64,000 nucleotides of DNA. It comes from Spirosoma aerolatum (GTDB lineage: Bacteria > Bacteroidota > Bacteroidia > Cytophagales > Spirosomataceae). The DNA lies in NCBI RefSeq assembly GCF_002056795.1, contig NZ_CP020104.1, positions 5,899,501 to 5,963,500 on the forward strand, written 5' to 3'. The first letter of the stretch is position 1. Each line of letters opens with the position of its first letter. The notes under the pieces were generated by a model, which saw nothing but the letters and a program-made list of their open reading frames with translations, searched no databases and was not told the DNA's origin. Made by a program: the position numbers and the translations under genes. Below, in pieces: positions 1 to 64,000 of this stretch.

Positions 1-83
1 ATCAGAGTATAGGGCCATTCGTGGTACTGAACAATCGCTGGAAACGGGCATTATCCATTATTCATATTACATTGTTCATTATG

Positions 84-563
84 CTAATAGCTCTGCTTAA
101 TCCGTTCGATGAGCTTGGTCGTAGAATAGCCGGGAACCAGTTCTATAGTTTCGACACGGCCACCATGCCCCAATACAAAATCAGCCCCTACGATGGTCGC
201 TACAGAGTAATCGTTGCCTTTGACCAGAACATCAGGCTTCACGGCTTCGATTAGTTGGAGAGGAGTATCTTCACCAAACAACGTTACGGCATCAACAAAT
301 TCGAGTGCAGCCATCAGCCGGGCGCGGGCATACTCATTCACAACTGGACGAAGTGGGCCTTTAATACAACTTACCGACGCATCGGTATTCAGCCCTAAAA
401 TCAGCTTATCGCCCAGACTCCGGGCTTTTTCCAGATAGTCGATATGCCCTAAATGAACAATGTCGAAACAGCCATTGGTAAACACAATCTGCTGCCCTTC
501 GGCTCGCCACTGGTCGGCCTGCCGAATAGCTTCTTCACGCGTAAGAATTTTAGATTCAGTCAT
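84..563 (-). CDS. rfaE2: D-glycero-beta-D-manno-heptose 1-phosphate adenylyltransferase
   Basis: A 159-residue cytidylyltransferase-fold protein that would transfer AMP to heptose 1-phosphate in the ADP-heptose pathway for lipopolysaccharide core. The nucleotide-binding motif is seen at residues 29-40 (TNGCFDIVHLGH, the family HxGH), and the PGYSTTKLI motif near residues 144-152 matches the ISTSxxI-type motif of the family. The length fits stand-alone RfaE2 proteins rather than the fused HldE. The reading frame stays open upstream to 650, but the family start, the HxGH spacing and the upstream stop codon of the preceding gene favour the ATG at 563. It lies 7 bases behind the flippase-like gene and is probably cotranscribed with it. 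Both have envelope roles. Confidence in family is high. Confidence 0.93.
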   Translation of the reverse strand: MTESKILTREEAIRQADQWRAEGQQIVFTNGCFDIVHLGHIDYLEKARSLGDKLILGLNTDASVSCIKGPLRPVVNEYARARLMAALEFVDAVTLFGEDTPLQLIEAVKPDVLVKGNDYSVATIVGADFVLGHGGRVETIELVPGYSTTKLIERIKQSY

Positions 564-570
564 AAGTAAG

Positions 571-1623
571 TTATCGCTCCAGCTTGATGGCTTTGGGATC
601 GTCGAGTACGTCGGACAAATTGGTTGTTTTGTTCCGGCGAAGCAATACAACCAGCAAGGCCAGAATACCCAGAATGATGATCATCACAGCCGACACGCCG
701 TGAATAAACGTAGCCAGTATCTGCCCATCCTGACTCGTTAATCCGTATAACAACGCTACCTGCCCAACCAGCAAATGGAAAGACCCAATACCGCCCGGTG
801 TAGGAGCCGCCATGCCCAGCGAGCCAACCACCAGAATCGTTAGCCCGGCCAGCATACCTAACCCAGCCGTAGCGGGCATAGCAAAGAACAAGGTATATGA
901 CATCAGGTAATACATTGTCCAGATAAGGAGGGTATGGGCCACAAACAGGCCAGGCCGACGTAACTTCCGAACGCTCAACAAACCATCCAGGAGACCTTTC
1001 AAAAATCCACTGACTTTCTGATACAAGGGATGCTTGCCTAACGCTTCACGGTAACGGTTGAATAAGAACCAAGCCAACAACGCCCCACCCAGCACTACCG
1101 CTCCTGCCAGCAACAACAGACTCGACCCACTTGATCCTTTGGGAAGCTTTCCTCCCAGAAATTCCATAAAAAACTGGCTCAGTCGGTCGAACTCCAATAC
1201 AAATGTGGCTCCCAGCAGTAAGATCAGCATAAGCAGATCGAACAATCGCTCAGCTACGACTGTACCAAAACTCACATTGACAGGCACTGCCGATAAGCGA
1301 TACAAGGTTCCACAACGGGCAACTTCACCAGCCCGTGGCAACGCCATATTGGCCAGATAACCCGTTAAAACACTTACCGTAGCCTCCAGCGATGTAGGCC
1401 GTTGTGTTACAACCGGCTCCAGCAATACCCGCCAGCGTTCGGCCCGGCTCCAGTGGGCAATAATGGTAAACAAGCCCGACAGCAGTACCCACCGGTAATC
1501 GGCAGCACTGATTTTATGCATCAGGTCCCCGACGTCTAGATGGCTTTGCTGAAACGTAAACCAGAGCAGTCCCCCGGCAATGGCCAGCGAGATCAGGTAT
1601 TTAAGTATATTTTTGAGATTCAT
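571..1623 (-). CDS. Flippase-like integral membrane protein (LPG synthase TM family)
   Basis: A 350-residue polytopic membrane protein with about eight hydrophobic segments, beginning with one at residues 8-24 and ending in a very hydrophobic segment around 310-330. The layout and motifs such as AHWSRAERWRVLLEP (residues 56-70) and the Gly/Pro-rich APTPGGIGSFH stretch (around residue 275) are typical of the lysylphosphatidylglycerol synthetase transmembrane family (PF03706, UPF0104), which lacks the catalytic domain and is annotated as flippase-like. Substrate is unknown; neighbouring rfaE2 suggests a lipid-linked envelope precursor, which is inference only. The start ATG is at 1623 and the stop lies 7 bases before rfaE2. 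Confidence 0.88.
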   Translation of the reverse strand: MNLKNILKYLISLAIAGGLLWFTFQQSHLDVGDLMHKISAADYRWVLLSGLFTIIAHWSRAERWRVLLEPVVTQRPTSLEATVSVLTGYLANMALPRAGEVARCGTLYRLSAVPVNVSFGTVVAERLFDLLMLILLLGATFVLEFDRLSQFFMEFLGGKLPKGSSGSSLLLLAGAVVLGGALLAWFLFNRYREALGKHPLYQKVSGFLKGLLDGLLSVRKLRRPGLFVAHTLLIWTMYYLMSYTLFFAMPATAGLGMLAGLTILVVGSLGMAAPTPGGIGSFHLLVGQVALLYGLTSQDGQILATFIHGVSAVMIIILGILALLVVLLRRNKTTNLSDVLDDPKAIKLER

Positions 1624-1692
1624 GCGAACGTAACGCAGCTCGAAGCCGCATTGAAAGAAGATCCAGGCGGCTTTGCAGCCGCCTTACATAAA

Positions 1693-1719
1693 AAACTCCG
1701 CTACAAAGTAACGGAGTTT
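1693..1719 (-). terminator. Intrinsic terminator downstream of the MoeB-like gene
   Basis: Inverted repeat AAACTCCG / CGGAGTTT with an inner TAC/GTA pair. Read on the minus strand the stem is followed by a run of T residues. It lies about 80 bases beyond the stop of the MoeB-like gene and before the flippase-like gene, so it separates two minus-strand transcripts. Confidence 0.75.
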
Positions 1720-1798
1720 ACTTGTAAAAGAGCGAAAGAGTGAGCGAATGAACAAGCAAAGCCCCCAAAAGGCTGCGTGGTTAAGCCTCGTTCACGCG

Positions 1799-2938
1799 TT
1801 AGTACACGGCCATTTCGGGTTCAATCTCCCGTGCCCAGGCGTTGATCCCCCCATCAAGATTATAAAGATTGGTCATTCCATCCTGCGCATATAGGTACTG
1901 AGCTACATTGGCCGAACGAATTCCATGATGGCAATAAATAACCACAGGTCGATCGGTTGGGATGCGTTTGCGATTGTTTGGAATCATACCGACGGGAATA
2001 AGTACTGCTCCTTCCAGATGGCAAAGGTCATATTCGGGCCGTTCACGAACATCCAGTAGAAACATAGCTTCACCCAGCGCTAAGCGATCCGACAACTCCT
2101 GAACGGTCATTTTTTGTGGGCCTAGATCGCCAGGATTCGAGCGCGTACTGGCGGAGGTCAATCCTTGTCGGGCCAGTTCGTCGGCATCGGCCCGCCGTTT
2201 GGTTTTTATCTTCTGCTGATTCATCGACAGTAAATCAATCATAAGCAGTTGTTCAGTCAGCCCATTACCGATACCCGTGATCAGTTTGATTACCTCATTA
2301 GCCTGGTAGGTTCCAATTACCCCCGGCAGTACACCCAATACGCCCGTTACATTACAGTTCGGTATTTCAATTTCGTTAGGATAATCGGGGAACAAACACC
2401 GATACGTCGGTCCGCGCTTTCCATCGCCAAGATCGGCATTCAGGACCGCTACCTGTCCTTCAAAACGGTGAATTGCTCCGTAGACAAATGGTTTACCTAA
2501 CGTCACGCAGATGTCATTGACCAGGTAGCGAACTTTAAAATTATCCGTACAATCAACCACGATGTCATAGGCTTCGATAATCGACCGGGCATTGCTAATA
2601 TCCAGAGCCATCGTATACGTATCGAACCGAAGCTCGGGATTGAGTCGCTTCAAATGACTTACGGCCACTTTGGCTTTCGGTTTGCCAATTTCATCGGTTG
2701 TATAGAGCACCTGCCGTTGCAGATTGCTCAGATCCACGGCATCCGGGTCAATCACCCCAATTCGTCCTACACCAGCCGCTGTCAGATACAGCAATACCGG
2801 GCATCCAAGGCCTCCAGCCCCAACCACAAGTACATGAGCATTCTTAAGCTTTAGCTGTCCAGCGGATCCGAGTTCGGGTAAATTTAAGTGTTTCTGATAA
2901 CGTTGTTGTTCGGAAGGCACTAGCGTTGTTGTTTCCAT
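1799..2938 (-). CDS. moeB: MoeB/ThiF-type adenylyltransferase fused to a rhodanese domain
   Basis: A 379-residue cytosolic E1-like enzyme. Residues 10-245 are the ThiF/MoeB adenylation domain: GAGGLG loop at 40-45, the DLSNLQRQ segment at 69-76, CTDNF at 130-134, and the catalytic-type Cys195 in PNCNVTGV. Residues 275-379 are a rhodanese domain with active-site loop CHHGIRS starting at Cys336. The arrangement matches MoeB/MoeZ/MOCS3-like proteins that activate the C-terminal glycine of MoaD or ThiS and deliver sulfur for molybdopterin or thiamine synthesis. Oddly, the usual zinc-binding CxxC pairs are not intact: the first reads TYRC (only Cys181 remains) and the second is absent from the linker at 240-265. 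Which sulfur carrier it serves cannot be told from here; a molybdopterin enzyme is encoded at 60.8 kb. Confidence 0.9.
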   Translation of the reverse strand: METTTLVPSEQQRYQKHLNLPELGSAGQLKLKNAHVLVVGAGGLGCPVLLYLTAAGVGRIGVIDPDAVDLSNLQRQVLYTTDEIGKPKAKVAVSHLKRLNPELRFDTYTMALDISNARSIIEAYDIVVDCTDNFKVRYLVNDICVTLGKPFVYGAIHRFEGQVAVLNADLGDGKRGPTYRCLFPDYPNEIEIPNCNVTGVLGVLPGVIGTYQANEVIKLITGIGNGLTEQLLMIDLLSMNQQKIKTKRRADADELARQGLTSASTRSNPGDLGPQKMTVQELSDRLALGEAMFLLDVRERPEYDLCHLEGAVLIPVGMIPNNRKRIPTDRPVVIYCHHGIRSANVAQYLYAQDGMTNLYNLDGGINAWAREIEPEMAVY

Positions 2939-3169
2939 AGTCGTACAATATACAACTTAAATCAATAGGGGCGTTGCTTTAAACCAACAGATTTCGCCTA
3001 GTGAAAATTGCGTTGTAAAAGCCCCCGAACAAAATATTTTTAGGCATCGGTTCTTCAACTTCCGTTTGCCAAAGCTGGTCCTTAAAACATAAAACCCAAC
3101 GCTTGAAACCTACCATCGTAAAACCTTTTTTAGTACTATTGCTCCGTAAAATCCAAATGTTTCTCAACT

Positions 3170-3922
3170 ATGTATACGTATGTATCGATAACAGGTGGTA
3201 TTTCGGCCAGCCTGTTAGCCCTTACCCTGACTTTCAACGCAAATCCAGTCACCACCACAACGATAAACTCAGCGGGTGCCTATGAAGCACCTGCCAAAAA
3301 AGGTCCCTGGGAAACCCTGTTTGATGGAAAAACCTTGAAAGGCTGGCATACTTATCTAAAAACGGGTCAACCTATATCCGACAAATGGACGATCGATAAT
3401 GGAGCTATTCACCTGACAGCTGGTGGCGCTGGCGATCTGGTCACGGACAAAGAATACGGCAATTTTGAGCTGGAAATCGAATGGAGAATTGCGGAAGGCG
3501 GTAACAGTGGCATTATTTACCACGTGCATGAAGATCCAAAATACAAAGCGACCTACCAAACAGGCCCTGAAATGCAGGTCTTAGACAACGAGCGCCATCC
3601 CGATGCCAAACAAGGCCGCGATGGTAACCGAACGGCTGGAGCACTTTATGATTTGCAAAAACCCATTACCCCGAATGCGGCCAAACCCGCTGGCGAGTGG
3701 AACAAAGCTCGATTGGTGATTAAAGATGGGCACGCCGAGCAATTCCTGAACGGTAAAAAAATTGCCGATTATCCAACCAGTGGTCCTGAGTGGGATAAAA
3801 TGGTATCGGAGAGTAAATTCAAGGGCTGGGAAGGCTTTGGCAAGTATTCGACCGGCCATATCGCTCTGCAGGACCACGGGAATAAGGTCTGGTATCGCAA
3901 CATCCGAATTCGAGAATTGTAA
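3170..3922 (+). CDS. DUF1080 (3-keto-disaccharide hydrolase-like) secreted protein
   Basis: A 250-residue protein with an N-terminal hydrophobic segment (residues 6-24) that looks like an export signal, then a single DUF1080 concanavalin-like beta-sandwich domain (about 45-250). Diagnostic stretches are WETLFDGKTLKGWH at 47-60, the NFELEIEWRIAEGGNSGI region around 100-117 and GHIALQDHG around 228-236. Members of PF06439 include glycoside hydrolases acting on 3-keto sugars. The next gene, a TIM-barrel sugar isomerase, starts about 90 bases later in the same direction, a common pairing for this family; joint sugar catabolism is likely. The ATG at 3170 is the only start that keeps the signal. 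Confidence 0.88.
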   Translation: MYTYVSITGGISASLLALTLTFNANPVTTTTINSAGAYEAPAKKGPWETLFDGKTLKGWHTYLKTGQPISDKWTIDNGAIHLTAGGAGDLVTDKEYGNFELEIEWRIAEGGNSGIIYHVHEDPKYKATYQTGPEMQVLDNERHPDAKQGRDGNRTAGALYDLQKPITPNAAKPAGEWNKARLVIKDGHAEQFLNGKKIADYPTSGPEWDKMVSESKFKGWEGFGKYSTGHIALQDHGNKVWYRNIRIREL

Positions 3923-3926
3923 TTTT

Positions 3927-3989
3927 GAATGACAGGATGATTGAATACAAAATGGCTTGGCCAGTCCGTATTCAATCATTCTGTCACTC
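3927..3989. repeat. Long inverted repeat between the DUF1080 and isomerase genes
   Basis: Arms of 22 bases at 3927-3948 and 3968-3989 match at 20 of 22 positions and enclose a 19-base loop, which itself holds a small nested stem (TGGC TTG GCCA at 3953-3963). The right arm overlaps a direct repeat: 16-base units at 3972-3987 and 3988-4003 differ at two positions. The structure begins 5 bases after one stop codon and ends 23 bases before the next start. There is no T-tract after the stem, so an mRNA-processing or attenuation element within an operon fits better than a full terminator. Confidence 0.7.
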
Positions 3990-4012
3990 AATCATTCTAT
4001 CATTCTACCCTC

Positions 4013-4885
4013 ATGCAACGCCGAACGGCCCTCAAAACCTTAACGGGCACAGCTCTGACGCTTCCTGCCCTGACCCATTCGTTAGCCCAACCGATGATAC
4101 CATCTGAACAAGCTCCTACCGTGTTGAAAGGAAATATCAATCATGCCGTTTGTAAATGGTGTTACGGCAAAATTCCGCTGGAAGATTTTTGCAAGGCCGC
4201 CAAGGAAATGGGGATCAAAGGCATTGACCTGCTCGATCCCGATCAGTGGGCTGTCGCTAAAAAATACGGCCTGACCTGCTCCATGCCGCAGGGAGCAGGC
4301 AAAGGTATTACCCAGGGCTTCAACGATCCCAAACTCCACGACGAACTGGTAGCCAGCTACGAAGCTATTTTCCCAAAGCTGAAAGAAGCCGGGCTCGATA
4401 AGGTCATTTGTTTCTCAGGCAACCGACGGGGTATGAGCGATGCCGAAGGGATGGAAAACTGTGCAGTGGGGCTGAAACGGCTGATGCCCAGTGCCCAAAA
4501 GTACGGTGTGACCATGATTATGGAACTGCTCAACAGCAAAGTGGACCACAAGGATTACATGTGCGACCACAGTGCCTGGGGTGTAGAACTTTGCAAAAAA
4601 GTAGGGTCGGAAAACTTCAAACTCCTGTACGACATCTACCATATGCAGATTATGGAGGGTGATATTATCCGTACAATTCGCAACAATCACCAGTACTTCG
4701 GTCATTATCACACAGGCGGAAACCCCGGACGTAACGAGATCGACCAAACGCAGGAACTCTACTACCCGGCCATTATGAAAGCCATTGTCGATACGGGTTA
4801 TAAAGGCTTTGTAGCTCAGGAGTTCATCCCCAAACGCGACCCACTCACCAGTTTGAAAGAAGCGGTTATTCTGTGTGATGTATAG
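4013..4885 (+). CDS. Hydroxypyruvate isomerase-like TIM-barrel protein (sugar isomerase/epimerase)
   Basis: A 290-residue protein starting MQRRTALKTL, with a twin-arginine-like n-region and a short hydrophobic stretch ending near Ala26, so it is probably exported. Residues 45-287 form an AP-endonuclease-2/xylose isomerase-like TIM barrel. Probable metal ligands are Glu171 (MIMELL), Asp207 (LLYDIYH), His231 or His233 (GHYHTG) and Glu270 (VAQEF). The order and spacing match hydroxypyruvate isomerase-like proteins common in Bacteroidota and Planctomycetes. The frame is open back to 3941, but that extension would run through the intergenic hairpin and would bury the RR signal, so the ATG at 4013 is preferred. 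It follows the DUF1080 gene and probably acts in the same sugar pathway. Confidence 0.88.
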   Translation: MQRRTALKTLTGTALTLPALTHSLAQPMIPSEQAPTVLKGNINHAVCKWCYGKIPLEDFCKAAKEMGIKGIDLLDPDQWAVAKKYGLTCSMPQGAGKGITQGFNDPKLHDELVASYEAIFPKLKEAGLDKVICFSGNRRGMSDAEGMENCAVGLKRLMPSAQKYGVTMIMELLNSKVDHKDYMCDHSAWGVELCKKVGSENFKLLYDIYHMQIMEGDIIRTIRNNHQYFGHYHTGGNPGRNEIDQTQELYYPAIMKAIVDTGYKGFVAQEFIPKRDPLTSLKEAVILCDV

Positions 4886-4894
4886 TTTTTAAAG

Positions 4895-4976
4895 TAGTAA
4901 GGAACGGGGAGTGAGAATGGCTGGCGTTTCAGTATTTATTAATGCGCCAGCCATTCTCACTCCCCGTTCCTTACTA
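4895..4976. terminator. Bidirectional terminator, 32-bp perfect inverted repeat
   Basis: Arms at 4895-4926 and 4945-4976 are perfectly complementary over 32 bases around an 18-base A+T-rich loop. The stem sits between convergent genes: the isomerase stop is at 4885 on plus, and the glycosyltransferase stop codon (4974-4976) is the outermost triplet of the right arm. A-runs at 4889-4893 on the left and TTT on the right provide weak tracts for both directions. The position argues for shared termination; the perfect length is unusual. Confidence 0.8.
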
Positions 4977-5852
4977 TTTCAGAAGAACATAATTCTTATA
5001 CTCGCCTATTCGCCAACCGGTTAGGTTTTCGATAAAGGTCAGGAAGCGTACCCGGAAGGTGTAATGCTTTCGGCTGGTATCGAACGTAAAGTTCCAGTTT
5101 AGTCGGTCAACGCGGGGCTGCATCACAGTGGGGTGCTGCCCTTTGAACAGCGCCAGCGAGTCGATTTCACTATAGTCAAAGTTCGCCTGGGCAGCTTCTA
5201 CCTCAGCAATTTTCTGGGGGTCTGTGTGCCAGAAATGATTAGCGTATCGAAGGCGGTTTTTCTGCAAATCGGGTGGTTTTACCCAGCCGTAGTGATAGAT
5301 ATACGCATCGATCAGTTTCACCTTCAGCTTTCGGTTGTCGCGCGTTCGGAATCCCTGCGCATCCTTGTATGAAATCACATTGTCCGTATTCCGAACAACC
5401 CGAATTTCACGACGATACCACCGCCGGGAGTCGCCCACGTAGCTGTACGATCCGAAAAAGTGAACGTATTTGAACAGGAGTCCTTCTACGTTTTTGTCGT
5501 TGAGGTAACGCTGCATAGCCTCCCGAACAGCCGGAATCGAATCTTCATGCAGCACTTCGTCGCCCTGAATGTAAAAAGCCCAGTCGACATCGGGCGAGAC
5601 TGCCGCCAGTGCTTTATCGGTTTCCTGCGCCAGTACCCGCCCTCCAGCTCGCGCATTTGCGTCCCAGACCGTATGAATAATGCGAATTTTATCGGAAGGG
5701 ATCGACTGAATCAGCCCCAACGTATCATCATCCGATTCACCGACGGCAATGACAAATTCATCGCAGAGAGGCAAAACCGACGTGATGGCTTCCACAATCG
5801 GATAATCGAATAAAATGGCATTACGGATAAAACTAAATCCGGCTACTTTCAT
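4974..5852 (-). CDS. Family 2-like glycosyltransferase
   Basis: A 292-residue protein with no signal peptide or membrane segment. It starts MKVAGFSFIRNA, followed by a GT-A nucleotide-sugar region: DEFVIAVGESDDDT at 31-44 and the acidic metal-binding-type motif QGDEVLHE at 96-103, which replaces a classical DxD. The rest (YIYHYGWVK around residue 195) is typical of small Bacteroidota glycosyltransferases annotated as family 2. Substrate and acceptor are unknown; cell-surface glycan synthesis is the likely role. The leader carries a small hairpin, and a damaged copy of this gene's first 22 codons plus leader is present at 26662-26778. It is convergent with the isomerase and shares its terminator. 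Confidence 0.85.
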   Translation of the reverse strand: MKVAGFSFIRNAILFDYPIVEAITSVLPLCDEFVIAVGESDDDTLGLIQSIPSDKIRIIHTVWDANARAGGRVLAQETDKALAAVSPDVDWAFYIQGDEVLHEDSIPAVREAMQRYLNDKNVEGLLFKYVHFFGSYSYVGDSRRWYRREIRVVRNTDNVISYKDAQGFRTRDNRKLKVKLIDAYIYHYGWVKPPDLQKNRLRYANHFWHTDPQKIAEVEAAQANFDYSEIDSLALFKGQHPTVMQPRVDRLNWNFTFDTSRKHYTFRVRFLTFIENLTGWRIGEYKNYVLLK

Positions 5853-5856
5853 AAAA

Positions 5857-5881
5857 ACGACTCGAATTGGCTACAAGTCGT
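5857..5881 (-). promoter_or_regulatory. Small leader hairpin upstream of the glycosyltransferase
   Basis: Six-base arms ACGACT (5857-5862) and AGTCGT (5876-5881) flank a 13-base loop just 5' of the start codon. The relic copy at 26736-26760 keeps the same structure with 7-base arms, although the loop has changed. The stem thus held up better than its loop after duplication, which suggests it matters, but only one comparison is available. Confidence 0.35.
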
Positions 5882-5928
5882 AAAGATAGGCTGTTTTTGA
5901 TTCGTCGTCTAATCACTGACTTTACCTT

Positions 5929-6402
5929 TCATTGGGGAACTAATGTATATGTATTAATCGTATTGCCTGTTTTTCGGTTGGTTTTCGTAGCTACCAGTGT
6001 CATCTGAGAGTCATCAAACTGATAAACCTCATATTCCAGTTCACCTTGCGTTTCGGTAGGGATTGGCGTAAGATTTTGCAGTATCAAATAGACCCGTGAC
6101 CCTTGTTGGGTGATTGACCAGTCACCCTCGAACGTCTCCTTCGTGAATTCGGTTAGTTTAATGCGAGACCCTGTGAATTGTAACTCATAATTACGGTAAC
6201 CAGGAAAAAGATTGTCGGCCTTTCCTTCCTGATAAACCAAGACTCCAGCCTCTTCCACACGAAAAGCTTTCCAGCGTTTATTGGCGATGCCATCTGTTAT
6301 CTGATGTTTTTTGCTGACTAGTGTAGGATCATTGATAGCACATCCTGCTAGCCAAACAACTATTACTAGTCCAATTACATAACCAATTATATTCTGTCGC
6401 AT
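5929..6402 (-). CDS. Small outer-membrane lipoprotein, last gene of the Fn3 operon
   Basis: A 157-residue protein with a signal peptide ending in the lipobox LAGC (Cys21). The mature part is a compact, beta-rich, lipocalin-like sequence (KRWKAFRVEEAGV near residue 43, EGDWSI near 93, then alternating hydrophobic strands to the C-terminus). No named family was recognised. Its start codon lies only 4 bases behind the stop of the 1250-residue Fn3 protein, so it belongs to the same transcript and is probably anchored at the outer membrane as an accessory of that system. Confidence 0.75.
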   Translation of the reverse strand: MRQNIIGYVIGLVIVVWLAGCAINDPTLVSKKHQITDGIANKRWKAFRVEEAGVLVYQEGKADNLFPGYRNYELQFTGSRIKLTEFTKETFEGDWSITQQGSRVYLILQNLTPIPTETQGELEYEVYQFDDSQMTLVATKTNRKTGNTINTYTLVPQ

Positions 6403-6406
6403 GATC

Positions 6407-9400
6407 TTACTGCTTTACGAATCGGGTTGAATACTGATGACTCCTGGTTTCTAGCTGAATGAAGTACATGCCTGCTGGTAATGACCGTACATCCACCGAC
6501 TGCACACTGGCATTTGACATCGTTTTTTCTATTACGATAGAACCAGCTTGATTGCGTATTTGCATCGTAATGGGTTCGAGGGGTAAACGACTAAACCAAA
6601 GGGCTTCAGTTACTGGATTTGGATACATAATCCATTCAACAGGAAGAGAAGAAGATGCATTTACCAATGGGGCAGGCGATGCAATCGTATTTGACCAGGG
6701 AGATGTCAGGTTCGATTGAACGGCCCTTACTCGATAGTGATACAGCAAACCAGATCGTAAGCCTCGATCGCTATACGTTGTTGTGTTTGCAGCCAGTTCG
6801 GCCACTCGTCTCCAGATTACCTGCCCATCTATCGACTGCCAAACTTCAAAGCCAGTTTCAGTTGATGAGGCATCATTCCATTTTAAGTTTAATTGATTAT
6901 AGACAGGTGATCCAGTTTCAAATTGCAGATTAGTGGGTGCAGGCAAGCCCGTTTGCGACACTGGCAAACTTACACAGACTTCATTAGTCCAATTTGAATA
7001 ACCGACTGCATTTTTGGCTCGAATCAAATAACAACATCGATTCGTAGTTGGCGTTATAGCCTGATCGAGGTAACGTTTCAGATCGGTTCCGGTAATAGTT
7101 TCTATACTCTCTGTACGTTCTATTTCAGCTCCGGCGTCATTCTGCCGGATTCGGATTAACGTAAGTTGAATTTCGCTGTATCCTTTGGCATCCCAGGTCA
7201 ATTCAATCTGATTTCCCGAAATTAATCGGGCAACCAGATTGGTTGGGGTTAGCGGTACAGTCAGCGTTGTAGTCGAACTTGTTAGCCAACTAGATTTAGC
7301 GTCTCCGTTTACAGCTCGTACCCGAATATAATACGTTATACCTGGCTCCAACCCTATTAATGAGTACCTAACCACCCCGGCTGCCAATGTATACGATTGA
7401 GTAATTGTAGTAAATACTGCTTCTGTACTATACTGTAATTCATAACCTGTTTCGTTCGTCGCATTATCCTGCCAGCCTACATTAATCTGTGTACCGCTGA
7501 CAGCCATGGCGGTAAGAGCAGTAGGGGCAGCCAACGTTATTACAGAAGGCTCTGTTGTTTTGGCACTGTCACTTACCCATCCCTGGTCACCCGCGCAGTT
7601 TCTGGCTTTCAGGCGAAACCAGTAGGTCGTGGCTGAATTTAGACCAACCAGCATTTCGCTTCGACTAGTTTTAAGAAGTTCGCGTTTGGTGCTATTGAGA
7701 TAGCTGCTGTTACTGGCAAATTCCAACTCAAAACTCTCTTCGGTATTGGTAGTATATTTCCAGCTAAGGTTGATCTGCGAGGAGCTGACAACCGTACTGG
7801 TCAACGATATTGGTTTGGTTGGTAAAACAGGCTTCAACTCGATTTGGCCAGTGTTCCATGGAGAGTAGTCAGCCCCCTTAACGGCTGCTATTCGTACATA
7901 ATAGGTCTGGCAGGATTGCAGATCCGTAATTGTATAATTCGTTGTGTTGGTGCTTACTGAAACGGAAGTAGGATTGGAGAATCCAGCATTGCCAGCATAC
8001 TCAATCATAAACCCAGTTTCGTTTTCCGACATATCCGTCCAGTTGATGGCTATCTGCTTACCATCTGGCGTTCCAGTCAGTTTCAGGTTGGTTGGGGCTA
8101 TCGGTAATGTCGGCTTTACAGGCAGTGTAGTAGCCTCTAGATAGACCCAGTCAGAAGCCAGCGGTGTCGAGGGTACGCTATTATTCGATGCCCGAAGGCG
8201 AAAATAATAACGAGTATTTGCCTGTAGACTGCTGATGGTGACGGTTGTTCCGGTCACTTGTAGTGTTTGCCCACTCAATCCATTGGTAAAATTCTGATCA
8301 AGCGCATATTGTAACTCAAGAAACGTTGCGTTACTACCCGCATTATTCAGATAATCGACCCGAATTTGCGCACTCGATAGTACTGTCAGCGTGTAAGTTG
8401 GCGCGGCTGGTATAGCAGGTATGGAAATCGATTTACTTTCCGATAATGTACTTCCCCCATTGTTGCTTGCATTGATCCGATACGAGTAGGTTTTACCGGT
8501 CTTTACAGTACGATCCTGATAGGTAGTCAGGGGAGCGTTTACGTTAGCGAGTTCAACAAATCCGCCCGTTCCCTCAGCCCGTTGCACTTCGAAAGCCGTA
8601 GCCCCACCCCCATCTGTCCAACTGACATCTACCTGATTAATCGAAATCAACGCTAACTGCACATTAGTAGGTGCATTTGGGGCTTTGGGTAGTACTGTAA
8701 GGCAGGCTTCGTTTGAATAGCCGGAGTTGCCTGCTGAATTAACAGCCCGTACCCGATAACAGTACATACTGCCATTAGTCAGCTTACTATCTAAAAAAGT
8801 ACCCGTTCCACTAAATGGCCCTGATGTATAGATTCGGGAAAATGCCCCATTGTTGTCCTTACGCTCAATCTCATACCCTGTTTCATAAGCTGTTTTATCC
8901 TCCCACGAAAGCAACGCGTTAGTACCATCAAGTGTAACCAGCAGTTTTCCTGGAGTTTCTGGAACCGGAAGTGGTGTTGCCACCTTGCCAAATCGTGCAC
9001 AGGCCGAACCTGCACTATTGACGGCACAAACCTGGTAGTAATAGGTTTTCCCCGCCAATACCCCATTATCGATAAACGTTTTACTGTTGGCTGCAACCTC
9101 GCCTACTCCCACCCATGGACCATCTGACGATTGATCACTACGGCTGATGGTAAACTTGGTTTCATTAGTTGATTGGTCGTCCCATGTTACTTCTACTTGC
9201 GTAGGTGCTTTTGCCACAGCTTTCAGATTCGCTGGTGCCTCAGGCAGCGTGTTATCCGTTGTGGCCAATACCGTTCCCGACCAATCGGACCAGTAATCGG
9301 TTTTATTGATCGTATTTTTGGCTCGTATCTGTATATAATAGGTATGACCCGATAGCAGTTTATCGAATGTATGCGTGATTTTATCGGCTCCCAAATCGGC

Positions 9401-10159
9401 CGATACGACTCCCTTTGCGAAATCCTGTACATCCGATTGGCGAATCTGATACCCTTCCACGCCACTAACACTATTCCACCGAACGCCTATGGTACTGGTT
9501 GTTTTGCCTGTTACGCTCAAACCACTTGGCACATCAGGGGAAGCATCCTGTGTTTTAGCCTGTGCGGTCACCCAATCCGATTCAAGCAAGATTTCACTCT
9601 CCAGATACGACTTCTTCAATCGGAAATAATATAGGGTAGCGGGGTCCAGAGCATCAATCGTGTTAGTGTTACTGGAAGCCTCAAAGGATTTCCGGGTTAC
9701 ATTGCTGAAGTTCGCCGTTTTGCTGTATTCAAGTACTGTAGGCTTATCGCTTTTCCAGCTCAACTTGATCTGGGTAGGCGAGGTAGTCGTCGCTTCAAAA
9801 CCTGTTGGCGTTTCTGGTTTCGGCAATGAGTTGGTCGTCGCTTCGGCACTGGCATAGGTAGGTGACAGTTTCGATTTGTATTCGGCCTGAATTCGATAGT
9901 AATACTTCGTACCGGGCTGTAGCTTTGTATCACTATGCGACCGAGCTGTAGCCTCTTTTTCAGCAAGATTACTAAACGACCTATTGTCGGTAGATCGCAA
10001 AATCACAAATTTCTCAACCGTAACCCCATTATGGGTCCAGACTAGGTCAATCTGGCTAGTCGAAATTGCTTTGGCTGAAAAAGCGGTTGGTGCTACCTGG
10101 GCAGAGACAGATAGACTCAGTACACCAATCAGCATCAGCGTTAGATACAGGCGTTTCAT
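6407..10159 (-). CDS. Twelve-repeat fibronectin type III protein with T9SS sorting domain
   Basis: A 1250-residue exported protein. Residues 1-20 are a signal peptide ending VSA-Q. By eye there are 12 Fn3 repeats of about 95 residues, each starting with a P-x-x-P-like linker and a Q-I-x-L-x-W strand and holding the Y-Y-x-R-x-x-A strand. The last 75 residues (starting MYPNPV, with LPAGMYFIQLET and ending FVKQ) are a type A T9SS C-terminal sorting domain, so the protein should cross the outer membrane and be attached to, or released from, the surface. No catalytic domain is visible; a stalk or adhesin-like role fits. It is the fifth of six minus-strand genes, with a 12-base gap to the gene before and 4 bases to the gene after. 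Confidence 0.9.
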   Translation of the reverse strand: MKRLYLTLMLIGVLSLSVSAQVAPTAFSAKAISTSQIDLVWTHNGVTVEKFVILRSTDNRSFSNLAEKEATARSHSDTKLQPGTKYYYRIQAEYKSKLSPTYASAEATTNSLPKPETPTGFEATTTSPTQIKLSWKSDKPTVLEYSKTANFSNVTRKSFEASSNTNTIDALDPATLYYFRLKKSYLESEILLESDWVTAQAKTQDASPDVPSGLSVTGKTTSTIGVRWNSVSGVEGYQIRQSDVQDFAKGVVSADLGADKITHTFDKLLSGHTYYIQIRAKNTINKTDYWSDWSGTVLATTDNTLPEAPANLKAVAKAPTQVEVTWDDQSTNETKFTISRSDQSSDGPWVGVGEVAANSKTFIDNGVLAGKTYYYQVCAVNSAGSACARFGKVATPLPVPETPGKLLVTLDGTNALLSWEDKTAYETGYEIERKDNNGAFSRIYTSGPFSGTGTFLDSKLTNGSMYCYRVRAVNSAGNSGYSNEACLTVLPKAPNAPTNVQLALISINQVDVSWTDGGGATAFEVQRAEGTGGFVELANVNAPLTTYQDRTVKTGKTYSYRINASNNGGSTLSESKSISIPAIPAAPTYTLTVLSSAQIRVDYLNNAGSNATFLELQYALDQNFTNGLSGQTLQVTGTTVTISSLQANTRYYFRLRASNNSVPSTPLASDWVYLEATTLPVKPTLPIAPTNLKLTGTPDGKQIAINWTDMSENETGFMIEYAGNAGFSNPTSVSVSTNTTNYTITDLQSCQTYYVRIAAVKGADYSPWNTGQIELKPVLPTKPISLTSTVVSSSQINLSWKYTTNTEESFELEFASNSSYLNSTKRELLKTSRSEMLVGLNSATTYWFRLKARNCAGDQGWVSDSAKTTEPSVITLAAPTALTAMAVSGTQINVGWQDNATNETGYELQYSTEAVFTTITQSYTLAAGVVRYSLIGLEPGITYYIRVRAVNGDAKSSWLTSSTTTLTVPLTPTNLVARLISGNQIELTWDAKGYSEIQLTLIRIRQNDAGAEIERTESIETITGTDLKRYLDQAITPTTNRCCYLIRAKNAVGYSNWTNEVCVSLPVSQTGLPAPTNLQFETGSPVYNQLNLKWNDASSTETGFEVWQSIDGQVIWRRVAELAANTTTYSDRGLRSGLLYHYRVRAVQSNLTSPWSNTIASPAPLVNASSSLPVEWIMYPNPVTEALWFSRLPLEPITMQIRNQAGSIVIEKTMSNASVQSVDVRSLPAGMYFIQLETRSHQYSTRFVKQ

Positions 10160-10171
10160 GATGGATCGTAT

Positions 10172-12274
10172 TTATTTTGACAGTAAGCTCAACCCGCTCG
10201 TCGGTTGACTTTGAACAGCAGCAGCTACACGAAACTGATTTGAAAAATAGGCCGGCCCATCAGACCGAAATACGCGTATCGACTGACCGTTAAGCAAATA
10301 CGTAGTCGTGGATTTGCCTTCAACCAGCATGATATAATGCACATCCCTGATGGTTCTTTTATCGGAAGAAAGCCGTCCGATTATAACCACCCGATTGGTG
10401 TAAGATAAATTGTTGGTAGTACCGGTTAAGGCCATGCAGATTCTGAACACATCATCGTGGCCACTTACCTCAGTCCAGAGCGAGTTGCCGCTCAAAATCA
10501 AATTCGGGTTGCTCGCATCATCATACTGCTTGATATCCACTTTTAGCTTCCCGTCTGGGTAGGTGAACCGAAGCCGTAGTTTGCCAAAATGCTCATCAAG
10601 GTAGATTTTATCCTGGCTCCGATTAGATGAATGCAGGACTGGAGTAAACTCAAAAACGCTACCATTGATAAACCCTGGCGGGTTAGTTCCGTCGCCATCG
10701 GCCAGTGCAGTAAATCCACTTAATTGTTTTTTGGCAACCTGATCTATAATTACCTGCGGAATGCAGGTTCCGGGAGGTGGTGGAGCGTTTGACGCAGTGG
10801 TTGAATCCGGAATTTGTCCACCATTACAAAGTACGCCCTGGAATACCGTACTCGTTCCTTGCGGTATCACAATTTTTCCGTCTGTAAATAGCGAATTGTT
10901 AAAGCTATCATCAGGAAGCGACCACTTACTCGGAATTTTGTCAACTCGTTTCAGCAGCAGTATGGTTGCCAGCGAAAGATTCTGCTTATTTTCTTTGATA
11001 TACTGCTCGACTTCCTCTTTTAACGAGGAGAGCAGTGTAATTTCAAACGTGGCTTTCGGTTCGAGCTCGATGTAGTTGGACATAGATACCCCATTGCCAC
11101 TTGTCGAGCAGGTATATTTAGCCCCGTAGCATATACCCAGAATCATTACAATATTTGTAGGCGCTGAAAATAATTTGATGGCAAAAAAATTAAGCTGCCC
11201 AATATTGATTTTGATCGTTGGCGTTAGGCAGATTTTGAAATCGAGTTCAATGGTTCCTTGATTGAGGACGATCCACTCACCCTCCTGTGAAGGCAGCGGC
11301 TCAATATCTCTGGGGGCAGCATCGCCATCCCTATATTCCTTTCCCCATCGAAATCGAATCGTTTTGTCTGCAATTTTGCCGTCAGCTTTTATAGTGCCTT
11401 TTGCAGACAAGTTGAGAGGGAGCTCAAACTGACCGGCAATATTGATAAACAGGCCACTTTCACCTACTGGTATATTTATTTCACCTAAGTCGAAAGGCGG
11501 TATCAGGGGAACTGGAACATCAACATTGATCTCACCTTCTAACTTTGTAGTCGCCTTAAAGCTATCTTCAAGAGCAAAGCTGAAACCCAGATAATTCATT
11601 CGCTGTAATTCAGGGTTGTCCGGATTTTGCGCATTGCCATAATCAATATCAAATGTAAACTCTGCTTTTAGTTGGTTTTCGAACGATAGTTTACCATTCT
11701 GGGAAGCATTAACTTTAATACCTTTATCATCAACTACTTTAATGGCCGATTTATTAATCTCAATGTCCTGCTTTTGATTAGTAGTGATGTAATTTCTTTT
11801 GACAAATAATTTTAAGTATTTAAAAAGCCCGGTCGGCCCTGTCAACGGAGGGAATTTAGAACTGTAATAAAGAGTAGTAATAACCCCGTTGTTTGCGTCG
11901 CGAATACAGTTTGCATCCTGCGAAAGGGCTACGGCTGGCAACCCTGTCAACCCCGAAAAACCAACTATCTTATTAGCAGTCAGAATATTACCAGGACAGT
12001 CGTTGGCAGCCACCCGCCCACCTCGTAAATCCACCCGATTTTTAAATCGTATATCTCCTTTCAATACAATTTGATTTTCTGTAACAGAAAGAATCTCTAC
12101 ACTCGAACTATCAATAACAAAAACATTATCATTCAGTACCGGATTACCGACTATTGTTACGGTTGCATCTTGACTACGATAGGTCACTGGCTCTGGATCC
12201 AGATTCGCAACCCGACATTCCTGATGAAGGCCCATCAAGCTAAGAGCCAGGGCAATGGCAACTAGTTTTCGCAT
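10172..12274 (-). CDS. Secreted beta-rich protein of unknown function (700 aa)
   Basis: A 700-residue protein with an N-terminal signal (residues 1-19); Cys20 follows HQE, which is not a good lipobox, so lipidation is uncertain. The rest has no recognised family. The middle (about 170-420) is dominated by alternating polar and hydrophobic strands with several cysteines (Cys-rich GICYGAKYTCST near 385). One short helical stretch, LKEEVEQYIKENKQNL, follows near residue 420. The C-terminal 230 residues look like a separate beta domain (LDEHFGKLRLRFTY, then a strand-rich region). There is no T9SS sorting domain. Its texture resembles the 2054-residue protein of the same operon, and the gaps of 12 bases on both sides support joint function. 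Confidence 0.8.
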   Translation of the reverse strand: MRKLVAIALALSLMGLHQECRVANLDPEPVTYRSQDATVTIVGNPVLNDNVFVIDSSSVEILSVTENQIVLKGDIRFKNRVDLRGGRVAANDCPGNILTANKIVGFSGLTGLPAVALSQDANCIRDANNGVITTLYYSSKFPPLTGPTGLFKYLKLFVKRNYITTNQKQDIEINKSAIKVVDDKGIKVNASQNGKLSFENQLKAEFTFDIDYGNAQNPDNPELQRMNYLGFSFALEDSFKATTKLEGEINVDVPVPLIPPFDLGEINIPVGESGLFINIAGQFELPLNLSAKGTIKADGKIADKTIRFRWGKEYRDGDAAPRDIEPLPSQEGEWIVLNQGTIELDFKICLTPTIKINIGQLNFFAIKLFSAPTNIVMILGICYGAKYTCSTSGNGVSMSNYIELEPKATFEITLLSSLKEEVEQYIKENKQNLSLATILLLKRVDKIPSKWSLPDDSFNNSLFTDGKIVIPQGTSTVFQGVLCNGGQIPDSTTASNAPPPPGTCIPQVIIDQVAKKQLSGFTALADGDGTNPPGFINGSVFEFTPVLHSSNRSQDKIYLDEHFGKLRLRFTYPDGKLKVDIKQYDDASNPNLILSGNSLWTEVSGHDDVFRICMALTGTTNNLSYTNRVVIIGRLSSDKRTIRDVHYIMLVEGKSTTTYLLNGQSIRVFRSDGPAYFSNQFRVAAAVQSQPTSGLSLLSK

Positions 12275-12286
12275 GGCTGTGGATGG

Positions 12287-14383
12287 TTAAGGGATATGAA
12301 CGATTATTCCTTCACTCAGTCGGCTTTGCTTTCCGGATGCCAGTACCGTTTTGGCTACATAGGCATAACGGCCCTGGGGCAGAGACGTATCGTAGATATC
12401 CGACCGGCTCGATTCGGCGGCACCCACTTGTACGAGTGGACCGTTGTTCTGACTACGGTAAATGACGATGCGATAGGGTGCGGGGCTCTTTACCGTCCAG
12501 GTCAGGTAAGTAGCTTTTCGAGCTTCGTCGTAACGAGCCTGTATCACAGGCATATCGACAGGATAAACCGACCCCATGGGCCGCCCCGTTCGGCTCGGCG
12601 AACGCTCCGACTCAAGACCACTGTTGTCTACGACCTGTACAGAATACGCATAAGAGCGCCCTTCCTGCACATTTTTGTCGAGGTATTCACGGGTCGATAA
12701 CGCATTCCGATTAAACGTTTGTACCAAAACCCAGTTCCCATTTATCTCGCGTCGGTAGAGCCGATAAGCTGCTACATCCTCACTTGGGCTGGTTTGCCAG
12801 CGTACCAGCACGTCGGTTTCGCGATTAACGATCTCGGTTACTAAAGGAGCCACTGGCCGTACGACATCTGGCCGATTTACTACTAACGGCTTTGAGAAAG
12901 CAGAATGGTTATAATGTTGATCGACAGCCACAACGCGGTAAAAGATTTGCCTGGTCAGCGTTCGCAGCGTAATGGTATCCCGGAATACACTGTCTGTCAG
13001 GGTGTAGTGTGTACGCTGCGAAAAGGCTTGATCGGGATTGTGGGCATAAAATACTTTGTAGCCCTGTATATCCCGCTCTGCGTTCCGGCGCCAGCGTAAT
13101 GTAACATAACCGACTCCTTTTACCGTATCAACCCTGGCAATAAGGCCCGTTGGCGGATCAGGCGGAATACTGTCGCCCATGGTTACATAAGCGGGTATCG
13201 ATGGGTGTTCATTTCCCGCTGTATCTACTGCTACAACGATATAGTGGTTTGTTCCGTTGGGGTCAGCGTCGAAATCAGTGAACGTACGCTCTGTTTTAGG
13301 AAGCAAGGTTAGGCCATTCCGTATCAACAGACGTTTGTAACTTCCGCGTAATGCATTAGCCCGGCTTACATAAAAGCCCCGCAGATCGCCTTCGACAGGT
13401 TCCTGTTTCCAACTTAGCCGTACACGTTTTCCACCAATATGACGTGCCGTTTCGACAAGAGGAGCAGCAGGCGGAGTCAGATCACGACCCATTCCCAAAA
13501 TCACATAAGGACTGGTGATCCATTCACCAAAAGGGTTCATACCAACCAGTCGATACGAATAGGGCCGGTAATTGGTCGATACTGAATCTTGAAAGTTCAT
13601 GACTGGTACCGACGCATCAGTATAGAGCAAAGGTGATTTCGTTAGCCGATGAAACGTTTTTCCATCGTCCGAGCGCTCAAGATGATACAGTACAAACTGT
13701 CGACTAATAAGTCGAGCTGGCCAGGATAACAGAACAGTCCGCTCCTGCCCTTCGGCTGTAAGCTGTGGAGGCACAGGTTGTTCAGATGGCCGATAGGTAG
13801 AAATTGTTACTATGGCGGTATCGGCATAACGTTTCTGAGCCACAGGGAGGAGCGGATATATCCGATAAACATACTGTTTGTTCCGTCGGGCCGATGGATC
13901 AATTAAACCAAGCCCAAGGCTTCGGGCAGTCTGATGCGACCGAAAAGCAGCTAATGAAACCATCAGATGCTGAAATGATTGATGATTGGCATCCTGGCTA
14001 CCCGTCCTGTCCGTTCCAGTGGGCTTGGCATTGGCAAGAGCCTGTTGAGCGGCCAATGCACCTACGTCGGTAGTCGGGTTGATCGACGACGGCAATAGCG
14101 GGCTGGCCGTTACGGGTGTAAACGGAGTTAATTGATTGTTAATCCGTTCTGCTCGTTCGATACGATACCCATACTGGCTATAAAGCTGCCAACGGGCCGG
14201 GCGAACAGGCATCCACAAAAGCCGAACCGTATCGGCGCGATACTGATGCCAGGTTGCTAGTTGAACTACGGGCAGTTTCAGTTGTGATGGTCTTGCCTGC
14301 GTCGGCCTGTGCTGAGCAAGAATACCCTTCGATAAAAGGCATACAAAGAGCAATAAACGATAAGTATATTGAGCGTACATCAT
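12287..14383 (-). CDS. Secreted protein with about six fibronectin type III-like repeats
   Basis: A 698-residue protein with a signal peptide ending ILA-Q at about residue 24 (a second ATG at 14380 would shorten it by one residue). About six Fn3-like units follow, beginning near residues 35, 205, 305, 400, 505 and 605 by eye, each with an L-x-W strand and a YRxxAVD-type strand. Between units 1 and 2 is an extra segment of roughly 80 residues. The sequence ends directly after the last repeat, without a T9SS sorting domain, in contrast to the 1250-residue partner. It probably forms an elongated periplasmic or surface rod. Gaps to neighbours are 12 and 15 bases. Confidence 0.85.
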   Translation of the reverse strand: MMYAQYTYRLLLFVCLLSKGILAQHRPTQARPSQLKLPVVQLATWHQYRADTVRLLWMPVRPARWQLYSQYGYRIERAERINNQLTPFTPVTASPLLPSSINPTTDVGALAAQQALANAKPTGTDRTGSQDANHQSFQHLMVSLAAFRSHQTARSLGLGLIDPSARRNKQYVYRIYPLLPVAQKRYADTAIVTISTYRPSEQPVPPQLTAEGQERTVLLSWPARLISRQFVLYHLERSDDGKTFHRLTKSPLLYTDASVPVMNFQDSVSTNYRPYSYRLVGMNPFGEWITSPYVILGMGRDLTPPAAPLVETARHIGGKRVRLSWKQEPVEGDLRGFYVSRANALRGSYKRLLIRNGLTLLPKTERTFTDFDADPNGTNHYIVVAVDTAGNEHPSIPAYVTMGDSIPPDPPTGLIARVDTVKGVGYVTLRWRRNAERDIQGYKVFYAHNPDQAFSQRTHYTLTDSVFRDTITLRTLTRQIFYRVVAVDQHYNHSAFSKPLVVNRPDVVRPVAPLVTEIVNRETDVLVRWQTSPSEDVAAYRLYRREINGNWVLVQTFNRNALSTREYLDKNVQEGRSYAYSVQVVDNSGLESERSPSRTGRPMGSVYPVDMPVIQARYDEARKATYLTWTVKSPAPYRIVIYRSQNNGPLVQVGAAESSRSDIYDTSLPQGRYAYVAKTVLASGKQSRLSEGIIVHIP

Positions 14384-14398
14384 AAATGCTGATGATTT

Positions 14399-17300
14399 TT
14401 ATCTGATTGTATTTACGGTAGTAGCCGCCCGATTTATAGTAGTAGCTGCCCGACTAACCGTTTGTTGAGTAGTAACTATAGCCTGATTAAGGCGCTGTTG
14501 AGCATTCTCGTAACCTTCGTAATTGATGGTCAATGGCGTTGCGGTAAGGCCATCACGTTTATTGTAGACATTGATTCCGTCGGTAACCTTAACCCAATAT
14601 TCCAGGCTAGGATAACTATAGGTCAGTCGAACCGTGTAGTTTTCGGCAGGCGGGTCGACCAACTCAATGCCAACCTCCTGAGCAACTTCTCGTAGATACT
14701 GATTAAACTCGAAGCCTACTATCAAGCGATTGTTACTTGTCCGGAAACTAACCCGTGGCAGCAAGGCAGGATCATTGCCCAGTATTTGCAAACTATTTTC
14801 GATAATGACTCTACGAGACAGATTTTCGGAAGTGCTACCACTCTGATTGACAAGCTGCGCCTTTTTCTGTTGAAACAGCGTACGAACTTGCTGGTACCAG
14901 GGGGTATTGATTAGGACTCTGGCTTCAATAGCCGGTTGAAGCCAATCTCGACCATCGCTTATGAGTGGGTTACCAGGCCCGATATCGATGGAATCCCAGC
15001 CCTCGTCCGATGAAAAAATTGATGTCATACTCCAGTCACCGTTTGATCGAAAAGGGCTTACACGAGTGGCTGCTATTTTCTCGGCAAACGTGCTGTATTT
15101 ACTGGTACAGAAGCCGTATTCGTAAATTCGTATAGCCTTTTCCTGTAAAGTTGGAGACGAGTTACCGGTAACAGTCTGTCCATTTACTCCGAGCCCTTGC
15201 ACCGTGTTGACTAACCCTGCCCGTTGAACGATCAATCGAGGAGTCGCTATTTTCCAGAACTCCAATCGTAAGGCCCGGCTCGTGGGTAATTGGGGTAATT
15301 TAAACACCAGCGCTCCCCGGTTATTGGGCATAGATCGTACTTCGAAAGAAACCTCACCTATCAGCGTTTCGCCATCCTTAATTCGTACCACATTTTTTAC
15401 TGTATATTGACTGCTATGTAGATCGGCAAATAGCTGCCTTATCTCAAAATGGGTGTGATTCAGCATCACAAACCGCTCATCATTACTACCCTCGTTGGGC
15501 AGATAGAACTGTTGTCCAGCAGCCGGATAACTAAAAAGTACCTCCGCAGCCGATATGTGGTAATCCGTTTCGCGTATTGTGAGCGATACGATCTGTTCAT
15601 TATAAAATTCGGTATCACGCCAGTCGTCACGACCGGGACCTGTTTTATCCTGTACGACAAACCGAACTTTGAACCTGACGAGTCCACCCGCAATCAGACG
15701 TTGATTGGCGTCGGGCGCAAATACATATTCATTTTCGCTAAGACGCTCCGTAACGGTAAGTGGAATTGCTGAACCATTAGCACGAGAAAGTGTATAGGAT
15801 TTTAGCAACCACCGGCGTCTGATAACCTGTTGATTTCGAGGATTGTACCACTCAAAGTATTGGTAAATAGGCTTATTGAGCCGAACAATGATAGGTTGGC
15901 CACTTTCGATAGAATCGCCAGGCATAACCTGCGCAATGATCGGATCAGTACCAGCGCTACGATTTTCGTCGATTGCTCCCGGACTGCATGGAGTTCCTGC
16001 CTTAAAAGGGAATTGCGTTACGGCAGGTGTTCCATCACTGTTTTCATCATCTAAAACGGCATCAACGGCTAAGCCCAATCCCCAAAAAATACCGTAAGCT
16101 GCGTTTTGGATAGTGCTATTGGTAAGCTCTATTTTACCATCGATCCAGCTTGGATTAGGCCCACCAAAGTCAGCTATAAACATCGCATTGACTCTAACAA
16201 TGTCATACAGGTTATCATTAAAATTAAACTGAAGCGAGCCATCAGCATAGGCAAATGCCTGCCCACGCCCATAGAAGTTGTTGATTCCAAAAGTTCCTCC
16301 CGATCCAACGCACGAAGCAGCACCGGTATAGCGTAACAAAGCCGCATCAAAGCCTGCACTTACGTTCACTCCGGCACGGAATCCCAAAAACCAGTCGGTC
16401 TGGAAACCCCCGCCAATCCAGCCACCAAACGCAATGCCTCCGTGTGTCAGACTAGGGTCGGGACGACCACCCCTCGTACGATTCAACTCGGCCCGAATGT
16501 CGGGCGGTATTTTGAAATAATTGCCTTTATCGGGTGGTAGCGGAGGCAATCCATATAGGCCGTAGCTTCCCATGGCAAAATACATACCAGCACTACCCAA
16601 TCCTACATCGATACCAGGTATCATCAGGCTCACTTCCGAATAAAGGGGCATACTCTGGAGTAATCCACCGGGGTCACCATGATTGGTTGGTGACCAGGGG
16701 TTTCCATTGAAAATATACCAATCGTCGGCACCCAGATATAACGCTACCTTACCGGCCAGAAAAGGCTCATTCGATGCGGCAGGTTGCCCTTCTATAGCTA
16801 CTGTGCTGGCAGAACCAACCAGTACATTGGCTACATTGATGTACACCCGAGCAGTACCCGTCAGTTTTTTATTAACAATGTCATACATCAACCCCAGTTT
16901 TCCACGCAGCATCATCCCATCGTTGATTACCGAAAGAAAGGCGGTCTGGGGTGGTTTAATAAAGTCCATAAACCCACCTACAGCCAGAGAGTTAACCCCG
17001 CCATGGGTATTTATACTTGCCGACATTCCCATACCTCCATTGAAACCCCAGCCTCCTGCTGCCACATCTGCGCATGTCAAACCGAACATTACCTGCATAG
17101 CCCCTTCCCTGGGGACAAGCGGAAAAGCACTTAGTGGGCTACTGGAATTACAAGACCCTGCACTAGCAAAACGGTCGACCACCGCATCAATTGGTGGCAG
17201 ATTGGGGTTGTTGGCACGTAAGGCCATATTGAGTGAAAGCCCTCCGATAAAACCCGTAATTTTCAGGTATTGCCCTAGCATAAGCTGTAATCCACCCAGG

Positions 17301-20300
17301 TAGCCATCTATCGAAAAGTAGGTATATCGTTGGGTTGGATCGTCGGACCGAAGGGCTTTGCCAAAAATAGCACCTACACTTCCTTCTACGTTCAGGCCTA
17401 CACCTAGCTTGAAGGCAACACACCCCCGAAAACCATTGCCATACGTCGCATCATTTTCAATAAATTCCAGACTGCCCGATACATGGCAAACGCTTACGTC
17501 AACGTTAATCCGAATCGCTTTGAGTGCCAGTTGAATACTATCTATCCGGGGAGAGCCGTTGGTCAGCGACACTTTACCCGTCAGTTCAAGCGTTGTACCA
17601 GCTCCAAAGCCCCAGCTCTCGTTGCTTGTTTGTTGTCCATTGCACCCTCCTACCAGCATTACGTCAATAGCAAACTGCAAACCACAGCGAGCTCCTCCGA
17701 CAGCATCGAATTTCCCATCGAACAACGGAGCAATCTGGCTGATTTCAACATTGAACCCATTGAATTTATGACCGCATTCGTTTCGCTGGGGGGCGGCATT
17801 GGCAGTATTACCCACAGCAGACGTTAGAGAAACGACAAACGAGCTTTTGTCGAAACCCGTGTCCGAATCATATTTTAGCCCCGTGAATGACAGTGCCTGA
17901 AAGCTCACATCCTTCTCTGGGTCTTCGATGGTCCAGTTTCCATTCAGATTGGCCACCAACCTCGCCTTTAGTGTCGTATTGGGGTAGTTTTTTGGGGTAA
18001 ATGAGCACTCAATTGTAGAGCCCGCTGTCAATGAAAACCTGGATTTGAATGCTGCCGCCCGGATAGATACCCGCTCATCAACCAGCACATCAATCTGAAG
18101 TTTACGGGTAGGGTCGGTTGCACTCACCGTTGGGAAATAGGCCCGATAGCTAAAAGGGTCATCAAATAGCGGAAAGCGCAGCTTACCCACCAACGCAGGT
18201 GGCTGAAACTGATTATTTTCCATACTCATCCGCAATGTATCGATGGAAAACTGCCACCCTGCCAAACTTCCTGCTGAATCACCCTCAAGTTGTAGCAGAT
18301 TGGCCATGTAAGCAGTAAAAGATACACCCCCATTGAAACCTATTTTCATCCCTTTGAATCCGGCCGTAAGCGAATGGCGGGATAGTGATTGCAGGGCTAC
18401 CGGAAGACCCACGCTTACGTTACCGGCATATAGCCCCGTCCAGGTATTAATTTCAGCCGCGCTATTACCTGGGCGTTCGGCAGCAGTCAGAACCATCGTT
18501 TCAGGATTACGGCTCGACGACAGATCAAGCGCAACATCGGATAACGAAAACGTCCAGGAAGAGTCGGCCGTGAAGAAAAAAGGAGTTACGTTTGCCGACA
18601 ATAATACATCCTGAAAATTACGGAATGAAGCTCCGAACGTAGCTTTTACAAACTGATTGTCTGCTGATGTGGCTGGCGAATTAGCTATTTGACGGCTAAC
18701 CGGACGAATAAAATCATACTTGAGGGTAACTTCACCGACCAGATTGATGCGTTGAAATGTCCAGTTACAGCCAAGAGAAATACTGGTTGATCTATTCGAA
18801 ACACTACTGGAGGTCATACTGGTTTCCGTACCCTTAAAGGCCAGCTCATAGTTAGCATTCGATTCGATTGTCAGATCGCTACCGAGATAAAACGTAGTGC
18901 TATCGGCCGATAATCCTTTGGGAGACAAACACACCTGTTTAGCACCAAAATATAAGGGCTGGAGATCGCCCATACGCGGTGTTTGCAGAATCAGATTAAT
19001 ATGGGCTCTGTCGGGCAGAAACGTCATACCGAATACCCCTACTCGGAGGGGGTCGTCGCCAACCTGGGTAGCTATACCAAAAGGAAGACTAATAGCCTCA
19101 TCGCTGGTAAGCTGATCCAGAAACCGACTGGCACTTTGTAGTCCATCGAACACATCGCGAACAACGGGCAACGTACTGTAATCGATTCGAACATGCACTG
19201 CATCACCAAATGAGGCCCGAATCTCCCCAGGAATGAAACCCGCATCTTCGATAGCTTCGGCCTGCCCACCAACAGCCGTCAGCAGACCATTGATTCGACG
19301 AATTTCAAGGTTTGTAAAGCGTACGCGCACACGGCCCATTAGCCCATTATTACTAATTTTTATACTTCCCTCCCCGCTGTATTTTCCACCAGTGGGGAGT
19401 ACATTGCCGTTTACCTTAATTCGGAAATACCCCATCTTGATCCGTGTTTCGTCGGCTAAAGGCTGGCTATATGCTTCTCCCTGTGTAGTGGCTACTGTAG
19501 CCGAGGTAGAACAGGCGCAGTCGGGGATTACGGCATCAAAATCATTGTCTGGATTAACTACTGCGACAGACTGATCGTCAACTAACGCTCGCCCATATAC
19601 GAACACACAAACGGGGCTAAATCCTTTGTTGGGAAGATCGACCTGCTGCCCCATCTGGTTTTCGACCCGCACTGAAACCCCATAGCGATAGCCGAGCTGT
19701 AGCCCTGCCGTTATACCCTGACGTGGTGCGAAATGTTGTGGCAGTAAGTTTTCCTGAAACCAATATCCAACAATAGCTCCCGTAAATTCTTTTCGAACAA
19801 CTATATCCGATGCGTCGGGGTTGTCCTGCAAAGCCTGTAATACCTGATTGGCATCACGCGTATCGTTTGGTAGCAATTCAACAACGTAGAGTGTAAACTT
19901 ATAATTGCCATTGACCACCTGCCCGGGGGGGACCATCCAGTCCCAGGAAATGGGCAATTGCCAGGCAGTTAAAGCCGGATCAAAGGGTTGTAATGTATCA
20001 GGGCAGGGTACATTATTGATCGACCTCAATTGGGGAGACACCCAGGCATTAAAATCAAGAAATACGGAATTGCAAGTACGAATATCAATCAATTGCTGGT
20101 TCAGATTAACCGGAATGGTAGTAACGCAGAGTTCATACCGACCATCTGGTATAATCGTTTCAGGGTTATTAGCATAAAACTCAACCAGCGTTTTTTCCTG
20201 CCCATCCTGAAGCGTAACCGTGAATTGACTGACCGACAACTGAGCGACCAACTCCTCGGCCGTTTTCTGCACAAATTCGTTTGGCGACAGTGTAAGCGGA

Positions 20301-20563
20301 AGAACATCCTGATTGGATCGAATAGAAAAAGAGCTTGTCGAATGTTTTAATACAACCTGAAACTTTACGTCGATCTGTTGATTTGTTCGATTTCGTATAG
20401 TAGTGGTTACCTCATTGAATGCCCGTTGCACATCTACCAACAACGCCCGATAGGCACTTGGAGGTGGACTAACGCTCACATCAACCAATTGCTGGGCATG
20501 CCCGGAAATACCAATCAGGCAAAGCAGAAGCCCCATGAGGTACTGTTTGTAAAGACGGATCAT
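14399..20563 (-). CDS. Giant secreted protein of unknown function (2054 aa, possibly TANFOR-like N-terminus)
   Basis: A 2054-residue protein with a signal peptide ending GHA-Q at about residue 24. The first 330 residues form strand-rich domains with the motif IPDGRYELCV near residue 138 and YKFTLYVVEL near 222; from memory this resembles the TANFOR-type domain of Bacteroidota, a tentative assignment. About 350-1550 is a long run of alternating amphipathic strands rich in Gly, Asn and aromatic residues, with scattered Cys. An Ig-like segment begins near 1565 (PGDSIESGQPIIVRLNKP). The C-terminus has no T9SS sorting domain and ends in an A/T-rich probable helix with repeated AATT units. No enzyme motif was found. 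It is the second gene of the operon, 12 bases after the barrel gene. Surface or periplasmic scaffold is the best guess. Confidence 0.85.
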   Translation of the reverse strand: MIRLYKQYLMGLLLCLIGISGHAQQLVDVSVSPPPSAYRALLVDVQRAFNEVTTTIRNRTNQQIDVKFQVVLKHSTSSFSIRSNQDVLPLTLSPNEFVQKTAEELVAQLSVSQFTVTLQDGQEKTLVEFYANNPETIIPDGRYELCVTTIPVNLNQQLIDIRTCNSVFLDFNAWVSPQLRSINNVPCPDTLQPFDPALTAWQLPISWDWMVPPGQVVNGNYKFTLYVVELLPNDTRDANQVLQALQDNPDASDIVVRKEFTGAIVGYWFQENLLPQHFAPRQGITAGLQLGYRYGVSVRVENQMGQQVDLPNKGFSPVCVFVYGRALVDDQSVAVVNPDNDFDAVIPDCACSTSATVATTQGEAYSQPLADETRIKMGYFRIKVNGNVLPTGGKYSGEGSIKISNNGLMGRVRVRFTNLEIRRINGLLTAVGGQAEAIEDAGFIPGEIRASFGDAVHVRIDYSTLPVVRDVFDGLQSASRFLDQLTSDEAISLPFGIATQVGDDPLRVGVFGMTFLPDRAHINLILQTPRMGDLQPLYFGAKQVCLSPKGLSADSTTFYLGSDLTIESNANYELAFKGTETSMTSSSVSNRSTSISLGCNWTFQRINLVGEVTLKYDFIRPVSRQIANSPATSADNQFVKATFGASFRNFQDVLLSANVTPFFFTADSSWTFSLSDVALDLSSSRNPETMVLTAAERPGNSAAEINTWTGLYAGNVSVGLPVALQSLSRHSLTAGFKGMKIGFNGGVSFTAYMANLLQLEGDSAGSLAGWQFSIDTLRMSMENNQFQPPALVGKLRFPLFDDPFSYRAYFPTVSATDPTRKLQIDVLVDERVSIRAAAFKSRFSLTAGSTIECSFTPKNYPNTTLKARLVANLNGNWTIEDPEKDVSFQALSFTGLKYDSDTGFDKSSFVVSLTSAVGNTANAAPQRNECGHKFNGFNVEISQIAPLFDGKFDAVGGARCGLQFAIDVMLVGGCNGQQTSNESWGFGAGTTLELTGKVSLTNGSPRIDSIQLALKAIRINVDVSVCHVSGSLEFIENDATYGNGFRGCVAFKLGVGLNVEGSVGAIFGKALRSDDPTQRYTYFSIDGYLGGLQLMLGQYLKITGFIGGLSLNMALRANNPNLPPIDAVVDRFASAGSCNSSSPLSAFPLVPREGAMQVMFGLTCADVAAGGWGFNGGMGMSASINTHGGVNSLAVGGFMDFIKPPQTAFLSVINDGMMLRGKLGLMYDIVNKKLTGTARVYINVANVLVGSASTVAIEGQPAASNEPFLAGKVALYLGADDWYIFNGNPWSPTNHGDPGGLLQSMPLYSEVSLMIPGIDVGLGSAGMYFAMGSYGLYGLPPLPPDKGNYFKIPPDIRAELNRTRGGRPDPSLTHGGIAFGGWIGGGFQTDWFLGFRAGVNVSAGFDAALLRYTGAASCVGSGGTFGINNFYGRGQAFAYADGSLQFNFNDNLYDIVRVNAMFIADFGGPNPSWIDGKIELTNSTIQNAAYGIFWGLGLAVDAVLDDENSDGTPAVTQFPFKAGTPCSPGAIDENRSAGTDPIIAQVMPGDSIESGQPIIVRLNKPIYQYFEWYNPRNQQVIRRRWLLKSYTLSRANGSAIPLTVTERLSENEYVFAPDANQRLIAGGLVRFKVRFVVQDKTGPGRDDWRDTEFYNEQIVSLTIRETDYHISAAEVLFSYPAAGQQFYLPNEGSNDERFVMLNHTHFEIRQLFADLHSSQYTVKNVVRIKDGETLIGEVSFEVRSMPNNRGALVFKLPQLPTSRALRLEFWKIATPRLIVQRAGLVNTVQGLGVNGQTVTGNSSPTLQEKAIRIYEYGFCTSKYSTFAEKIAATRVSPFRSNGDWSMTSIFSSDEGWDSIDIGPGNPLISDGRDWLQPAIEARVLINTPWYQQVRTLFQQKKAQLVNQSGSTSENLSRRVIIENSLQILGNDPALLPRVSFRTSNNRLIVGFEFNQYLREVAQEVGIELVDPPAENYTVRLTYSYPSLEYWVKVTDGINVYNKRDGLTATPLTINYEGYENAQQRLNQAIVTTQQTVSRAATTINRAATTVNTIR

Positions 20564-20575
20564 GGAATAAGTGTT

Positions 20576-22297
20576 TTAGAAGCTGATTCCGTAAAGCAGA
20601 TTACCACGTAATTCGGCGAAAGTCCGAAACTGGAGCCCGTCGGCCTGGAACCCATACTGGTTGTAGACATAAAATCCATTAACTGTCAGGTTCTGTTTCC
20701 CCTGTCGAATGGCAACACTTAGTCCGGTACTGATGAATTGTCCATCGGCCTGTCCATTGGCGGTACGTTTCTGATTAGAATGATTGAGTGTTGTTCGTAA
20801 CTTACCATTGAACCACTGACGGCCCAGGTTGAGTGCTATGCCTACATTAGCGATGTTCCGTCCATACGATTCAATTGCCACATAACTACCCGAAACAGTA
20901 GCATTGATATGTTGAACAGGCCAGGTAAGATTGTAGGTTAAAGAGGCCAAATCAGATGATGCCGCCGTATATTGCCGCGTATATTGATTTTGATCATTCG
21001 TATTCTGATACGTACCAGACAAGGTTAGCCCATGACTCATTTGCCGGCTACTGAGTCGGTAAGCAACACTACCCGTATACGACGCATTAATTACACTAAC
21101 CGCCAGTGAGTCGTTGAACGCATCACCAAATCCTCGAAACTGTCCCAACCCAAAGTTCGAATAACCTAGATTGACCTGTAGGGCAGGAGCAGGAATAAAA
21201 CTTAGAGCAGCACTTCCAACGGTTCGATGGGTTGTAAAGCCTCGCAGTCCGCTGAGGTTATCGCGCGATACACCGTACGAACCACTCAAATTCAAGCGTC
21301 CCGCTAAAAACGAATAGCGAGGATTGATCGTAATCTGCTCCAGGTCATTCTGAAAGAAATAAGAACCTAGCGATTGATAGTCAGGATCGATACGCTGATA
21401 AACTAACCCAATGCCGCCTTGTCGTAACTGATAATTGGCAGCAACCTGCCCAGCTGTAAAAAAAGCCGTCGATTCATTAATCCATATCAGTTTATCAAGT
21501 CCCTGAATCGTAAATCTGGAATTGCCACGGCTCAGCAGGAGATTACGGGTAAGCAAACTGGCCCCAAGGTCAATGTCGAACGTAAGTTTATGTTTCCAGA
21601 AACCAAACTGACTATGGATACCAGCCGCTATATTTTCCATTGGCGTAACCAACGATTGACGTGAGGGAGCCTGAATAGACTTGACATCGTCTGTTGCTTT
21701 AAAGAAAGTCATATCCACATAGTCACCAGGCTTTCCATAACCTAGCTTCAGGGCATACCCTACTCTTCGGTACGTTGGCCGAACATACTGGCTACGTCCT
21801 TCAAGAGATACCGTATCTTCATTGACAGCCCGGTTGAATCGTCCGTATACTGCCCCAATTCGCCAACGGCCCGGCGTTAACTCTACGCCTGTACCCCAAA
21901 AATTAGCCCCGCCCAGCGTGTAGTTCGAGAACCGAATATTCCGATAGCCCAGATGTAACTTCGCCCATTTATAATAGGGGGATACACCGTACTGATTGAA
22001 TGGTTGAGAAAACCGGCGTTCCTGCTCACTCACCACCAGCGAAAATGGCATAGCAACCCCATAGACGGTAATGATCGGCGATCCGGACAAATACCAAGAT
22101 ACTGGTTGACGCCTATTCGTAATACCGTTCGCCTGATAGAAGGTCAGACCTGCCGATAGGGATCCTCGTATACTAAAGGGTTTCTGCTGATGTAACCCTT
22201 GCAAGTTCTGCCCCTTTACATATAGGGAACTCCCCACAAAACAGACTGCCAGCAATAGAAGAGCCCGGATAATGTCTCTAATGAATGGTAAGAGCAT
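20576..22297 (-). CDS. Putative outer-membrane beta-barrel protein heading the Fn3 operon
   Basis: A 573-residue protein starting at the ATG at 22297; the frame extends four codons further to a TTG at 22309, which is less likely. The signal peptide ends VKG-Q near residue 30. The body consists of alternating polar and aromatic or hydrophobic strands separated by short turns (WAKLHLGYRNIRFSNYTLGG, WRIGAVYGRFNRAV, and so on), and the protein ends in Phe (YGISF), the usual C-terminal barrel signal. Length and the absence of plug and carboxypeptidase-like domains exclude SusC. It could be a translocation or anchoring pore for the large proteins encoded behind it, by analogy with SprF/PorP-like barrels, but no specific family was recognised. 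Confidence 0.8.
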   Translation of the reverse strand: MLLPFIRDIIRALLLLAVCFVGSSLYVKGQNLQGLHQQKPFSIRGSLSAGLTFYQANGITNRRQPVSWYLSGSPIITVYGVAMPFSLVVSEQERRFSQPFNQYGVSPYYKWAKLHLGYRNIRFSNYTLGGANFWGTGVELTPGRWRIGAVYGRFNRAVNEDTVSLEGRSQYVRPTYRRVGYALKLGYGKPGDYVDMTFFKATDDVKSIQAPSRQSLVTPMENIAAGIHSQFGFWKHKLTFDIDLGASLLTRNLLLSRGNSRFTIQGLDKLIWINESTAFFTAGQVAANYQLRQGGIGLVYQRIDPDYQSLGSYFFQNDLEQITINPRYSFLAGRLNLSGSYGVSRDNLSGLRGFTTHRTVGSAALSFIPAPALQVNLGYSNFGLGQFRGFGDAFNDSLAVSVINASYTGSVAYRLSSRQMSHGLTLSGTYQNTNDQNQYTRQYTAASSDLASLTYNLTWPVQHINATVSGSYVAIESYGRNIANVGIALNLGRQWFNGKLRTTLNHSNQKRTANGQADGQFISTGLSVAIRQGKQNLTVNGFYVYNQYGFQADGLQFRTFAELRGNLLYGISF

Positions 22298-22385
22298 GTG
22301 AAAAGGCAATTTTAATCTCTACATTTCTGCCGTTAGATTCGTATTAGGGCCCATGTAAGGCCTGAGCTTCTGTTACCCAATTGTC

Positions 22386-22880
22386 TTACTGGCAACTGGG
22401 TCCGTATTTGCCCGTTCGAGCTGGAATAAACTCTTTATTCCAGAGCAACACGTTCTGCTTCTCGTTTAGAGCCAGGTTCGAGTATGTGGTTTGCTGACCT
22501 TCTGGCGTCAGTACGAGTTGCACCTGACCGCTCGCTTCCTGCACACCCCAGGTACCCGTTTCAGTGACAGGGCCCTGATTATCGAAACTTGCCTGACCAT
22601 AGTAGTTGTAATAACCACCTGGGCACAAGTCCATTTTTATCACGCGCGTAAAGCCACCGCTGTAGGACCGATACGTATGAAAATAATTCAGCCGAGTACC
22701 CGAAAGGATGCGTCGCCATTGTGAAACCACGTCCAATTCGGTACTGGCTTCACGATCATATACAACTAACTCGCCCCTATCAGCGCTGTCGCCCTGGGTG
22801 CAGTTAACAAAACACACAATACTGAACAGACCCAGAAGCCAGCTGGAAACGATTGCCTTACGAATAAGATTTGCGTTCAT
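22386..22880 (-). CDS. Probable lipoprotein, lipocalin-like (164 aa)
   Basis: The preferred start is the ATG at 22880, giving a 164-residue protein with hydrophobic signal (residues 8-24) ending at Cys27 in FVNC, a relaxed lipobox. The frame stays open upstream to 22985, but that extension has no signal character. The mature domain holds WRRILSGTRL near 53, DLCPGGYYNYYG near 84 and ETGTWGV near 108, the L-x-G...C-x-G-x-Y...GTW pattern of small lipocalin-like Bacteroidota lipoproteins. It lies 88 bases upstream of the Fn3 operon's barrel gene on the same strand, so it may be its first gene or an independent unit. Confidence 0.7.
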   Translation of the reverse strand: MNANLIRKAIVSSWLLGLFSIVCFVNCTQGDSADRGELVVYDREASTELDVVSQWRRILSGTRLNYFHTYRSYSGGFTRVIKMDLCPGGYYNYYGQASFDNQGPVTETGTWGVQEASGQVQLVLTPEGQQTTYSNLALNEKQNVLLWNKEFIPARTGKYGPSCQ

Positions 22881-23019
22881 GGATATAGAGAATTTTAAAT
22901 GATTGATGGAGAGTCGTGTCGATAGACCAGGAGATTGGCTACCAATTGTTGCATCAAAGTTCTCTACGTTTAGATCACGGCGCACCCACCAGATATGGTG
23001 GTATTTTTTTTTAGGTCAC

Positions 23020-23046
23020 AAAAAAAGCCACTCGGTTGGGAGTGGC
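23020..23046 (-). terminator. Intrinsic terminator after the membrane protein gene
   Basis: Perfect 7-bp G+C-rich stem GCCACTC / GAGTGGC with a 6-base loop; on the minus strand it is followed by seven T residues. It lies 25 bases beyond the stop of the 308-residue membrane protein and closes the two-component operon. Confidence 0.9.
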
Positions 23047-23070
23047 CTAGAACATGATGAGATCATGAAA

Positions 23071-23997
23071 TCAATAGTCGTTTGGCAGGAAACGCAGTAA
23101 AGAAGCCCGTGTTGTGGCTAGTAGTAATAAAACGATTCCCCCTAACTGGCTCGTGTTGCGGAGCAAATACAACCGATAAAACTCTGTGGTATCTGTTCGG
23201 TATAGTTTTTCAAAAATAAATTCCAGAAAAAACTCTGCCAATGCAGGCATTAATAATCCCATACCAATCCAGAAATATGAATTTCTTTGCAACGATATTG
23301 TCACAGAAGTAGTCTGGTAAAAGCGATACAGAAACAGGGTGGTACTAGCGACCAAGAAACTGTTTTTTACTGTTGACGACAACGAATCGTAACCCTGGTA
23401 GCTTTTAAATACGAAAACCTGTATCAGCTCAAACAACACCAATCCATAAGCCAGAAACTGATAGGTTTTCTTTAACGATTCAGGCTTCAGTACATCCCTG
23501 AAAAATAAACTTAGAACAGCAAACTTGAGCACATAATCGATGGGTGAAAGAAAATTAAAATCCTGAATACCAATACGGCTCAAATAAGGAAAAATAACCT
23601 TCACGAACTGATACTGCCCACTCAGTAATATAAATCGAGCGAGCAGTTCTATGGCAACAAAAACCGCACTGGCATACACAAACCAGAAAAAATAAGGTGT
23701 AGCAGCTAGTAGGTATGTCCGCTGCTGATAGGCCAGATAAAACAGCACAAACGTATAAAAGCTGGTCAGCAAACCAGACTGATCAATCAATTTGGCCTGT
23801 TCACCTTCTTCTACAACCGCCAGATAGGGTGCAATCAGCGATAGAACAACGATTAGGCCCAGCACAAGCTGACCAATACGCTTCCTGCCACTTATACCTT
23901 CAGAACGTAACGTTAAAACGGGGTAGATGAGTCCGACGAATACTATAGCCAGAAACCCGAGTAAAGCATACCATTGCTCAAATGTTTTGTAACTCAT
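23071..23997 (-). CDS. Polytopic membrane protein of unknown function (308 aa)
   Basis: A 308-residue protein made almost entirely of eight or nine hydrophobic segments (about 10-30, 40-60, 75-92, 96-122, 150-166, 180-200, 213-230, 240-262 and 283-300), with short polar loops and no extramembrane domain. The arrangement recalls 7TM sensor modules, but no effector domain is attached and no family was recognised. Its ATG overlaps the stop codon of the preceding gene (TAATG arrangement), so translation of the two is probably coupled. It is the last gene of a four-gene set with a histidine kinase and response regulator, which suggests a sensing or accessory function. Confidence 0.75.
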   Translation of the reverse strand: MSYKTFEQWYALLGFLAIVFVGLIYPVLTLRSEGISGRKRIGQLVLGLIVVLSLIAPYLAVVEEGEQAKLIDQSGLLTSFYTFVLFYLAYQQRTYLLAATPYFFWFVYASAVFVAIELLARFILLSGQYQFVKVIFPYLSRIGIQDFNFLSPIDYVLKFAVLSLFFRDVLKPESLKKTYQFLAYGLVLFELIQVFVFKSYQGYDSLSSTVKNSFLVASTTLFLYRFYQTTSVTISLQRNSYFWIGMGLLMPALAEFFLEFIFEKLYRTDTTEFYRLYLLRNTSQLGGIVLLLLATTRASLLRFLPNDY

Positions 23998-24533
23998 TAG
24001 GCTTCATAGCTGGCCGGAATACGCGTAGGAAAATGGGTTTCTGTAGAGTTATGGTGTAGAAAGACAACAAATTGCCCACCGTCATATTGCCCCAGCCGAC
24101 AAACACATTCCTGAATCTCTATGAGCGCCTGCCTGAAAGTAAGCAATGGGGCTTTGGTTTGAAACGAATTGACGGGTTTGTCCATGCCTAATAGTAGCGT
24201 CGGTCCTATCTGATGCTCATGTGCATTCGGAATAGCCGTATTGCCTGACAATGGAGTTATGTCAAGCCTAAATCGATCTGCAACTTCTGTACCCGAATGC
24301 TCACTCTTTATTATTCTAAACGCCAGCGTATGTACCTGGTTATCGAACATAAGCGGAGTTATGAGTATACCGTTATCATCAAGATTGCGAATAAATTCCT
24401 TGTGCCTGTCTTCTCGAGAGTAAGGATAGCCTCGAAGCGTATCTATAGGAGAAAAAAAATTATTGGCATTTTCCCATAAACTAGGCATGTTTTCATCTAA
24501 CATCTCGCCCAAACATTCAAGTTTTTCTTTCAT
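23997..24533 (-). CDS. Cytosolic protein of unknown function (178 aa)
   Basis: A 178-residue protein without a signal peptide or membrane segment. It begins with an acidic helix (MKEKLECLGEMLDENMP), has a central alpha/beta region with ILITPLMFDN near 55 and FRLDITP near 88, and a C-terminal helix around 135-146 followed by a strand and a His pair (FLHHN, about 158-162). No family was recognised. The stop codon overlaps the start of the 308-residue membrane protein by one base, so the two are probably made in fixed ratio and may form a complex. The response regulator gene ends 27 bases upstream. Confidence 0.72.
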   Translation of the reverse strand: MKEKLECLGEMLDENMPSLWENANNFFSPIDTLRGYPYSREDRHKEFIRNLDDNGILITPLMFDNQVHTLAFRIIKSEHSGTEVADRFRLDITPLSGNTAIPNAHEHQIGPTLLLGMDKPVNSFQTKAPLLTFRQALIEIQECVCRLGQYDGGQFVVFLHHNSTETHFPTRIPASYEA

Positions 24534-24560
24534 TGTTACCTATTTTTATTTTTTAGTCCT

Positions 24561-25196
24561 TCACACCAACTTGCCCTCAATAGCTTTTGCCACTGCCTCA
24601 GGGGCAGAGTTGACGTGTAATTTTTCGTAAATATTTTTCACATGCCAGTGTACTGTATGATAACTCAAACAGCAGGCATCGGCAATCATTTTATAGCTCA
24701 TTCCTTTTACCATGCAGCCCAACACATCGCGTTCGCGGTCGGTCAGGGCTACATAGGTAGGCTGTGCCTGTACAAACTGATGCTGAAACATGGTCAGTAC
24801 TTTGGCAGCAATAGTTGGCGACATATGCGCTCCCCCACCCGCAACATCCCGAATGGCCTGTAGCATTACATCAGGATCGGGGCTTTTCAGTACGTATCCT
24901 GAAGCTCCTCCGCAAATAGCTGCAAACACCTTATGTTCATCCTCAAACACGGTCTGCATCAACACTTTTGTGTCGGGATAAGCTAGTTTTATATTCTGCA
25001 GCGCTTCGATACCTGAAATACCCGGCATCTGAATATCCATCAGCACGACATCGGGTTTATGCTTTCGAATTTTGGCCACAGCCTCGTTAGCGTCGCCATA
25101 AGAGCCCGCCAGAAACACATCGTCCTGACTGGCCAAAAACAGGCTCAGGTTTTGCCGAAAACTTTTGTTATCCTCAAACAGTACGATACGAATCAT
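24561..25196 (-). CDS. LuxR/NarL-family response regulator
   Basis: A 211-residue two-domain regulator. Residues 1-120 are a receiver domain with acidic pocket Glu8-Asp9, phosphoacceptor Asp54 (VVLMDIQMPG), the switch Thr near 83 and Lys104 (YVLKS). Residues 148-205 are a LuxR-type helix-turn-helix starting LTDRERDVL, with the recognition helix in SYHTVHWHVKNIY. The cognate sensor is the HisKA_3-type histidine kinase 80 bases upstream, on the same strand. Targets are unknown; the two unknown genes immediately downstream are in the same probable operon. Confidence 0.95.
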   Translation of the reverse strand: MIRIVLFEDNKSFRQNLSLFLASQDDVFLAGSYGDANEAVAKIRKHKPDVVLMDIQMPGISGIEALQNIKLAYPDTKVLMQTVFEDEHKVFAAICGGASGYVLKSPDPDVMLQAIRDVAGGGAHMSPTIAAKVLTMFQHQFVQAQPTYVALTDRERDVLGCMVKGMSYKMIADACCLSYHTVHWHVKNIYEKLHVNSAPEAVAKAIEGKLV

Positions 25197-25276
25197 GATC
25201 GTTTCGGAGTCATTCGTTTATTGACCAAAGGTCTGCTGGTTTTCGGTTTTTAACCCCCACCAATTCTGGCGGTTTC

Positions 25277-26356
25277 TTATAACTCGGGCACCACTATCGA
25301 AATTCGACAGCCACTACCAGACGACGTGTCAATGGTCAGTTCCATAAAACTTTCAGCAGCTCGGTTCCGAAAATTTATCAGACCGTTGCCATCGGTCTGT
25401 TGGCTCAAATTGAAGCCAATGCCATTATCGGCAATCAACCAATGAAGCCCGGTGCTCGAGCGAGAAATCAGCACTTGCACTTTGGTTGCCTGCGAATGTT
25501 TAGCAATATTATTGATGGCCTCTTTAAAAATCAAATACAGGTTCCGGCGCTGTTCCATGTTAATTTTCAGGCTTTTATCAAACGGTATCTGATTGTCGAA
25601 CTGTAACGCAATATCCCGGGCAGTCAGTACCTGAAAGGCAAACGAACGCATTTTTTCGAATAGCTTATCGGGGGAATCGTTGTCGGGATTAATTGTCCAG
25701 ACTGTATCACGAATGGTATGAATTGTTTCTTCCGAATCTGTTTTTATTGTGTCGAGCAACGCTACCACGTCGGCCTGAGTAACATTCATTTTTCGTTTAA
25801 CCATGTTGGTTGCCATAGCGATGCTACTCAATGTAGCGCCAACTTCGTCGTGCAGATCAGCGGCAATTCGGTATCGTATCGACTGTACTTTAAGCTTCTG
25901 GCGGAAGTTATACAACATAAAAAAGTACATGGCTGCCCCCAGCAACAATACAGCATACACAAGTATAGCCGGAACGAACCACCACTCCTCCGTTAGCTCA
26001 CGTTCTACCGAAACCCGCACCCGCACCTGGCCCACCACCTGATTACCTTGAAGCGTTCGCACCGCCAATACATATTCATTGCCATCCAAATTCGTGTAAC
26101 GAGCAATAGGATACTGACTATAGATCCATTGACGATCAAACCCTTCCAGTTTATACTGATACATCCGTCCGGGTTTAGCCCGAAAAGTAAATGTTACGTC
26201 GTTAGCGAGCGCATCCAGCCGAATGGGTTGATTAGGTCTATAAGAGAGGGGCTTTCCATTAACTATTACACCCTGTACGGAAACCTGAGCACAAAGATTT
26301 CCGACAAGCAATACCATACATATCAATATGCCAAAACGTCCGTACCTTTTGCGCAT
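25277..26356 (-). CDS. Sensor histidine kinase (Y_Y_Y domain, HisKA_3 type)
   Basis: A 359-residue kinase starting at the ATG at 26356 (MRKRYGRFG); the frame is open to 26407 but the upstream residues spoil the signal peptide. After the signal (to about Ala23) comes a single periplasmic Y_Y_Y-like beta domain (about 30-115), one membrane helix (127-149), a dimerisation region with phosphoacceptor His169 in DLHDEVGATLSS, and a HATPase domain with N-box ...NNIAKHS, G1 DNGIGF and G2 GNGL. Unlike the large Bacteroidota sensors with this domain, it lacks the Reg_prop beta-propeller, so ligand sensing must rely on Y_Y_Y alone or on a partner. Pairs with the LuxR-type regulator that follows. Confidence 0.93.
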   Translation of the reverse strand: MRKRYGRFGILICMVLLVGNLCAQVSVQGVIVNGKPLSYRPNQPIRLDALANDVTFTFRAKPGRMYQYKLEGFDRQWIYSQYPIARYTNLDGNEYVLAVRTLQGNQVVGQVRVRVSVERELTEEWWFVPAILVYAVLLLGAAMYFFMLYNFRQKLKVQSIRYRIAADLHDEVGATLSSIAMATNMVKRKMNVTQADVVALLDTIKTDSEETIHTIRDTVWTINPDNDSPDKLFEKMRSFAFQVLTARDIALQFDNQIPFDKSLKINMEQRRNLYLIFKEAINNIAKHSQATKVQVLISRSSTGLHWLIADNGIGFNLSQQTDGNGLINFRNRAAESFMELTIDTSSGSGCRISIVVPEL

Positions 26357-26661
26357 AATCAGTCCATAACTACCCCAAAACCGGCAACTTATCATTAACA
26401 GGCACAAGTTTCCACACGTTGTCGCTCCGTTCCAGACGGTTTACGTCTACATTATGCTATACCGTCGGAACAAGTGGTTTCTGGTTGCCAACCAGTGGAT
26501 TTTCGCTGCTAATAAACAGCCTGTTATGTCGAAAAACCAACAAACTTCAGTCATTCCTGCGAAAAGTTATGTCCACAAACAGGCTATTTATAAGTTCATT
26601 CGTCAGCAGATAGCGAGCAGGGTTATAGAATTCAGCCACAACAGTAGTCACATTATTTTTT

Positions 26662-26778
26662 ATGGCTTCAACAATCGGGTAATCAAACAAAATGGCATTA
26701 CGGCTAAAACTAAACCCGGCGACTTCCATAAAAAAACGACTCAAATTAGCTTCGAGTCGTAACAACAGACTGTTTTGT
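26662..26778 (-). pseudogene. Relic of the 5' end and leader of the glycosyltransferase gene
   Basis: This stretch aligns with 5785-5899 at most positions and covers the leader, the start codon (26727-26729) and about the first 22 codons of the glycosyltransferase at 4974-5852. The encoded start MEVAGFSFSRNAILF mirrors MKVAGFSFIRNAILF. The similarity fades after codon 22 and the frame then runs through unrelated sequence for about 38 codons to a stop at 26547. The leader hairpin is preserved. It sits in a gene-free stretch (26357-26824) in which I see no other feature. It is best read as the remnant of a second glycosyltransferase copy. Confidence 0.75.
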
Positions 26779-26824
26779 CAGATACCGGACTTCTGCAATC
26801 TCTAGTATCTAATTAGCCCCATAC

Positions 26825-27262
26825 TTAGGAAAGCTGACTGGCAAAACGGGCGCTATCCCAGTTGATATCGACATGCGTAATACGGTCGGATGGATCGAAA
26901 CGAAAAACAAAGACGTGATCGCTATTGAACGTATGGCCTTTGCTGGGGATACCCATAAACTCGTTGGCCTGCGTACCAAAAATAGTGACCTGACACGTAA
27001 CCACATCACCTTCAGCGGTAATGGCATCAACTGTATTATCAATATTTGGGAAGCAATCCATAATCAATTGCCAGACGTTTTTACCAAACTCCCAGAAAGT
27101 TCCTTTCCCATCGTTGCCAAGCGGTATGAAATGAACGGTTGCATCGGGGGTAGCGAGATTAATCATTCGGGCGGTATCGAGATCACTATAAGCCTCGAAA
27201 AATGCCAGGCAAGCTCCTTTTCGGGTTAATTCAGCTACAGATTCCTGTTTTAGCGTTTCCAT
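26825..27262 (-). CDS. SnoaL/NTF2-like protein (ester cyclase-like)
   Basis: A 145-residue cytosolic protein with the cone-shaped NTF2-like fold signature: an N-terminal helix with CLAFFEAYSDLD, the ATVHFIPLGN strand near 42-51, the FWEFGKNVWQ helix, and paired C-terminal strands ending FVFRFDPSDRITHVDINWD. Members of the SnoaL-like group act as polyketide cyclases, epoxide hydrolases or isomerases, but many are uncharacterised; no reaction can be assigned. The gene stands alone, with a 468-base gap on the upstream-coordinate side that contains the glycosyltransferase relic. Confidence 0.85.
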   Translation of the reverse strand: METLKQESVAELTRKGACLAFFEAYSDLDTARMINLATPDATVHFIPLGNDGKGTFWEFGKNVWQLIMDCFPNIDNTVDAITAEGDVVTCQVTIFGTQANEFMGIPSKGHTFNSDHVFVFRFDPSDRITHVDINWDSARFASQLS

Positions 27263-27320
27263 GATTATGAGAGGTGTTATGTTTTAAAATTAAAAATAGA
27301 TAGGCTTCAGTCTTGCGGAA

Positions 27321-27986
27321 CTATTTTCCAGCCGTTTCTTTCGGGTAGTTAGCGTGTGCTTTCACCTTGCGAATCTGACGTAAATGCCGATCGACATGGC
27401 CCCACTGGAAAATGTACACCTGGTGCATATTACGAGGGCTATCGGTCCCTGTCAACTCAAACTGCGCTCGCATATCAGCCTGGGTTTTTTCCACAAACGA
27501 AATCGTTTGGTTACGCAGCTTCAGGAAAAAAGTTAGATTGTTCTTACCCTCAATAAAACCTGTAGGCCGTGAGAAATCGGGCGATACATGCGGGGTATCT
27601 TCCATGATCCAGTCCGCATAATACTGATCAGGCTTACTGGTCTGATTTAGTTCGGGCTGCGGTTTACTACGGCTCCCCATACTCACTTCCCGAGCCCAGA
27701 TTATTTCCCACAAAGCGAGGTGTTCCACAATTTCGCCGATACTCCACCGATCAGGCGACTCTTTGAAACGCCACTGCGCCGGACTCAGGTTTTCGGTTTC
27801 CTGTATGATCAGATCACGGGTTCGTTTGAGGTTATCAACCGTATATTGCCGATCGGCCTCAGTCCAGAGTTTTGTCGTTGTGGTAGTTTGTGCCCGCAAT
27901 GGGCTGCTGAGCAGCGCTATAACCCAACCCAGGTAAGTGATTTGTCGGATGGTAAAAAAGTGTACCATTGTCCAGTAGTTCTTCAT
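27321..27986 (-). CDS. DinB-like secreted protein
   Basis: A 221-residue protein read from the ATG at 27986, which leaves a signal peptide ending LRA-Q near residue 33. The frame is open to 28091, but the extra 35 residues have no signal character. Residues 45-215 form a DinB/YfiT-like four-helix bundle: WRFKESPDRWSIGEIVEHLA near 70-89 and a C-terminal HVDRHLRQIRKV, giving a probable His triad (His87, then the two C-terminal His). DinB-fold proteins are often metal-dependent thiol or small-molecule transferases. The AraC regulator gene lies 109 bases upstream on the same strand and may control it. Confidence 0.85.
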   Translation of the reverse strand: MKNYWTMVHFFTIRQITYLGWVIALLSSPLRAQTTTTTKLWTEADRQYTVDNLKRTRDLIIQETENLSPAQWRFKESPDRWSIGEIVEHLALWEIIWAREVSMGSRSKPQPELNQTSKPDQYYADWIMEDTPHVSPDFSRPTGFIEGKNNLTFFLKLRNQTISFVEKTQADMRAQFELTGTDSPRNMHQVYIFQWGHVDRHLRQIRKVKAHANYPKETAGK

Positions 27987-28095
27987 CGTATTGCTGTGTG
28001 ATTGATGAGTCAAAACTACAGGGCTATTCCATGGCCTCATTGTAAAATTGCGACATTCTGCTGCCTGCCGCGAAGCGCTTCTATCCAGCAAGCAA

Positions 28096-28950
28096 TCAAT
28101 GGGAAAATTGCTCCGACAGATACTGCGTTAACTCAAGGTTATTCCGGACATAGAGCGAGGGGTTCTTACCCGTAAATGCTGTAAACTCTTTAATGAAATG
28201 CGACTGGTCGTAATAACCGCATCGGTAAACCAGGTCCTGCCAATCATTGATTTGCCAACGTTGGCTGGCCAGTTCGGCACACATATAGCTAATCCGTCGG
28301 ATGCGTGCATAAAATTTAGGACTCACACCAATCCGTTGCAGAAACTTCCGCTCAAACTGCCGACGGCACAGAAACGCATCTTCGATCAGCCCGCTTAAAC
28401 TTACATTTCCCCGATTCGTCACAATCAGGTTAGCCACATAATCGATGCGGTCGGGCTGAAGATTGCGTCTTACCAACTGAAAAGATAAAAATTGCTCAAT
28501 ACAGGCAATTTGTGCCGAATGGCTGGGGGCTTCGGCTAGTTGCTCAGTTACGTGATGAACAGATTGCTTCAGGACATCTGTTAGTGCAATGCGCTCATCG
28601 GTTAACTCAACCATCGGTAAACCAAAGAGGCTTCCTATTCCTGCCGGGCGGAAAACAATCCCAAGCATATGGATTTGGTTGGGCAAATAGAGTCGGTATT
28701 GATGAGTTGCCTGCCCGGTCATAAATGCCGTAGGAACTACCTGAATCGAATTTCGTTGCGTAGTACCTACCGAATAAGGAGCACCCAGATTAAAGACAAT
28801 CGAGCCAAATCCGGTCGGTGGTGATTCTATAACAGCGGGCTTACTTACGGGTAACGCCCAGGTAGTTGCATCAGGCTTATTTTCCCAGATATAATAACAT
28901 TCCACAAAAGGAGCCAGATGAGGAGCCGGAAAATATTTCTGATAAAACAT
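28096..28950 (-). CDS. AraC-family transcriptional regulator
   Basis: A 284-residue cytosolic regulator. The N-terminal 150 residues begin YFPAPHLAPFVECYYIWEN, a common cupin-like sensing domain of Bacteroidota AraC proteins. The C-terminal AraC helix-turn-helix pair lies at about 175-275 (ISYMCAELASQRWQ, then the second motif GYYDQSHFIKEFTAFTGKNPS). The family usually binds DNA near its own promoter; a 12-bp perfect inverted repeat 33-71 bases upstream of this start is a candidate operator. The DinB-like gene downstream is the nearest likely target. Confidence 0.92.
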   Translation of the reverse strand: MFYQKYFPAPHLAPFVECYYIWENKPDATTWALPVSKPAVIESPPTGFGSIVFNLGAPYSVGTTQRNSIQVVPTAFMTGQATHQYRLYLPNQIHMLGIVFRPAGIGSLFGLPMVELTDERIALTDVLKQSVHHVTEQLAEAPSHSAQIACIEQFLSFQLVRRNLQPDRIDYVANLIVTNRGNVSLSGLIEDAFLCRRQFERKFLQRIGVSPKFYARIRRISYMCAELASQRWQINDWQDLVYRCGYYDQSHFIKEFTAFTGKNPSLYVRNNLELTQYLSEQFSH

Positions 28951-28982
28951 GGGTGTATAGCCTGGTCAACGATAATCTACTA

Positions 28983-29021
28983 GATAGCTATTTAACGATA
29001 TATATCTGATAAATAGCTATC
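28983..29021. promoter_or_regulatory. Inverted repeat upstream of the AraC gene, candidate operator
   Basis: Perfect 12-base arms GATAGCTATTTA (28983-28994) and TAAATAGCTATC (29010-29021) around a 15-base A+T-rich spacer. No T-tract follows, and the site lies in the upstream region of the regulator gene rather than at a gene end. Two half-sites separated by about two and a half helical turns suit an AraC-type dimer. The rest of 28951-29229 holds only the PfpI terminator. Confidence 0.5.
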
Positions 29022-29196
29022 AAACGGTCGCTGAAACAGAAAACACCAATTTTACTCACCGCAAAACCTGATCCCTATCGAATCCGGCATTCCGAAAATA
29101 TATCCTAATTTGCCTTTCTTTTACCAATAGCACTGTATTGTGTATTCGTCTGTCGTGGTTTCTTAAAGCTGGGAAAGCCAGAAACAGACCTTAAAA

Positions 29197-29227
29197 AATA
29201 AGGCCGATTCATAGAATCGGCCTTATT
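29197..29227 (-). terminator. Intrinsic terminator after the PfpI gene
   Basis: Perfect 13-base arms AATAAGGCCGATT / AATCGGCCTTATT with loop CATAG. On the minus strand the stem is followed by a T-run. It begins 3 bases after the stop codon of the PfpI-like gene. Confidence 0.9.
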
Positions 29228-29229
29228 CA

Positions 29230-29799
29230 TTACGCATGTTGTCGGGCGTGTTTGCCTTCTCGAATCTCTTCAATCATCTTTCGATTGAAGGCCGGAATAT
29301 CGTCTGGTTTCCGACTTGTTACCAGGCCCTGATCGGTCACAACTTCCTGATCGACCCAGTTGGCTCCGGCATTTTTCAGGTCGGTCTGAATCGATGGGTA
29401 GGACGTAAGTTTCCGACCATTGACAACCCCCGCTTCAATGAGCATAATGGGTGCATGACAGATAGCCGCTACTGGCTTTTGATTTTCAAAAAAATGTCGG
29501 ACAAACTGAACAGCCTTTGGCTCCATTCGTAGATTGTCCGGGTTCATAACCCCACCTGGCAGCAGCAGGGCATCATACTGAGCTGGGTCGGCACCTGCCA
29601 AAGGCAGATCAACCGGAAACGTATCGCCCCAATCTGTATGCTCCCACCCTTTTACATCGCCCCCTTTCGGAGCAATCAGGTGCGTAGTGGCTCCGGCATC
29701 CTGTAAGGCTTTGCGGGGCTCTGTCATTTCGACCTGTTCAAATCCATCGGTCAGCAAAATCGCTACCTTCTTCCCATCCAATCGTTGCTGCGTTTCCAT
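29230..29799 (-). CDS. PfpI/DJ-1-family protein (type 1 glutamine amidotransferase-like)
   Basis: A 189-residue cytosolic protein with the DJ-1/PfpI fold. Cys114 sits in the nucleophile elbow AICHAP, with LLLPGGV at 78-84 and an acidic residue (Glu21 in GFEQVE) in the position that supports the catalytic cysteine. The family includes proteases, glyoxalases and protein deglycases connected with stress responses; which activity applies here cannot be told. The gene stands alone with its own terminator. Confidence 0.92.
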   Translation of the reverse strand: METQQRLDGKKVAILLTDGFEQVEMTEPRKALQDAGATTHLIAPKGGDVKGWEHTDWGDTFPVDLPLAGADPAQYDALLLPGGVMNPDNLRMEPKAVQFVRHFFENQKPVAAICHAPIMLIEAGVVNGRKLTSYPSIQTDLKNAGANWVDQEVVTDQGLVTSRKPDDIPAFNRKMIEEIREGKHARQHA

Positions 29800-29888
29800 T
29801 GTTTTGTTGAGTATTTAATTCTCTGGTATAACTATAGAATCAATCGAAAGTTATCAAAATGAGTTGGTGATTTGTTAATGGCAAGTCA

Positions 29889-31517
29889 TTAAAAACGTAT
29901 CAGCTTCTGGCTACTATACTGACCATCAGCCGTTAACTGGAGGATATATTCGCCCGGCGACGAAGGTAGTGAATGGGCTGGCAACGTTTCCTGATGCTCT
30001 CCCATCGATTGATCCGGTCGGGTAAATCGCTTTATAATTCGCCCGCTGGCATCGGTTATCGTCAATAAAACACTGGCACGCTTAGGCAATCGATAGCGTA
30101 CAGTAATATCGCTTGCTGACGGATTGGGCTGAACGATTACCTCAAATTCAGGCGTTGGTTCTACGCCCAGCACCTGTACATCCATTGTCAGAATGGCGCT
30201 ATCCATCCACTCCAGGCGGTTTTTGACCCAGGTTTTCAGAAAGTTGATTTCTTCCTGATAGGTTTTGCCGACAAAGCTATTGGGCCAGACATAGACGCCC
30301 AAAATAGGCCAGCGCTGAAAATTACGCCCCTGGGCCTCAGCCAGTACATTAGCTACTGAATCGACATAAGCCTGAACACGCTCAGTTTTCAGCAACCCTT
30401 TTCGGAGCGTCTGGTATTTGGTCCGTACAGCCTTCGAAAAGCGGGGATCGCTCAGCAGTCGATACCACCAGAAGGGAACCGGATAAGGATCGTCTCCGCA
30501 GATTTTGTCATAGGTATACGACCAGCCCTGATACGAATTACCATTGCAGTAATTGGCGTTACCGTAGGCCAGGTTAAAGTCCCAGATCGGTCCCATCACC
30601 ATCCGTCCATCTTTTGAATCGCGATCTTTATAGAAATAAGCACTCAACCGATACCCATCCAGATTATGCGCCACTTCGGTCATAAGCATATAGTCGACAA
30701 AGGAATCATCATGAATGTATTTTCGGTACCCGACTGCCGAATCCTGGTATTTCGCGCCAGCCAGTGTATTCTCAAAATCGGTTACAAACTGTTTGGCATA
30801 CTGGTATTGCGGCTCGGTCACCTCATCGATTTTGGGTTTGTCAATCTGAATTGGAATCGCAATACCATTGGTTTTGTAGGGCGAATCCCAGTCGCGTGAA
30901 TCGGTTCCGGTGTATTTGTCAATTTTGAAAATATATCCACCCGTTACCGCATCGCCTGTGTTATCGGAGGTTTTAATGCTGGTGATATTTACCCGATTTT
31001 TATTCCGTTTGATCTTTTCCATCAGCATATACACCCCATTGTAGCTCCCATTCAATACCACTTCACACAGGCGAAAACGAGGTGTATAATAAGCACTTAA
31101 CTGCCGATTAAGATCGTAAGTAAGCGGCTCCCGAATCAGCGATTTATCGTTATACATGGCATTGAGCACCCAATCCGATTCGGAAGGCATACCCAGAACC
31201 GACGCATTGACGGAGTTTACACCCGACGCATCCCGTAACTCGAATCCATACGGTTTTTTAGGAAAGCTCTGCGACGATGACCCCCGAAGTTCGATACCAA
31301 TTTTGCTGGTAAATGTAGGCGTATCCGTCAAGGTGTTGCGTTTGCCCGAACCATTGTCGATAATCGCCAGATCAGCTACGATTTTCGGATCATCGACAAT
31401 GGTTTTATTGCCTGTATTAATGATGACAATGGGCAGATTCGACGAGGTAAAGGATTGTCCAAGTGCCGAAATCCCAAGCAGTTGTAAGCAAATTGTCCAA
31501 TAGTAAAGCGACTTCAT
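29889..31517 (-). CDS. CotH-like kinase-fold protein with T9SS sorting domain
   Basis: A 542-residue secreted protein. Signal peptide to about Ala18; then an N-terminal strand-rich segment and the CotH domain (about 60-420), with GVYMLMEKIKRNKNRV near 165-180 and the diagnostic MGPIWDFNLAYGNANY near 313-328, whose Asp is the expected catalytic metal ligand. The last 75 residues (VQPNPSASDITV...YILQLTADG...) are a type A T9SS sorting domain. CotH proteins are atypical kinases that in Bacillus phosphorylate a spore coat protein; here the substrate would be extracellular. The cellulase fusion gene lies 104 bases beyond its start, in the upstream direction, on the same strand. Confidence 0.9.
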   Translation of the reverse strand: MKSLYYWTICLQLLGISALGQSFTSSNLPIVIINTGNKTIVDDPKIVADLAIIDNGSGKRNTLTDTPTFTSKIGIELRGSSSQSFPKKPYGFELRDASGVNSVNASVLGMPSESDWVLNAMYNDKSLIREPLTYDLNRQLSAYYTPRFRLCEVVLNGSYNGVYMLMEKIKRNKNRVNITSIKTSDNTGDAVTGGYIFKIDKYTGTDSRDWDSPYKTNGIAIPIQIDKPKIDEVTEPQYQYAKQFVTDFENTLAGAKYQDSAVGYRKYIHDDSFVDYMLMTEVAHNLDGYRLSAYFYKDRDSKDGRMVMGPIWDFNLAYGNANYCNGNSYQGWSYTYDKICGDDPYPVPFWWYRLLSDPRFSKAVRTKYQTLRKGLLKTERVQAYVDSVANVLAEAQGRNFQRWPILGVYVWPNSFVGKTYQEEINFLKTWVKNRLEWMDSAILTMDVQVLGVEPTPEFEVIVQPNPSASDITVRYRLPKRASVLLTITDASGRIIKRFTRPDQSMGEHQETLPAHSLPSSPGEYILQLTADGQYSSQKLIRF

Positions 31518-31621
31518 AGTGGCGTAGGCTAAACGGGTCTATTTTAAAAACACCTTTTTAGACCGTCTCCTCCTTATAAAGCAACAATAGGCTATCGAAT
31601 ACTAGCACGAATCTTAGCTAC

Positions 31622-34510
31622 TTAGTTACCAATAGTCAGTTTACCGCCATTTATATAATTGACTTTACCCTTCAGGTCGAGCCCTTTAGCCTGTACAGTC
31701 GCGTCGATGGTCACAATGTGGCCCGGCTGGACAAACGCCTGATCAGTGATTGTCGGAATACGGCCGCAAGCCCAGGTAGCGGGATCATTCCAATTGCCTG
31801 ATTTTACACTGGTTACCTGATCGGTGTAGCAACTGGCCTGCGACAGCAGTCGGATATAAGCCCCCTGCGAATAAATAGCCGGTTCGTTAAGCTGCCAGGA
31901 ATTTTCAGGATAACTTGTGTTCCAGGCTTTATAGGATTTCTGAATCGGCTGGTTTTGTGGCGGACTGATTACAGGTCCCGAATAAGCAGCATCGGGCGCG
32001 TAGGTTGGATTAGCTCCACCCATCAGATAGCCCGGTGGCGGATTCAGGTCGAAAACAGTTCCGTCGGCAAACCACGAATGGTACATAGTCGGGGCCGAAA
32101 ATTCGCCACCATAGGCGCCCATATTGGTCAGGTAACAGTAAGCCGTCGGATTGACGCCATGCAGGTAATGAATGAATCCCATGCCCGCATCCCGATAATT
32201 GGTCTTATTGCCCGCATCCTGATTATAGACATTCATGGTGAAGAACATATTCCCCTGATGCGACTTAGTTTCATTACTGCCCCAGGTATAATTGTCATTT
32301 TTCAGAAAGGCCCGGTACGCATCCGATTGATTCAGATACGAAGGCAGATTGTCCGAATTACCTGTTTTCAAACTTCCGGAATAGGTCGATAAAATGGCAT
32401 TTTTAACACTGGTTGTAGCTCCGGCAGCGCGGGTGTAGTAGAGCAGCGCATCCTGGTAGGTGGCCTCAAACGGATAGGCAAAACTCCATTGCATCAAATG
32501 CACCTGACTGTAGTTCGCATCGAAGAATGTCTTATAGGTATTGTCGCCGGTCAGAACGTACAGGAAAGCCGCTGCCGCTACACGCCGGGCCAATCGATCA
32601 TTGTCAGTATAGGTGGCCGCCACACTCTGAAAACCAGCATTATTGAACAAGACCGATGGGTTGTTGCTGGCCCAGTTGAACGCATTGATAGCCGCCGTCT
32701 GAAGCGTACTTCCATAGCTTTGCATGGTCGGATTACCCAGTGATTTAAACTGAATAGCAGCCAGGGCGAAAACAGCCGCTCCGGTGGCCGTTGCATCCGT
32801 ACTGGCAGCTCCGTACCGACGTATATGGATATCGGCACTGGGTGGCGAGGTAGCACTAAAATCCGTAACCGATACTTTATGCAGTAATGAACCATCGGTC
32901 TGCTGCATCCGCAGAAGCCAGTCGAGTTCCCATTTTACCTCGTCAAGCAAATCCGGCACCCCATTCCCCGATTCTGGCAGGTTAAAATCGTCGGTCCAGA
33001 CCGCCGGGTTTTCCTGATAGGCTAGCAACATATCCACCAGGGTGCCGTAGGTAAACGGAATGTATTTGTTATAATCGCCCGCATCGAACCAGCCACCCCG
33101 TACGTCTTTCGACGTAGCTGCCGACGTATTGCTCACCAGCCGACAGTCGGTGTCCTGCTGCGTTCCCAGAAAAGCCGCACCATCGGTCCAGGGGCTTTGG
33201 GCATAGGGCGTTTGTTTGGCAAAGCCGCTTCGCTGGTAAAAAAAGACACGCATCGCCTGTTTTAATACAGTCTGATAAACGGAATTGCCAATATCAAATG
33301 AATACGATCGCTTGTTCTGCCCTACATCGTACACATAATAGGTTCCAGGAATCTGTAAGGCCGAAAAATCGAACCACCAGACCTTATCGCCCGACTGCGT
33401 ATGGGTAGCGCCTGCACTCCACGAGGTAGGTGTTCCCGTAAACACCACCGCATCGTTAGCTGCGTTCCGAATCTGATACGTGCCTGATGGCGTAAACGGT
33501 TCGCCTGAATTATAACCTGTTTGCGGCTTACTGATAACAGCCACTTTTTTAGCCAGTGGCAAATACCCAAACTGATCGACTTTGATGTGGTAATCGACTT
33601 CCGGGAAGCTGCTCAACTGATAGTTTTTAACAAAATTCCAGATCGTCTGGGCGACGTTGAACTGCGTACTCCAGCCGTGCGTAGCATCTTTGGTCATCAG
33701 TAAAACCACCTTTTTGCCCGATCCACAAAACGTCAGCGAATCGACAGTAGGATTAAAAGCCGTGGTCGTGTACGAGCTCCAGTTATTGCAGTTCATCCCG
33801 GCATAGTTCGATAGCGGCCAGGCATAAGCTGGTGTTTTTGGATAGGGTACAATCGGGGGCGTTACGGTTGGGTCGCCTGCGCTATGGATGTGCAGTACAG
33901 GAACGGACGTATACGTACCTGCCGAAAAATACGTGTTTGAATAGCTGTTATTAACCCACAAACTAGCGGCTACAGGTGCGAAAGCCGCGATCTTATTCGC
34001 CAGTGCCATACTGAGGAAATAGCACATATATCCCCCACCCGAATGCCCCGTTACATACACCCGGTTGCGATTGATGCGGTAGGTTTGGGTGAAGTAATCA
34101 ATTAGATCGGACGTAAATCGTACATCATCCGGCGCATTCGGGTCAGCCGGACTGGGGCCATTGGCATCTCCTGCCGATCCGAAACCAGGAGCCGTATCGG
34201 CATATTTGTTGAATTGAATACTCCCTCCCACCGTTACGGCATCTGGGTAGACAACCAGAAAATTTTGGGTATTGGCTACTGCATCCAGCCCAGCATACGA
34301 TTGAAAGCCAGCGCCTGTACCCCCATCGCCATGAAAGGCAATCACAAGGGGTAGATTATCCTTCGGAATGTTTGCAGGAAGATGAAAGGAAAATGTCCGA
34401 GTTCGACCACCAGACACTAGATTGCCAGAACCATTCACCGGACTTTGCGCCCCAACTTGAATAGCCACCAGCACCCATACGAACGAAAAGAGAAGCCTCA
34501 CCACGTTCAT
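31622..34510 (-). CDS. CE1-like esterase fused to a GH9 endoglucanase
   Basis: A 962-residue secreted enzyme read from the ATG at 34510; the frame is open to 34573 but the extra residues precede the signal. Signal to about Ala21. Residues 30-300 are an esterase of the polyhydroxybutyrate depolymerase/CE1 type: Ser157 in GHSGGG, Asp213 in SAGDPT, His278 in THGW. Residues 305-405 are the Ig-like domain usual before GH9. About 410-880 is the GH9 barrel, with WFDAGDYNKY (Asp476, Asp479) and a C-terminal NEPAI Glu as expected catalytic residues. A final 60-residue module (GNWNDPATWACGRIP) is a beta-rich Cytophagales C-terminal domain; no classical T9SS sorting sequence is seen. Likely substrates are esterified plant polysaccharides. 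Confidence 0.92.
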   Translation of the reverse strand: MNVVRLLFSFVWVLVAIQVGAQSPVNGSGNLVSGGRTRTFSFHLPANIPKDNLPLVIAFHGDGGTGAGFQSYAGLDAVANTQNFLVVYPDAVTVGGSIQFNKYADTAPGFGSAGDANGPSPADPNAPDDVRFTSDLIDYFTQTYRINRNRVYVTGHSGGGYMCYFLSMALANKIAAFAPVAASLWVNNSYSNTYFSAGTYTSVPVLHIHSAGDPTVTPPIVPYPKTPAYAWPLSNYAGMNCNNWSSYTTTAFNPTVDSLTFCGSGKKVVLLMTKDATHGWSTQFNVAQTIWNFVKNYQLSSFPEVDYHIKVDQFGYLPLAKKVAVISKPQTGYNSGEPFTPSGTYQIRNAANDAVVFTGTPTSWSAGATHTQSGDKVWWFDFSALQIPGTYYVYDVGQNKRSYSFDIGNSVYQTVLKQAMRVFFYQRSGFAKQTPYAQSPWTDGAAFLGTQQDTDCRLVSNTSAATSKDVRGGWFDAGDYNKYIPFTYGTLVDMLLAYQENPAVWTDDFNLPESGNGVPDLLDEVKWELDWLLRMQQTDGSLLHKVSVTDFSATSPPSADIHIRRYGAASTDATATGAAVFALAAIQFKSLGNPTMQSYGSTLQTAAINAFNWASNNPSVLFNNAGFQSVAATYTDNDRLARRVAAAAFLYVLTGDNTYKTFFDANYSQVHLMQWSFAYPFEATYQDALLYYTRAAGATTSVKNAILSTYSGSLKTGNSDNLPSYLNQSDAYRAFLKNDNYTWGSNETKSHQGNMFFTMNVYNQDAGNKTNYRDAGMGFIHYLHGVNPTAYCYLTNMGAYGGEFSAPTMYHSWFADGTVFDLNPPPGYLMGGANPTYAPDAAYSGPVISPPQNQPIQKSYKAWNTSYPENSWQLNEPAIYSQGAYIRLLSQASCYTDQVTSVKSGNWNDPATWACGRIPTITDQAFVQPGHIVTIDATVQAKGLDLKGKVNYINGGKLTIGN

Positions 34511-34823
34511 GCCCGTCCTTGTTTGTTGAGATTCAATCAGTAGTTCAACGCCTGATAGATTGTAAATAAGCAAAAGCAGACATTTAACGAGTAATTTTCT
34601 ATGTAAGCGGTCGTGGATTTATTGAAATAAGAGCAGCTCGTTTTCCATCTGATTTTGAAACAAGACTTTCTTCGCTACTTCTTGACTTCCAGAGTGGCTA
34701 TCTAATGGATATGACGTCTAAACTCGGGAACGCTCATAGTTAATGCACTTTTGCTCAATGCTTAATCAAGTCGTTATCTGAAGTCCTATAAATTAGTATC
34801 GATAAGAAGTATAACTGTCCTCT
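34511..34823. other. Gene-free divergent region
   Basis: This stretch separates the minus-strand cellulase gene from the plus-strand paralogue pair, so it should hold two divergent promoters. The clearest trace is TTTG at 34750-34753 followed 21 bases later by TATCTG, a poor match to the Bacteroidota promoter of the plus-strand gene. No clear element was found for the minus strand, and no repeats were seen. Confidence 0.4.
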
Positions 34824-35537
34824 ATGGCAAAACGTCCATTACAATGGCTGAAAGGTTTTCGATTTGTTTATAAGCCTAGCAAATCTTTTCTTAATTGCAT
34901 GAACAATGCTTTACAGAAAGAATATACAGAAATTACAGGGAAGGAATTTGATATTCTTTACCTATTTGCCGAACGCCCTGAAGATTTGGTTTACCTGCCC
35001 ACTGAACATGCTGGAGTTCTGAAAGCTAGCATCGAAGTCTATAAACGTAATTACTGGGGAAACTGCCTAATCGGATGGCGTCCCAAATTGATGGATCGTG
35101 TTGTAAAGCCGGGAGACGAAATCAAGGAGGGTGAAGTTGAATTCAAATGGATTGAATTATCGCTACCAGTCATTCCTGAGACAACTTCGGTTAAATCCGA
35201 TTTAGCCAAACGCTTGGGGTTAACAATAAACTATATTCTTAAAGAAGACAATCCAAGCGATCTGGATATTGAACTTTGGCTGCAGCTTGCTGACCCTTCA
35301 ATCATAAAATCGCTTGAACAACAGTTGGCTGTCCTACAAGCGAACTGGAATGAGCAAGCCGACCAGGATACCACCCGGCAAAAAGGATACATCCATTCGG
35401 TATCACTTGCACGAGAAGAAGAGGGTGAGTATGTGTTTCAGATAGATCTAGGTTCGGCTTCTACTGAAGGATTAAAAGTAATACTCAATGAACTCAACAA
35501 TCCAAAGTGGGGAATAACACAGGTTGAGATCATTTAA
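34824..35537 (+). CDS. Protein of unknown function, first of a tandem paralogue pair
   Basis: A 237-residue protein without a signal peptide or membrane segment, starting MAKRPLQWLKGF. The N-terminal half (about 1-140) is mixed alpha/beta with conserved aromatic positions. The C-terminal half has LTINYILKED (about 133-142), a helix with LEQQLAVLQANWNEQ (around 166-180) and a strand-rich end. It is paralogous over its full length to the next gene. The C-terminal third is almost identical in DNA and the N-terminal half is much less similar. No family was recognised. Neighbouring small tandem paralogues with no enzyme motif are typical of immunity or sensor families, but no toxin gene is seen here. 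Sequence is visibly A+T-richer than flanking genes. Confidence 0.78.
   Translation: MAKRPLQWLKGFRFVYKPSKSFLNCMNNALQKEYTEITGKEFDILYLFAERPEDLVYLPTEHAGVLKASIEVYKRNYWGNCLIGWRPKLMDRVVKPGDEIKEGEVEFKWIELSLPVIPETTSVKSDLAKRLGLTINYILKEDNPSDLDIELWLQLADPSIIKSLEQQLAVLQANWNEQADQDTTRQKGYIHSVSLAREEEGEYVFQIDLGSASTEGLKVILNELNNPKWGITQVEII
35363..35440 (+). repeat. Copy 1 of a 78-bp identical tract shared by the paralogue pair
   Basis: Identical base for base to 36090-36167, inside a longer tract of high similarity that runs to the 3' end of both genes. Upstream halves of the genes are clearly less similar, so identity is confined to the 3' third. Confidence 0.9.
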
Positions 35538-35538
35538 T

Positions 35539-36264
35539 ATGAAATCACCAATGGCACAACGACCGCTTAAATGGCTATCGGATTTTGAATACCGGTATAA
35601 ACCAAGCCTCTCTTTTCTAAACTGTATGGATCAGCAGTTGCGGTACGAATACACACAACTAACCAATAAAACGTTCGATGTACAGTTCTTATTTATTGAA
35701 TTTCAGGATGACTTACAATACATTAATGACCCAAACGAGGCTTTATTAAAAGCAAGTCAACGGTACAAAGGGAATTACCCAGGAGAATGTATCATTACAT
35801 GGAGGCATAATTTTGAAGATAGATTTGTCCTTCCTGATGAAGAAATTCAAATAGCTGATATTGCCTTCAAGTGGAGAAAATTAGTTTGTCCCGATCTGTC
35901 TTTTCTGACAACAAAACCATCTAATTCAATTAGTCAGCGTTTAGGGTTAACATTAAGCTATATTCTTAAAGAAGATAGCCCAAGCGGTTTAGATGTCGAA
36001 TTACGGTTGCAACTTGCTGACCCTTCAATCGTAAAATCGCTTGAACAACAGCTTGCTGTCCTACAAGCGAACTGGAATGAACAGGCCCTCCAGGATACCA
36101 CCCGGCAAAAAGGATACATCCATTCGGTATCACTTGCACGAGAAGAAGAGGGTGAGTATGTGTTTCAAATAGATCTAGGTTCAGCAGCAAACGAAGGATT
36201 AAAAGTAATACTCAATGAATTCAATAACCCAAAGTGGGGAATAACGCAAGTTGAAATTGTTTAA
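35539..36264 (+). CDS. Protein of unknown function, second of a tandem paralogue pair
   Basis: A 241-residue protein starting MKSPMAQRPLKWL; the ATG at 35551 aligns exactly with the start of its neighbour and is an equally good choice. An upstream in-frame start at 35524 would overlap the first gene. It resembles the preceding protein throughout, with near identity from LEQQLAVLQANWN to the C-terminus and only moderate similarity in the first 140 residues. No signal, membrane segment or enzymatic motif is seen, and no family was recognised. The start follows the first gene's stop by one base, so the pair is cotranscribed. An intrinsic terminator follows the stop. Confidence 0.78.
   Translation: MKSPMAQRPLKWLSDFEYRYKPSLSFLNCMDQQLRYEYTQLTNKTFDVQFLFIEFQDDLQYINDPNEALLKASQRYKGNYPGECIITWRHNFEDRFVLPDEEIQIADIAFKWRKLVCPDLSFLTTKPSNSISQRLGLTLSYILKEDSPSGLDVELRLQLADPSIVKSLEQQLAVLQANWNEQALQDTTRQKGYIHSVSLAREEEGEYVFQIDLGSAANEGLKVILNEFNNPKWGITQVEIV
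36090..36167 (+). repeat. Copy 2 of the 78-bp identical tract
   Basis: Matches 35363-35440 without a difference. Further single differences occur on both sides. Confidence 0.9.
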
Positions 36265-36269
36265 CTAAA

Positions 36270-36296
36270 CAGAGCCGGGTTTGCGACCCGGCTCTG
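36270..36296. terminator. Bidirectional terminator between convergent genes
   Basis: Perfect 10-bp G+C-rich stem CAGAGCCGGG / CCCGGCTCTG with a 7-base loop, followed on plus by CTCATTTTT. It begins 5 bases after the second paralogue's stop and 7 bases before the metalloprotease stop on the opposite strand, so it can serve both. Confidence 0.9.
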
Positions 36297-36303
36297 CTCA
36301 TTT

Positions 36304-38667
36304 TTACTGCTTCAAAATTCGTTTTCGGAACACCTCATCACCCATCCTGATTTCGACGAAGTAAACTCCGCCGGGTGAACTTCGTAAGTCAAGTTCCTGC
36401 TGGAAGACATCGGTGGTTTTCTGATAATTCTGGTGGCTGAGTTCGGCTCCATTTATGTTTCGGACGCCTAGCGTCAAGGCTCCTCGCAGCGGGCTGCTGA
36501 ATGATACCATCATCTGGCCGTCGCTGGGGTTAGGCGTAATCTGTAGGGCCTGCTCAGCCAGTGGGGTTGTCGAGGTAACGGTACCTGTCCGGACATTGAC
36601 GGTCACGACGGCGCTTGTGCTACACAAATCCAGTCCCGAACCCGTAACCGTATAGGACGTGGTTTGGGTAGGGCTGGCCACTACCTGCGCACCTAGCGTT
36701 GTGTTGAGGCCGGGACCACTCCAGGTGAAAATACTGGCACCACGCGCGTTCAGGGTAACGGTCTGGCCGGGGTCAATAAAGATGGACGAAGCGGCCACTT
36801 GTACCGAGGGCTTCTGCCCTACCCGACCGGCAATATTATGTGCGACGTTCAAACCTAGGCTATCGGCATACCGAATCCAGTTGCCCTGCTGGCTAAGCCG
36901 CCACGACGTTGCTTCCAGCGATTCACCATTTCTAGTTGTCACCAAGGCAACCGTATCACCCGATGCATAAGGAAGCAGAATACCGATATGGAAAGGCAAG
37001 CCACTCAACGGAAGGCTCTTATCAAAAGTTACGGAGGTAGCACGGTTATTCGCTACATCGTTCAGAATATCCCGCAAGGGAACATCTTTCTGCCCCAGAA
37101 TAGCCCCCGGCCCACCCTGGAATCCACGGCCATTCCAAACGGTTACGGTTACGACCGATTCGGTAGCGGCTCCTTTGGCGGCCTTGGCAACCCCAAATTT
37201 AAGCGTAGCTCCTGACAAGTTATTGTAAGCCAGCTTATTGGCAAAAAATTCCGAAACGGCTTGGCTCTTGTGACTATTCTGCCCGGCTACATAGCCCGTT
37301 CCACCCGTTTCGCGGAGTATGGTAGGGGTACCGTTGAAGTTGGTAATATCCGAACACAGCCCGGAATTCAGTACTTCGATGTATTCGGTACGCACCAGCG
37401 GGTCCGACTGACCGAGCGCATTCGTCGTTACGAGTGTTACTTTAAACTTACCCGGCTGCGTATAGGTAACCGTCGGATTCTGGTCAGTTGATGTGGACGG
37501 CGTACCGCCTTCAAAGGTCCATAACCACGAGGTCGGAAAATTTTCCGATAAATCCGTAAACTTAAGCTGTCCACCCAACAAAACCTGCTGGTTATCGACC
37601 CTGAAATTAGACTTTGGCCGGGCGGCCACCTGCGTACCGCATACGTTGGACGATAACAGCGACAACCGCCGGGGGCTCAGGGCCATAACCGCCCGAATCC
37701 GGTCTTTCTGGTTCAGCGTGAAAATATTGGAGCAGGCATCGTTGGAGTAATCCATGTAGTTCTGCACCATGTTTGTCGATCCACAGCTTACCCGACCCAC
37801 CTGACAGCCATTACTGGCCGAAGCCTGTGGCGGGGTATCGGCGCAAAAGTCGTCGCCACAAACGGCATCGCCCCAAATGTGCCGCAAGCCCAAGAAGTGG
37901 CCTGTTTCGTGCGTCAGGGTACGGCCCAGGTTGTAGGGCGACTGAAGTACCGGGAAGGTTCCTTTATCGGCACTTCCGAAGGCTTTGTAATAAATTACAA
38001 CTCCATCCGTACTGGCTGGCGAATCGGTCGGGATACCGGGCAGGTTCGACTGACTAGGGAACTGTGCATATCCCAACAATTGCCCGTTTACGGAAGGCTC
38101 ATTCAGATCAAGTACCCAGATGTTGTAGTATTTATCTGGATTCCAGTAAGTACTCGGCTTTAATACACCTTCGATACTGGCCTGATCCCAGGTGGTTCGA
38201 TTGCCGTTGTACCGATCGATACCTGGCTCAGCCATCGGTTGCCCTTGAGGGTTTACAGCGGCCAGACAAAATTCGATTTCAATATCGGCCCCCACCGGAT
38301 TGTCATTAAACCCACGCGTACCGGCTTTCCGGCGGTAATCTTCGTTCAGTACGGCCAATTGTGATTGCACCTGCGCCTGACTGATGTTTCGACCCGTCCC
38401 AACAGTTTCGCCATTATGCACTACGTGAACAATAACCGGAATCGTAATCACCGTAGCGGCTGCCGTCCGGTTGTTGGCCATTTGCTTTTTGAGCGCAATC
38501 ATTTTCAACTGCAACTCCCGTTCAAAATCGGCAAGCGAACCCAGTTGCGGATTTTTGGCCCGACGAACACTATCCATATACATGGTTCCGCATTTCTCAG
38601 GGGCCTGAGCACGTAGGCTGGTTGCGAATAAACCCAGTAAGGTTAGGCTAAGTATAAATCGAAACAT
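36304..38667 (-). CDS. Secreted M43 (pappalysin-like) metalloprotease with PKD and T9SS domains
   Basis: A 787-residue exported protease read from the ATG at 38667 (MFRFILSLTL); the frame is open to 38718 but the added residues precede the signal. Signal to about Ala20, then a propeptide-like region. Residues 85-335 are the M43 catalytic domain: zinc motif HETGHFLGLRH with His253, Glu254, His257 and His263, followed by the Met-turn NYMDYS near 306. A PKD domain lies at about 352-434, a beta domain at about 445-620, and the last 85 residues (ITPNPSDGQMMV...GGVYFVEIR...) form a type A T9SS sorting domain. It is the last gene of a SusC/SusD operon, 4 bases behind a lipoprotein gene. It probably degrades extracellular protein for uptake by that SusC/SusD pair. 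Confidence 0.93.
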   Translation of the reverse strand: MFRFILSLTLLGLFATSLRAQAPEKCGTMYMDSVRRAKNPQLGSLADFERELQLKMIALKKQMANNRTAAATVITIPVIVHVVHNGETVGTGRNISQAQVQSQLAVLNEDYRRKAGTRGFNDNPVGADIEIEFCLAAVNPQGQPMAEPGIDRYNGNRTTWDQASIEGVLKPSTYWNPDKYYNIWVLDLNEPSVNGQLLGYAQFPSQSNLPGIPTDSPASTDGVVIYYKAFGSADKGTFPVLQSPYNLGRTLTHETGHFLGLRHIWGDAVCGDDFCADTPPQASASNGCQVGRVSCGSTNMVQNYMDYSNDACSNIFTLNQKDRIRAVMALSPRRLSLLSSNVCGTQVAARPKSNFRVDNQQVLLGGQLKFTDLSENFPTSWLWTFEGGTPSTSTDQNPTVTYTQPGKFKVTLVTTNALGQSDPLVRTEYIEVLNSGLCSDITNFNGTPTILRETGGTGYVAGQNSHKSQAVSEFFANKLAYNNLSGATLKFGVAKAAKGAATESVVTVTVWNGRGFQGGPGAILGQKDVPLRDILNDVANNRATSVTFDKSLPLSGLPFHIGILLPYASGDTVALVTTRNGESLEATSWRLSQQGNWIRYADSLGLNVAHNIAGRVGQKPSVQVAASSIFIDPGQTVTLNARGASIFTWSGPGLNTTLGAQVVASPTQTTSYTVTGSGLDLCSTSAVVTVNVRTGTVTSTTPLAEQALQITPNPSDGQMMVSFSSPLRGALTLGVRNINGAELSHQNYQKTTDVFQQELDLRSSPGGVYFVEIRMGDEVFRKRILKQ

Positions 38668-38671
38668 ATGC

Positions 38672-39166
38672 CTATTTGGTCGTAACAGGAGTAAACGTAA
38701 ACTGGTAGCTGGCATCAATATCCGGGAAGTAATACTGAACGGTCATTGACGTACTGGTCAGGTTCTTAATTACCCAGGGATATATACCATTTAATATAGG
38801 TATATAGAATTCCAGGGTTGCATTGGCATTGACTAACGTCCAAGAATCAGTCAGATAAATATCGGGATCGGAAGCGCTACATTTAGTAGGCCCTTCACTG
38901 GCCTCAAACTTTCGTTCCGCATTGGCATAAAAGGTCAGATAATCGTCGTAAATGCAAGGCGCTATATTACTTTGATTTACAGGGATCACGCCCGATGCAT
39001 TCCCTGCGTCGATCACCTGAAAGGAGACCATCTTCCAGGTTTTCTTGTCGGTGCCTGTCAGCAGTTGCGAATACGTCGGTGGTTTGGGTTCTATTTTTTC
39101 CGAACAGCCTCCCAGTATCCAGCCGATAAATCCTGGGATCAATAAGAAGCGTATAAACTGTCGCAT
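38672..39166 (-). CDS. Lipocalin-like lipoprotein
   Basis: A 164-residue protein with signal peptide and lipobox LGGC (Cys21). The mature domain follows the small Bacteroidota lipocalin-like pattern: KKTWKMVSFQ near 42, DDYLTFYAN near 74, KCSASDP near 93, LTDSWTLV near 105, and a closing ITKNLT-like strand set. The two Cys may pair. The gene lies 46 bases behind the larger lipoprotein gene and 4 bases ahead of the metalloprotease gene, in the SusC/SusD operon. A surface accessory for substrate binding is plausible. Confidence 0.82.
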   Translation of the reverse strand: MRQFIRFLLIPGFIGWILGGCSEKIEPKPPTYSQLLTGTDKKTWKMVSFQVIDAGNASGVIPVNQSNIAPCIYDDYLTFYANAERKFEASEGPTKCSASDPDIYLTDSWTLVNANATLEFYIPILNGIYPWVIKNLTSTSMTVQYYFPDIDASYQFTFTPVTTK

Positions 39167-39212
39167 AGGTAAAGCTTGTCAACTAGTCTGTAAATAGTTC
39201 TGTAACAGGTCC

Positions 39213-40052
39213 TCACTGGGGCGTATAGGTTTGTACGTAATTCAGTGTCGTATCTTTACCTGTACTTTGCTTAATAGTAAACTGAAGGTTTAGGGTAATC
39301 ACCCGGTTTTTGGGATTCCAGGCACCTGTACCCTTAATCGTATCGGTTGATCCTAGTTCAGCATTGTTTTGAGTCGGTATGGTAAGCGAGTTATCCCCAT
39401 TATCGACGAAAGTGAGCGTTGGCTTGATCGCATCAAAGCTAAGAAGACCAATATTCCAATTACTTAGCACATAGTTTTTACAATCGGTACTAGTAATCTG
39501 TACGTTCGATATAGTGGCCGTTTGAGGTCCGGTTTGCGTACTAAATACCTGCGTTCCTGTATAGGACCCACCCAGCAGGCAATCGTCCTGAATGATGAGG
39601 GTGAACTGCTTGCCAATCACCTTTTCGCCACTCCCAAAACCCACCTGCAATGAACTAGGTTGTACGCCGGTTATGGTAAACGTCACGGTCGATGACTCCA
39701 GGATATTGTTGGCGTTGTTGATCAGTTGCAATACAATATTGGCCTTACTAGACTTAGCCGGAATAGTCACGGTACCTTTCTTACTAGCAAAAAAGTACTC
39801 TTTCCCTTCACGTGCCGTTCCGCCAACGGTGTAATTGATGGTAATGGCCTGATCCAATTGCGGCCCGGCATTGTGTACCTCTATATTGATCGGCTGACTG
39901 TAGCTCTCCTTATAGGTCAAACTATCTTTTGTAAAACGAACATAGTAGGGGCCTTCAAAAATACGGTCAACATCGCTCGTTTCGCAGGCAAATACACCCA
40001 GCGTCAGCACGATTACGACTCCGAACAACCCACGTAGTTTATTGATTATCAT
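39213..40052 (-). CDS. Surface lipoprotein with Calx-beta/Ig-like domain
   Basis: A 279-residue protein with signal and Cys23 (VFAC) as a lipidation site. The N-terminal 130 residues of the mature chain contain a Calx-beta-like or DUF4843-like sandwich (ITINYTVGGTAREGKEYFF near 71-89, SSTVTFTITGV near 119-129). A C-terminal domain (about 160-279) with GGSYTGTQVF and a short Cys pair resembles ligand-binding domains of SusE/SusF-position proteins. It follows SusD by 21 bases. Its place and anchoring suggest substrate binding at the cell surface beside SusC/SusD. The family is not certain. Confidence 0.75.
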   Translation of the reverse strand: MIINKLRGLFGVVIVLTLGVFACETSDVDRIFEGPYYVRFTKDSLTYKESYSQPINIEVHNAGPQLDQAITINYTVGGTAREGKEYFFASKKGTVTIPAKSSKANIVLQLINNANNILESSTVTFTITGVQPSSLQVGFGSGEKVIGKQFTLIIQDDCLLGGSYTGTQVFSTQTGPQTATISNVQITSTDCKNYVLSNWNIGLLSFDAIKPTLTFVDNGDNSLTIPTQNNAELGSTDTIKGTGAWNPKNRVITLNLQFTIKQSTGKDTTLNYVQTYTPQ

Positions 40053-40073
40053 GACGTTTCGATTCGTTAATGA

Positions 40074-41420
40074 TTAATACCCTGGATTCTGGGCTCCCTG
40101 TAGGCCGGGGTTACGTAAAATTTCCGATTGTGGTATAGGCCATAATTCATATCGACTATTCCAGTTGGGCGAGAAAGCCGACATCACAGCCTGTGCCCGT
40201 CCCGTCCGAACCAGATCGTACCAGCGGTGCCCCTCGAATGCCAGTTCATACTGACGCTCCCGCTCTATAGTCAGCAGAATATCAGCTTGTGCCGTGGCTG
40301 TTACAGCAGTGCCCTTGGCCCGCGTACGCAACACATTGATATCTGAAACGGCACCTGTCGTACCGGTTAGCTTATTCTGCTGAGCCCGCGCTTCAGCCCG
40401 GATCAGGTACATTTCTGCCAGGCGGAACACCACAATATTGGCGTTGTTCTCGATAGCTGTGCCATACTTTCGAACCGTCCAGCCATTGTCATTCCCCTGC
40501 TGTTTTGTCGCGTCGAAGGAAATCGTTGCCACACGAGTGCCTGATTCTAAGGAGTTGAGATTAATTACTACCTGATCCGATGGAATCACTTCCCGACGGG
40601 TAACAAATAAGGTATTTAGGGTAGCCGGATCATCATTTTGCGTATATCCCACTTCGAAGATGGATTCAGCCGTAAAGTTCTGTTTGACGATGGTATTGTA
40701 ATCGGGCACCAGCGAGAACTTACCCGAGTTAATCACCAGCGATGCATAGTTTTCTGCCTGGGCGTAGTTTTTCTGATACAGATAAAACCGGGCCAATGCC
40801 GCCTGTACTACCCGCTTCGACAAATAAGCCACTCCCGTCGATGAGTCGTCGGGCAAATCGGCCAGGGCAGCCTGATAATCAGCCAAAACTGCTGCCAGAA
40901 CCGTAGCTTTAGCCGTCCGGCTGATATTTCGGTTCGTTGTCTGGTCGGTAGTCGTTACCAGTGGAATATCGCCAAAGGTGTAGACACCGTAAAAATTCGC
41001 CAGTCCCCGCAGAAACTTGGCTTCGGCAGTCAACTGTTTTCTGGCATCATCCGTTACACCCGTCACAGTAGGCAGCCGTTCCAGAATAAAATTGGCGACA
41101 TACACGCACCCATAAATAGCGCCCCAAAATGTAGTGACATCGGAGTTGGTAGCTGTAATCTGTTTCGTACCAAATTCCTGATAGGAAGCGAATGTGCCGT
41201 TATGCTTGATATGATCGGCCGTGAAGTCACCCGCAATGACAATCGAGGAAGTCATTGCCCGGAACGAACTATATAAACCGATCCGTACCAGTGGCACATC
41301 GGCGGCCCGCTTCAGGGTTAATTCATCGATCTGCAAATCGTACGGTGTGGGTTCCAGCACATCCTGGCAGGAACTCAGCAGGACAATTGTCAGTATGAAA
41401 CAAGTTATGTAAGACTTCAT
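40074..41420 (-). CDS. SusD/RagB-family outer-membrane lipoprotein
   Basis: A 448-residue protein with a signal peptide ending LSSC (Cys18), then TPR-like helical pairs of the SusD fold: FLRGLANFYGVYTFGDIPLV near 145-164 and the C-terminal RLAEMYLIRAEA and RERQYELAFEGHRWYDLVRTG. These are standard SusD signatures. It caps the SusC barrel and binds the ligand. The gene lies 40 bases behind SusC and leads into two lipoproteins and a secreted protease, pointing to a peptide or glycoprotein substrate instead of a plain glycan. Confidence 0.95.
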   Translation of the reverse strand: MKSYITCFILTIVLLSSCQDVLEPTPYDLQIDELTLKRAADVPLVRIGLYSSFRAMTSSIVIAGDFTADHIKHNGTFASYQEFGTKQITATNSDVTTFWGAIYGCVYVANFILERLPTVTGVTDDARKQLTAEAKFLRGLANFYGVYTFGDIPLVTTTDQTTNRNISRTAKATVLAAVLADYQAALADLPDDSSTGVAYLSKRVVQAALARFYLYQKNYAQAENYASLVINSGKFSLVPDYNTIVKQNFTAESIFEVGYTQNDDPATLNTLFVTRREVIPSDQVVINLNSLESGTRVATISFDATKQQGNDNGWTVRKYGTAIENNANIVVFRLAEMYLIRAEARAQQNKLTGTTGAVSDINVLRTRAKGTAVTATAQADILLTIERERQYELAFEGHRWYDLVRTGRAQAVMSAFSPNWNSRYELWPIPQSEILRNPGLQGAQNPGY

Positions 41421-41460
41421 TGAGAACGTGTGATTGCCTGAAATAATAAATGAGCAGTGC

Positions 41461-44400
41461 TTAAAACGTCACTGTTACGCCACCGGATATGTTTTTAACC
41501 TGCGGCAGCGTATTTAAGTCAATACCCTGAGCGGTTGTCGAGCCATCCAGTGTACTTAGTTCCGGGTCTGATCCTGAATATTTTGTATACGTCCAGATAT
41601 TGGTAGCCGAAGCAAAGACCCGAACACCCGACAATTTCACGTAACCAACCCATTTTTTAGGCAGGTTATAGCCGAGCGTCACATTTTTCAGACGCAGATA
41701 AGAACCATCTTCCAGAAAACGGCTGCTGAGATAATTGTTATAGGTGTTCTCATATACATAGCGTGGAACGCTCGTAATATCACCTTCTTTCTGCCACCGC
41801 TTCAGCGCGTCGACACTCTGATTAAAAGCAAGCGATGAGCCTGTATTGACTGACGATTGTTTGGTCATATTCAACACATGATTGCCATAGGAAAACTGAA
41901 AGAAAACACTCAGATCGAATCCTTTATAGGACAGTCGGTTGGTAAGGCCGCCAAAAAATTTAGGTTGTGCATTGCCAATTACCTGCCCATCGTCGGGTGT
42001 GATCCGCCCATCCCCATTTTTATCCTGGTAAATAGCATCGCCTGTACCCGAATCAACGCCTAAAAATTTCAGTCCCCAGAACGTGCCGAGCGGTTGCCCT
42101 GGCAAAACAACGTTAGTAGCCGCAACGCCATTTCCCTGATAGCCAGCAAATAAAGGTTCATCTGTGGCTAACTCAACTACTTTATTCTGGTTAGTCGAAA
42201 TATTCAGATCTGTATTCCAACGAAGGCCTTTCTTATCAATGTTAACCGTGCTGATGGTCAACTCCAGCCCCTTGTTGCTTATTTTTCCAATGTTCCCCTG
42301 CACCGAACCAAAGCCTGAAGTCAACGGAATCGGCTGACTGAACAAGAGTTTATCCGTGAGGTTGCTATAAGCATCAAATGTAACATTTAAGCGTCCGTTA
42401 AAGAACGACGCATCTAAACCAACATTAGCCTCCCGTGTGCGCTCCCATTGCAGGTCGGGGTTGGCAAGTCCTGCTGGTCCAAGCCCGGACGAACCACTGT
42501 AAGTAGTAGCTGCCCAGGTTCCCAGATACAGAAAGTTACCAATCTGTTCGTTCCCCGTAAATCCATAACTCCCTCTCAGTTTCAGGTCACTCAGAAAGCT
42601 AAATTGTTCCATGAATGATTCCTCGGAGATACGCCAGCCCAACGATCCCGATGGGAAGAAACCAAATTTCCGGTTGGGGCCAAACCGCGATGAGCCATCG
42701 TATCGGCCCGTTGCAGATACCAGATATTTGTCTTTATAATCGTATTTAACTTCGCCTAAGCCCGAGAATAAACCGCTGTTAACCAGTGAAGAGCTCCCCT
42801 GGTTAACCACCCCGGCCGACGAGATATATGTAAAATCGTCGCTTGGGAAATATTCACCATTCACCGAACTGGCGCGGTTGGTTCGTTTAATGATTTCGAT
42901 ACCACCCAGTGCGCTAATTCGGTGCCTTTCATTGATCAGCGTATTGTACGACAACGTGTTAGAGCTTGTAAACGTAGCGGCTAAACTCGTATTATACTCG
43001 CCATACCCCTGCTGTCCCAGACTGGCACTATATCCCCCTGTAGCGGTTGATCGGGGAAAGTATAAGTTCTCAATGATGCTGTTGTAGTCAATACTGGCTT
43101 TCGATTGAAAGCGTAGGTTCTGCAGAAATTGATACGCTACGTATACCCCACCCAGCATTTTGGTTGTTAGTACCTGCTGGCGGGGTAAGAGTGCCTCTCC
43201 AACCGGATTGAAGTTTGGAAAGTCTGGGTAATTGGGATCACCTGGTCCATAGAGTTGTCCCTGTTCGTTGTAGGGTGAATAATAGGGCAGGCTGCGCGTT
43301 GCTCCCGAATACACACCATCCAGAAAGTTATCGCCAGCCACCCGGTTGTTTACGGCTCGGGCTACGGTGATATTACTGCCAAAGGATAATTTATCGGTTG
43401 CATTATGATCAATGGTCATTGTACCGCTCATCCGGGAGAATCGGTTATTGATCAGTACTCCTTCTTCATCGCGATAGTTACCACTCAGGTAAAACCGCGT
43501 ACGTTCGTTACCACCCTGAGCCGATACCTGGTACTGCTGGTAAATACCTTTCCGCAACACCATATCCAGCCAGTTTGTATTGATACCGTCTGTTACCCCT
43601 TTAATCAGGCCCAACTTGTCGGGGTCCTGACCTGCATTAATCACGGCTTCTCGTTGTAAATCCAGCAACTGTGATGAATTCAGCAGATTAGGCCGCTTGA
43701 TGATTTCGGTAAAGCCCCGTTGCGCATCCGCTGTAATCGTTGTTTTCTGATTCGCCTTTCCCCGTTTTGTCGTGATCAGCACAACACCATTGGCGGCTCG
43801 TGAACCATAAATAGCTTTAGCCGAAGCATCTTTCAGAATCTGAAAGGATTCAATGTCATTCGGATTAAGTAAAGCCAGGGCATTGTCGTTCTGACCCCCA
43901 TAGCCCGTTGTTAAAGCCCCCGCCTGAATCTGCACCCCATCAACAATATACAAGGGACGGTTAGAGGCCGAAATAGAAGTGTTCCCCCGAACCCGAACAG
44001 AAAGCCCTCCACCCGGTGTACCGGACGATTGCGTTACCAGCACACCCGCAGCCTGGCCTTGTAATGCCTGATCGAGGCTATTAATTGGAATATCTTTAAA
44101 CTTATCGGACGTAATTGAGGCAATGGAGCCGGTGATATCTTTCCGTTGCGTCGTGTTATAACCGGTCACAACGACCTGAGTGAGCTCGTTAATAGCTTCC
44201 TGCATGACAACGTTGACAACCGTTCGATTATTTACCGGGACTTCCTGTGAGTTTAAGCCAATGGATGTCAGCACCAAAACGGCATTCGGACCGGGAATCG
44301 TAATGCTGTAATTCCCGTTGGCATCGGTTGTGGCTCCCGTTGTGGTTCCTTTCACAACTACGTTCACTCCGGGCAACGTTTGTCCATCCTGTGCTGAAGT

Positions 44401-44496
44401 TACTCTCCCTGTTATACGCTGAGCCTGGGCCAGCAGATAGCCCGGCAGCATGATCAGCAAAGCCGACCAGCTAATAACACGATAAAAATTTCTCAT
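41461..44496 (-). CDS. SusC/RagA-family TonB-linked outer-membrane protein
   Basis: A 1011-residue TonB-dependent transporter. Signal peptide to about Ala23, then a carboxypeptidase-regulatory-like domain (ITGRVTSAQDGQTLPGVNV...), a TonB-box region near TQVVVTGYN, the plug with RGNTSISASNRPLYIVDGV and SKAIYGSRAANGVVLITTKRG, and a C-terminal 22-strand barrel ending in Phe (GGVTVTF). It is the first gene of a five-gene operon with SusD, two lipoproteins and an M43 protease. It is clearly less similar to the other two SusC proteins of the window than they are to each other. No promoter match was found upstream. Confidence 0.97.
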   Translation of the reverse strand: MRNFYRVISWSALLIMLPGYLLAQAQRITGRVTSAQDGQTLPGVNVVVKGTTTGATTDANGNYSITIPGPNAVLVLTSIGLNSQEVPVNNRTVVNVVMQEAINELTQVVVTGYNTTQRKDITGSIASITSDKFKDIPINSLDQALQGQAAGVLVTQSSGTPGGGLSVRVRGNTSISASNRPLYIVDGVQIQAGALTTGYGGQNDNALALLNPNDIESFQILKDASAKAIYGSRAANGVVLITTKRGKANQKTTITADAQRGFTEIIKRPNLLNSSQLLDLQREAVINAGQDPDKLGLIKGVTDGINTNWLDMVLRKGIYQQYQVSAQGGNERTRFYLSGNYRDEEGVLINNRFSRMSGTMTIDHNATDKLSFGSNITVARAVNNRVAGDNFLDGVYSGATRSLPYYSPYNEQGQLYGPGDPNYPDFPNFNPVGEALLPRQQVLTTKMLGGVYVAYQFLQNLRFQSKASIDYNSIIENLYFPRSTATGGYSASLGQQGYGEYNTSLAATFTSSNTLSYNTLINERHRISALGGIEIIKRTNRASSVNGEYFPSDDFTYISSAGVVNQGSSSLVNSGLFSGLGEVKYDYKDKYLVSATGRYDGSSRFGPNRKFGFFPSGSLGWRISEESFMEQFSFLSDLKLRGSYGFTGNEQIGNFLYLGTWAATTYSGSSGLGPAGLANPDLQWERTREANVGLDASFFNGRLNVTFDAYSNLTDKLLFSQPIPLTSGFGSVQGNIGKISNKGLELTISTVNIDKKGLRWNTDLNISTNQNKVVELATDEPLFAGYQGNGVAATNVVLPGQPLGTFWGLKFLGVDSGTGDAIYQDKNGDGRITPDDGQVIGNAQPKFFGGLTNRLSYKGFDLSVFFQFSYGNHVLNMTKQSSVNTGSSLAFNQSVDALKRWQKEGDITSVPRYVYENTYNNYLSSRFLEDGSYLRLKNVTLGYNLPKKWVGYVKLSGVRVFASATNIWTYTKYSGSDPELSTLDGSTTAQGIDLNTLPQVKNISGGVTVTF

Positions 44497-44767
44497 GTAT
44501 AGGTTATACCAAGTAAATGCTTTTTTGGAGGTTACACGCTAAATCTGAAAAAGGATTTATTAATGAGCGCATCAAGCTACAATTTTTTAAACGAAAAAAT
44601 TATCGGCATCGTATAAATCTACTGATAGCGTAGCCTACAGCCTTATTTTCGTTTTTAATTCAATGTTCAGTCTTCTTTTTCACAAACTCATTTCCTATAC
44701 GTTAATATACAGCCATCTGATGCAATTTCATATAAGTTTAATCAGATACGCGAACGGTGGAAAGAAA
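44497..44767. other. Gene-free upstream region of the first SusC operon
   Basis: It should carry the promoter of the minus-strand SusC/SusD/protease operon. No good TAnnTTTG with a spaced TTTG was found; the nearest is TGAGTTTG at 44683-44690 without a partner. The stretch is A+T-rich, and I saw no repeat or small gene in it. Confidence 0.45.
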
Positions 44768-44798
44768 TAAGGCTCTACATCAACGACGTAGAGCCTTA
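44768..44798 (-). terminator. Terminator after the second SusD gene
   Basis: Perfect 11-bp arms TAAGGCTCTAC / GTAGAGCCTTA with a 9-base loop, 24 bases beyond the SusD stop. On the minus strand it is followed by a broken T-rich tract. Confidence 0.8.
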
Positions 44799-44821
44799 CA
44801 AAGTATGGCAACTGACCTAAT

Positions 44822-46465
44822 TTACTTTTTCGGATTCGAGGTAGGCGCACTGCCCGATGCGGCCGGATTGTACTTCAACTCATTATCGGGTACATCCCAA
44901 TAGTCCAAGAAGTTATAGTTGATGGTGGCATTGGTACTTACTTTCCCAGCTTTATCCACTACAACGGCCCCTTTTCGGCCACCGCCCTGCGACACATCAT
45001 CGATAACACCCCACCGACGGGCATCGTAGAACGACAGGTTTCGGAACGCCAGCCCCACCCGACGCTCACGACGGAGTTCTTCTTTTGCCTGATCGAGTGT
45101 GAGTCCGGTACCCGCTACAGCCGCCAATCCGGCTCCCTGATACTTCCGAACGGCGTCGATTGATTTTAAGCCGTCTTCGATTTTGCCGGTATTGATTAGC
45201 GCTTCGGCTTTCATCAGTTCATTTTCTTCGTAACTACCTGCCAGATACAATTCCGTAGCGCCCGGTGTACGATCACTTAAGGTCGATACTCCCGCCAGTT
45301 TTTTACCTCCATCCAGCAGTGCCCAACGCGTATTAAAGGCATTCCCCCGGCTACTTTCGCCAATCCAGGGGGTAGCGCGTTGGGTAAAGTTATTTGCCAA
45401 TCGCTGGTCGCCCGTTTTGAAATCCTGAATCAGTCGTTCCGAAATCTTATATGTAGCCCCGCCCGACGGATCACCCGTTGCTTTAGCAGCAACGGTTCCG
45501 GCTGTTGGCGACAGGAAATCACCATTCTGGTTCGAACGACCCGTAAACACATTATCCGTTGCCGTAATACCATCCGTTGCCAGCGTCAGGATTTGCCCCC
45601 ACTGAGCGGCTGTCATGGTTTTTACAGTCGTATTCACCAGCAGATTACGAGCCTTTAGCGTATTGATGTTGCGCTTCCACATATCGGGTGTGAGTACGCC
45701 CCCCTTGCCAACCTGATTGAATGGCGGAATCAACTGCGACATGATGGCTGTATAATCCGCTGAAGCTGCAGGCAACAGCGAAGCCGCCTTATCGAGGTTA
45801 GCGTTGGCTTCTTCGATCAGCTTTTCCTTGGTCACATAGTTGTTATTGGTCCCGTTCGCGTCGTTGTTGATGATACCAGCATAGTAGATCGACCCGATGT
45901 GTGAATACGCAAAGCCTTTCCACCAGTATGCCCAGGCCTGAACGGTCGCTTTCTTGGCTTTGGCATCGCCCGTAAACGAAACCTGATCGGCCAGCGCCAG
46001 TACTTTATTCATCTGGCTATTCAGCGAATACATATACCACCACTCATGAAACAATGGATTTGATCCCTGGTTGGAATTGACGTTGACCTGACGAATCAGC
46101 GCCCACTGTGTGTTTGGTGCATTAGGATTTACAACTTTAGAGCCATCGTCCAGAATGACATAATCGGGGGCACCAATCTGATTACCAAATTGGTTGGCCG
46201 CTTCTTCGCCGATAATGTCGCCCATGAGGTCATGAAAGCCCATCGCCCCCGACCAGAAGTAGCCTGGAACCCCATCGTATAGGTCGGTTTTTATTTCCTT
46301 AAATCCATTGATGTAAGCGGCCCCTTGTGCGAAGTTGATAATCCCCGATTCGGTATTGGCACTGCTTACGGTTGGCTGGTTCGGGTTTTTTACGTCCAGT
46401 TGATCTTTACAGGAAGTCGCAAAGCTCAGCACCAGCGCGGCCACTAGAATATGTATCTTTTTCAT
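44822..46465 (-). CDS. SusD/RagB-family lipoprotein (pair 2)
   Basis: A 547-residue SusD-like protein with lipidation Cys19 in FATSC followed by KDQLDV, an acidic segment suited to surface export. Helical TPR-like units include WAYWWKGFAYSHIGSIYYAG near 166-185, and the C-terminus has ELRRERRVGLAFRNLSFYDARRWG, both typical of the family. It is strikingly similar to the SusD at 50311 (same CKDQLDV start, same closing YNFLDYWDVP or YNFMDYWDVP motif), so the two pairs derive from a tandem duplication. It follows its SusC by 23 bases and has its own terminator. No enzyme gene accompanies it. Confidence 0.95.
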   Translation of the reverse strand: MKKIHILVAALVLSFATSCKDQLDVKNPNQPTVSSANTESGIINFAQGAAYINGFKEIKTDLYDGVPGYFWSGAMGFHDLMGDIIGEEAANQFGNQIGAPDYVILDDGSKVVNPNAPNTQWALIRQVNVNSNQGSNPLFHEWWYMYSLNSQMNKVLALADQVSFTGDAKAKKATVQAWAYWWKGFAYSHIGSIYYAGIINNDANGTNNNYVTKEKLIEEANANLDKAASLLPAASADYTAIMSQLIPPFNQVGKGGVLTPDMWKRNINTLKARNLLVNTTVKTMTAAQWGQILTLATDGITATDNVFTGRSNQNGDFLSPTAGTVAAKATGDPSGGATYKISERLIQDFKTGDQRLANNFTQRATPWIGESSRGNAFNTRWALLDGGKKLAGVSTLSDRTPGATELYLAGSYEENELMKAEALINTGKIEDGLKSIDAVRKYQGAGLAAVAGTGLTLDQAKEELRRERRVGLAFRNLSFYDARRWGVIDDVSQGGGRKGAVVVDKAGKVSTNATINYNFLDYWDVPDNELKYNPAASGSAPTSNPKK

Positions 46466-46488
46466 TGATAAGTTCTTGAAGGTTGAAA

Positions 46489-49400
46489 TTAAAGCCCGAT
46501 GTTGAGCGTAGCCTGGTACGAACGTAGGTTTGGCATAGTGTTGTGGTCAGTACCACGATCCCAGGCCGAACTACCCGTACCCGAACTGATTTCGGGATCG
46601 AAGCCGGTGTACTTGGTGAACGTCAGCAAATTCCGGCCCGACAGCACCAATTGCGCCCGACGCAATACCGGCACATTAACTACTTTGCTCAGGTCAAATC
46701 CAACCTGTACGTTGCGCAGCCGCACGAACGAAGCGTCTTCATAGAAATAATCTTTCGTGCCATTGGCCTGACGCTGGGCATACACCCCCCGGTAGAAAGC
46801 TGTCCAGGCCCCCGTATTTCCATCAATCGTAATCGGGTTCGCATAGTCAGCATGAATACCATCGCGGTACATCCATTCCTTTGTCTGGTTATAGATGTGG
46901 CTGCCATTTACCCAGTCGAACTGGAAGCCGAACGTCAGGAAGTTTTTAAACGTAAACTCGTTGATGAACGACATATTGAACTTCGGGTTCGGATCGCCAA
47001 AGCTGTACTTATTAGCCGAGAAGAAAGGCTGTTTCGTTGCCTTACTGACCACAATCCCATTGCTGGCTACGGTATACTGCGACTGCTGATCGGCGGGGAT
47101 AAGCAAATTTCCATCCGGGTCCTTCTGATCCAGTGAATGAACCGTTATATAGCCATACAATTGACCGATTTTTTCACCTGCTTTCAGGACGTAGTTCGAA
47201 CTACCGGCACTCGACAATACGACCACTTCGGCATTGTTCTTAACCGCCGTAATTTTTGAGGTTTGTCGCCCAAAATTCGTTGTCAGATTCCAGGTGAAGT
47301 CTTTCGTCCGCACAACGGTCGTATTCAACGATGCCTGAAACCCATTGGAGCCCAGCGAGAACGCGTTGTCTTTGATCGAGTTAATCCCCGCTGATGGAAT
47401 ACCACTCACATCGAAAATGGCATTGTCGGTAGACCGATTCCAATACGTGGCCGACAACCGAACACTGCTCAACCAGTTTGACGTTTTCGAAGGGGTAAGG
47501 GCTAAATCGGCACCCACTTCAAGTTCGGACGAAACCTCTACATCCAGAGCCGGATTTGGCTGGCTGGCTGGTGTATAAAAAGAGTTCGATGAGCCTAAGG
47601 TCTGGGTGTTTAAAACCAGGTAGCGATCGAATGGCTTCGGCTGAATACCAGCCTGTCCGTAAGCGGCCCGTAGCTTCAATTCGGGGAAGAAACCAGCTAC
47701 CGGGCTATTTTCCCAGAACTTCAACGCCGAAATACGGAAATACGCATCGCCACGCGGGAAGGTAAACGGCTTGGAACCGCTACCAAAAGCCGATGAATAG
47801 TCGGTACGGAAACCACCCGAAATACCTGCCAGATCACCAAAGTCGATCCGCTGGTTAACGACATAGCCATAGGTAATAAACGGCTCACTATAATCACCGC
47901 CAGCCGGTAAACCAGCCCGTCCAGCCGATGGTGCTTTCACACCAGGAACGCGGAATACTGCCGATTGAGCTGCTGTAAACGGATCGTAGGTTGGCAGGCC
48001 CAGTGTATAGGTATAGAACTGTTTGAAGTTCCGGTTTCGGTAATCGAACGAGAGTTGCGTAGAGGTTCTGATAGGCAGTTTCGAACCAAAATCGTTCTGA
48101 AAATCGGTATTGATATAGGCGCTGGCCAGGAAGTTCTGGTACGTAGTGGTCAGGCTATTATTATCGATCTCACCCGAAGGGTCGGTTCCAAAATAGTTTT
48201 GGTAGTAGTTGTTATTCAGCGCAATAACGTTCCGATTTTTCGTCTGGTTGGCGTAAGTAGTCCGAATTTCCTGCTTCGAGTAGTTGATACCATATTTGGC
48301 ATCCAGCGTCAGAAATTTATTGATATTGTAATTCAGGTTGAAGTTCTGAATCACATCCACCTTGTTGTCCTTATTGTCGGTATATTTCTGCCAGAAGCTG
48401 GGGTTATTGTGGTTCACCCCTACTGCATCGCCGTAGTAAATACCCGGATTACCGTCGGGATCGAGGGCCGAAAAATCAGCAAATGGACGAGCATTGTTCA
48501 CCGCATACAGAATCAGGCGATCGTTGGTTTTGATTGTACTACGTGTGTATACGAGCTGCGTAGTGGTTCTGAAAGTCAAGCCTTTGGCTAGTTGGAGACC
48601 AATATTCGACATCAGATTACTGCGTTGATAATTTCCGTTGTTGATGACATTACTCTCCTGCTGGTTATTCGAAGCTGATACGGCAAAGTCGACTTTATCG
48701 GTTCCACCTGTCAACGCAATACTGTTGTTATAGGTATTTGACGGGCGGAAAAAATAGGCATAATGATCCTGATACTTCAAATTGGCCGTATAAGGCTTAT
48801 CGGCTTTGTTATTCACATCGAGCGGATTATACTGCACATTCTCGCTGTAAACTAATGTATTCGGATTGAATTCAAGCGGTTTACCCGACGTACCAATAAC
48901 GTTATTGCTGGCATCGACAATGAATCCATTGTATTGCGCCTTAGCCACTCCTCCTACATTCAGATACTCACTCCGGGTAATGCCCGAACTCACATCAATA
49001 TTTAGTTTACCTGATTTCCCTTTTTTGGTAAATACCTGAATAACCCCGTTGGCACCCTGCGCCCCATACAGTGTAGCTGCCGCTGCACCCTGCACTACCT
49101 CAACCCGTTCGATGGTATTTGGATCGATACTGCTCAATAGGGCTGTCGGGTTATTGTTGATGTTTCCGTTCGAATCGTAATTCGTGGCATCGACCTGCAC
49201 CCCATCGATGAGCAGAATAGGAGCCGTACCCCGGTTGATGGTGTTAATCCCGCGCAGTACAATGTTGACCGGAGCACCAGGTGTACCGTTTCCACTCGAA
49301 ATCTGTGCTCCGGCAATCTTCCCAACCAATGCCTGATCAATAGAAGCGGTTGGTGTTTGAGGCAGATTCTTGGAGGTAATCGACTCGACCGAAATACCCA

Positions 49401-49761
49401 GTTTACGCTTATCGGTGGCTACCCCGACCCCGGTGACAACCACTTCGGATAACTGGCGGTTGTCTGATACCAGCTTAACGTCGACGACCGACTCGTTGCC
49501 AACAGCGATTTCCTGTGTGGTAACGCCCACAAAACTAAAGACGAGCGTTGCCGCCTTGTTGCCGGGAACGTCAAGACTATACATACCTCCCGCGTCGGTA
49601 GTAGCCCCTTTTGTAGTGCCCTTTACCACAACCGAAACTCCTGGCAAGGGTAAGTTATCTTCGGCCGATGTGACCTTACCCGTAATACGCCTATCCTGCG
49701 CCCAAACAGTGGACCAGAGCGAGCATACCAGAAGGAAACTCAAGGATAGAAATTTACTCAT
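46489..49761 (-). CDS. SusC/RagA-family TonB-linked outer-membrane protein (pair 2)
   Basis: A 1090-residue transporter with signal peptide to about Ala21, carboxypeptidase-regulatory-like domain (RRITGKVTSAEDNLPLPG), TonB-box region, plug (RGINTINRGTAPILLIDGVQ, then ATLYGAQGANGVIQVFTKKG) and a long barrel ending NIGL. Long stretches such as NQTKEWMYRDGI and LSGRNLLTFTKYTGFDPEIS are shared with the SusC at 52017. The ATG at 49761 is preceded by a clear Bacteroidota promoter at 49801-49831, so this pair is transcribed independently. Substrate is unknown. Confidence 0.97.
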   Translation of the reverse strand: MSKFLSLSFLLVCSLWSTVWAQDRRITGKVTSAEDNLPLPGVSVVVKGTTKGATTDAGGMYSLDVPGNKAATLVFSFVGVTTQEIAVGNESVVDVKLVSDNRQLSEVVVTGVGVATDKRKLGISVESITSKNLPQTPTASIDQALVGKIAGAQISSGNGTPGAPVNIVLRGINTINRGTAPILLIDGVQVDATNYDSNGNINNNPTALLSSIDPNTIERVEVVQGAAAATLYGAQGANGVIQVFTKKGKSGKLNIDVSSGITRSEYLNVGGVAKAQYNGFIVDASNNVIGTSGKPLEFNPNTLVYSENVQYNPLDVNNKADKPYTANLKYQDHYAYFFRPSNTYNNSIALTGGTDKVDFAVSASNNQQESNVINNGNYQRSNLMSNIGLQLAKGLTFRTTTQLVYTRSTIKTNDRLILYAVNNARPFADFSALDPDGNPGIYYGDAVGVNHNNPSFWQKYTDNKDNKVDVIQNFNLNYNINKFLTLDAKYGINYSKQEIRTTYANQTKNRNVIALNNNYYQNYFGTDPSGEIDNNSLTTTYQNFLASAYINTDFQNDFGSKLPIRTSTQLSFDYRNRNFKQFYTYTLGLPTYDPFTAAQSAVFRVPGVKAPSAGRAGLPAGGDYSEPFITYGYVVNQRIDFGDLAGISGGFRTDYSSAFGSGSKPFTFPRGDAYFRISALKFWENSPVAGFFPELKLRAAYGQAGIQPKPFDRYLVLNTQTLGSSNSFYTPASQPNPALDVEVSSELEVGADLALTPSKTSNWLSSVRLSATYWNRSTDNAIFDVSGIPSAGINSIKDNAFSLGSNGFQASLNTTVVRTKDFTWNLTTNFGRQTSKITAVKNNAEVVVLSSAGSSNYVLKAGEKIGQLYGYITVHSLDQKDPDGNLLIPADQQSQYTVASNGIVVSKATKQPFFSANKYSFGDPNPKFNMSFINEFTFKNFLTFGFQFDWVNGSHIYNQTKEWMYRDGIHADYANPITIDGNTGAWTAFYRGVYAQRQANGTKDYFYEDASFVRLRNVQVGFDLSKVVNVPVLRRAQLVLSGRNLLTFTKYTGFDPEISSGTGSSAWDRGTDHNTMPNLRSYQATLNIGL

Positions 49762-49800
49762 GTACGTTAGATGTTAGGTGAAAACAGTTTTTACTGTTGA

Positions 49801-49831
49801 CAAAACTAACATCAAAAAGAAATAATACAAA
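49801..49831 (-). promoter_or_regulatory. Bacteroidota-type promoter of SusC pair 2
   Basis: On the minus strand TTTG (49831-49828) is followed after 19 bases by TAGTTTTG (49808-49801), fitting the TTTG / TAnnTTTG consensus at -33 and -7. The site is 40 bases before the SusC start codon, a normal leader length. Confidence 0.8.
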
Positions 49832-50251
49832 TTTAAAAATCCACTTACATAAAATATTATTTGATAAATACTGAGTAAAATCAAAATATTATTCCGATAT
49901 AAAAGCAAAAATACACATATAATATAATAAAATTTACCAGATATTCATTAAAATCAGAATAATATACCTAAAAAGTATTTTAACTTTAATATCTATTTAA
50001 ATAGAAAAAATACAATTAACAAAAGACATTTTATAAAGACATCATATTTGTACAGCATGTTGCATGGACGTTGCTTGTTTTCCATAAGCGGTCGAAAATC
50101 GGGCTGAACGTCAAACCATTAGCCAATATGTAACCATAAATAGCGATCTAGAGGCAGTAGAAATAGAGCCACCCATAAAAATTTGATCCTTTTTATTTAT
50201 ACATACCACTGTTGAGTAAATATGCTCAACCAACATATACTAAACGCCATA
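49832..50251. other. Gene-free A+T-rich region upstream of SusC pair 2
   Basis: About 420 bases, strongly A+T-rich, between the SusC promoter and the terminator of the preceding SusD. I see no open frame, tRNA or defined repeat; the composition suits a regulatory region with possible upstream elements. Confidence 0.5.
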
Positions 50252-50289
50252 AACACAAAAAGCACCGCTTGGGCGATGCTTTTTGTGTT
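50252..50289 (-). terminator. Terminator after the third SusD gene
   Basis: Perfect 13-base arms AACACAAAAAGCA / TGCTTTTTGTGTT, with an inner CGC/GCG pair around TTGG giving a nearly continuous hairpin. A and T runs lie within the arms, so it can act in both directions. It is 22 bases beyond the SusD stop. Confidence 0.85.
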
Positions 50290-50310
50290 GGAACTTCACT
50301 AGCTCTGCAA

Positions 50311-51996
50311 TTAAAAATTGGGGTTTTTGGTAACAACACCCGATGTCGACGCATTTAATACGGTCTCATCGGCTGGCACATCCCAATAATCCATGAAATT
50401 ATAGTTGATCGTCACGTTTTTATTGATCGTTGCACCGGCATTCGAAATAAGTGTGTTCCCATAGCTGCCGCCCCCCACTGAGATGTCGTAGGTCCAGCCC
50501 CAGCGCCGACTATCGTAGAAAGCGAGACCACGGTTGAATAAAGAGACTCTCCGTTCTTTGGTCAGCTCAGTAAGCGCTTTCGCCAGTGTCAGGCCGGTAC
50601 CAGCTACAGGTGCTACACCAGCGCCCTGGTAAGCTCTCACTGCATCGATAAACCCTAAGCCTGTTTCAATGTTACCTAAGCGGATATTGGCTTCGGCTAG
50701 CATCAGCGCATTCTCTTCATAACTACCAGCCATAAATACTTCATGAGCGCCCACATCTTTAGAACCATACACGTATACACCAGCCAGCCCAGCACCATTG
50801 GGTATCATACTGTAGCGGGTTGTAAACGTATAGTTGTTCTTATACATAGTTGCTGTATTGAAATTATTGGCTACCCGCTTGTCACCCGCATTGAACGACT
50901 GCATGAATCGCTCACTGATTTTAAAGGTCGAGCTTGTGTTCACATTTGAGGTTAACGCGGCCACAGTACCACCTGTTGGTGAAAAAGGTGAGTTGGATGC
51001 GGAACTCCGTTCGGTGAAAACAGCATCGCCTTTCTTAATACCATTGGTAGCCAGCGTCAGTACCGAATTCCAGTCGGCCGTAGTCATAGCCGTTGTCGAT
51101 GATTTAGTAATCTTTGCATCAGGATTACCATTGACAAACGGAGCCAGCTTATTAACCAGAATATTACGAGCCAGCATGGTATTGATATTCCGTTTCCACA
51201 TATCGATGGTTGGCACCGTACCGTTACCTACCTGAAAAAACGAAGGAATCAGCTTCGACATCACCGCCTGGTAATCACTCGCACTGGTAATGGCTCCCAG
51301 CGTTGTAGTGGTCAGATTGAAATACTCGTTCGATTTGTTGATAATTGCATCGTGCAATACATAACTGCCATCGGTTACGCCCGACTTATCTTCAATAAGG
51401 CCGGCATAATACATTGAGCCAATGGATGCGTACGCATAGCCTTTCCACCAGTAAGCCCATGCTTTCAGGGTGTTGGCCCGGCTGGAGGCATCGCCCGTAA
51501 ATTTGATGGTAGCCGCTAAATCCAGAATTTGGTTACAGACATTATTCAGGGCATACATATTCAGCCACTGGTAATAAATCGCGTTGTTACCGGCTCCGGT
51601 AGCAGCACGGCTATTATACGACCGGATGATACCTACCTGTGGAGCTGGGTTGGTCTGCTTAGTACCGTCATCCAGAATAATATAATCGGGTACCCCAATG
51701 GTCGTAATCTGGTTGTTCGATGCATCCGCACCAACATTATCGGCCATCAGTTCACTATAGCCCCAGGGCAGCGAGAAATAACTGTTTCCCAGCCAGCCAT
51801 CACCATTCAGAAAACCGTTTATATAAACGCCACCCTGGGCATAGGCGATAAGTCCAGCCTCATCGTTTACGTTGGCAGATAGCGTTGGAGCGTTCGGATT
51901 ACCCACATCCAGTTGATCCTTACAGGAAACCCCTGTAAGCATGAGTGCTGCTAAAAATGCGGTGGTAAAAAATTTATGTTTATTAATGAGTTTCAT
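50311..51996 (-). CDS. SusD/RagB-family lipoprotein (pair 3)
   Basis: A 561-residue SusD-like protein. Signal peptide with lipidation Cys26 in TGVSC followed by KDQLDV. Motifs WAYWWKGYAYASIGSMYYAGL near 182 and LTKERRVSLFNRGLAFYDSRRWG near the C-terminus are standard for the family. It is a close paralogue of the SusD at 44822. It follows its SusC by 20 bases and has a strong terminator behind it. The substrate is unknown. Confidence 0.95.
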   Translation of the reverse strand: MKLINKHKFFTTAFLAALMLTGVSCKDQLDVGNPNAPTLSANVNDEAGLIAYAQGGVYINGFLNGDGWLGNSYFSLPWGYSELMADNVGADASNNQITTIGVPDYIILDDGTKQTNPAPQVGIIRSYNSRAATGAGNNAIYYQWLNMYALNNVCNQILDLAATIKFTGDASSRANTLKAWAYWWKGYAYASIGSMYYAGLIEDKSGVTDGSYVLHDAIINKSNEYFNLTTTTLGAITSASDYQAVMSKLIPSFFQVGNGTVPTIDMWKRNINTMLARNILVNKLAPFVNGNPDAKITKSSTTAMTTADWNSVLTLATNGIKKGDAVFTERSSASNSPFSPTGGTVAALTSNVNTSSTFKISERFMQSFNAGDKRVANNFNTATMYKNNYTFTTRYSMIPNGAGLAGVYVYGSKDVGAHEVFMAGSYEENALMLAEANIRLGNIETGLGFIDAVRAYQGAGVAPVAGTGLTLAKALTELTKERRVSLFNRGLAFYDSRRWGWTYDISVGGGSYGNTLISNAGATINKNVTINYNFMDYWDVPADETVLNASTSGVVTKNPNF

Positions 51997-52016
51997 AGAT
52001 AATGACAGTTGAAAAA

Positions 52017-55000
52017 TTAGAACCCGATATTCAGACCAACCTGATACGACTTCGTATTTGGCAGCGTGCTGTGATCCACACCCCGGTCAAACGACGAGTT
52101 TGAAGCGCCTGAGCTAATTTCAGGATCATAGCCTGAGTATTTGGTAAATGTCAGCAGGTTGCGGCCTGTCAAAACGATCTGGGCTTTATTGAGATAGGGC
52201 AACTTAACCAGTTTAGACAGGTCAAATGCCAGCGAAACATTCCGTAACCGAACGAACGAAGCATCTTCTACATAGAAATCTTTCGTAGCGTTATTACCCG
52301 CCCCACGAGTACTGCCCCACAGGTTGTAGTAGGCACTAGACCAGTAAGCCGAATAAGCGCCCGTTTTTCCATCAATCGTTACCGGCTTTTCAAAATCTCC
52401 ACTAATACCATCGCGGTACATCCACTCTTTCGTCTGATTGTAAAGATGGCTGCCATATACCCAGTCGAACTGGAAGTTCAACGTCAGGAAGTTTTTAAAA
52501 CTTACCCCATTAATGAACGACATGTTAAACTTCGGGTTGGGGTTCATCAGCGGATAGGTCTCATCCGTAAACTGCATCTGGTAATCAGATTTTTTAACAA
52601 CCCGTCCATCAACAATCGTATAATTGGCTTTATCGGCTTCCGTAATGTATTTTGTTTTGCCATCCTGACGAGTGTAATCCAGACTGGTTAAGGCCTTATA
52701 GCCATATACTTGGCCAATTGGCTGGCCCGGCGTCAGTACGAGAGCCGTGCTCCCTGCGGCCGTTGTCAGAATAATATCAGCTCCCCCCGAAATGGCGTCG
52801 ATTTTCGAAAGCTGATGACCGAAGTTGGTCGTGAAATCCCACTTCAGATTTTTAGACGAGTAAACAGGCAGTGTTAAGGAGAATTGCACTCCATTGGACG
52901 ACATGTTGATGGCGTTCGTTAACTGACCCGTCGAACCCAGCGAAGGAGGTACGCTGACCGTATAAATTACATTTTCGCTGGAACGCTTCCAGTACGTAAA
53001 CGAACCAGAAATAGAGTTCAGCCAGCTACGGTTCGAATTCCCCCCAATGGTGAAGTCGGTACCCACTTCGAATTCTTTCGAAACCTCAACATTCAGATTA
53101 GGATTCTGCGTGGTCGTTGGAATGGTGTAGACCAGACCTGACCCTAGGTTACGCTGACTCAGGACCGGATACCGGTCGAAAGCACCGGGCTGAATACCAG
53201 CCTCTCCGTAAGCCGCCCTTAATTTGAAATACGTTACGGCATTAGAAATAGCACTATTTTTAAAGAACGACAAGGGAGCTATATGCCCATCGAAGTGTGG
53301 GAAGGTAAATGGGGTTGAGCCTGCACCAAAAGCCGATGACCAGTCCGTTCTAAAACCGGCTGTAATACCCCCAAAATCACCAAAATCAATTTTCTGGTTC
53401 ACCAAATACCCATAGGTGATAAACGGCGTTACGATATCGTTGGCAACTGCCTGCGACGACGTAGAACTGATGTTATAGGGTGGTGCTGTCCCTAAACCAA
53501 CGCCATAGGTATCATATTCTGTAGTCTTGTTCTTACGGTAATCGAATGATACCTGCGTACTGGTCTGAATGGGCAGATTTATATGAAAATCGTTCTGGAA
53601 ATCGGTACGAATATAGGCCGTCCCCAGGAAATTCTGGAATGTGCTGTTGTACTGAAAGTTATCAATTTCCCCTTTCTCGTCCGGTGCATAGTTGCTGGCC
53701 CAGGTTTCGTAATATTCAGTGCTTATATTCTGCGATTGGTTGTAATACGTCCATCGGGCCGTTTCGTTCCGATAATTGATACCGTATTTAGCATCCAGTT
53801 CGAGAAATTTATTGACCTTGTAGTTCGCATTGAAATTCTGGACTACATCGATTTTGTTGTTAATCGCATCCGTATACTCCGCCTGATAATAAGGGTTACC
53901 TGCGTTGATACTGAGGAAATCAGCGGTTGGATACACCGGGTACGTACCATCGGCCAGCTTACGGGTCAGATCGAAGAAAGGCGACGTATTCAGGAACCCA
54001 TAAACCGAACCAACATTTCCGCTTCCATTATTAAAGGGCGAATACATAGCCCCTAAGCCTGGCTTCAGCGTATTTTTAGTATATACTAACTGAGTGAGTG
54101 AACGAATTGTAAACCCTTTAAACAACTCTGTTCCCACGTTGGCCGACAGGTTACTTCTATTGATATAGCCGTTCTCCTTCGTCAGGATGGGCGACGTGGT
54201 GTGGTTGTTGGCAGCTGCAATGTTGAAGTCGCTTTTTTCCGATGCTCCCGAAATACTGATCGTGTTATTGGTGGTAGCGCCCGTTCCAAGCACTTGCTTA
54301 AAATGATCGTAGTATTTCAGATTGGCATTATACGGAGTATTGGCGTCGTTCCGGATATCCTGGATGGCGTAGCGGGTAGCACCACCGTACTTATACGAAA
54401 TCCCGGTAATGGCACCGTATTGGGTATAGTCAAGGATATTTCCTTTGGCATCGACAATGTTATTACTCGCATCGGTCAGGTACGGGTGCAGCATGGCTTT
54501 ATGCACATTACCCGTATTAAGAAATTCGTTGGCGGAGTAGCTGGTTGAGAAGTTAATGGCCGTACGACCTTTTTTGCCTTTTTTCGTAAAAATCTGAATG
54601 ACCCCATTGGCCCCCTGGGCACCATAAATCGAGGCAGAAGCAGCGCCCTGTACAACCTCTACGCGGTCTACATTGCTTAAATCAAGTGAGTTGATATCGG
54701 TCGCGGCAACCTGTATCCCATCCACCATGATCAGCGGCTTGGTACCACCCTGAACCGAGTTGATCCCCCGCAGCAGAATATTAACGGGATCGCCGGGGTT
54801 ACCACTGGTGGAGGAAATTTGGGCGCCAGGAATTTTACCAATTAAAGCCTGGTCGATGGAAGCGGTCGGCGTTTGCGGAAGATCTTTAGCCGATACACTT
54901 TCAACGGCAATACCCAGTTTGGCTTTGCTGGTAGCCACCCCACTACCCGTTACGACCACTTCAGTAAGCAGTTTCGAATCGGATGCCAGGCTTACATTGA

Positions 55001-55277
55001 CCTCGGATTGATTACCAACCAGAACCTCCTGGGTAGTTGTTCCAACAAAGCTAAATACAAGTGTAGTCCCTTTTGCCGAAGGCACCATCAGGTCAAATAC
55101 TCCCCCTCCATCGGTCGAAGTTCCTTTTGATGTTCCCTTTACAAGGATAGATACGCCGGGCAGAGGAGAGCCATCTTCGGCTGATGTGACCTTACCAATT
55201 ACTCTTCGATCCTGTGCCCACGCAGTAGACCCAAGTAAGCATAGTAGAAATATGCTTATAAATAAACGTTTTCCCAT
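52017..55277 (-). CDS. SusC/RagA-family TonB-linked outer-membrane protein (pair 3)
   Basis: A 1086-residue transporter read from the ATG at 55277 (MGKRLFISIF). The frame runs on to a TTG at 55331, but that start would lie inside the promoter at 55320-55351, so the ATG is correct. Signal peptide to Ala21; carboxypeptidase-regulatory-like domain (RRVIGKVTSAEDGSPLPG); plug (RGINSVQGGTKPLIMVDGIQ, then ASIYGAQGANGVIQIFTKKG); barrel ending GLNIGF. It closely resembles the SusC at 46489 throughout. With its SusD it is an independent unit lacking associated hydrolases. Confidence 0.97.
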   Translation of the reverse strand: MGKRLFISIFLLCLLGSTAWAQDRRVIGKVTSAEDGSPLPGVSILVKGTSKGTSTDGGGVFDLMVPSAKGTTLVFSFVGTTTQEVLVGNQSEVNVSLASDSKLLTEVVVTGSGVATSKAKLGIAVESVSAKDLPQTPTASIDQALIGKIPGAQISSTSGNPGDPVNILLRGINSVQGGTKPLIMVDGIQVAATDINSLDLSNVDRVEVVQGAASASIYGAQGANGVIQIFTKKGKKGRTAINFSTSYSANEFLNTGNVHKAMLHPYLTDASNNIVDAKGNILDYTQYGAITGISYKYGGATRYAIQDIRNDANTPYNANLKYYDHFKQVLGTGATTNNTISISGASEKSDFNIAAANNHTTSPILTKENGYINRSNLSANVGTELFKGFTIRSLTQLVYTKNTLKPGLGAMYSPFNNGSGNVGSVYGFLNTSPFFDLTRKLADGTYPVYPTADFLSINAGNPYYQAEYTDAINNKIDVVQNFNANYKVNKFLELDAKYGINYRNETARWTYYNQSQNISTEYYETWASNYAPDEKGEIDNFQYNSTFQNFLGTAYIRTDFQNDFHINLPIQTSTQVSFDYRKNKTTEYDTYGVGLGTAPPYNISSTSSQAVANDIVTPFITYGYLVNQKIDFGDFGGITAGFRTDWSSAFGAGSTPFTFPHFDGHIAPLSFFKNSAISNAVTYFKLRAAYGEAGIQPGAFDRYPVLSQRNLGSGLVYTIPTTTQNPNLNVEVSKEFEVGTDFTIGGNSNRSWLNSISGSFTYWKRSSENVIYTVSVPPSLGSTGQLTNAINMSSNGVQFSLTLPVYSSKNLKWDFTTNFGHQLSKIDAISGGADIILTTAAGSTALVLTPGQPIGQVYGYKALTSLDYTRQDGKTKYITEADKANYTIVDGRVVKKSDYQMQFTDETYPLMNPNPKFNMSFINGVSFKNFLTLNFQFDWVYGSHLYNQTKEWMYRDGISGDFEKPVTIDGKTGAYSAYWSSAYYNLWGSTRGAGNNATKDFYVEDASFVRLRNVSLAFDLSKLVKLPYLNKAQIVLTGRNLLTFTKYSGYDPEISSGASNSSFDRGVDHSTLPNTKSYQVGLNIGF

Positions 55278-55319
55278 TCTGTCAATTAGTGTTAAGTTAA
55301 GAAACAATACTCCGCTTAA

Positions 55320-55351
55320 CAAATCTATCAATTAGGAAAAACCCTTGCAAA
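55320..55351 (-). promoter_or_regulatory. Bacteroidota-type promoter of SusC pair 3
   Basis: On the minus strand TTTG (55351-55348), 20 bases, then TAGATTTG (55327-55320). It is 43 bases upstream of the ATG at 55277 and fixes that start in preference to the longer frame. Confidence 0.82.
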
Positions 55352-55712
55352 TTGTCTACCTATTTACATATTAACCAATACTTGTTGCATTAATTTTATT
55401 TAATACCGAATAATATTCTGCAACAGCAAAGAAAATTAGTAACCGTACAAATAGAACTTTTTCAATTCCTGCTATTTGCCGGAATAATTTATGGACTAAG
55501 CAATTTTACGGAGTATCTCTCATCACAGAATAGTTCTATTTTTAGTAGTTTTTATATACGAATCGTTTAACAAGATTACTTAATTATAGCCAATTTTAAT
55601 GCCTTTTTAATATTAGATTTCCTTTACAAAAATCACTTTAACATATATAGCAACAGACTAATATACATGTGTACACATATAACTCATGTACTACTTTTGT
55701 AATATAGCTGCA
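55352..55712. other. Gene-free A+T-rich region upstream of SusC pair 3
   Basis: About 360 bases between the SusC promoter and the patatin-side terminator. The only distinct element is a perfect 12-base palindrome, ATGTGTACACAT, at 55667-55678. No small gene or RNA signature was seen. Confidence 0.45.
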
Positions 55713-55755
55713 ATGGCACACAGGATCTAGCATTCTTTCTGCTCCTGTGTGCCAT
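55713..55755 (-). terminator. Terminator after the patatin gene
   Basis: Perfect 13-base arms ATGGCACACAGGA / TCCTGTGTGCCAT with a 17-base loop, 26 bases beyond the patatin stop on the minus strand. A T-tract is not obvious, but position and stem strength fit termination. Confidence 0.75.
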
Positions 55756-55780
55756 CGTACACGCTTCGTCGTTAAATTTC

Positions 55781-56548
55781 TCAGCTATTTGCTACAAAGT
55801 AGTGTTCAATATCAGCAGCCAGCGACTTTGTGTATTGATACCCTATACGAAACAGTTCGCGGGACTTGCTTAGGTCGGTAGTGCTGTACTGCGCCAATTG
55901 AGGAGGCTCTATCAGAATGTTACAACGAGCGAATCGATCTTTGGTTTTGCTCTGAACAGCCAGTACAAGGCTCCGTTCAATCACTCCACGCATCGAACGT
56001 ATAGGTTTTCGTGGCCCTAATATGTTGCAGTGCGAGCCGATCAGAAAATCCACTTTCGATTCGATAATTTCGACCGGCAGATTGTTCAGAACTCCCCCGT
56101 CTACGTACTGGCGTTTGTTGATCAGCATAGGTTCAAAAATTCCTGGCAGGCAGCAGGAAGCCAGTACCGGACGAATCAACTCACCCTTTTCGAATACAAC
56201 CTGCTCGCCCTCGTTCAGATCAACAGCTAATACATGTAGTGGTATTTGTAAGCCCTCAAACGAATCGTGAGGAATGTATTTTTTATACAAATCGGCTACC
56301 GTATCGAGTCGAAGCAAGCCCATGCGATTCCAGGCTGGTCGCAGATGCCGCACGAACGATGACGATTCTATTATTTTAAGGCTCTCATCGGGCGAAAAAC
56401 CCTGTGAGAATAAAGCACCAGTTATGGCACCAGCGCTGGTACCTGCAATATGATGAAACGGAATATCCATTTCACGAAGTGCCTTAATCACACCCAGATG
56501 GGCAATTCCCCGCGCTCCTCCGCCTGATAAAACTAATCCAACTTTCAT
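55781..56548 (-). CDS. Patatin-like phospholipase
   Basis: A 255-residue cytosolic hydrolase of the patatin family. The oxyanion loop GGGARG is at 9-14, nucleophile Ser38 lies in GTSAG, and the dyad Asp150 lies in DGGVLNNLP. The length is that of the small bacterial patatin proteins (RssA-like), with no extra domain. It should act on phospholipid or lysophospholipid acyl esters. The metallo-beta-lactamase-fold gene lies 79 bases upstream on the same strand, separated by an 18-bp perfect hairpin, so they may be one partially attenuated transcript. Confidence 0.93.
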   Translation of the reverse strand: MKVGLVLSGGGARGIAHLGVIKALREMDIPFHHIAGTSAGAITGALFSQGFSPDESLKIIESSSFVRHLRPAWNRMGLLRLDTVADLYKKYIPHDSFEGLQIPLHVLAVDLNEGEQVVFEKGELIRPVLASCCLPGIFEPMLINKRQYVDGGVLNNLPVEIIESKVDFLIGSHCNILGPRKPIRSMRGVIERSLVLAVQSKTKDRFARCNILIEPPQLAQYSTTDLSKSRELFRIGYQYTKSLAADIEHYFVANS

Positions 56549-56567
56549 GTTTTTCCGGTTGTGTAAC

Positions 56568-56626
56568 GCAGACTTCTAGTTCGCAATGGAGTTAACATCT
56601 TATAACGATGCGAACTAGAAGTCTGC
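56568..56626 (-). terminator. 18-bp perfect inverted repeat between MBL and patatin genes
   Basis: Arms at 56568-56585 and 56609-56626 pair over 18 bases around a 23-base loop. The right arm ends one base from the stop codon of the MBL-fold gene (56628), and the left arm ends 19 bases before the patatin start. There is no T-run right after the stem, so partial termination or mRNA end protection is possible. Confidence 0.65.
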
Positions 56627-56627
56627 A

Positions 56628-57467
56628 TTATAATAACTCCGATAAACGACCTTTGTCCTTGATCCGTACGCCTTTTTCGGTCATTTCGACCGTGGCAGCT
56701 TCGGTAACGGGGTCATGCTCAAATACCAGAATCCAGTTTTCGGCGGCCGCTTTTTGCAGTATATGCGTCTTTTCTTCCATCGTCAGCAAAGGTCGAACGT
56801 CATAGCTCATTACATAGGGCAACGGTATATGACCCGACGAGGGAATCAGATCAGCCATATAGGCAACGGTCCTCCCGTTGATCTGAAAAATGGGTAGTGT
56901 CATTTTTTCAGTATGTCCATCTACATATAGCAATTGTATATCTGTATAAGGGAGTCGCTGTTCGGTTAGAAAAGCCAGTTGCCCGCTCTCCTGTAAAGGC
57001 ATAATATTTTCATGTAAAAACGACGCTTTCTCGCGCGGATTAGGATGAACGGCCCAGTTCCAGTGCGACGGATGTACCCAATAGGTTGCCTTGCTAAACA
57101 CAGGCCTTAGGCTATCCCCATTTCGCTCAACAGCTCCACCTACATGGTCGAAGTGTAAATGCGTAAGCAGTACATCAGTAATATCGTCGGTCGAATACCC
57201 CGCTTTGGCAATTGAGTTAAGCAGACTAGCATCGCCAGGATGCAGATCGTAATGTCCGAAGAACTTAGCATCCTGTTTAGTACCAATGCCTGTATCGACG
57301 AGCAGGAGTCGATTGCCCTGTTCATAAAGCAGGCAACGCATAGCCCAGGTGCAGCGATTCAGTTCGTCGGCAGGGTTCAGTTTCTGCCAGAGGGGCTTGG
57401 GCACAACGCCAAACATTGCTCCTCCATCAAGTTTAAAAAAGCCAGTATCGAGGGGTTGAAGAGTCAT
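56628..57467 (-). CDS. Metallo-beta-lactamase-fold hydrolase
   Basis: A 279-residue cytosolic hydrolase. The metal motif HLHFDH is at 103-108 (HxHxDH), with further ligands expected at a His in the WVHPSHW region, an Asp in the YMADLI segment and the C-terminal His in VFEHDP. The overall layout is that of the lactonase-like MBL-fold family (AttM/AiiA-type or glyoxalase II-like). A quorum-quenching or other lactonase activity is possible but not shown. It precedes the patatin gene on the same strand. Confidence 0.92.
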   Translation of the reverse strand: MTLQPLDTGFFKLDGGAMFGVVPKPLWQKLNPADELNRCTWAMRCLLYEQGNRLLLVDTGIGTKQDAKFFGHYDLHPGDASLLNSIAKAGYSTDDITDVLLTHLHFDHVGGAVERNGDSLRPVFSKATYWVHPSHWNWAVHPNPREKASFLHENIMPLQESGQLAFLTEQRLPYTDIQLLYVDGHTEKMTLPIFQINGRTVAYMADLIPSSGHIPLPYVMSYDVRPLLTMEEKTHILQKAAAENWILVFEHDPVTEAATVEMTEKGVRIKDKGRLSELL

Positions 57468-57865
57468 AGAAGGTTTTTTGGCAAGTTAAATCTTTTACCT
57501 GTTTCAAGTCTACTATTCGTCAACTGGATATATGTGTAGCTGCCAACGATCTACCTAAATAAACCTGATTTGTCACCTTTATCAGATCGACCACACCTCA
57601 ACTAACCATATACTATAATTTACCCCTAATCTGTTACCAACTGCTTATCTATCTTGAAGTAAGCAGTAACTATTAGATAGGACATGATTGTATGTTTTAT
57701 ATTTTAGTTTATACATATACACATAAAACACTATTAAATGAATATTCAGATATAAAATTTCAAATTTAAATAGTATACATTTGCTAAGTTCTCGCTTTTA
57801 CATATATCAATTTAACTTTTTTGTAACTAATAAGCCTAAAAATTTTCTTTTAGCCTTCTTTTGGT
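57468..57865. other. Gene-free A+T-rich divergent region
   Basis: About 400 bases between the minus-strand MBL gene and the plus-strand acyltransferase. It is strongly A+T-rich. The one inverted repeat seen is ACTGCTTA / TAAGCAGT at 57640-57667. No clear promoter match, small gene or RNA was recognised. Confidence 0.5.
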
Positions 57866-58933
57866 ATGGTTATAAACCAGTTAACTTTCACGCGATTTGT
57901 TGCTGCAATTAGTATTGTTTTCTTTCATTTTGCCATCAGCAACCCAATCTGGCCTTTATATTTACCATCGTTTCGATACCTTGTAGAATTCATACAGGTA
58001 GGCAACTTATCTGTACTTTATTTCTTTGTATTATCTGGATTTATATTAACGATCAGCGCTACCTCTTCAGAAGAAAAAATTAATAAGCGGGAGTTTTACA
58101 GAAAACGATTTGCCAGAATTTATCCAATCTATTTTATATCGTTTATTCTTTCAGTAATCTTTTCAACTAACTATTCAGCCTGGGATTATTTTTTAAATAC
58201 TACCTTATTAAATGGTTGGGTTTGGAACAGTAACAATTTGAATCCCGCAGCCTGGAGTTTGTCAGCAGAAGTATTTTTCTATATAGTATTTCCTTTTATC
58301 GTACCTATAATCTGTACGCTAACAAACCGAGCCTTAATTACAGCACTATTTGTAAATAGTATAGCGCTATATTTTTTACAGGTTAACTATAATGGATTTT
58401 ATCTGCCCAAGTATTTACCAACACCGATAGAAACAGTATTAAATTTTTCTTTAGGAATAATTGGCGGGAACATATTTATTCGATTTCAATCACTATTTTC
58501 CAGGCACGCTAGGATAATGGCTGTTCTTTTTGTCACGTCTATTATTCTGTTCTGCGTTTCTATTTTATATTATCACTATACCTGGTTTGATGGATTCTGG
58601 TTGTTATCTATTGTATTTTTACTTTTTATTATCAGTCTGTCAGCACTGCCAAAAAATTGGTTCCTTCCCCGACTACTATCAAAGCCCATGCTGGTAAAGC
58701 TAGGTGATATCAGTTTTTCAATTTTTATTCTACAGTTCCCAATTATGCACATGTATGACGCATTTCTGGCAAGGGGAAGGTTTATAATAGGTAATACAGT
58801 ACATTTTTATACGTATTTATTAATTCTGATAATTACTTCTTTTATGACATATACATTTATTGAAAATCCACTTAGGAGAAAAATTAATAATTATCGAAAA
58901 AAGAAAAAGAAATATACACTGGAAGCAGCTTAA
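57866..58933 (+). CDS. Acyltransferase 3 family membrane protein
   Basis: A 355-residue polytopic protein of the acyltransferase 3/OafA-YrhL type. Near the start, TRFVAAISIVFFHFA contains the conserved His in the first membrane segment. The YKRFARIYPIY-like stretch (residues 76-86) and the SLSAEVFFYIVFP stretch near 131-143 are family hallmarks. About ten membrane segments follow, and a basic C-terminal tail (RKKKKK) ends the chain. Such enzymes O-acetylate surface glycans. The gene is far richer in A+T than its neighbours and stands alone, which suggests horizontal acquisition with an envelope-polysaccharide role. Confidence in the family is high. Confidence 0.92.
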   Translation: MVINQLTFTRFVAAISIVFFHFAISNPIWPLYLPSFRYLVEFIQVGNLSVLYFFVLSGFILTISATSSEEKINKREFYRKRFARIYPIYFISFILSVIFSTNYSAWDYFLNTTLLNGWVWNSNNLNPAAWSLSAEVFFYIVFPFIVPIICTLTNRALITALFVNSIALYFLQVNYNGFYLPKYLPTPIETVLNFSLGIIGGNIFIRFQSLFSRHARIMAVLFVTSIILFCVSILYYHYTWFDGFWLLSIVFLLFIISLSALPKNWFLPRLLSKPMLVKLGDISFSIFILQFPIMHMYDAFLARGRFIIGNTVHFYTYLLILIITSFMTYTFIENPLRRKINNYRKKKKKYTLEAA

Positions 58934-59062
58934 GCGAGTATCCCAAAGTACTCATTCCTGCACAGTCCTATGGCAACGGCAATAAACAGCAAGCACCAGC
59001 GCGTCCGTTGAAACCTGAATGAATCCAGGCAGGTAATATGTATAGCGAAAAATGCTATTTCA

Positions 59063-59749
59063 TTACTCTAAAAAATGAAACGAACGTTTCTGATAACGTG
59101 GCAGTTGGATTTTCTCCCGCATATTCAAAAACGACTGATAAGGGCCAATAGCTGCTGTCGCGTTGACTAACCAGGCCGGTAGGGTTCCTCCTGGATCAAC
59201 CTGGAACGTATAATTGATGTGCATTTTATTATCGGCTAAAGCATGCACTTGCCAGGCGGCCTGCCAAAACGCTACTCGTACCAATCCATCCTTCGGAGGC
59301 ACCATATCAGGCACCGAATTAGTATTAATTTGCAACAGTTTGGCAGCCGGATCGTATGCAAATTGAAGGTGAATTACTAAATCCCGATTGGTCGCTGGCC
59401 AGGGCATTTCACTCTCCGAATAATAGTAAAATTCCGTTTCACTCACCCGTCGAAGCAACCGAGCCGATTTATTTTTATAAACAACCTGACTATACTGATC
59501 TACATCCGATAAAAAAGCGACCAGTTGAGAAAGTGAAGCAGCTAGTTCACAATCTACCCGAATTTCTTTTAACCGACTCCCATCCAGATGCCGGGAATAT
59601 ACCCGAATGCCATTTTTGTCCTTCTCCAGGTGCCAATCATCCCGCTTTTGCCCCAAGGCATTTATTGTTAACACAAAAAAGCACAGTCCCCATACTAGGT
59701 GCCCTTTAGATTTAGTCAATAGGCAACTCAGATTCTGAATAATTGTCAT
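59063..59749 (-). CDS. START-domain (lipid-transfer-like) secreted protein
   Basis: A 228-residue protein with a signal sequence (hydrophobic core about 18-32) ending ALG-Q, then a single START/SRPBCC domain. Motifs include the DVDQYSQVVY helix near 82-91, EFYYYSESEMPWPATNRDLV around 106-125, and a C-terminal helix LVNATAAIGPYQSFLNMREKIQ typical of the lipid-cavity lid. It probably binds a hydrophobic ligand in the periplasm. An 18-bp inverted repeat begins 22 bases before the start. The next gene across the gap is divergent. Confidence 0.88.
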   Translation of the reverse strand: MTIIQNLSCLLTKSKGHLVWGLCFFVLTINALGQKRDDWHLEKDKNGIRVYSRHLDGSRLKEIRVDCELAASLSQLVAFLSDVDQYSQVVYKNKSARLLRRVSETEFYYYSESEMPWPATNRDLVIHLQFAYDPAAKLLQINTNSVPDMVPPKDGLVRVAFWQAAWQVHALADNKMHINYTFQVDPGGTLPAWLVNATAAIGPYQSFLNMREKIQLPRYQKRSFHFLE

Positions 59750-59762
59750 TGATTTCGCAAAA

Positions 59763-59819
59763 ATAATGGTCCATTATGGCACCGAAACCCCAAAATTAGT
59801 TGTTTCGGTGCCATAATGG
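59763..59819. promoter_or_regulatory. Inverted repeats in the divergent START/cytochrome b promoter region
   Basis: Perfect 18-base arms at 59771-59788 and 59802-59819 around a 13-base loop. The left arm also pairs with the preceding 59763-59769 (ATAATGG T CCATTAT), so three copies of the ATAATGG/CCATTAT element are clustered. On the minus strand TATTTTTG at 59765-59758 resembles a -7 element for the START gene and abuts the repeat. Position upstream of two divergent genes suggests an operator rather than a terminator. Confidence 0.5.
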
Positions 59820-60081
59820 GTATACCGCTTCGCACAGCTACAAAAGGGCTCATTAAGTATATAGTACCCAATAGTTACATAAAATCAGACAGAAACCTTC
59901 TGACTATCAATCATTAACACAAATCTCTGCCTATAAATATCCTTTACGATCTCGTGTAATTATCAAAACTTTTCAATACTATTGAACGTATATCTTGCAC
60001 GTTATAAGCGATTTTCCACGTCTCTACCTAACCTACCATTTACAAACAACTGTCTAAATCTATATACTACCGCTTTTCTGT
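59820..60081. other. Rest of the START/cytochrome b divergent gap
   Basis: The remaining 262 bases are A+T-rich. They should carry the promoter of the plus-strand redox operon, but no TTTG/TAnnTTTG pair was found with good spacing. No small gene was seen. Confidence 0.4.
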
Positions 60082-60843
60082 ATGAAACGAATTGTTCATA
60101 AACATCCACTGGCTATCCGGTGGTTTCACTGGGTTAACTTCCCAGTTCTATTCGTCATGATCTGGAGCGGCCTACTGATTTACTGGGCCTATGATCCATA
60201 CAAAATTCAGATTGGCGACTATACCCTTGTATCGTTTTTCCCGGATGGCTTTTACAAATTTCTGGGCGTATCGCGTCGGTTAGCTGAAGGCATGGCCTGG
60301 CATTTTGTGTTCATGTGGCTGTTTATCCTAAACGGCATACTATATGTAGGGTACACGTTTATTTCGGGCGAATGGCGGCACCTGGTACCTGACCGAAACT
60401 CGTTTCGCGAAGCCATACAGGTTACGTTGTATGATCTGGGGCTGCGAAAAACCCAGCCACCGTTTATCAAATACAACGGTGCGCAGAAAATCGCTTATTT
60501 CGCCATCATGCTCATGGGAATAGGGTCTGTTTTGACGGGCTACGCTATTTATAAACCCACCCAGTTCTTTTGGCTAACGTCCTTATTGGGGGGTTATAAA
60601 GCAGCCCGACTCGAACACTTCCTCCTGACCCTGGGTTACGTTTTTTTCTTCGTTATTCATATCGGTCAGGTAATTCGGGCGGGCTGGAACAACTTCCAGT
60701 CGATGGTAACGGGGTTTGAGATTGTAAAGGCCAATGATCCTGATCGACCCATTCTAGACAAGCCCGCCAGCAGCGAGCCTGATGCCCCTACCGATACCCC
60801 TCTGGAGCCAATTGAGCCAACCCGTAACCCAGCTTTATCATGA
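60082..60843 (+). CDS. Cytochrome b561-type membrane subunit
   Basis: A 253-residue di-haem cytochrome b-type protein with four to five membrane helices. Haem-ligand candidates are His16 (RWFHWVNF) in helix 1, the His in MAWHFVFMW (about residue 73) and the two His in EHFLLTLGYVFFFVIH (about 177 and 192). The family (PF01292, hydrogenase or thiosulfate-reductase b-type subunits) passes electrons between quinol and a periplasmic partner. The stop codon overlaps the start of the molybdopterin enzyme gene (ATGA), so these two form a redox pair similar in plan to MsrQ-MsrP but with a different membrane subunit. Confidence 0.92.
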   Translation: MKRIVHKHPLAIRWFHWVNFPVLFVMIWSGLLIYWAYDPYKIQIGDYTLVSFFPDGFYKFLGVSRRLAEGMAWHFVFMWLFILNGILYVGYTFISGEWRHLVPDRNSFREAIQVTLYDLGLRKTQPPFIKYNGAQKIAYFAIMLMGIGSVLTGYAIYKPTQFFWLTSLLGGYKAARLEHFLLTLGYVFFFVIHIGQVIRAGWNNFQSMVTGFEIVKANDPDRPILDKPASSEPDAPTDTPLEPIEPTRNPALS

Positions 60844-61634
60844 GTAAAGAACCACAATTGCCCGAAGATACAATTCCTGAATCAACCGCTCGTCGGCGAA
60901 CGCTCAAAGCGTTTGGCTGGTTTGCCTTAGCGGCTGTCGTTCCGGTTGGCGTTTACGAATGGATCAAAAACAGTCCGGGAGCCAAGGGAATCAAACGACC
61001 GTTGCGGAATGTGTTAAATGCCAACGAAAGCATTGCCCGGACGTATTTTAGCAATACCCATCTGGTTCCGACCTATTCGGTAGGAGAAGCAGCAAAAAAA
61101 GCCCGTGTGAATGGATACGATGGGATTAAATCACCCGTTCCCGAAGACTGGACATTGCAGGTCGAAACCCCGAACCGTTCACCGCTAATGTTAACCATTG
61201 AGGATGTGAAAGCCCTGCCTAAGCACGAGATGGTCTACGAATTCAAGTGCGTAGAAGGCTGGAGTCAGATTCAGCATTGGGGAGGGGTACGGCTTTCCGA
61301 TTTTCTGGAGAAATACAAACTGGGAACCCATAGCGGCAATGCCCCAGACCCAGACAAAACTGATGATCTGTTCAAGTATGTGGGTCTGGAAACACCCGAC
61401 AAAGGGTATTACGTTGGTATAGACATCGAGAGTGCGCTGCATCCGCAGACCCTACTAGCCTACGAACTCAATGGCGAGCCCATTTCGGCAGCACACGGCG
61501 CTCCGCTTCGGCTTATTATTCCGGTCAAATACGGGGTTAAAAATCTGAAACGAATTGGTCGGATGTTCTTTGCCGACGAGCGCCCCCGCGATTTCTGGGC
61601 CGAGCGTGGCTATGATTATTATGTCGGCCTGTAA
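60840..61634 (+). CDS. Molybdopterin-dependent oxidoreductase (sulfite oxidase/MsrP-like)
   Basis: A 264-residue protein of the sulfite oxidase fold. The N-terminus carries RRRTLKAFGWFALAAVV (residues 18-34), a twin-arginine-like signal or membrane anchor. Cys137 in EFKCVEGWS is the expected molybdenum ligand, and the HGAPLRLIIPVKYGVKNLK segment near residues 219-237 is typical for the family. It overlaps the cytochrome b gene by four bases and lies 14 bases ahead of DUF1223. By analogy with MsrP it may reduce a periplasmic sulfur compound such as methionine sulfoxide, with electrons from the cytochrome, but the substrate is not known. Confidence 0.92.
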   Translation: MSKEPQLPEDTIPESTARRRTLKAFGWFALAAVVPVGVYEWIKNSPGAKGIKRPLRNVLNANESIARTYFSNTHLVPTYSVGEAAKKARVNGYDGIKSPVPEDWTLQVETPNRSPLMLTIEDVKALPKHEMVYEFKCVEGWSQIQHWGGVRLSDFLEKYKLGTHSGNAPDPDKTDDLFKYVGLETPDKGYYVGIDIESALHPQTLLAYELNGEPISAAHGAPLRLIIPVKYGVKNLKRIGRMFFADERPRDFWAERGYDYYVGL

Positions 61635-61648
61635 AATCTGTATTCTAT

Positions 61649-62383
61649 ATGATTCACTTGCTCAGTTTCTTCATTAGCGTTGTGGGGCTCTTTCCCACTC
61701 ATAAATCTGTCAAACCAGCCCCTCAGCCGGTTGTCGTGCTGGAGTTATTTACGTCGCAGGGATGTTCCAGTTGCCCACCGGCCGACAAGCTCTTGCAGGA
61801 AATAACGCAGCGGGCAGCCCAGTCGGGTCAGGCTATTTACGGCCTATCGTTCCATGTTGATTACTGGAATCGGCTGGGCTGGAACGATCCATTTAGCGCC
61901 AAATCCTACACTGATCGCCAGCGTCAGTATGATCGGCTCCTGAAATCGCAGACGTATACACCACAGCTTGTCATTAATGGCCAACAGGAGGTAATTGGTG
62001 GACAACGCGGACGTATTCAGCAGGCCATTCAGACTATTCAACAGCAATCTGCTTCCTCCTTTGTGGCTATCGAGGCCAGTCTAAAAAAACAGGGAAGCCA
62101 GATCAACGTCAGCTATGGATTATCCGATACGGGCCCCTACCGAATCAATGTGGCATTAGTGCAGAAAGAAGCGCATACAGCGGTAAAAAACGGCGAAAAT
62201 GGTGGCCGAACGTTAGTGAATACCAATGTGGTCCGGCAGTTTAAAACGCAGGACAATCCGACCAAATCGGGCACAGCAACTCTGCTCATTCCCAGCGATT
62301 TGACAACCGATCAGACGGCCGTACTGGTGTACGTCCAACGAACTGACAATCAGCAAATCGTGGGCGCTAAACTGTTACAATGA
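61649..62383 (+). CDS. DUF1223 thioredoxin-like secreted protein
   Basis: A 244-residue protein with a hydrophobic signal region (residues 1-14). The DUF1223 domain follows, with the thioredoxin-like CxxC motif in TSQGCSSCPPAD (Cys40 and Cys43) and the FHVDYWNRLGWNDPFS stretch near 68-83. Family members are probable periplasmic thiol or redox proteins. It is the third gene of the cytochrome b/molybdopterin operon, 14 bases after the second, which supports a joint role in periplasmic redox repair. The stop is convergent with the lipoprotein gene that follows. Confidence 0.9.
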   Translation: MIHLLSFFISVVGLFPTHKSVKPAPQPVVVLELFTSQGCSSCPPADKLLQEITQRAAQSGQAIYGLSFHVDYWNRLGWNDPFSAKSYTDRQRQYDRLLKSQTYTPQLVINGQQEVIGGQRGRIQQAIQTIQQQSASSFVAIEASLKKQGSQINVSYGLSDTGPYRINVALVQKEAHTAVKNGENGGRTLVNTNVVRQFKTQDNPTKSGTATLLIPSDLTTDQTAVLVYVQRTDNQQIVGAKLLQ

Positions 62384-62414
62384 AGTCAGATTGGTTTTAC
62401 CAACAACAGCCTGT

Positions 62415-62774
62415 TTATTTTTCCTGAATAATCCGTTTAACCCCCTCACACATCAATTTGATCCGATGATAGGAAGCATCTGTATTAGTGTCTTTATCAA
62501 GCAGTATTCGTAGCCTGCCTTCATCCTCTTCCAGCTTGAATTCGGTATTATCGTCAAGCCTGGTGGTTATGTCAATGTGGTCACCTTTAACGGAGGTAGC
62601 AGGCGCCATCTTGACATTAATAAAATCCTGAACACGTTGGGTTTTTGCCTTATCGTATTTGGCCACAAATTCATATTCATCATCCGAGTCAGATACCGAA
62701 ATAGACAGATCGCCATTCCCGGAGCAGGCCGATACGATGCCTACAATAAAGAGTCCATACAGTATATTGTTCAT
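62415..62774 (-). CDS. Small lipoprotein of unknown function
   Basis: A 119-residue protein read from the ATG at 62774 (MNNILYGLFI); two further in-frame starts at 62783 and 62819 would only lengthen the n-region. The signal peptide ends VSAC (Cys17). The short mature part is acidic near the start (DSDDEYEF) and otherwise strand-rich, with one more Cys (MCEGVKRI) near the end. No family was recognised. The gene is convergent with DUF1223. Confidence 0.68.
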   Translation of the reverse strand: MNNILYGLFIVGIVSACSGNGDLSISVSDSDDEYEFVAKYDKAKTQRVQDFINVKMAPATSVKGDHIDITTRLDDNTEFKLEEDEGRLRILLDKDTNTDASYHRIKLMCEGVKRIIQEK

Positions 62775-62887
62775 AGTGATCATTGTTTTACAAGGAACTA
62801 TGCAATATACAGTAGTCAATATAACCCCTCCTTCTCAACTACACCAACGGTTCTTCCGCAGGATAAGTGATTTGACAATCAGCCAGA

Positions 62888-64000
62888 TCACAAACTCACT
62901 GTCTGTTTTCCAGCTTTCAGTGGCACCGTTTTCCCCTTCCACCGCAACGTACCCGTTAAGTTGGTCGGTAAGGTTACACTGCCTGTTAGTCCACCTGTAG
63001 GCGTTTTCTGAAATTGAACAGCAATCTCACCCAAGGGGTGTGGCATCTTACCGTCCACTGTGGTCAGATCGCCCAGGAATGGCTCGATTCGCACAACCCG
63101 GAAACCAGGTTCGCCCGGTCGGATGCCGCAGGTCATGGACAAAAACTCATACAGGGGTGAAGCACTCCAGGCGTGGCAATCGGAGCGAGTTGGTTCAGGA
63201 TTTTCGGCGAAGGTGGTTAGGCCCATCGCCAGCATATCGCGCCAGGGTTTTAGCTGCGCAACGAACTGATCGCCCATGCCCGTTTTTTTCAGTGCCTCGA
63301 ACAAGTAAAATTTGAAGTAAAACGTAGCCTGTGTCAGCGAGGTATCCGTCATGGTTTTCTGCAACAAAACTTTTTGCTGCTCAGCCGAAACGGCGTTGGT
63401 TAGAACCGCCAGTATGTTGGCATGCTGGCTAAATGAGCTTTTCTCCGGGGTATCGGCAAACAGATTACGACTCGCATCCCAGCATTGTTCATAAACGGAT
63501 TTGTTGAGCCGCCGGGCCAGTTCGCGGTAGTGTTCGGCCCGTTCGTTCTGGCCGTAATGCGCCAGCAAATCGCCTGCCCGCGTGTAGGTATATGCCTGTT
63601 GCAGCGACAGAATACTCGATCCGCCTTTCCTGGCTCCATTCGGAACCCCACCTGCAATTTCATCCTTCGCATTCTTCCACTTCGACCAGTCAACGAAATT
63701 CCACCACTCCATTGGTCCATTCAGGCCAGTTTTGGCAATTCGTTGCTCATGCCAGTCGAGCACGCTTAAAACGCCTGGAAGCAACGATTTTACGAAGGCA
63801 TCGTCTTGCCGGTGCATCCAGTAATCATGAATCATGCACACCCAGAACAGCGAAAATGTCGGGATTACCTGCAAATCGGCCGATGGGTAGCGGCTTTGCG
63901 TTAATCCATCGCTGAATCGGCTATGGTCATAATCCATGATTGCTTTGCGCATCAGTCGATCATCGCCCGATACATACAGCGAAATAAGGGACTGAATGCG
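62888..64000 (-). CDS. Alpha-L-rhamnosidase (GH78-type), partial
   Basis: The frame is open to the window edge, so this is the C-terminal 370 residues of a longer enzyme (full members are about 700-900 residues). Visible parts are the six-hairpin catalytic barrel with the start of its helical layers (VSGDDRLMRKAI), DWSKWKNAKDEI, and the diagnostic EPTRSDCHAWSASP with CGIRPGEPGF, followed by the small beta-sandwich C-domain. Members release terminal alpha-L-rhamnose from plant or microbial polymers. The visible part shows no defect; the signal peptide lies outside the window. Confidence 0.92.
   Translation of the reverse strand, partial: RIQSLISLYVSGDDRLMRKAIMDYDHSRFSDGLTQSRYPSADLQVIPTFSLFWVCMIHDYWMHRQDDAFVKSLLPGVLSVLDWHEQRIAKTGLNGPMEWWNFVDWSKWKNAKDEIAGGVPNGARKGGSSILSLQQAYTYTRAGDLLAHYGQNERAEHYRELARRLNKSVYEQCWDASRNLFADTPEKSSFSQHANILAVLTNAVSAEQQKVLLQKTMTDTSLTQATFYFKFYLFEALKKTGMGDQFVAQLKPWRDMLAMGLTTFAENPEPTRSDCHAWSASPLYEFLSMTCGIRPGEPGFRVVRIEPFLGDLTTVDGKMPHPLGEIAVQFQKTPTGGLTGSVTLPTNLTGTLRWKGKTVPLKAGKQTVSL

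Follow-up and report, generated by a model that had tools for sequence, protein, structure and literature searches.

What do six closely packed genes for exported proteins in Spirosoma aerolatum encode, and do they make up a single system? The genes lie in a 64,000-nucleotide stretch of DNA, called as a whole the window here, within a host genome of 7.96 Mb which contains two further loci of this kind (L057 and L066). They were originally predicted to specify a multi-component surface structure in which an outer-membrane barrel serves as anchor or conduit. All six minus-strand reading frames (157, 1250, 700, 698, 2054 and 573 aa) were recovered at the positions given in Table 1, separated by 12, 15, 12, 12 and 4 bases as reported before; for the barrel, a start at the 22297 ATG gives 573 aa, and a TTG farther upstream gives 577 aa. 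Inspection and hydropathy identified export signals at the N-termini of all six products. In a sister locus from Spirosoma sp. 48-14 (L032), the giant protein is 97% identical, the gene order is the same and the six frames are intact.

Table 1. Features of the operon and of the region upstream of it, with positions in the window.
Feature	Position	Strand	Evidence or remarks
Outer-membrane barrel, 573 aa (predicted)	20576..22297	-	About 24-26 strands, MtrB-like width
Giant exported protein, 2054 aa	14399..20563	-	TANFOR-like N-terminus, linker, beta-rich core, less conserved C-terminus
TANFOR-like domain of the giant, about residues 1-325	19589..20563	-	hhalign
Gly-rich segment of the giant, about residues 937-1481, long amphipathic strands (predicted)	16121..17755	-	AlphaFold2
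Exported Fn3-repeat protein (fn6), 698 aa	12287..14383	-	Pfam fn3; alignment A4 (15 loci); co-location
Beta-rich probable lipoprotein, 700 aa, lineage-specific	10172..12274	-	Invariant N-terminal Cys in alignment
Fn3 rod with T9SS type A sorting domain, 1250 aa	6407..10159	-	PF00041, PF18962, TIGR04183
Accessory lipoprotein, 157 aa	5929..6402	-	LAGC lipobox
NarL-type response regulator, possible regulator, upstream	24561..25196	-	Similar gene near other barrels
Sensor kinase, upstream	25277-26407		Paired with the NarL-type regulator

A protein search of the order, covering 390 genomes, found relatives of the giant in 50. Window-type giants (E<1e-100) are rare, at five of the 390, and two of 17 listed same-genus genomes had any match. 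Profiles were then compared with 395 genomes of the phylum, scoring two giant and three barrel candidates per genome, so that the third giant of this genome (L066) stood outside the count: the giant core (A2) was matched in at least 47 of the 395, the barrel (A3) in 146 and fn6 (A4) in 237. Because Fn3 domains are common, fn6 was rejected as a marker in its own right and used through co-location only. For this purpose we took the 48 giant loci better than E 1e-100 (from 42 genomes) together with 112 barrel and 89 fn6 places at about E 1e-29 or better, weaker listed places being omitted. Both a barrel and fn6 were present within 25 kb and on the same strand at 43 of the 48, where a crude estimate puts chance co-location at about 0.01 per locus. 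The remaining giant loci had only a barrel (one), only fn6 (three) or neither (one), and the last of these, as well as one of those with fn6 only, starts at the first bases of its contig. Seen from the barrel, 68 of the 112 places were without an A2 giant nearby; fn6 was close to 30 of these 68, in 13 cases with 12.2 to 13.4 kb in between.

The three proteins also diverge together. Distance matrices for 26 loci that hold all three gave Mantel r values of 0.68 (giant-barrel), 0.88 (giant-fn6) and 0.80 (barrel-fn6), none of 2000 permutations being as high, with the contribution of shared phylogeny still included in these values. In the window, giant, barrel and fn6 are all closest to those of L040, L041 and L043, and the three proteins of L066 are all closest to those of L053-L056 and L048. 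The pattern is weaker for L057, where L069 comes first or tied for the giant and fn6 and second for the barrel, at 20 to 36% identity. Given the matching nearest relatives and the correlated distances, the giant, the barrel and fn6 therefore seem to move as a set. The idea of one system of six genes is thus supported for a core of barrel, giant and fn6, which the joint search by homology and synteny finds together across the phylum, but not for all six genes, as the sorting-domain client, the lipoprotein and the 700-aa protein were seen in particular lineages only among the loci compared.

Structure prediction agreed with the original assignment of the barrel, giving about 24-26 strands, and the modelled fold is compatible with a role as anchor or conduit. 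Pfam had no family for the barrel up to E 1, and no NCBIfam model matched 15 of its homologues at E 0.01; a sequence search among solved structures returned one meaningless match for the barrel (E 0.47) and none for the giant core. The possibility that barrel and giant core are homologous to each other was rejected (hhalign probability 5%). MtrB is a barrel of about 26 strands, and the predicted barrel resembles it (PDB 6r2q, Mtr complex) in its number of strands and its width, but the two are 11% identical and the six operon proteins contain 0 CxxCH haem motifs. A fold common to MtrB and the barrel shows no common function.

At the N-terminus, an alignment of window-clade giants (A7) matched a profile of eight TANFOR proteins (A8) over most of the domain with an hhalign probability of 98.4% (E 7.4e-15), and on this profile evidence the window giant is a TANFOR domain and a core in one chain. 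The original prediction missed this domain, and hence the link to polymorphic toxins. The NCBIfam model TIGR02542 itself has no match on the window giant, and an HMM of four split TANFOR proteins matched it weakly (E 0.001). Three of the ten proteins that we call TANFOR are matched by TIGR02542 (L034, L037 and L072), all below its cut-off of 67 bits; the others are tied to the family by 34-37% identity to L034 in A8 or by HMMs built from TANFOR proteins. As a probe, TIGR02542 was discarded as too narrow (4 of 80 genomes matched, none over the cut-off). Our TANFOR profile gave 22 matches, in 15 out of 80 genomes of the phylum sample. Within 25 kb, 15 of the 22 matches had a barrel, 16 had at least one of barrel and fn6, and six had neither.

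Among 51 surveyed loci, picked non-randomly by a giant or barrel match (with L032, L033, L039, L042, L044 and flank-only loci left out, and two loci each merged from two pieces), a barrel was present in 47, TANFOR in 42, fn6 in 42 and the giant core in 39; barrel and TANFOR occurred together in 41 and were joined by fn6 in 34. The window, L040 and L041 were scored without TANFOR in this survey because a plain HMM misses their domain. Among the barrel places with fn6 nearby and no A2 giant, two that were read, L059 (4345-16488) and L060 (3696-16121), encode TANFOR giants of 4047 and 4141 aa which adjoin the barrel and are unmatched by A2. No giant or fn6 was found at the barrel loci L088-L093, where the barrel itself bears TANFOR (L088-L090) or a TANFOR protein stands beside it (L092 and L093).

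The TANFOR domain is joined to the giant core in 22 other ORFs, with separate genes in other loci, and to the barrel in eight ORFs (weakest E 3e-5, in L084); seven of these eight, aligned and compared with the TANFOR profile, gave an hhalign probability of 99.6% (E 3.6e-24). Partners that some lineages encode as a single chain and others as two proteins frequently bind one another. Because TANFOR and the barrel show both arrangements, the TANFOR domain would be expected to bind the barrel.

We give roughly even credence to the reading that the operon encodes a TANFOR-type outer-membrane system with a conserved core of barrel, TANFOR giant and Fn3 protein. With the direction of transport, the surface exposure and the function of the system as we infer them, all six proteins would be exported by Sec; the barrel would insert into the outer membrane and hold the giant at or across it by means of the TANFOR domain; the Fn3 proteins would form an exposed rod, the one with the sorting domain reaching the surface by T9SS; and the lipoproteins would be accessory. 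Some sister loci would load toxin domains onto the same scaffold, and the window version, with no recognisable toxin, might then serve for display or contact, or else bear an effector that escaped recognition. The multi-component surface structure of the original prediction is accordingly supported as one system at its core, its exposure at the surface being presumed.

TANFOR proteins have been described as carriers of polymorphic toxin domains, one of them a proven DNase with an immunity protein, and Fn3, SprB and sorting-domain genes are enriched around TANFOR genes (PMC7073777). Their exit route was left open, with export by T9SS put forward as a hypothesis (PMC7073777; Jana, Salomon and Bosis 2020). 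The locus studied here shares with these toxins the N-terminal TANFOR domain, the Sec signal, the Fn3 and T9SS sorting-domain neighbours and an origin in Bacteroidota (PMC7073777), but differs from them in that no toxin is recognisable, TANFOR sits on a large beta-rich core, a barrel and a giant core are conserved, and TANFOR is also found on barrels. The terms 'barrel' and 'outer membrane protein' are absent from the main text of PMC7073777, figures and supplements being separate from it, and neither the barrel nor the giant core is described in the literature found, which includes PMC9950754, PMC12618676, PMC11796102 and PMC12419801 and lies mostly outside subscription journals and preprints. 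The earlier statement that no role had been described is therefore only partly right, since TANFOR neighbourhoods with Fn3 and T9SS genes are already present in PMC7073777, although the barrel goes unmentioned in that main text. New relative to the original prediction is the identity as a TANFOR-type locus with its own barrel, whose giant has the TANFOR feature and not the toxin feature. The barrel and Fn3 protein which accompany TANFOR across the phylum, together with the TANFOR-barrel fusions, provide concrete candidates for an exporter or anchor.

We would go further only tentatively, to the possibility that TANFOR is a docking module, and not a toxin signal, of a so far unrecognised machine for export or display at the outer membrane of Bacteroidota, built from a wide MtrB-like barrel of its own, a TANFOR-headed giant and an Fn3 rod; T9SS would supply one partner only, toxins would be one of several loads, and the window operon would be a toxin-free form. 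The results suggest that the TANFOR domain extends beyond toxins, and they suggest a little-described machine for the display or delivery of giant proteins at the cell surface. In the two-partner secretion system CdiB/CdiA, a dedicated barrel serves a giant protein with exchangeable toxin cargo. The present loci are similar in having a dedicated barrel beside a giant, and toxins as exchangeable cargo in relatives, but dissimilar in that the barrel has no Omp85 or POTRA match (Pfam, E up to 1).

One case agrees with toxin carriage by TANFOR loci: in L049, the genes for the barrel, the giant, a TANFOR protein and an EndoU nuclease-domain protein are consecutive. Five other TANFOR proteins had no toxin family by Pfam except for a reprolysin-like metallopeptidase in L068 and L069, which is over the cut-off in L069 and below it in L068. 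A 1770-aa TANFOR protein in L035 (1672-6984) has a central metalloprotease-like HELGH motif. For the window operon, no toxin family exceeded the cut-off in the six proteins (Pfam, NCBIfam) or in the five other than the 1250-aa protein (PADLOC, PHROGs), and no immunity gene was recognised. A defence system was rejected, as PADLOC had no match in the same five proteins.

Some of these observations would also suit a plain adhesion or spreading structure, in which the giant and the Fn3 rods are held by the barrel as SprB is by SprF, TANFOR is structural only and toxins are a side branch. The many Fn3 repeats, the T9SS client and the operon's want of a recognised toxin all favour this account, and anchoring of SprB by SprF is described (PMC9143113). 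The SprB/SprF and PorP/type B cargo pairs likewise combine a barrel and a giant protein of the cell surface, in Bacteroidota that possess T9SS (PMC9143113, PMC12618676). However, the barrel here is not recognised as PorP/SprF by NCBIfam or Pfam families, and the giant is without SprB repeats or a type B sorting domain (no TIGR04131 and no PF13573 at E up to 1); SprB/SprF membership was rejected on these family searches, which covered the barrel homologues as well and upheld the original view that this is a different gene set. The nuclease domain in one sister locus and the description of TANFOR as a toxin module (PMC7073777) also speak against adhesion as the whole explanation, which we regard as rather improbable, if still a serious alternative.

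The giant's core allows other readings. AlphaFold2 modelled residues 465-1600 with a pLDDT of 69.6 and a pTM of 0.44, and the fold matches of the giant were ambiguous, with ApoB and LptD among them. Its Gly-rich segment contains 15.4% Gly and 4.8% Lys+Glu; the Gly peak recurs in homologues, the low Lys+Glu in some only. In the model, residues of about 937-1481 possibly form a barrel of their own or else a beta sheet of lipid type. In the former case the giant itself could serve as a conduit through the outer membrane, in the manner of LptD or an usher, by way of a large barrel made by residues 937-1481. The operon would then specify an export machine with two barrels that handles the Fn3 proteins, which we consider unlikely. 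In the latter case, the genes might constitute an envelope system for handling lipid or glycan without surface display, the sheets of the giant binding lipid and the barrel acting as export channel. The ApoB and LptD matches point in that direction, but the operon has genes for Fn3 rods and for a protein sorted by T9SS as well, and TANFOR links it to toxins, so that we hold this reading to be very unlikely.

A toxin tip at the C-terminus of the giant was also rejected. Compared with P0002, the window giant is 41-67% identical per 100 residues up to residue 1900, and 26% and 37% identical over its last 154 residues; this tail is less conserved but alignable and therefore not a swapped domain. 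The giant of Runella limosa (L033 9947-16054, equal to L039 319-6426 on the same contig) is interrupted by a single stop codon, which leaves two ORFs. That break and the lack of a toxin family in the window operon would fit a relic, a toxin-locus scaffold drifting after loss of its toxin, but with six intact frames in the window and in L032 (a weak test at 97% identity) and a giant still alignable to P0002 over most of its length, we give this explanation hardly any credence.

The Fn3 protein with the sorting domain would need T9SS for its export, and SprA, the T9SS translocon, is encoded in the host genome. Of the 47 genomes with a giant, 43 were tested for SprA, four with weak matches being left out, and all 43 had it, compared with 79 of 113 others (Fisher one-sided p 3e-6), these controls being a non-random set of the first-listed genomes followed by about every second one of G390-G543. 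As 33 of the 34 SprA-negatives belong to one family, f37, and 32 of 33 non-carriers in the first control set are SprA-positive, the contrast is confounded and therefore consistent with, but weak as evidence for, T9SS dependence.

Upstream of the barrel lie, with names given by eye, a small lipoprotein-like ORF, a membrane protein, a 178-aa ORF, a response regulator and a sensor kinase. A 199-aa lipoprotein-like ORF with a GTG start (22386-22985), between the barrel and the regulator genes, is conserved in L032. A similar NarL-type regulator was found at most 6 kb upstream of nine barrel genes out of 47, among them that of the window, and some loci end before 6 kb; with eight of these nine in family f1, universal two-component regulation was rejected.

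The remaining genes fall outside the core. The original prediction that the 1250-aa Fn3 protein bears a T9SS sorting domain was correct: residues 1178-1250 form a type A domain which matches PF18962 (E 1.6e-10) and TIGR04183 (E 4.6e-11), both over the cut-off, and PF00041 matches the same protein in 11 stretches. It is the single T9SS signal of the operon, as had been noted, the other five proteins having no such match in Pfam or NCBIfam at E up to 1. The proposed repeat numbers of 12 and 6 for the two Fn3 proteins are reasonable, although Pfam resolves 11 and 3 stretches. The 157-aa protein is indeed a lipoprotein, with the canonical lipobox LAGC. The 700-aa protein is probably also one, because its N-terminal Cys, within a non-canonical lipobox, is invariant in four aligned sequences including the window's; it has no Pfam family at E 1 and one NCBIfam match, below cut-off. 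Several weak matches were discounted, being under the cut-off or explained by Fn3 similarity alone: EcoRII-C to the lipoprotein (E 0.058), Stealth_CR3 to the giant (E 0.01), Drt3a to the 700-aa protein (E 0.0058) and phage tail proteins to the 698-aa Fn3 protein (E 1.9e-5).

Across 27 loci and the flanks of the Mantel-set loci, relatives of the 700-aa protein occur only in L032, where it is near-identical, and in L040 and L041, and the pair of Fn3/T9SS client and lipoprotein only in family f1 loci. Relatives of the client and the 157-aa lipoprotein adjoin fn6 in L042, L054, L080, L082 and L083, the lipoprotein being recognised by phmmer in L042 (6e-55) and L054 (3e-22) and by inspection in the other three. 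A small gene of 189-396 aa lies between the giant and fn6 in L045, L048, L052, L053, L054, L055 and L056; judged by eye these intervening genes differ among loci, those of L048, L053 and L056 being alike, and they might encode a variable cargo.
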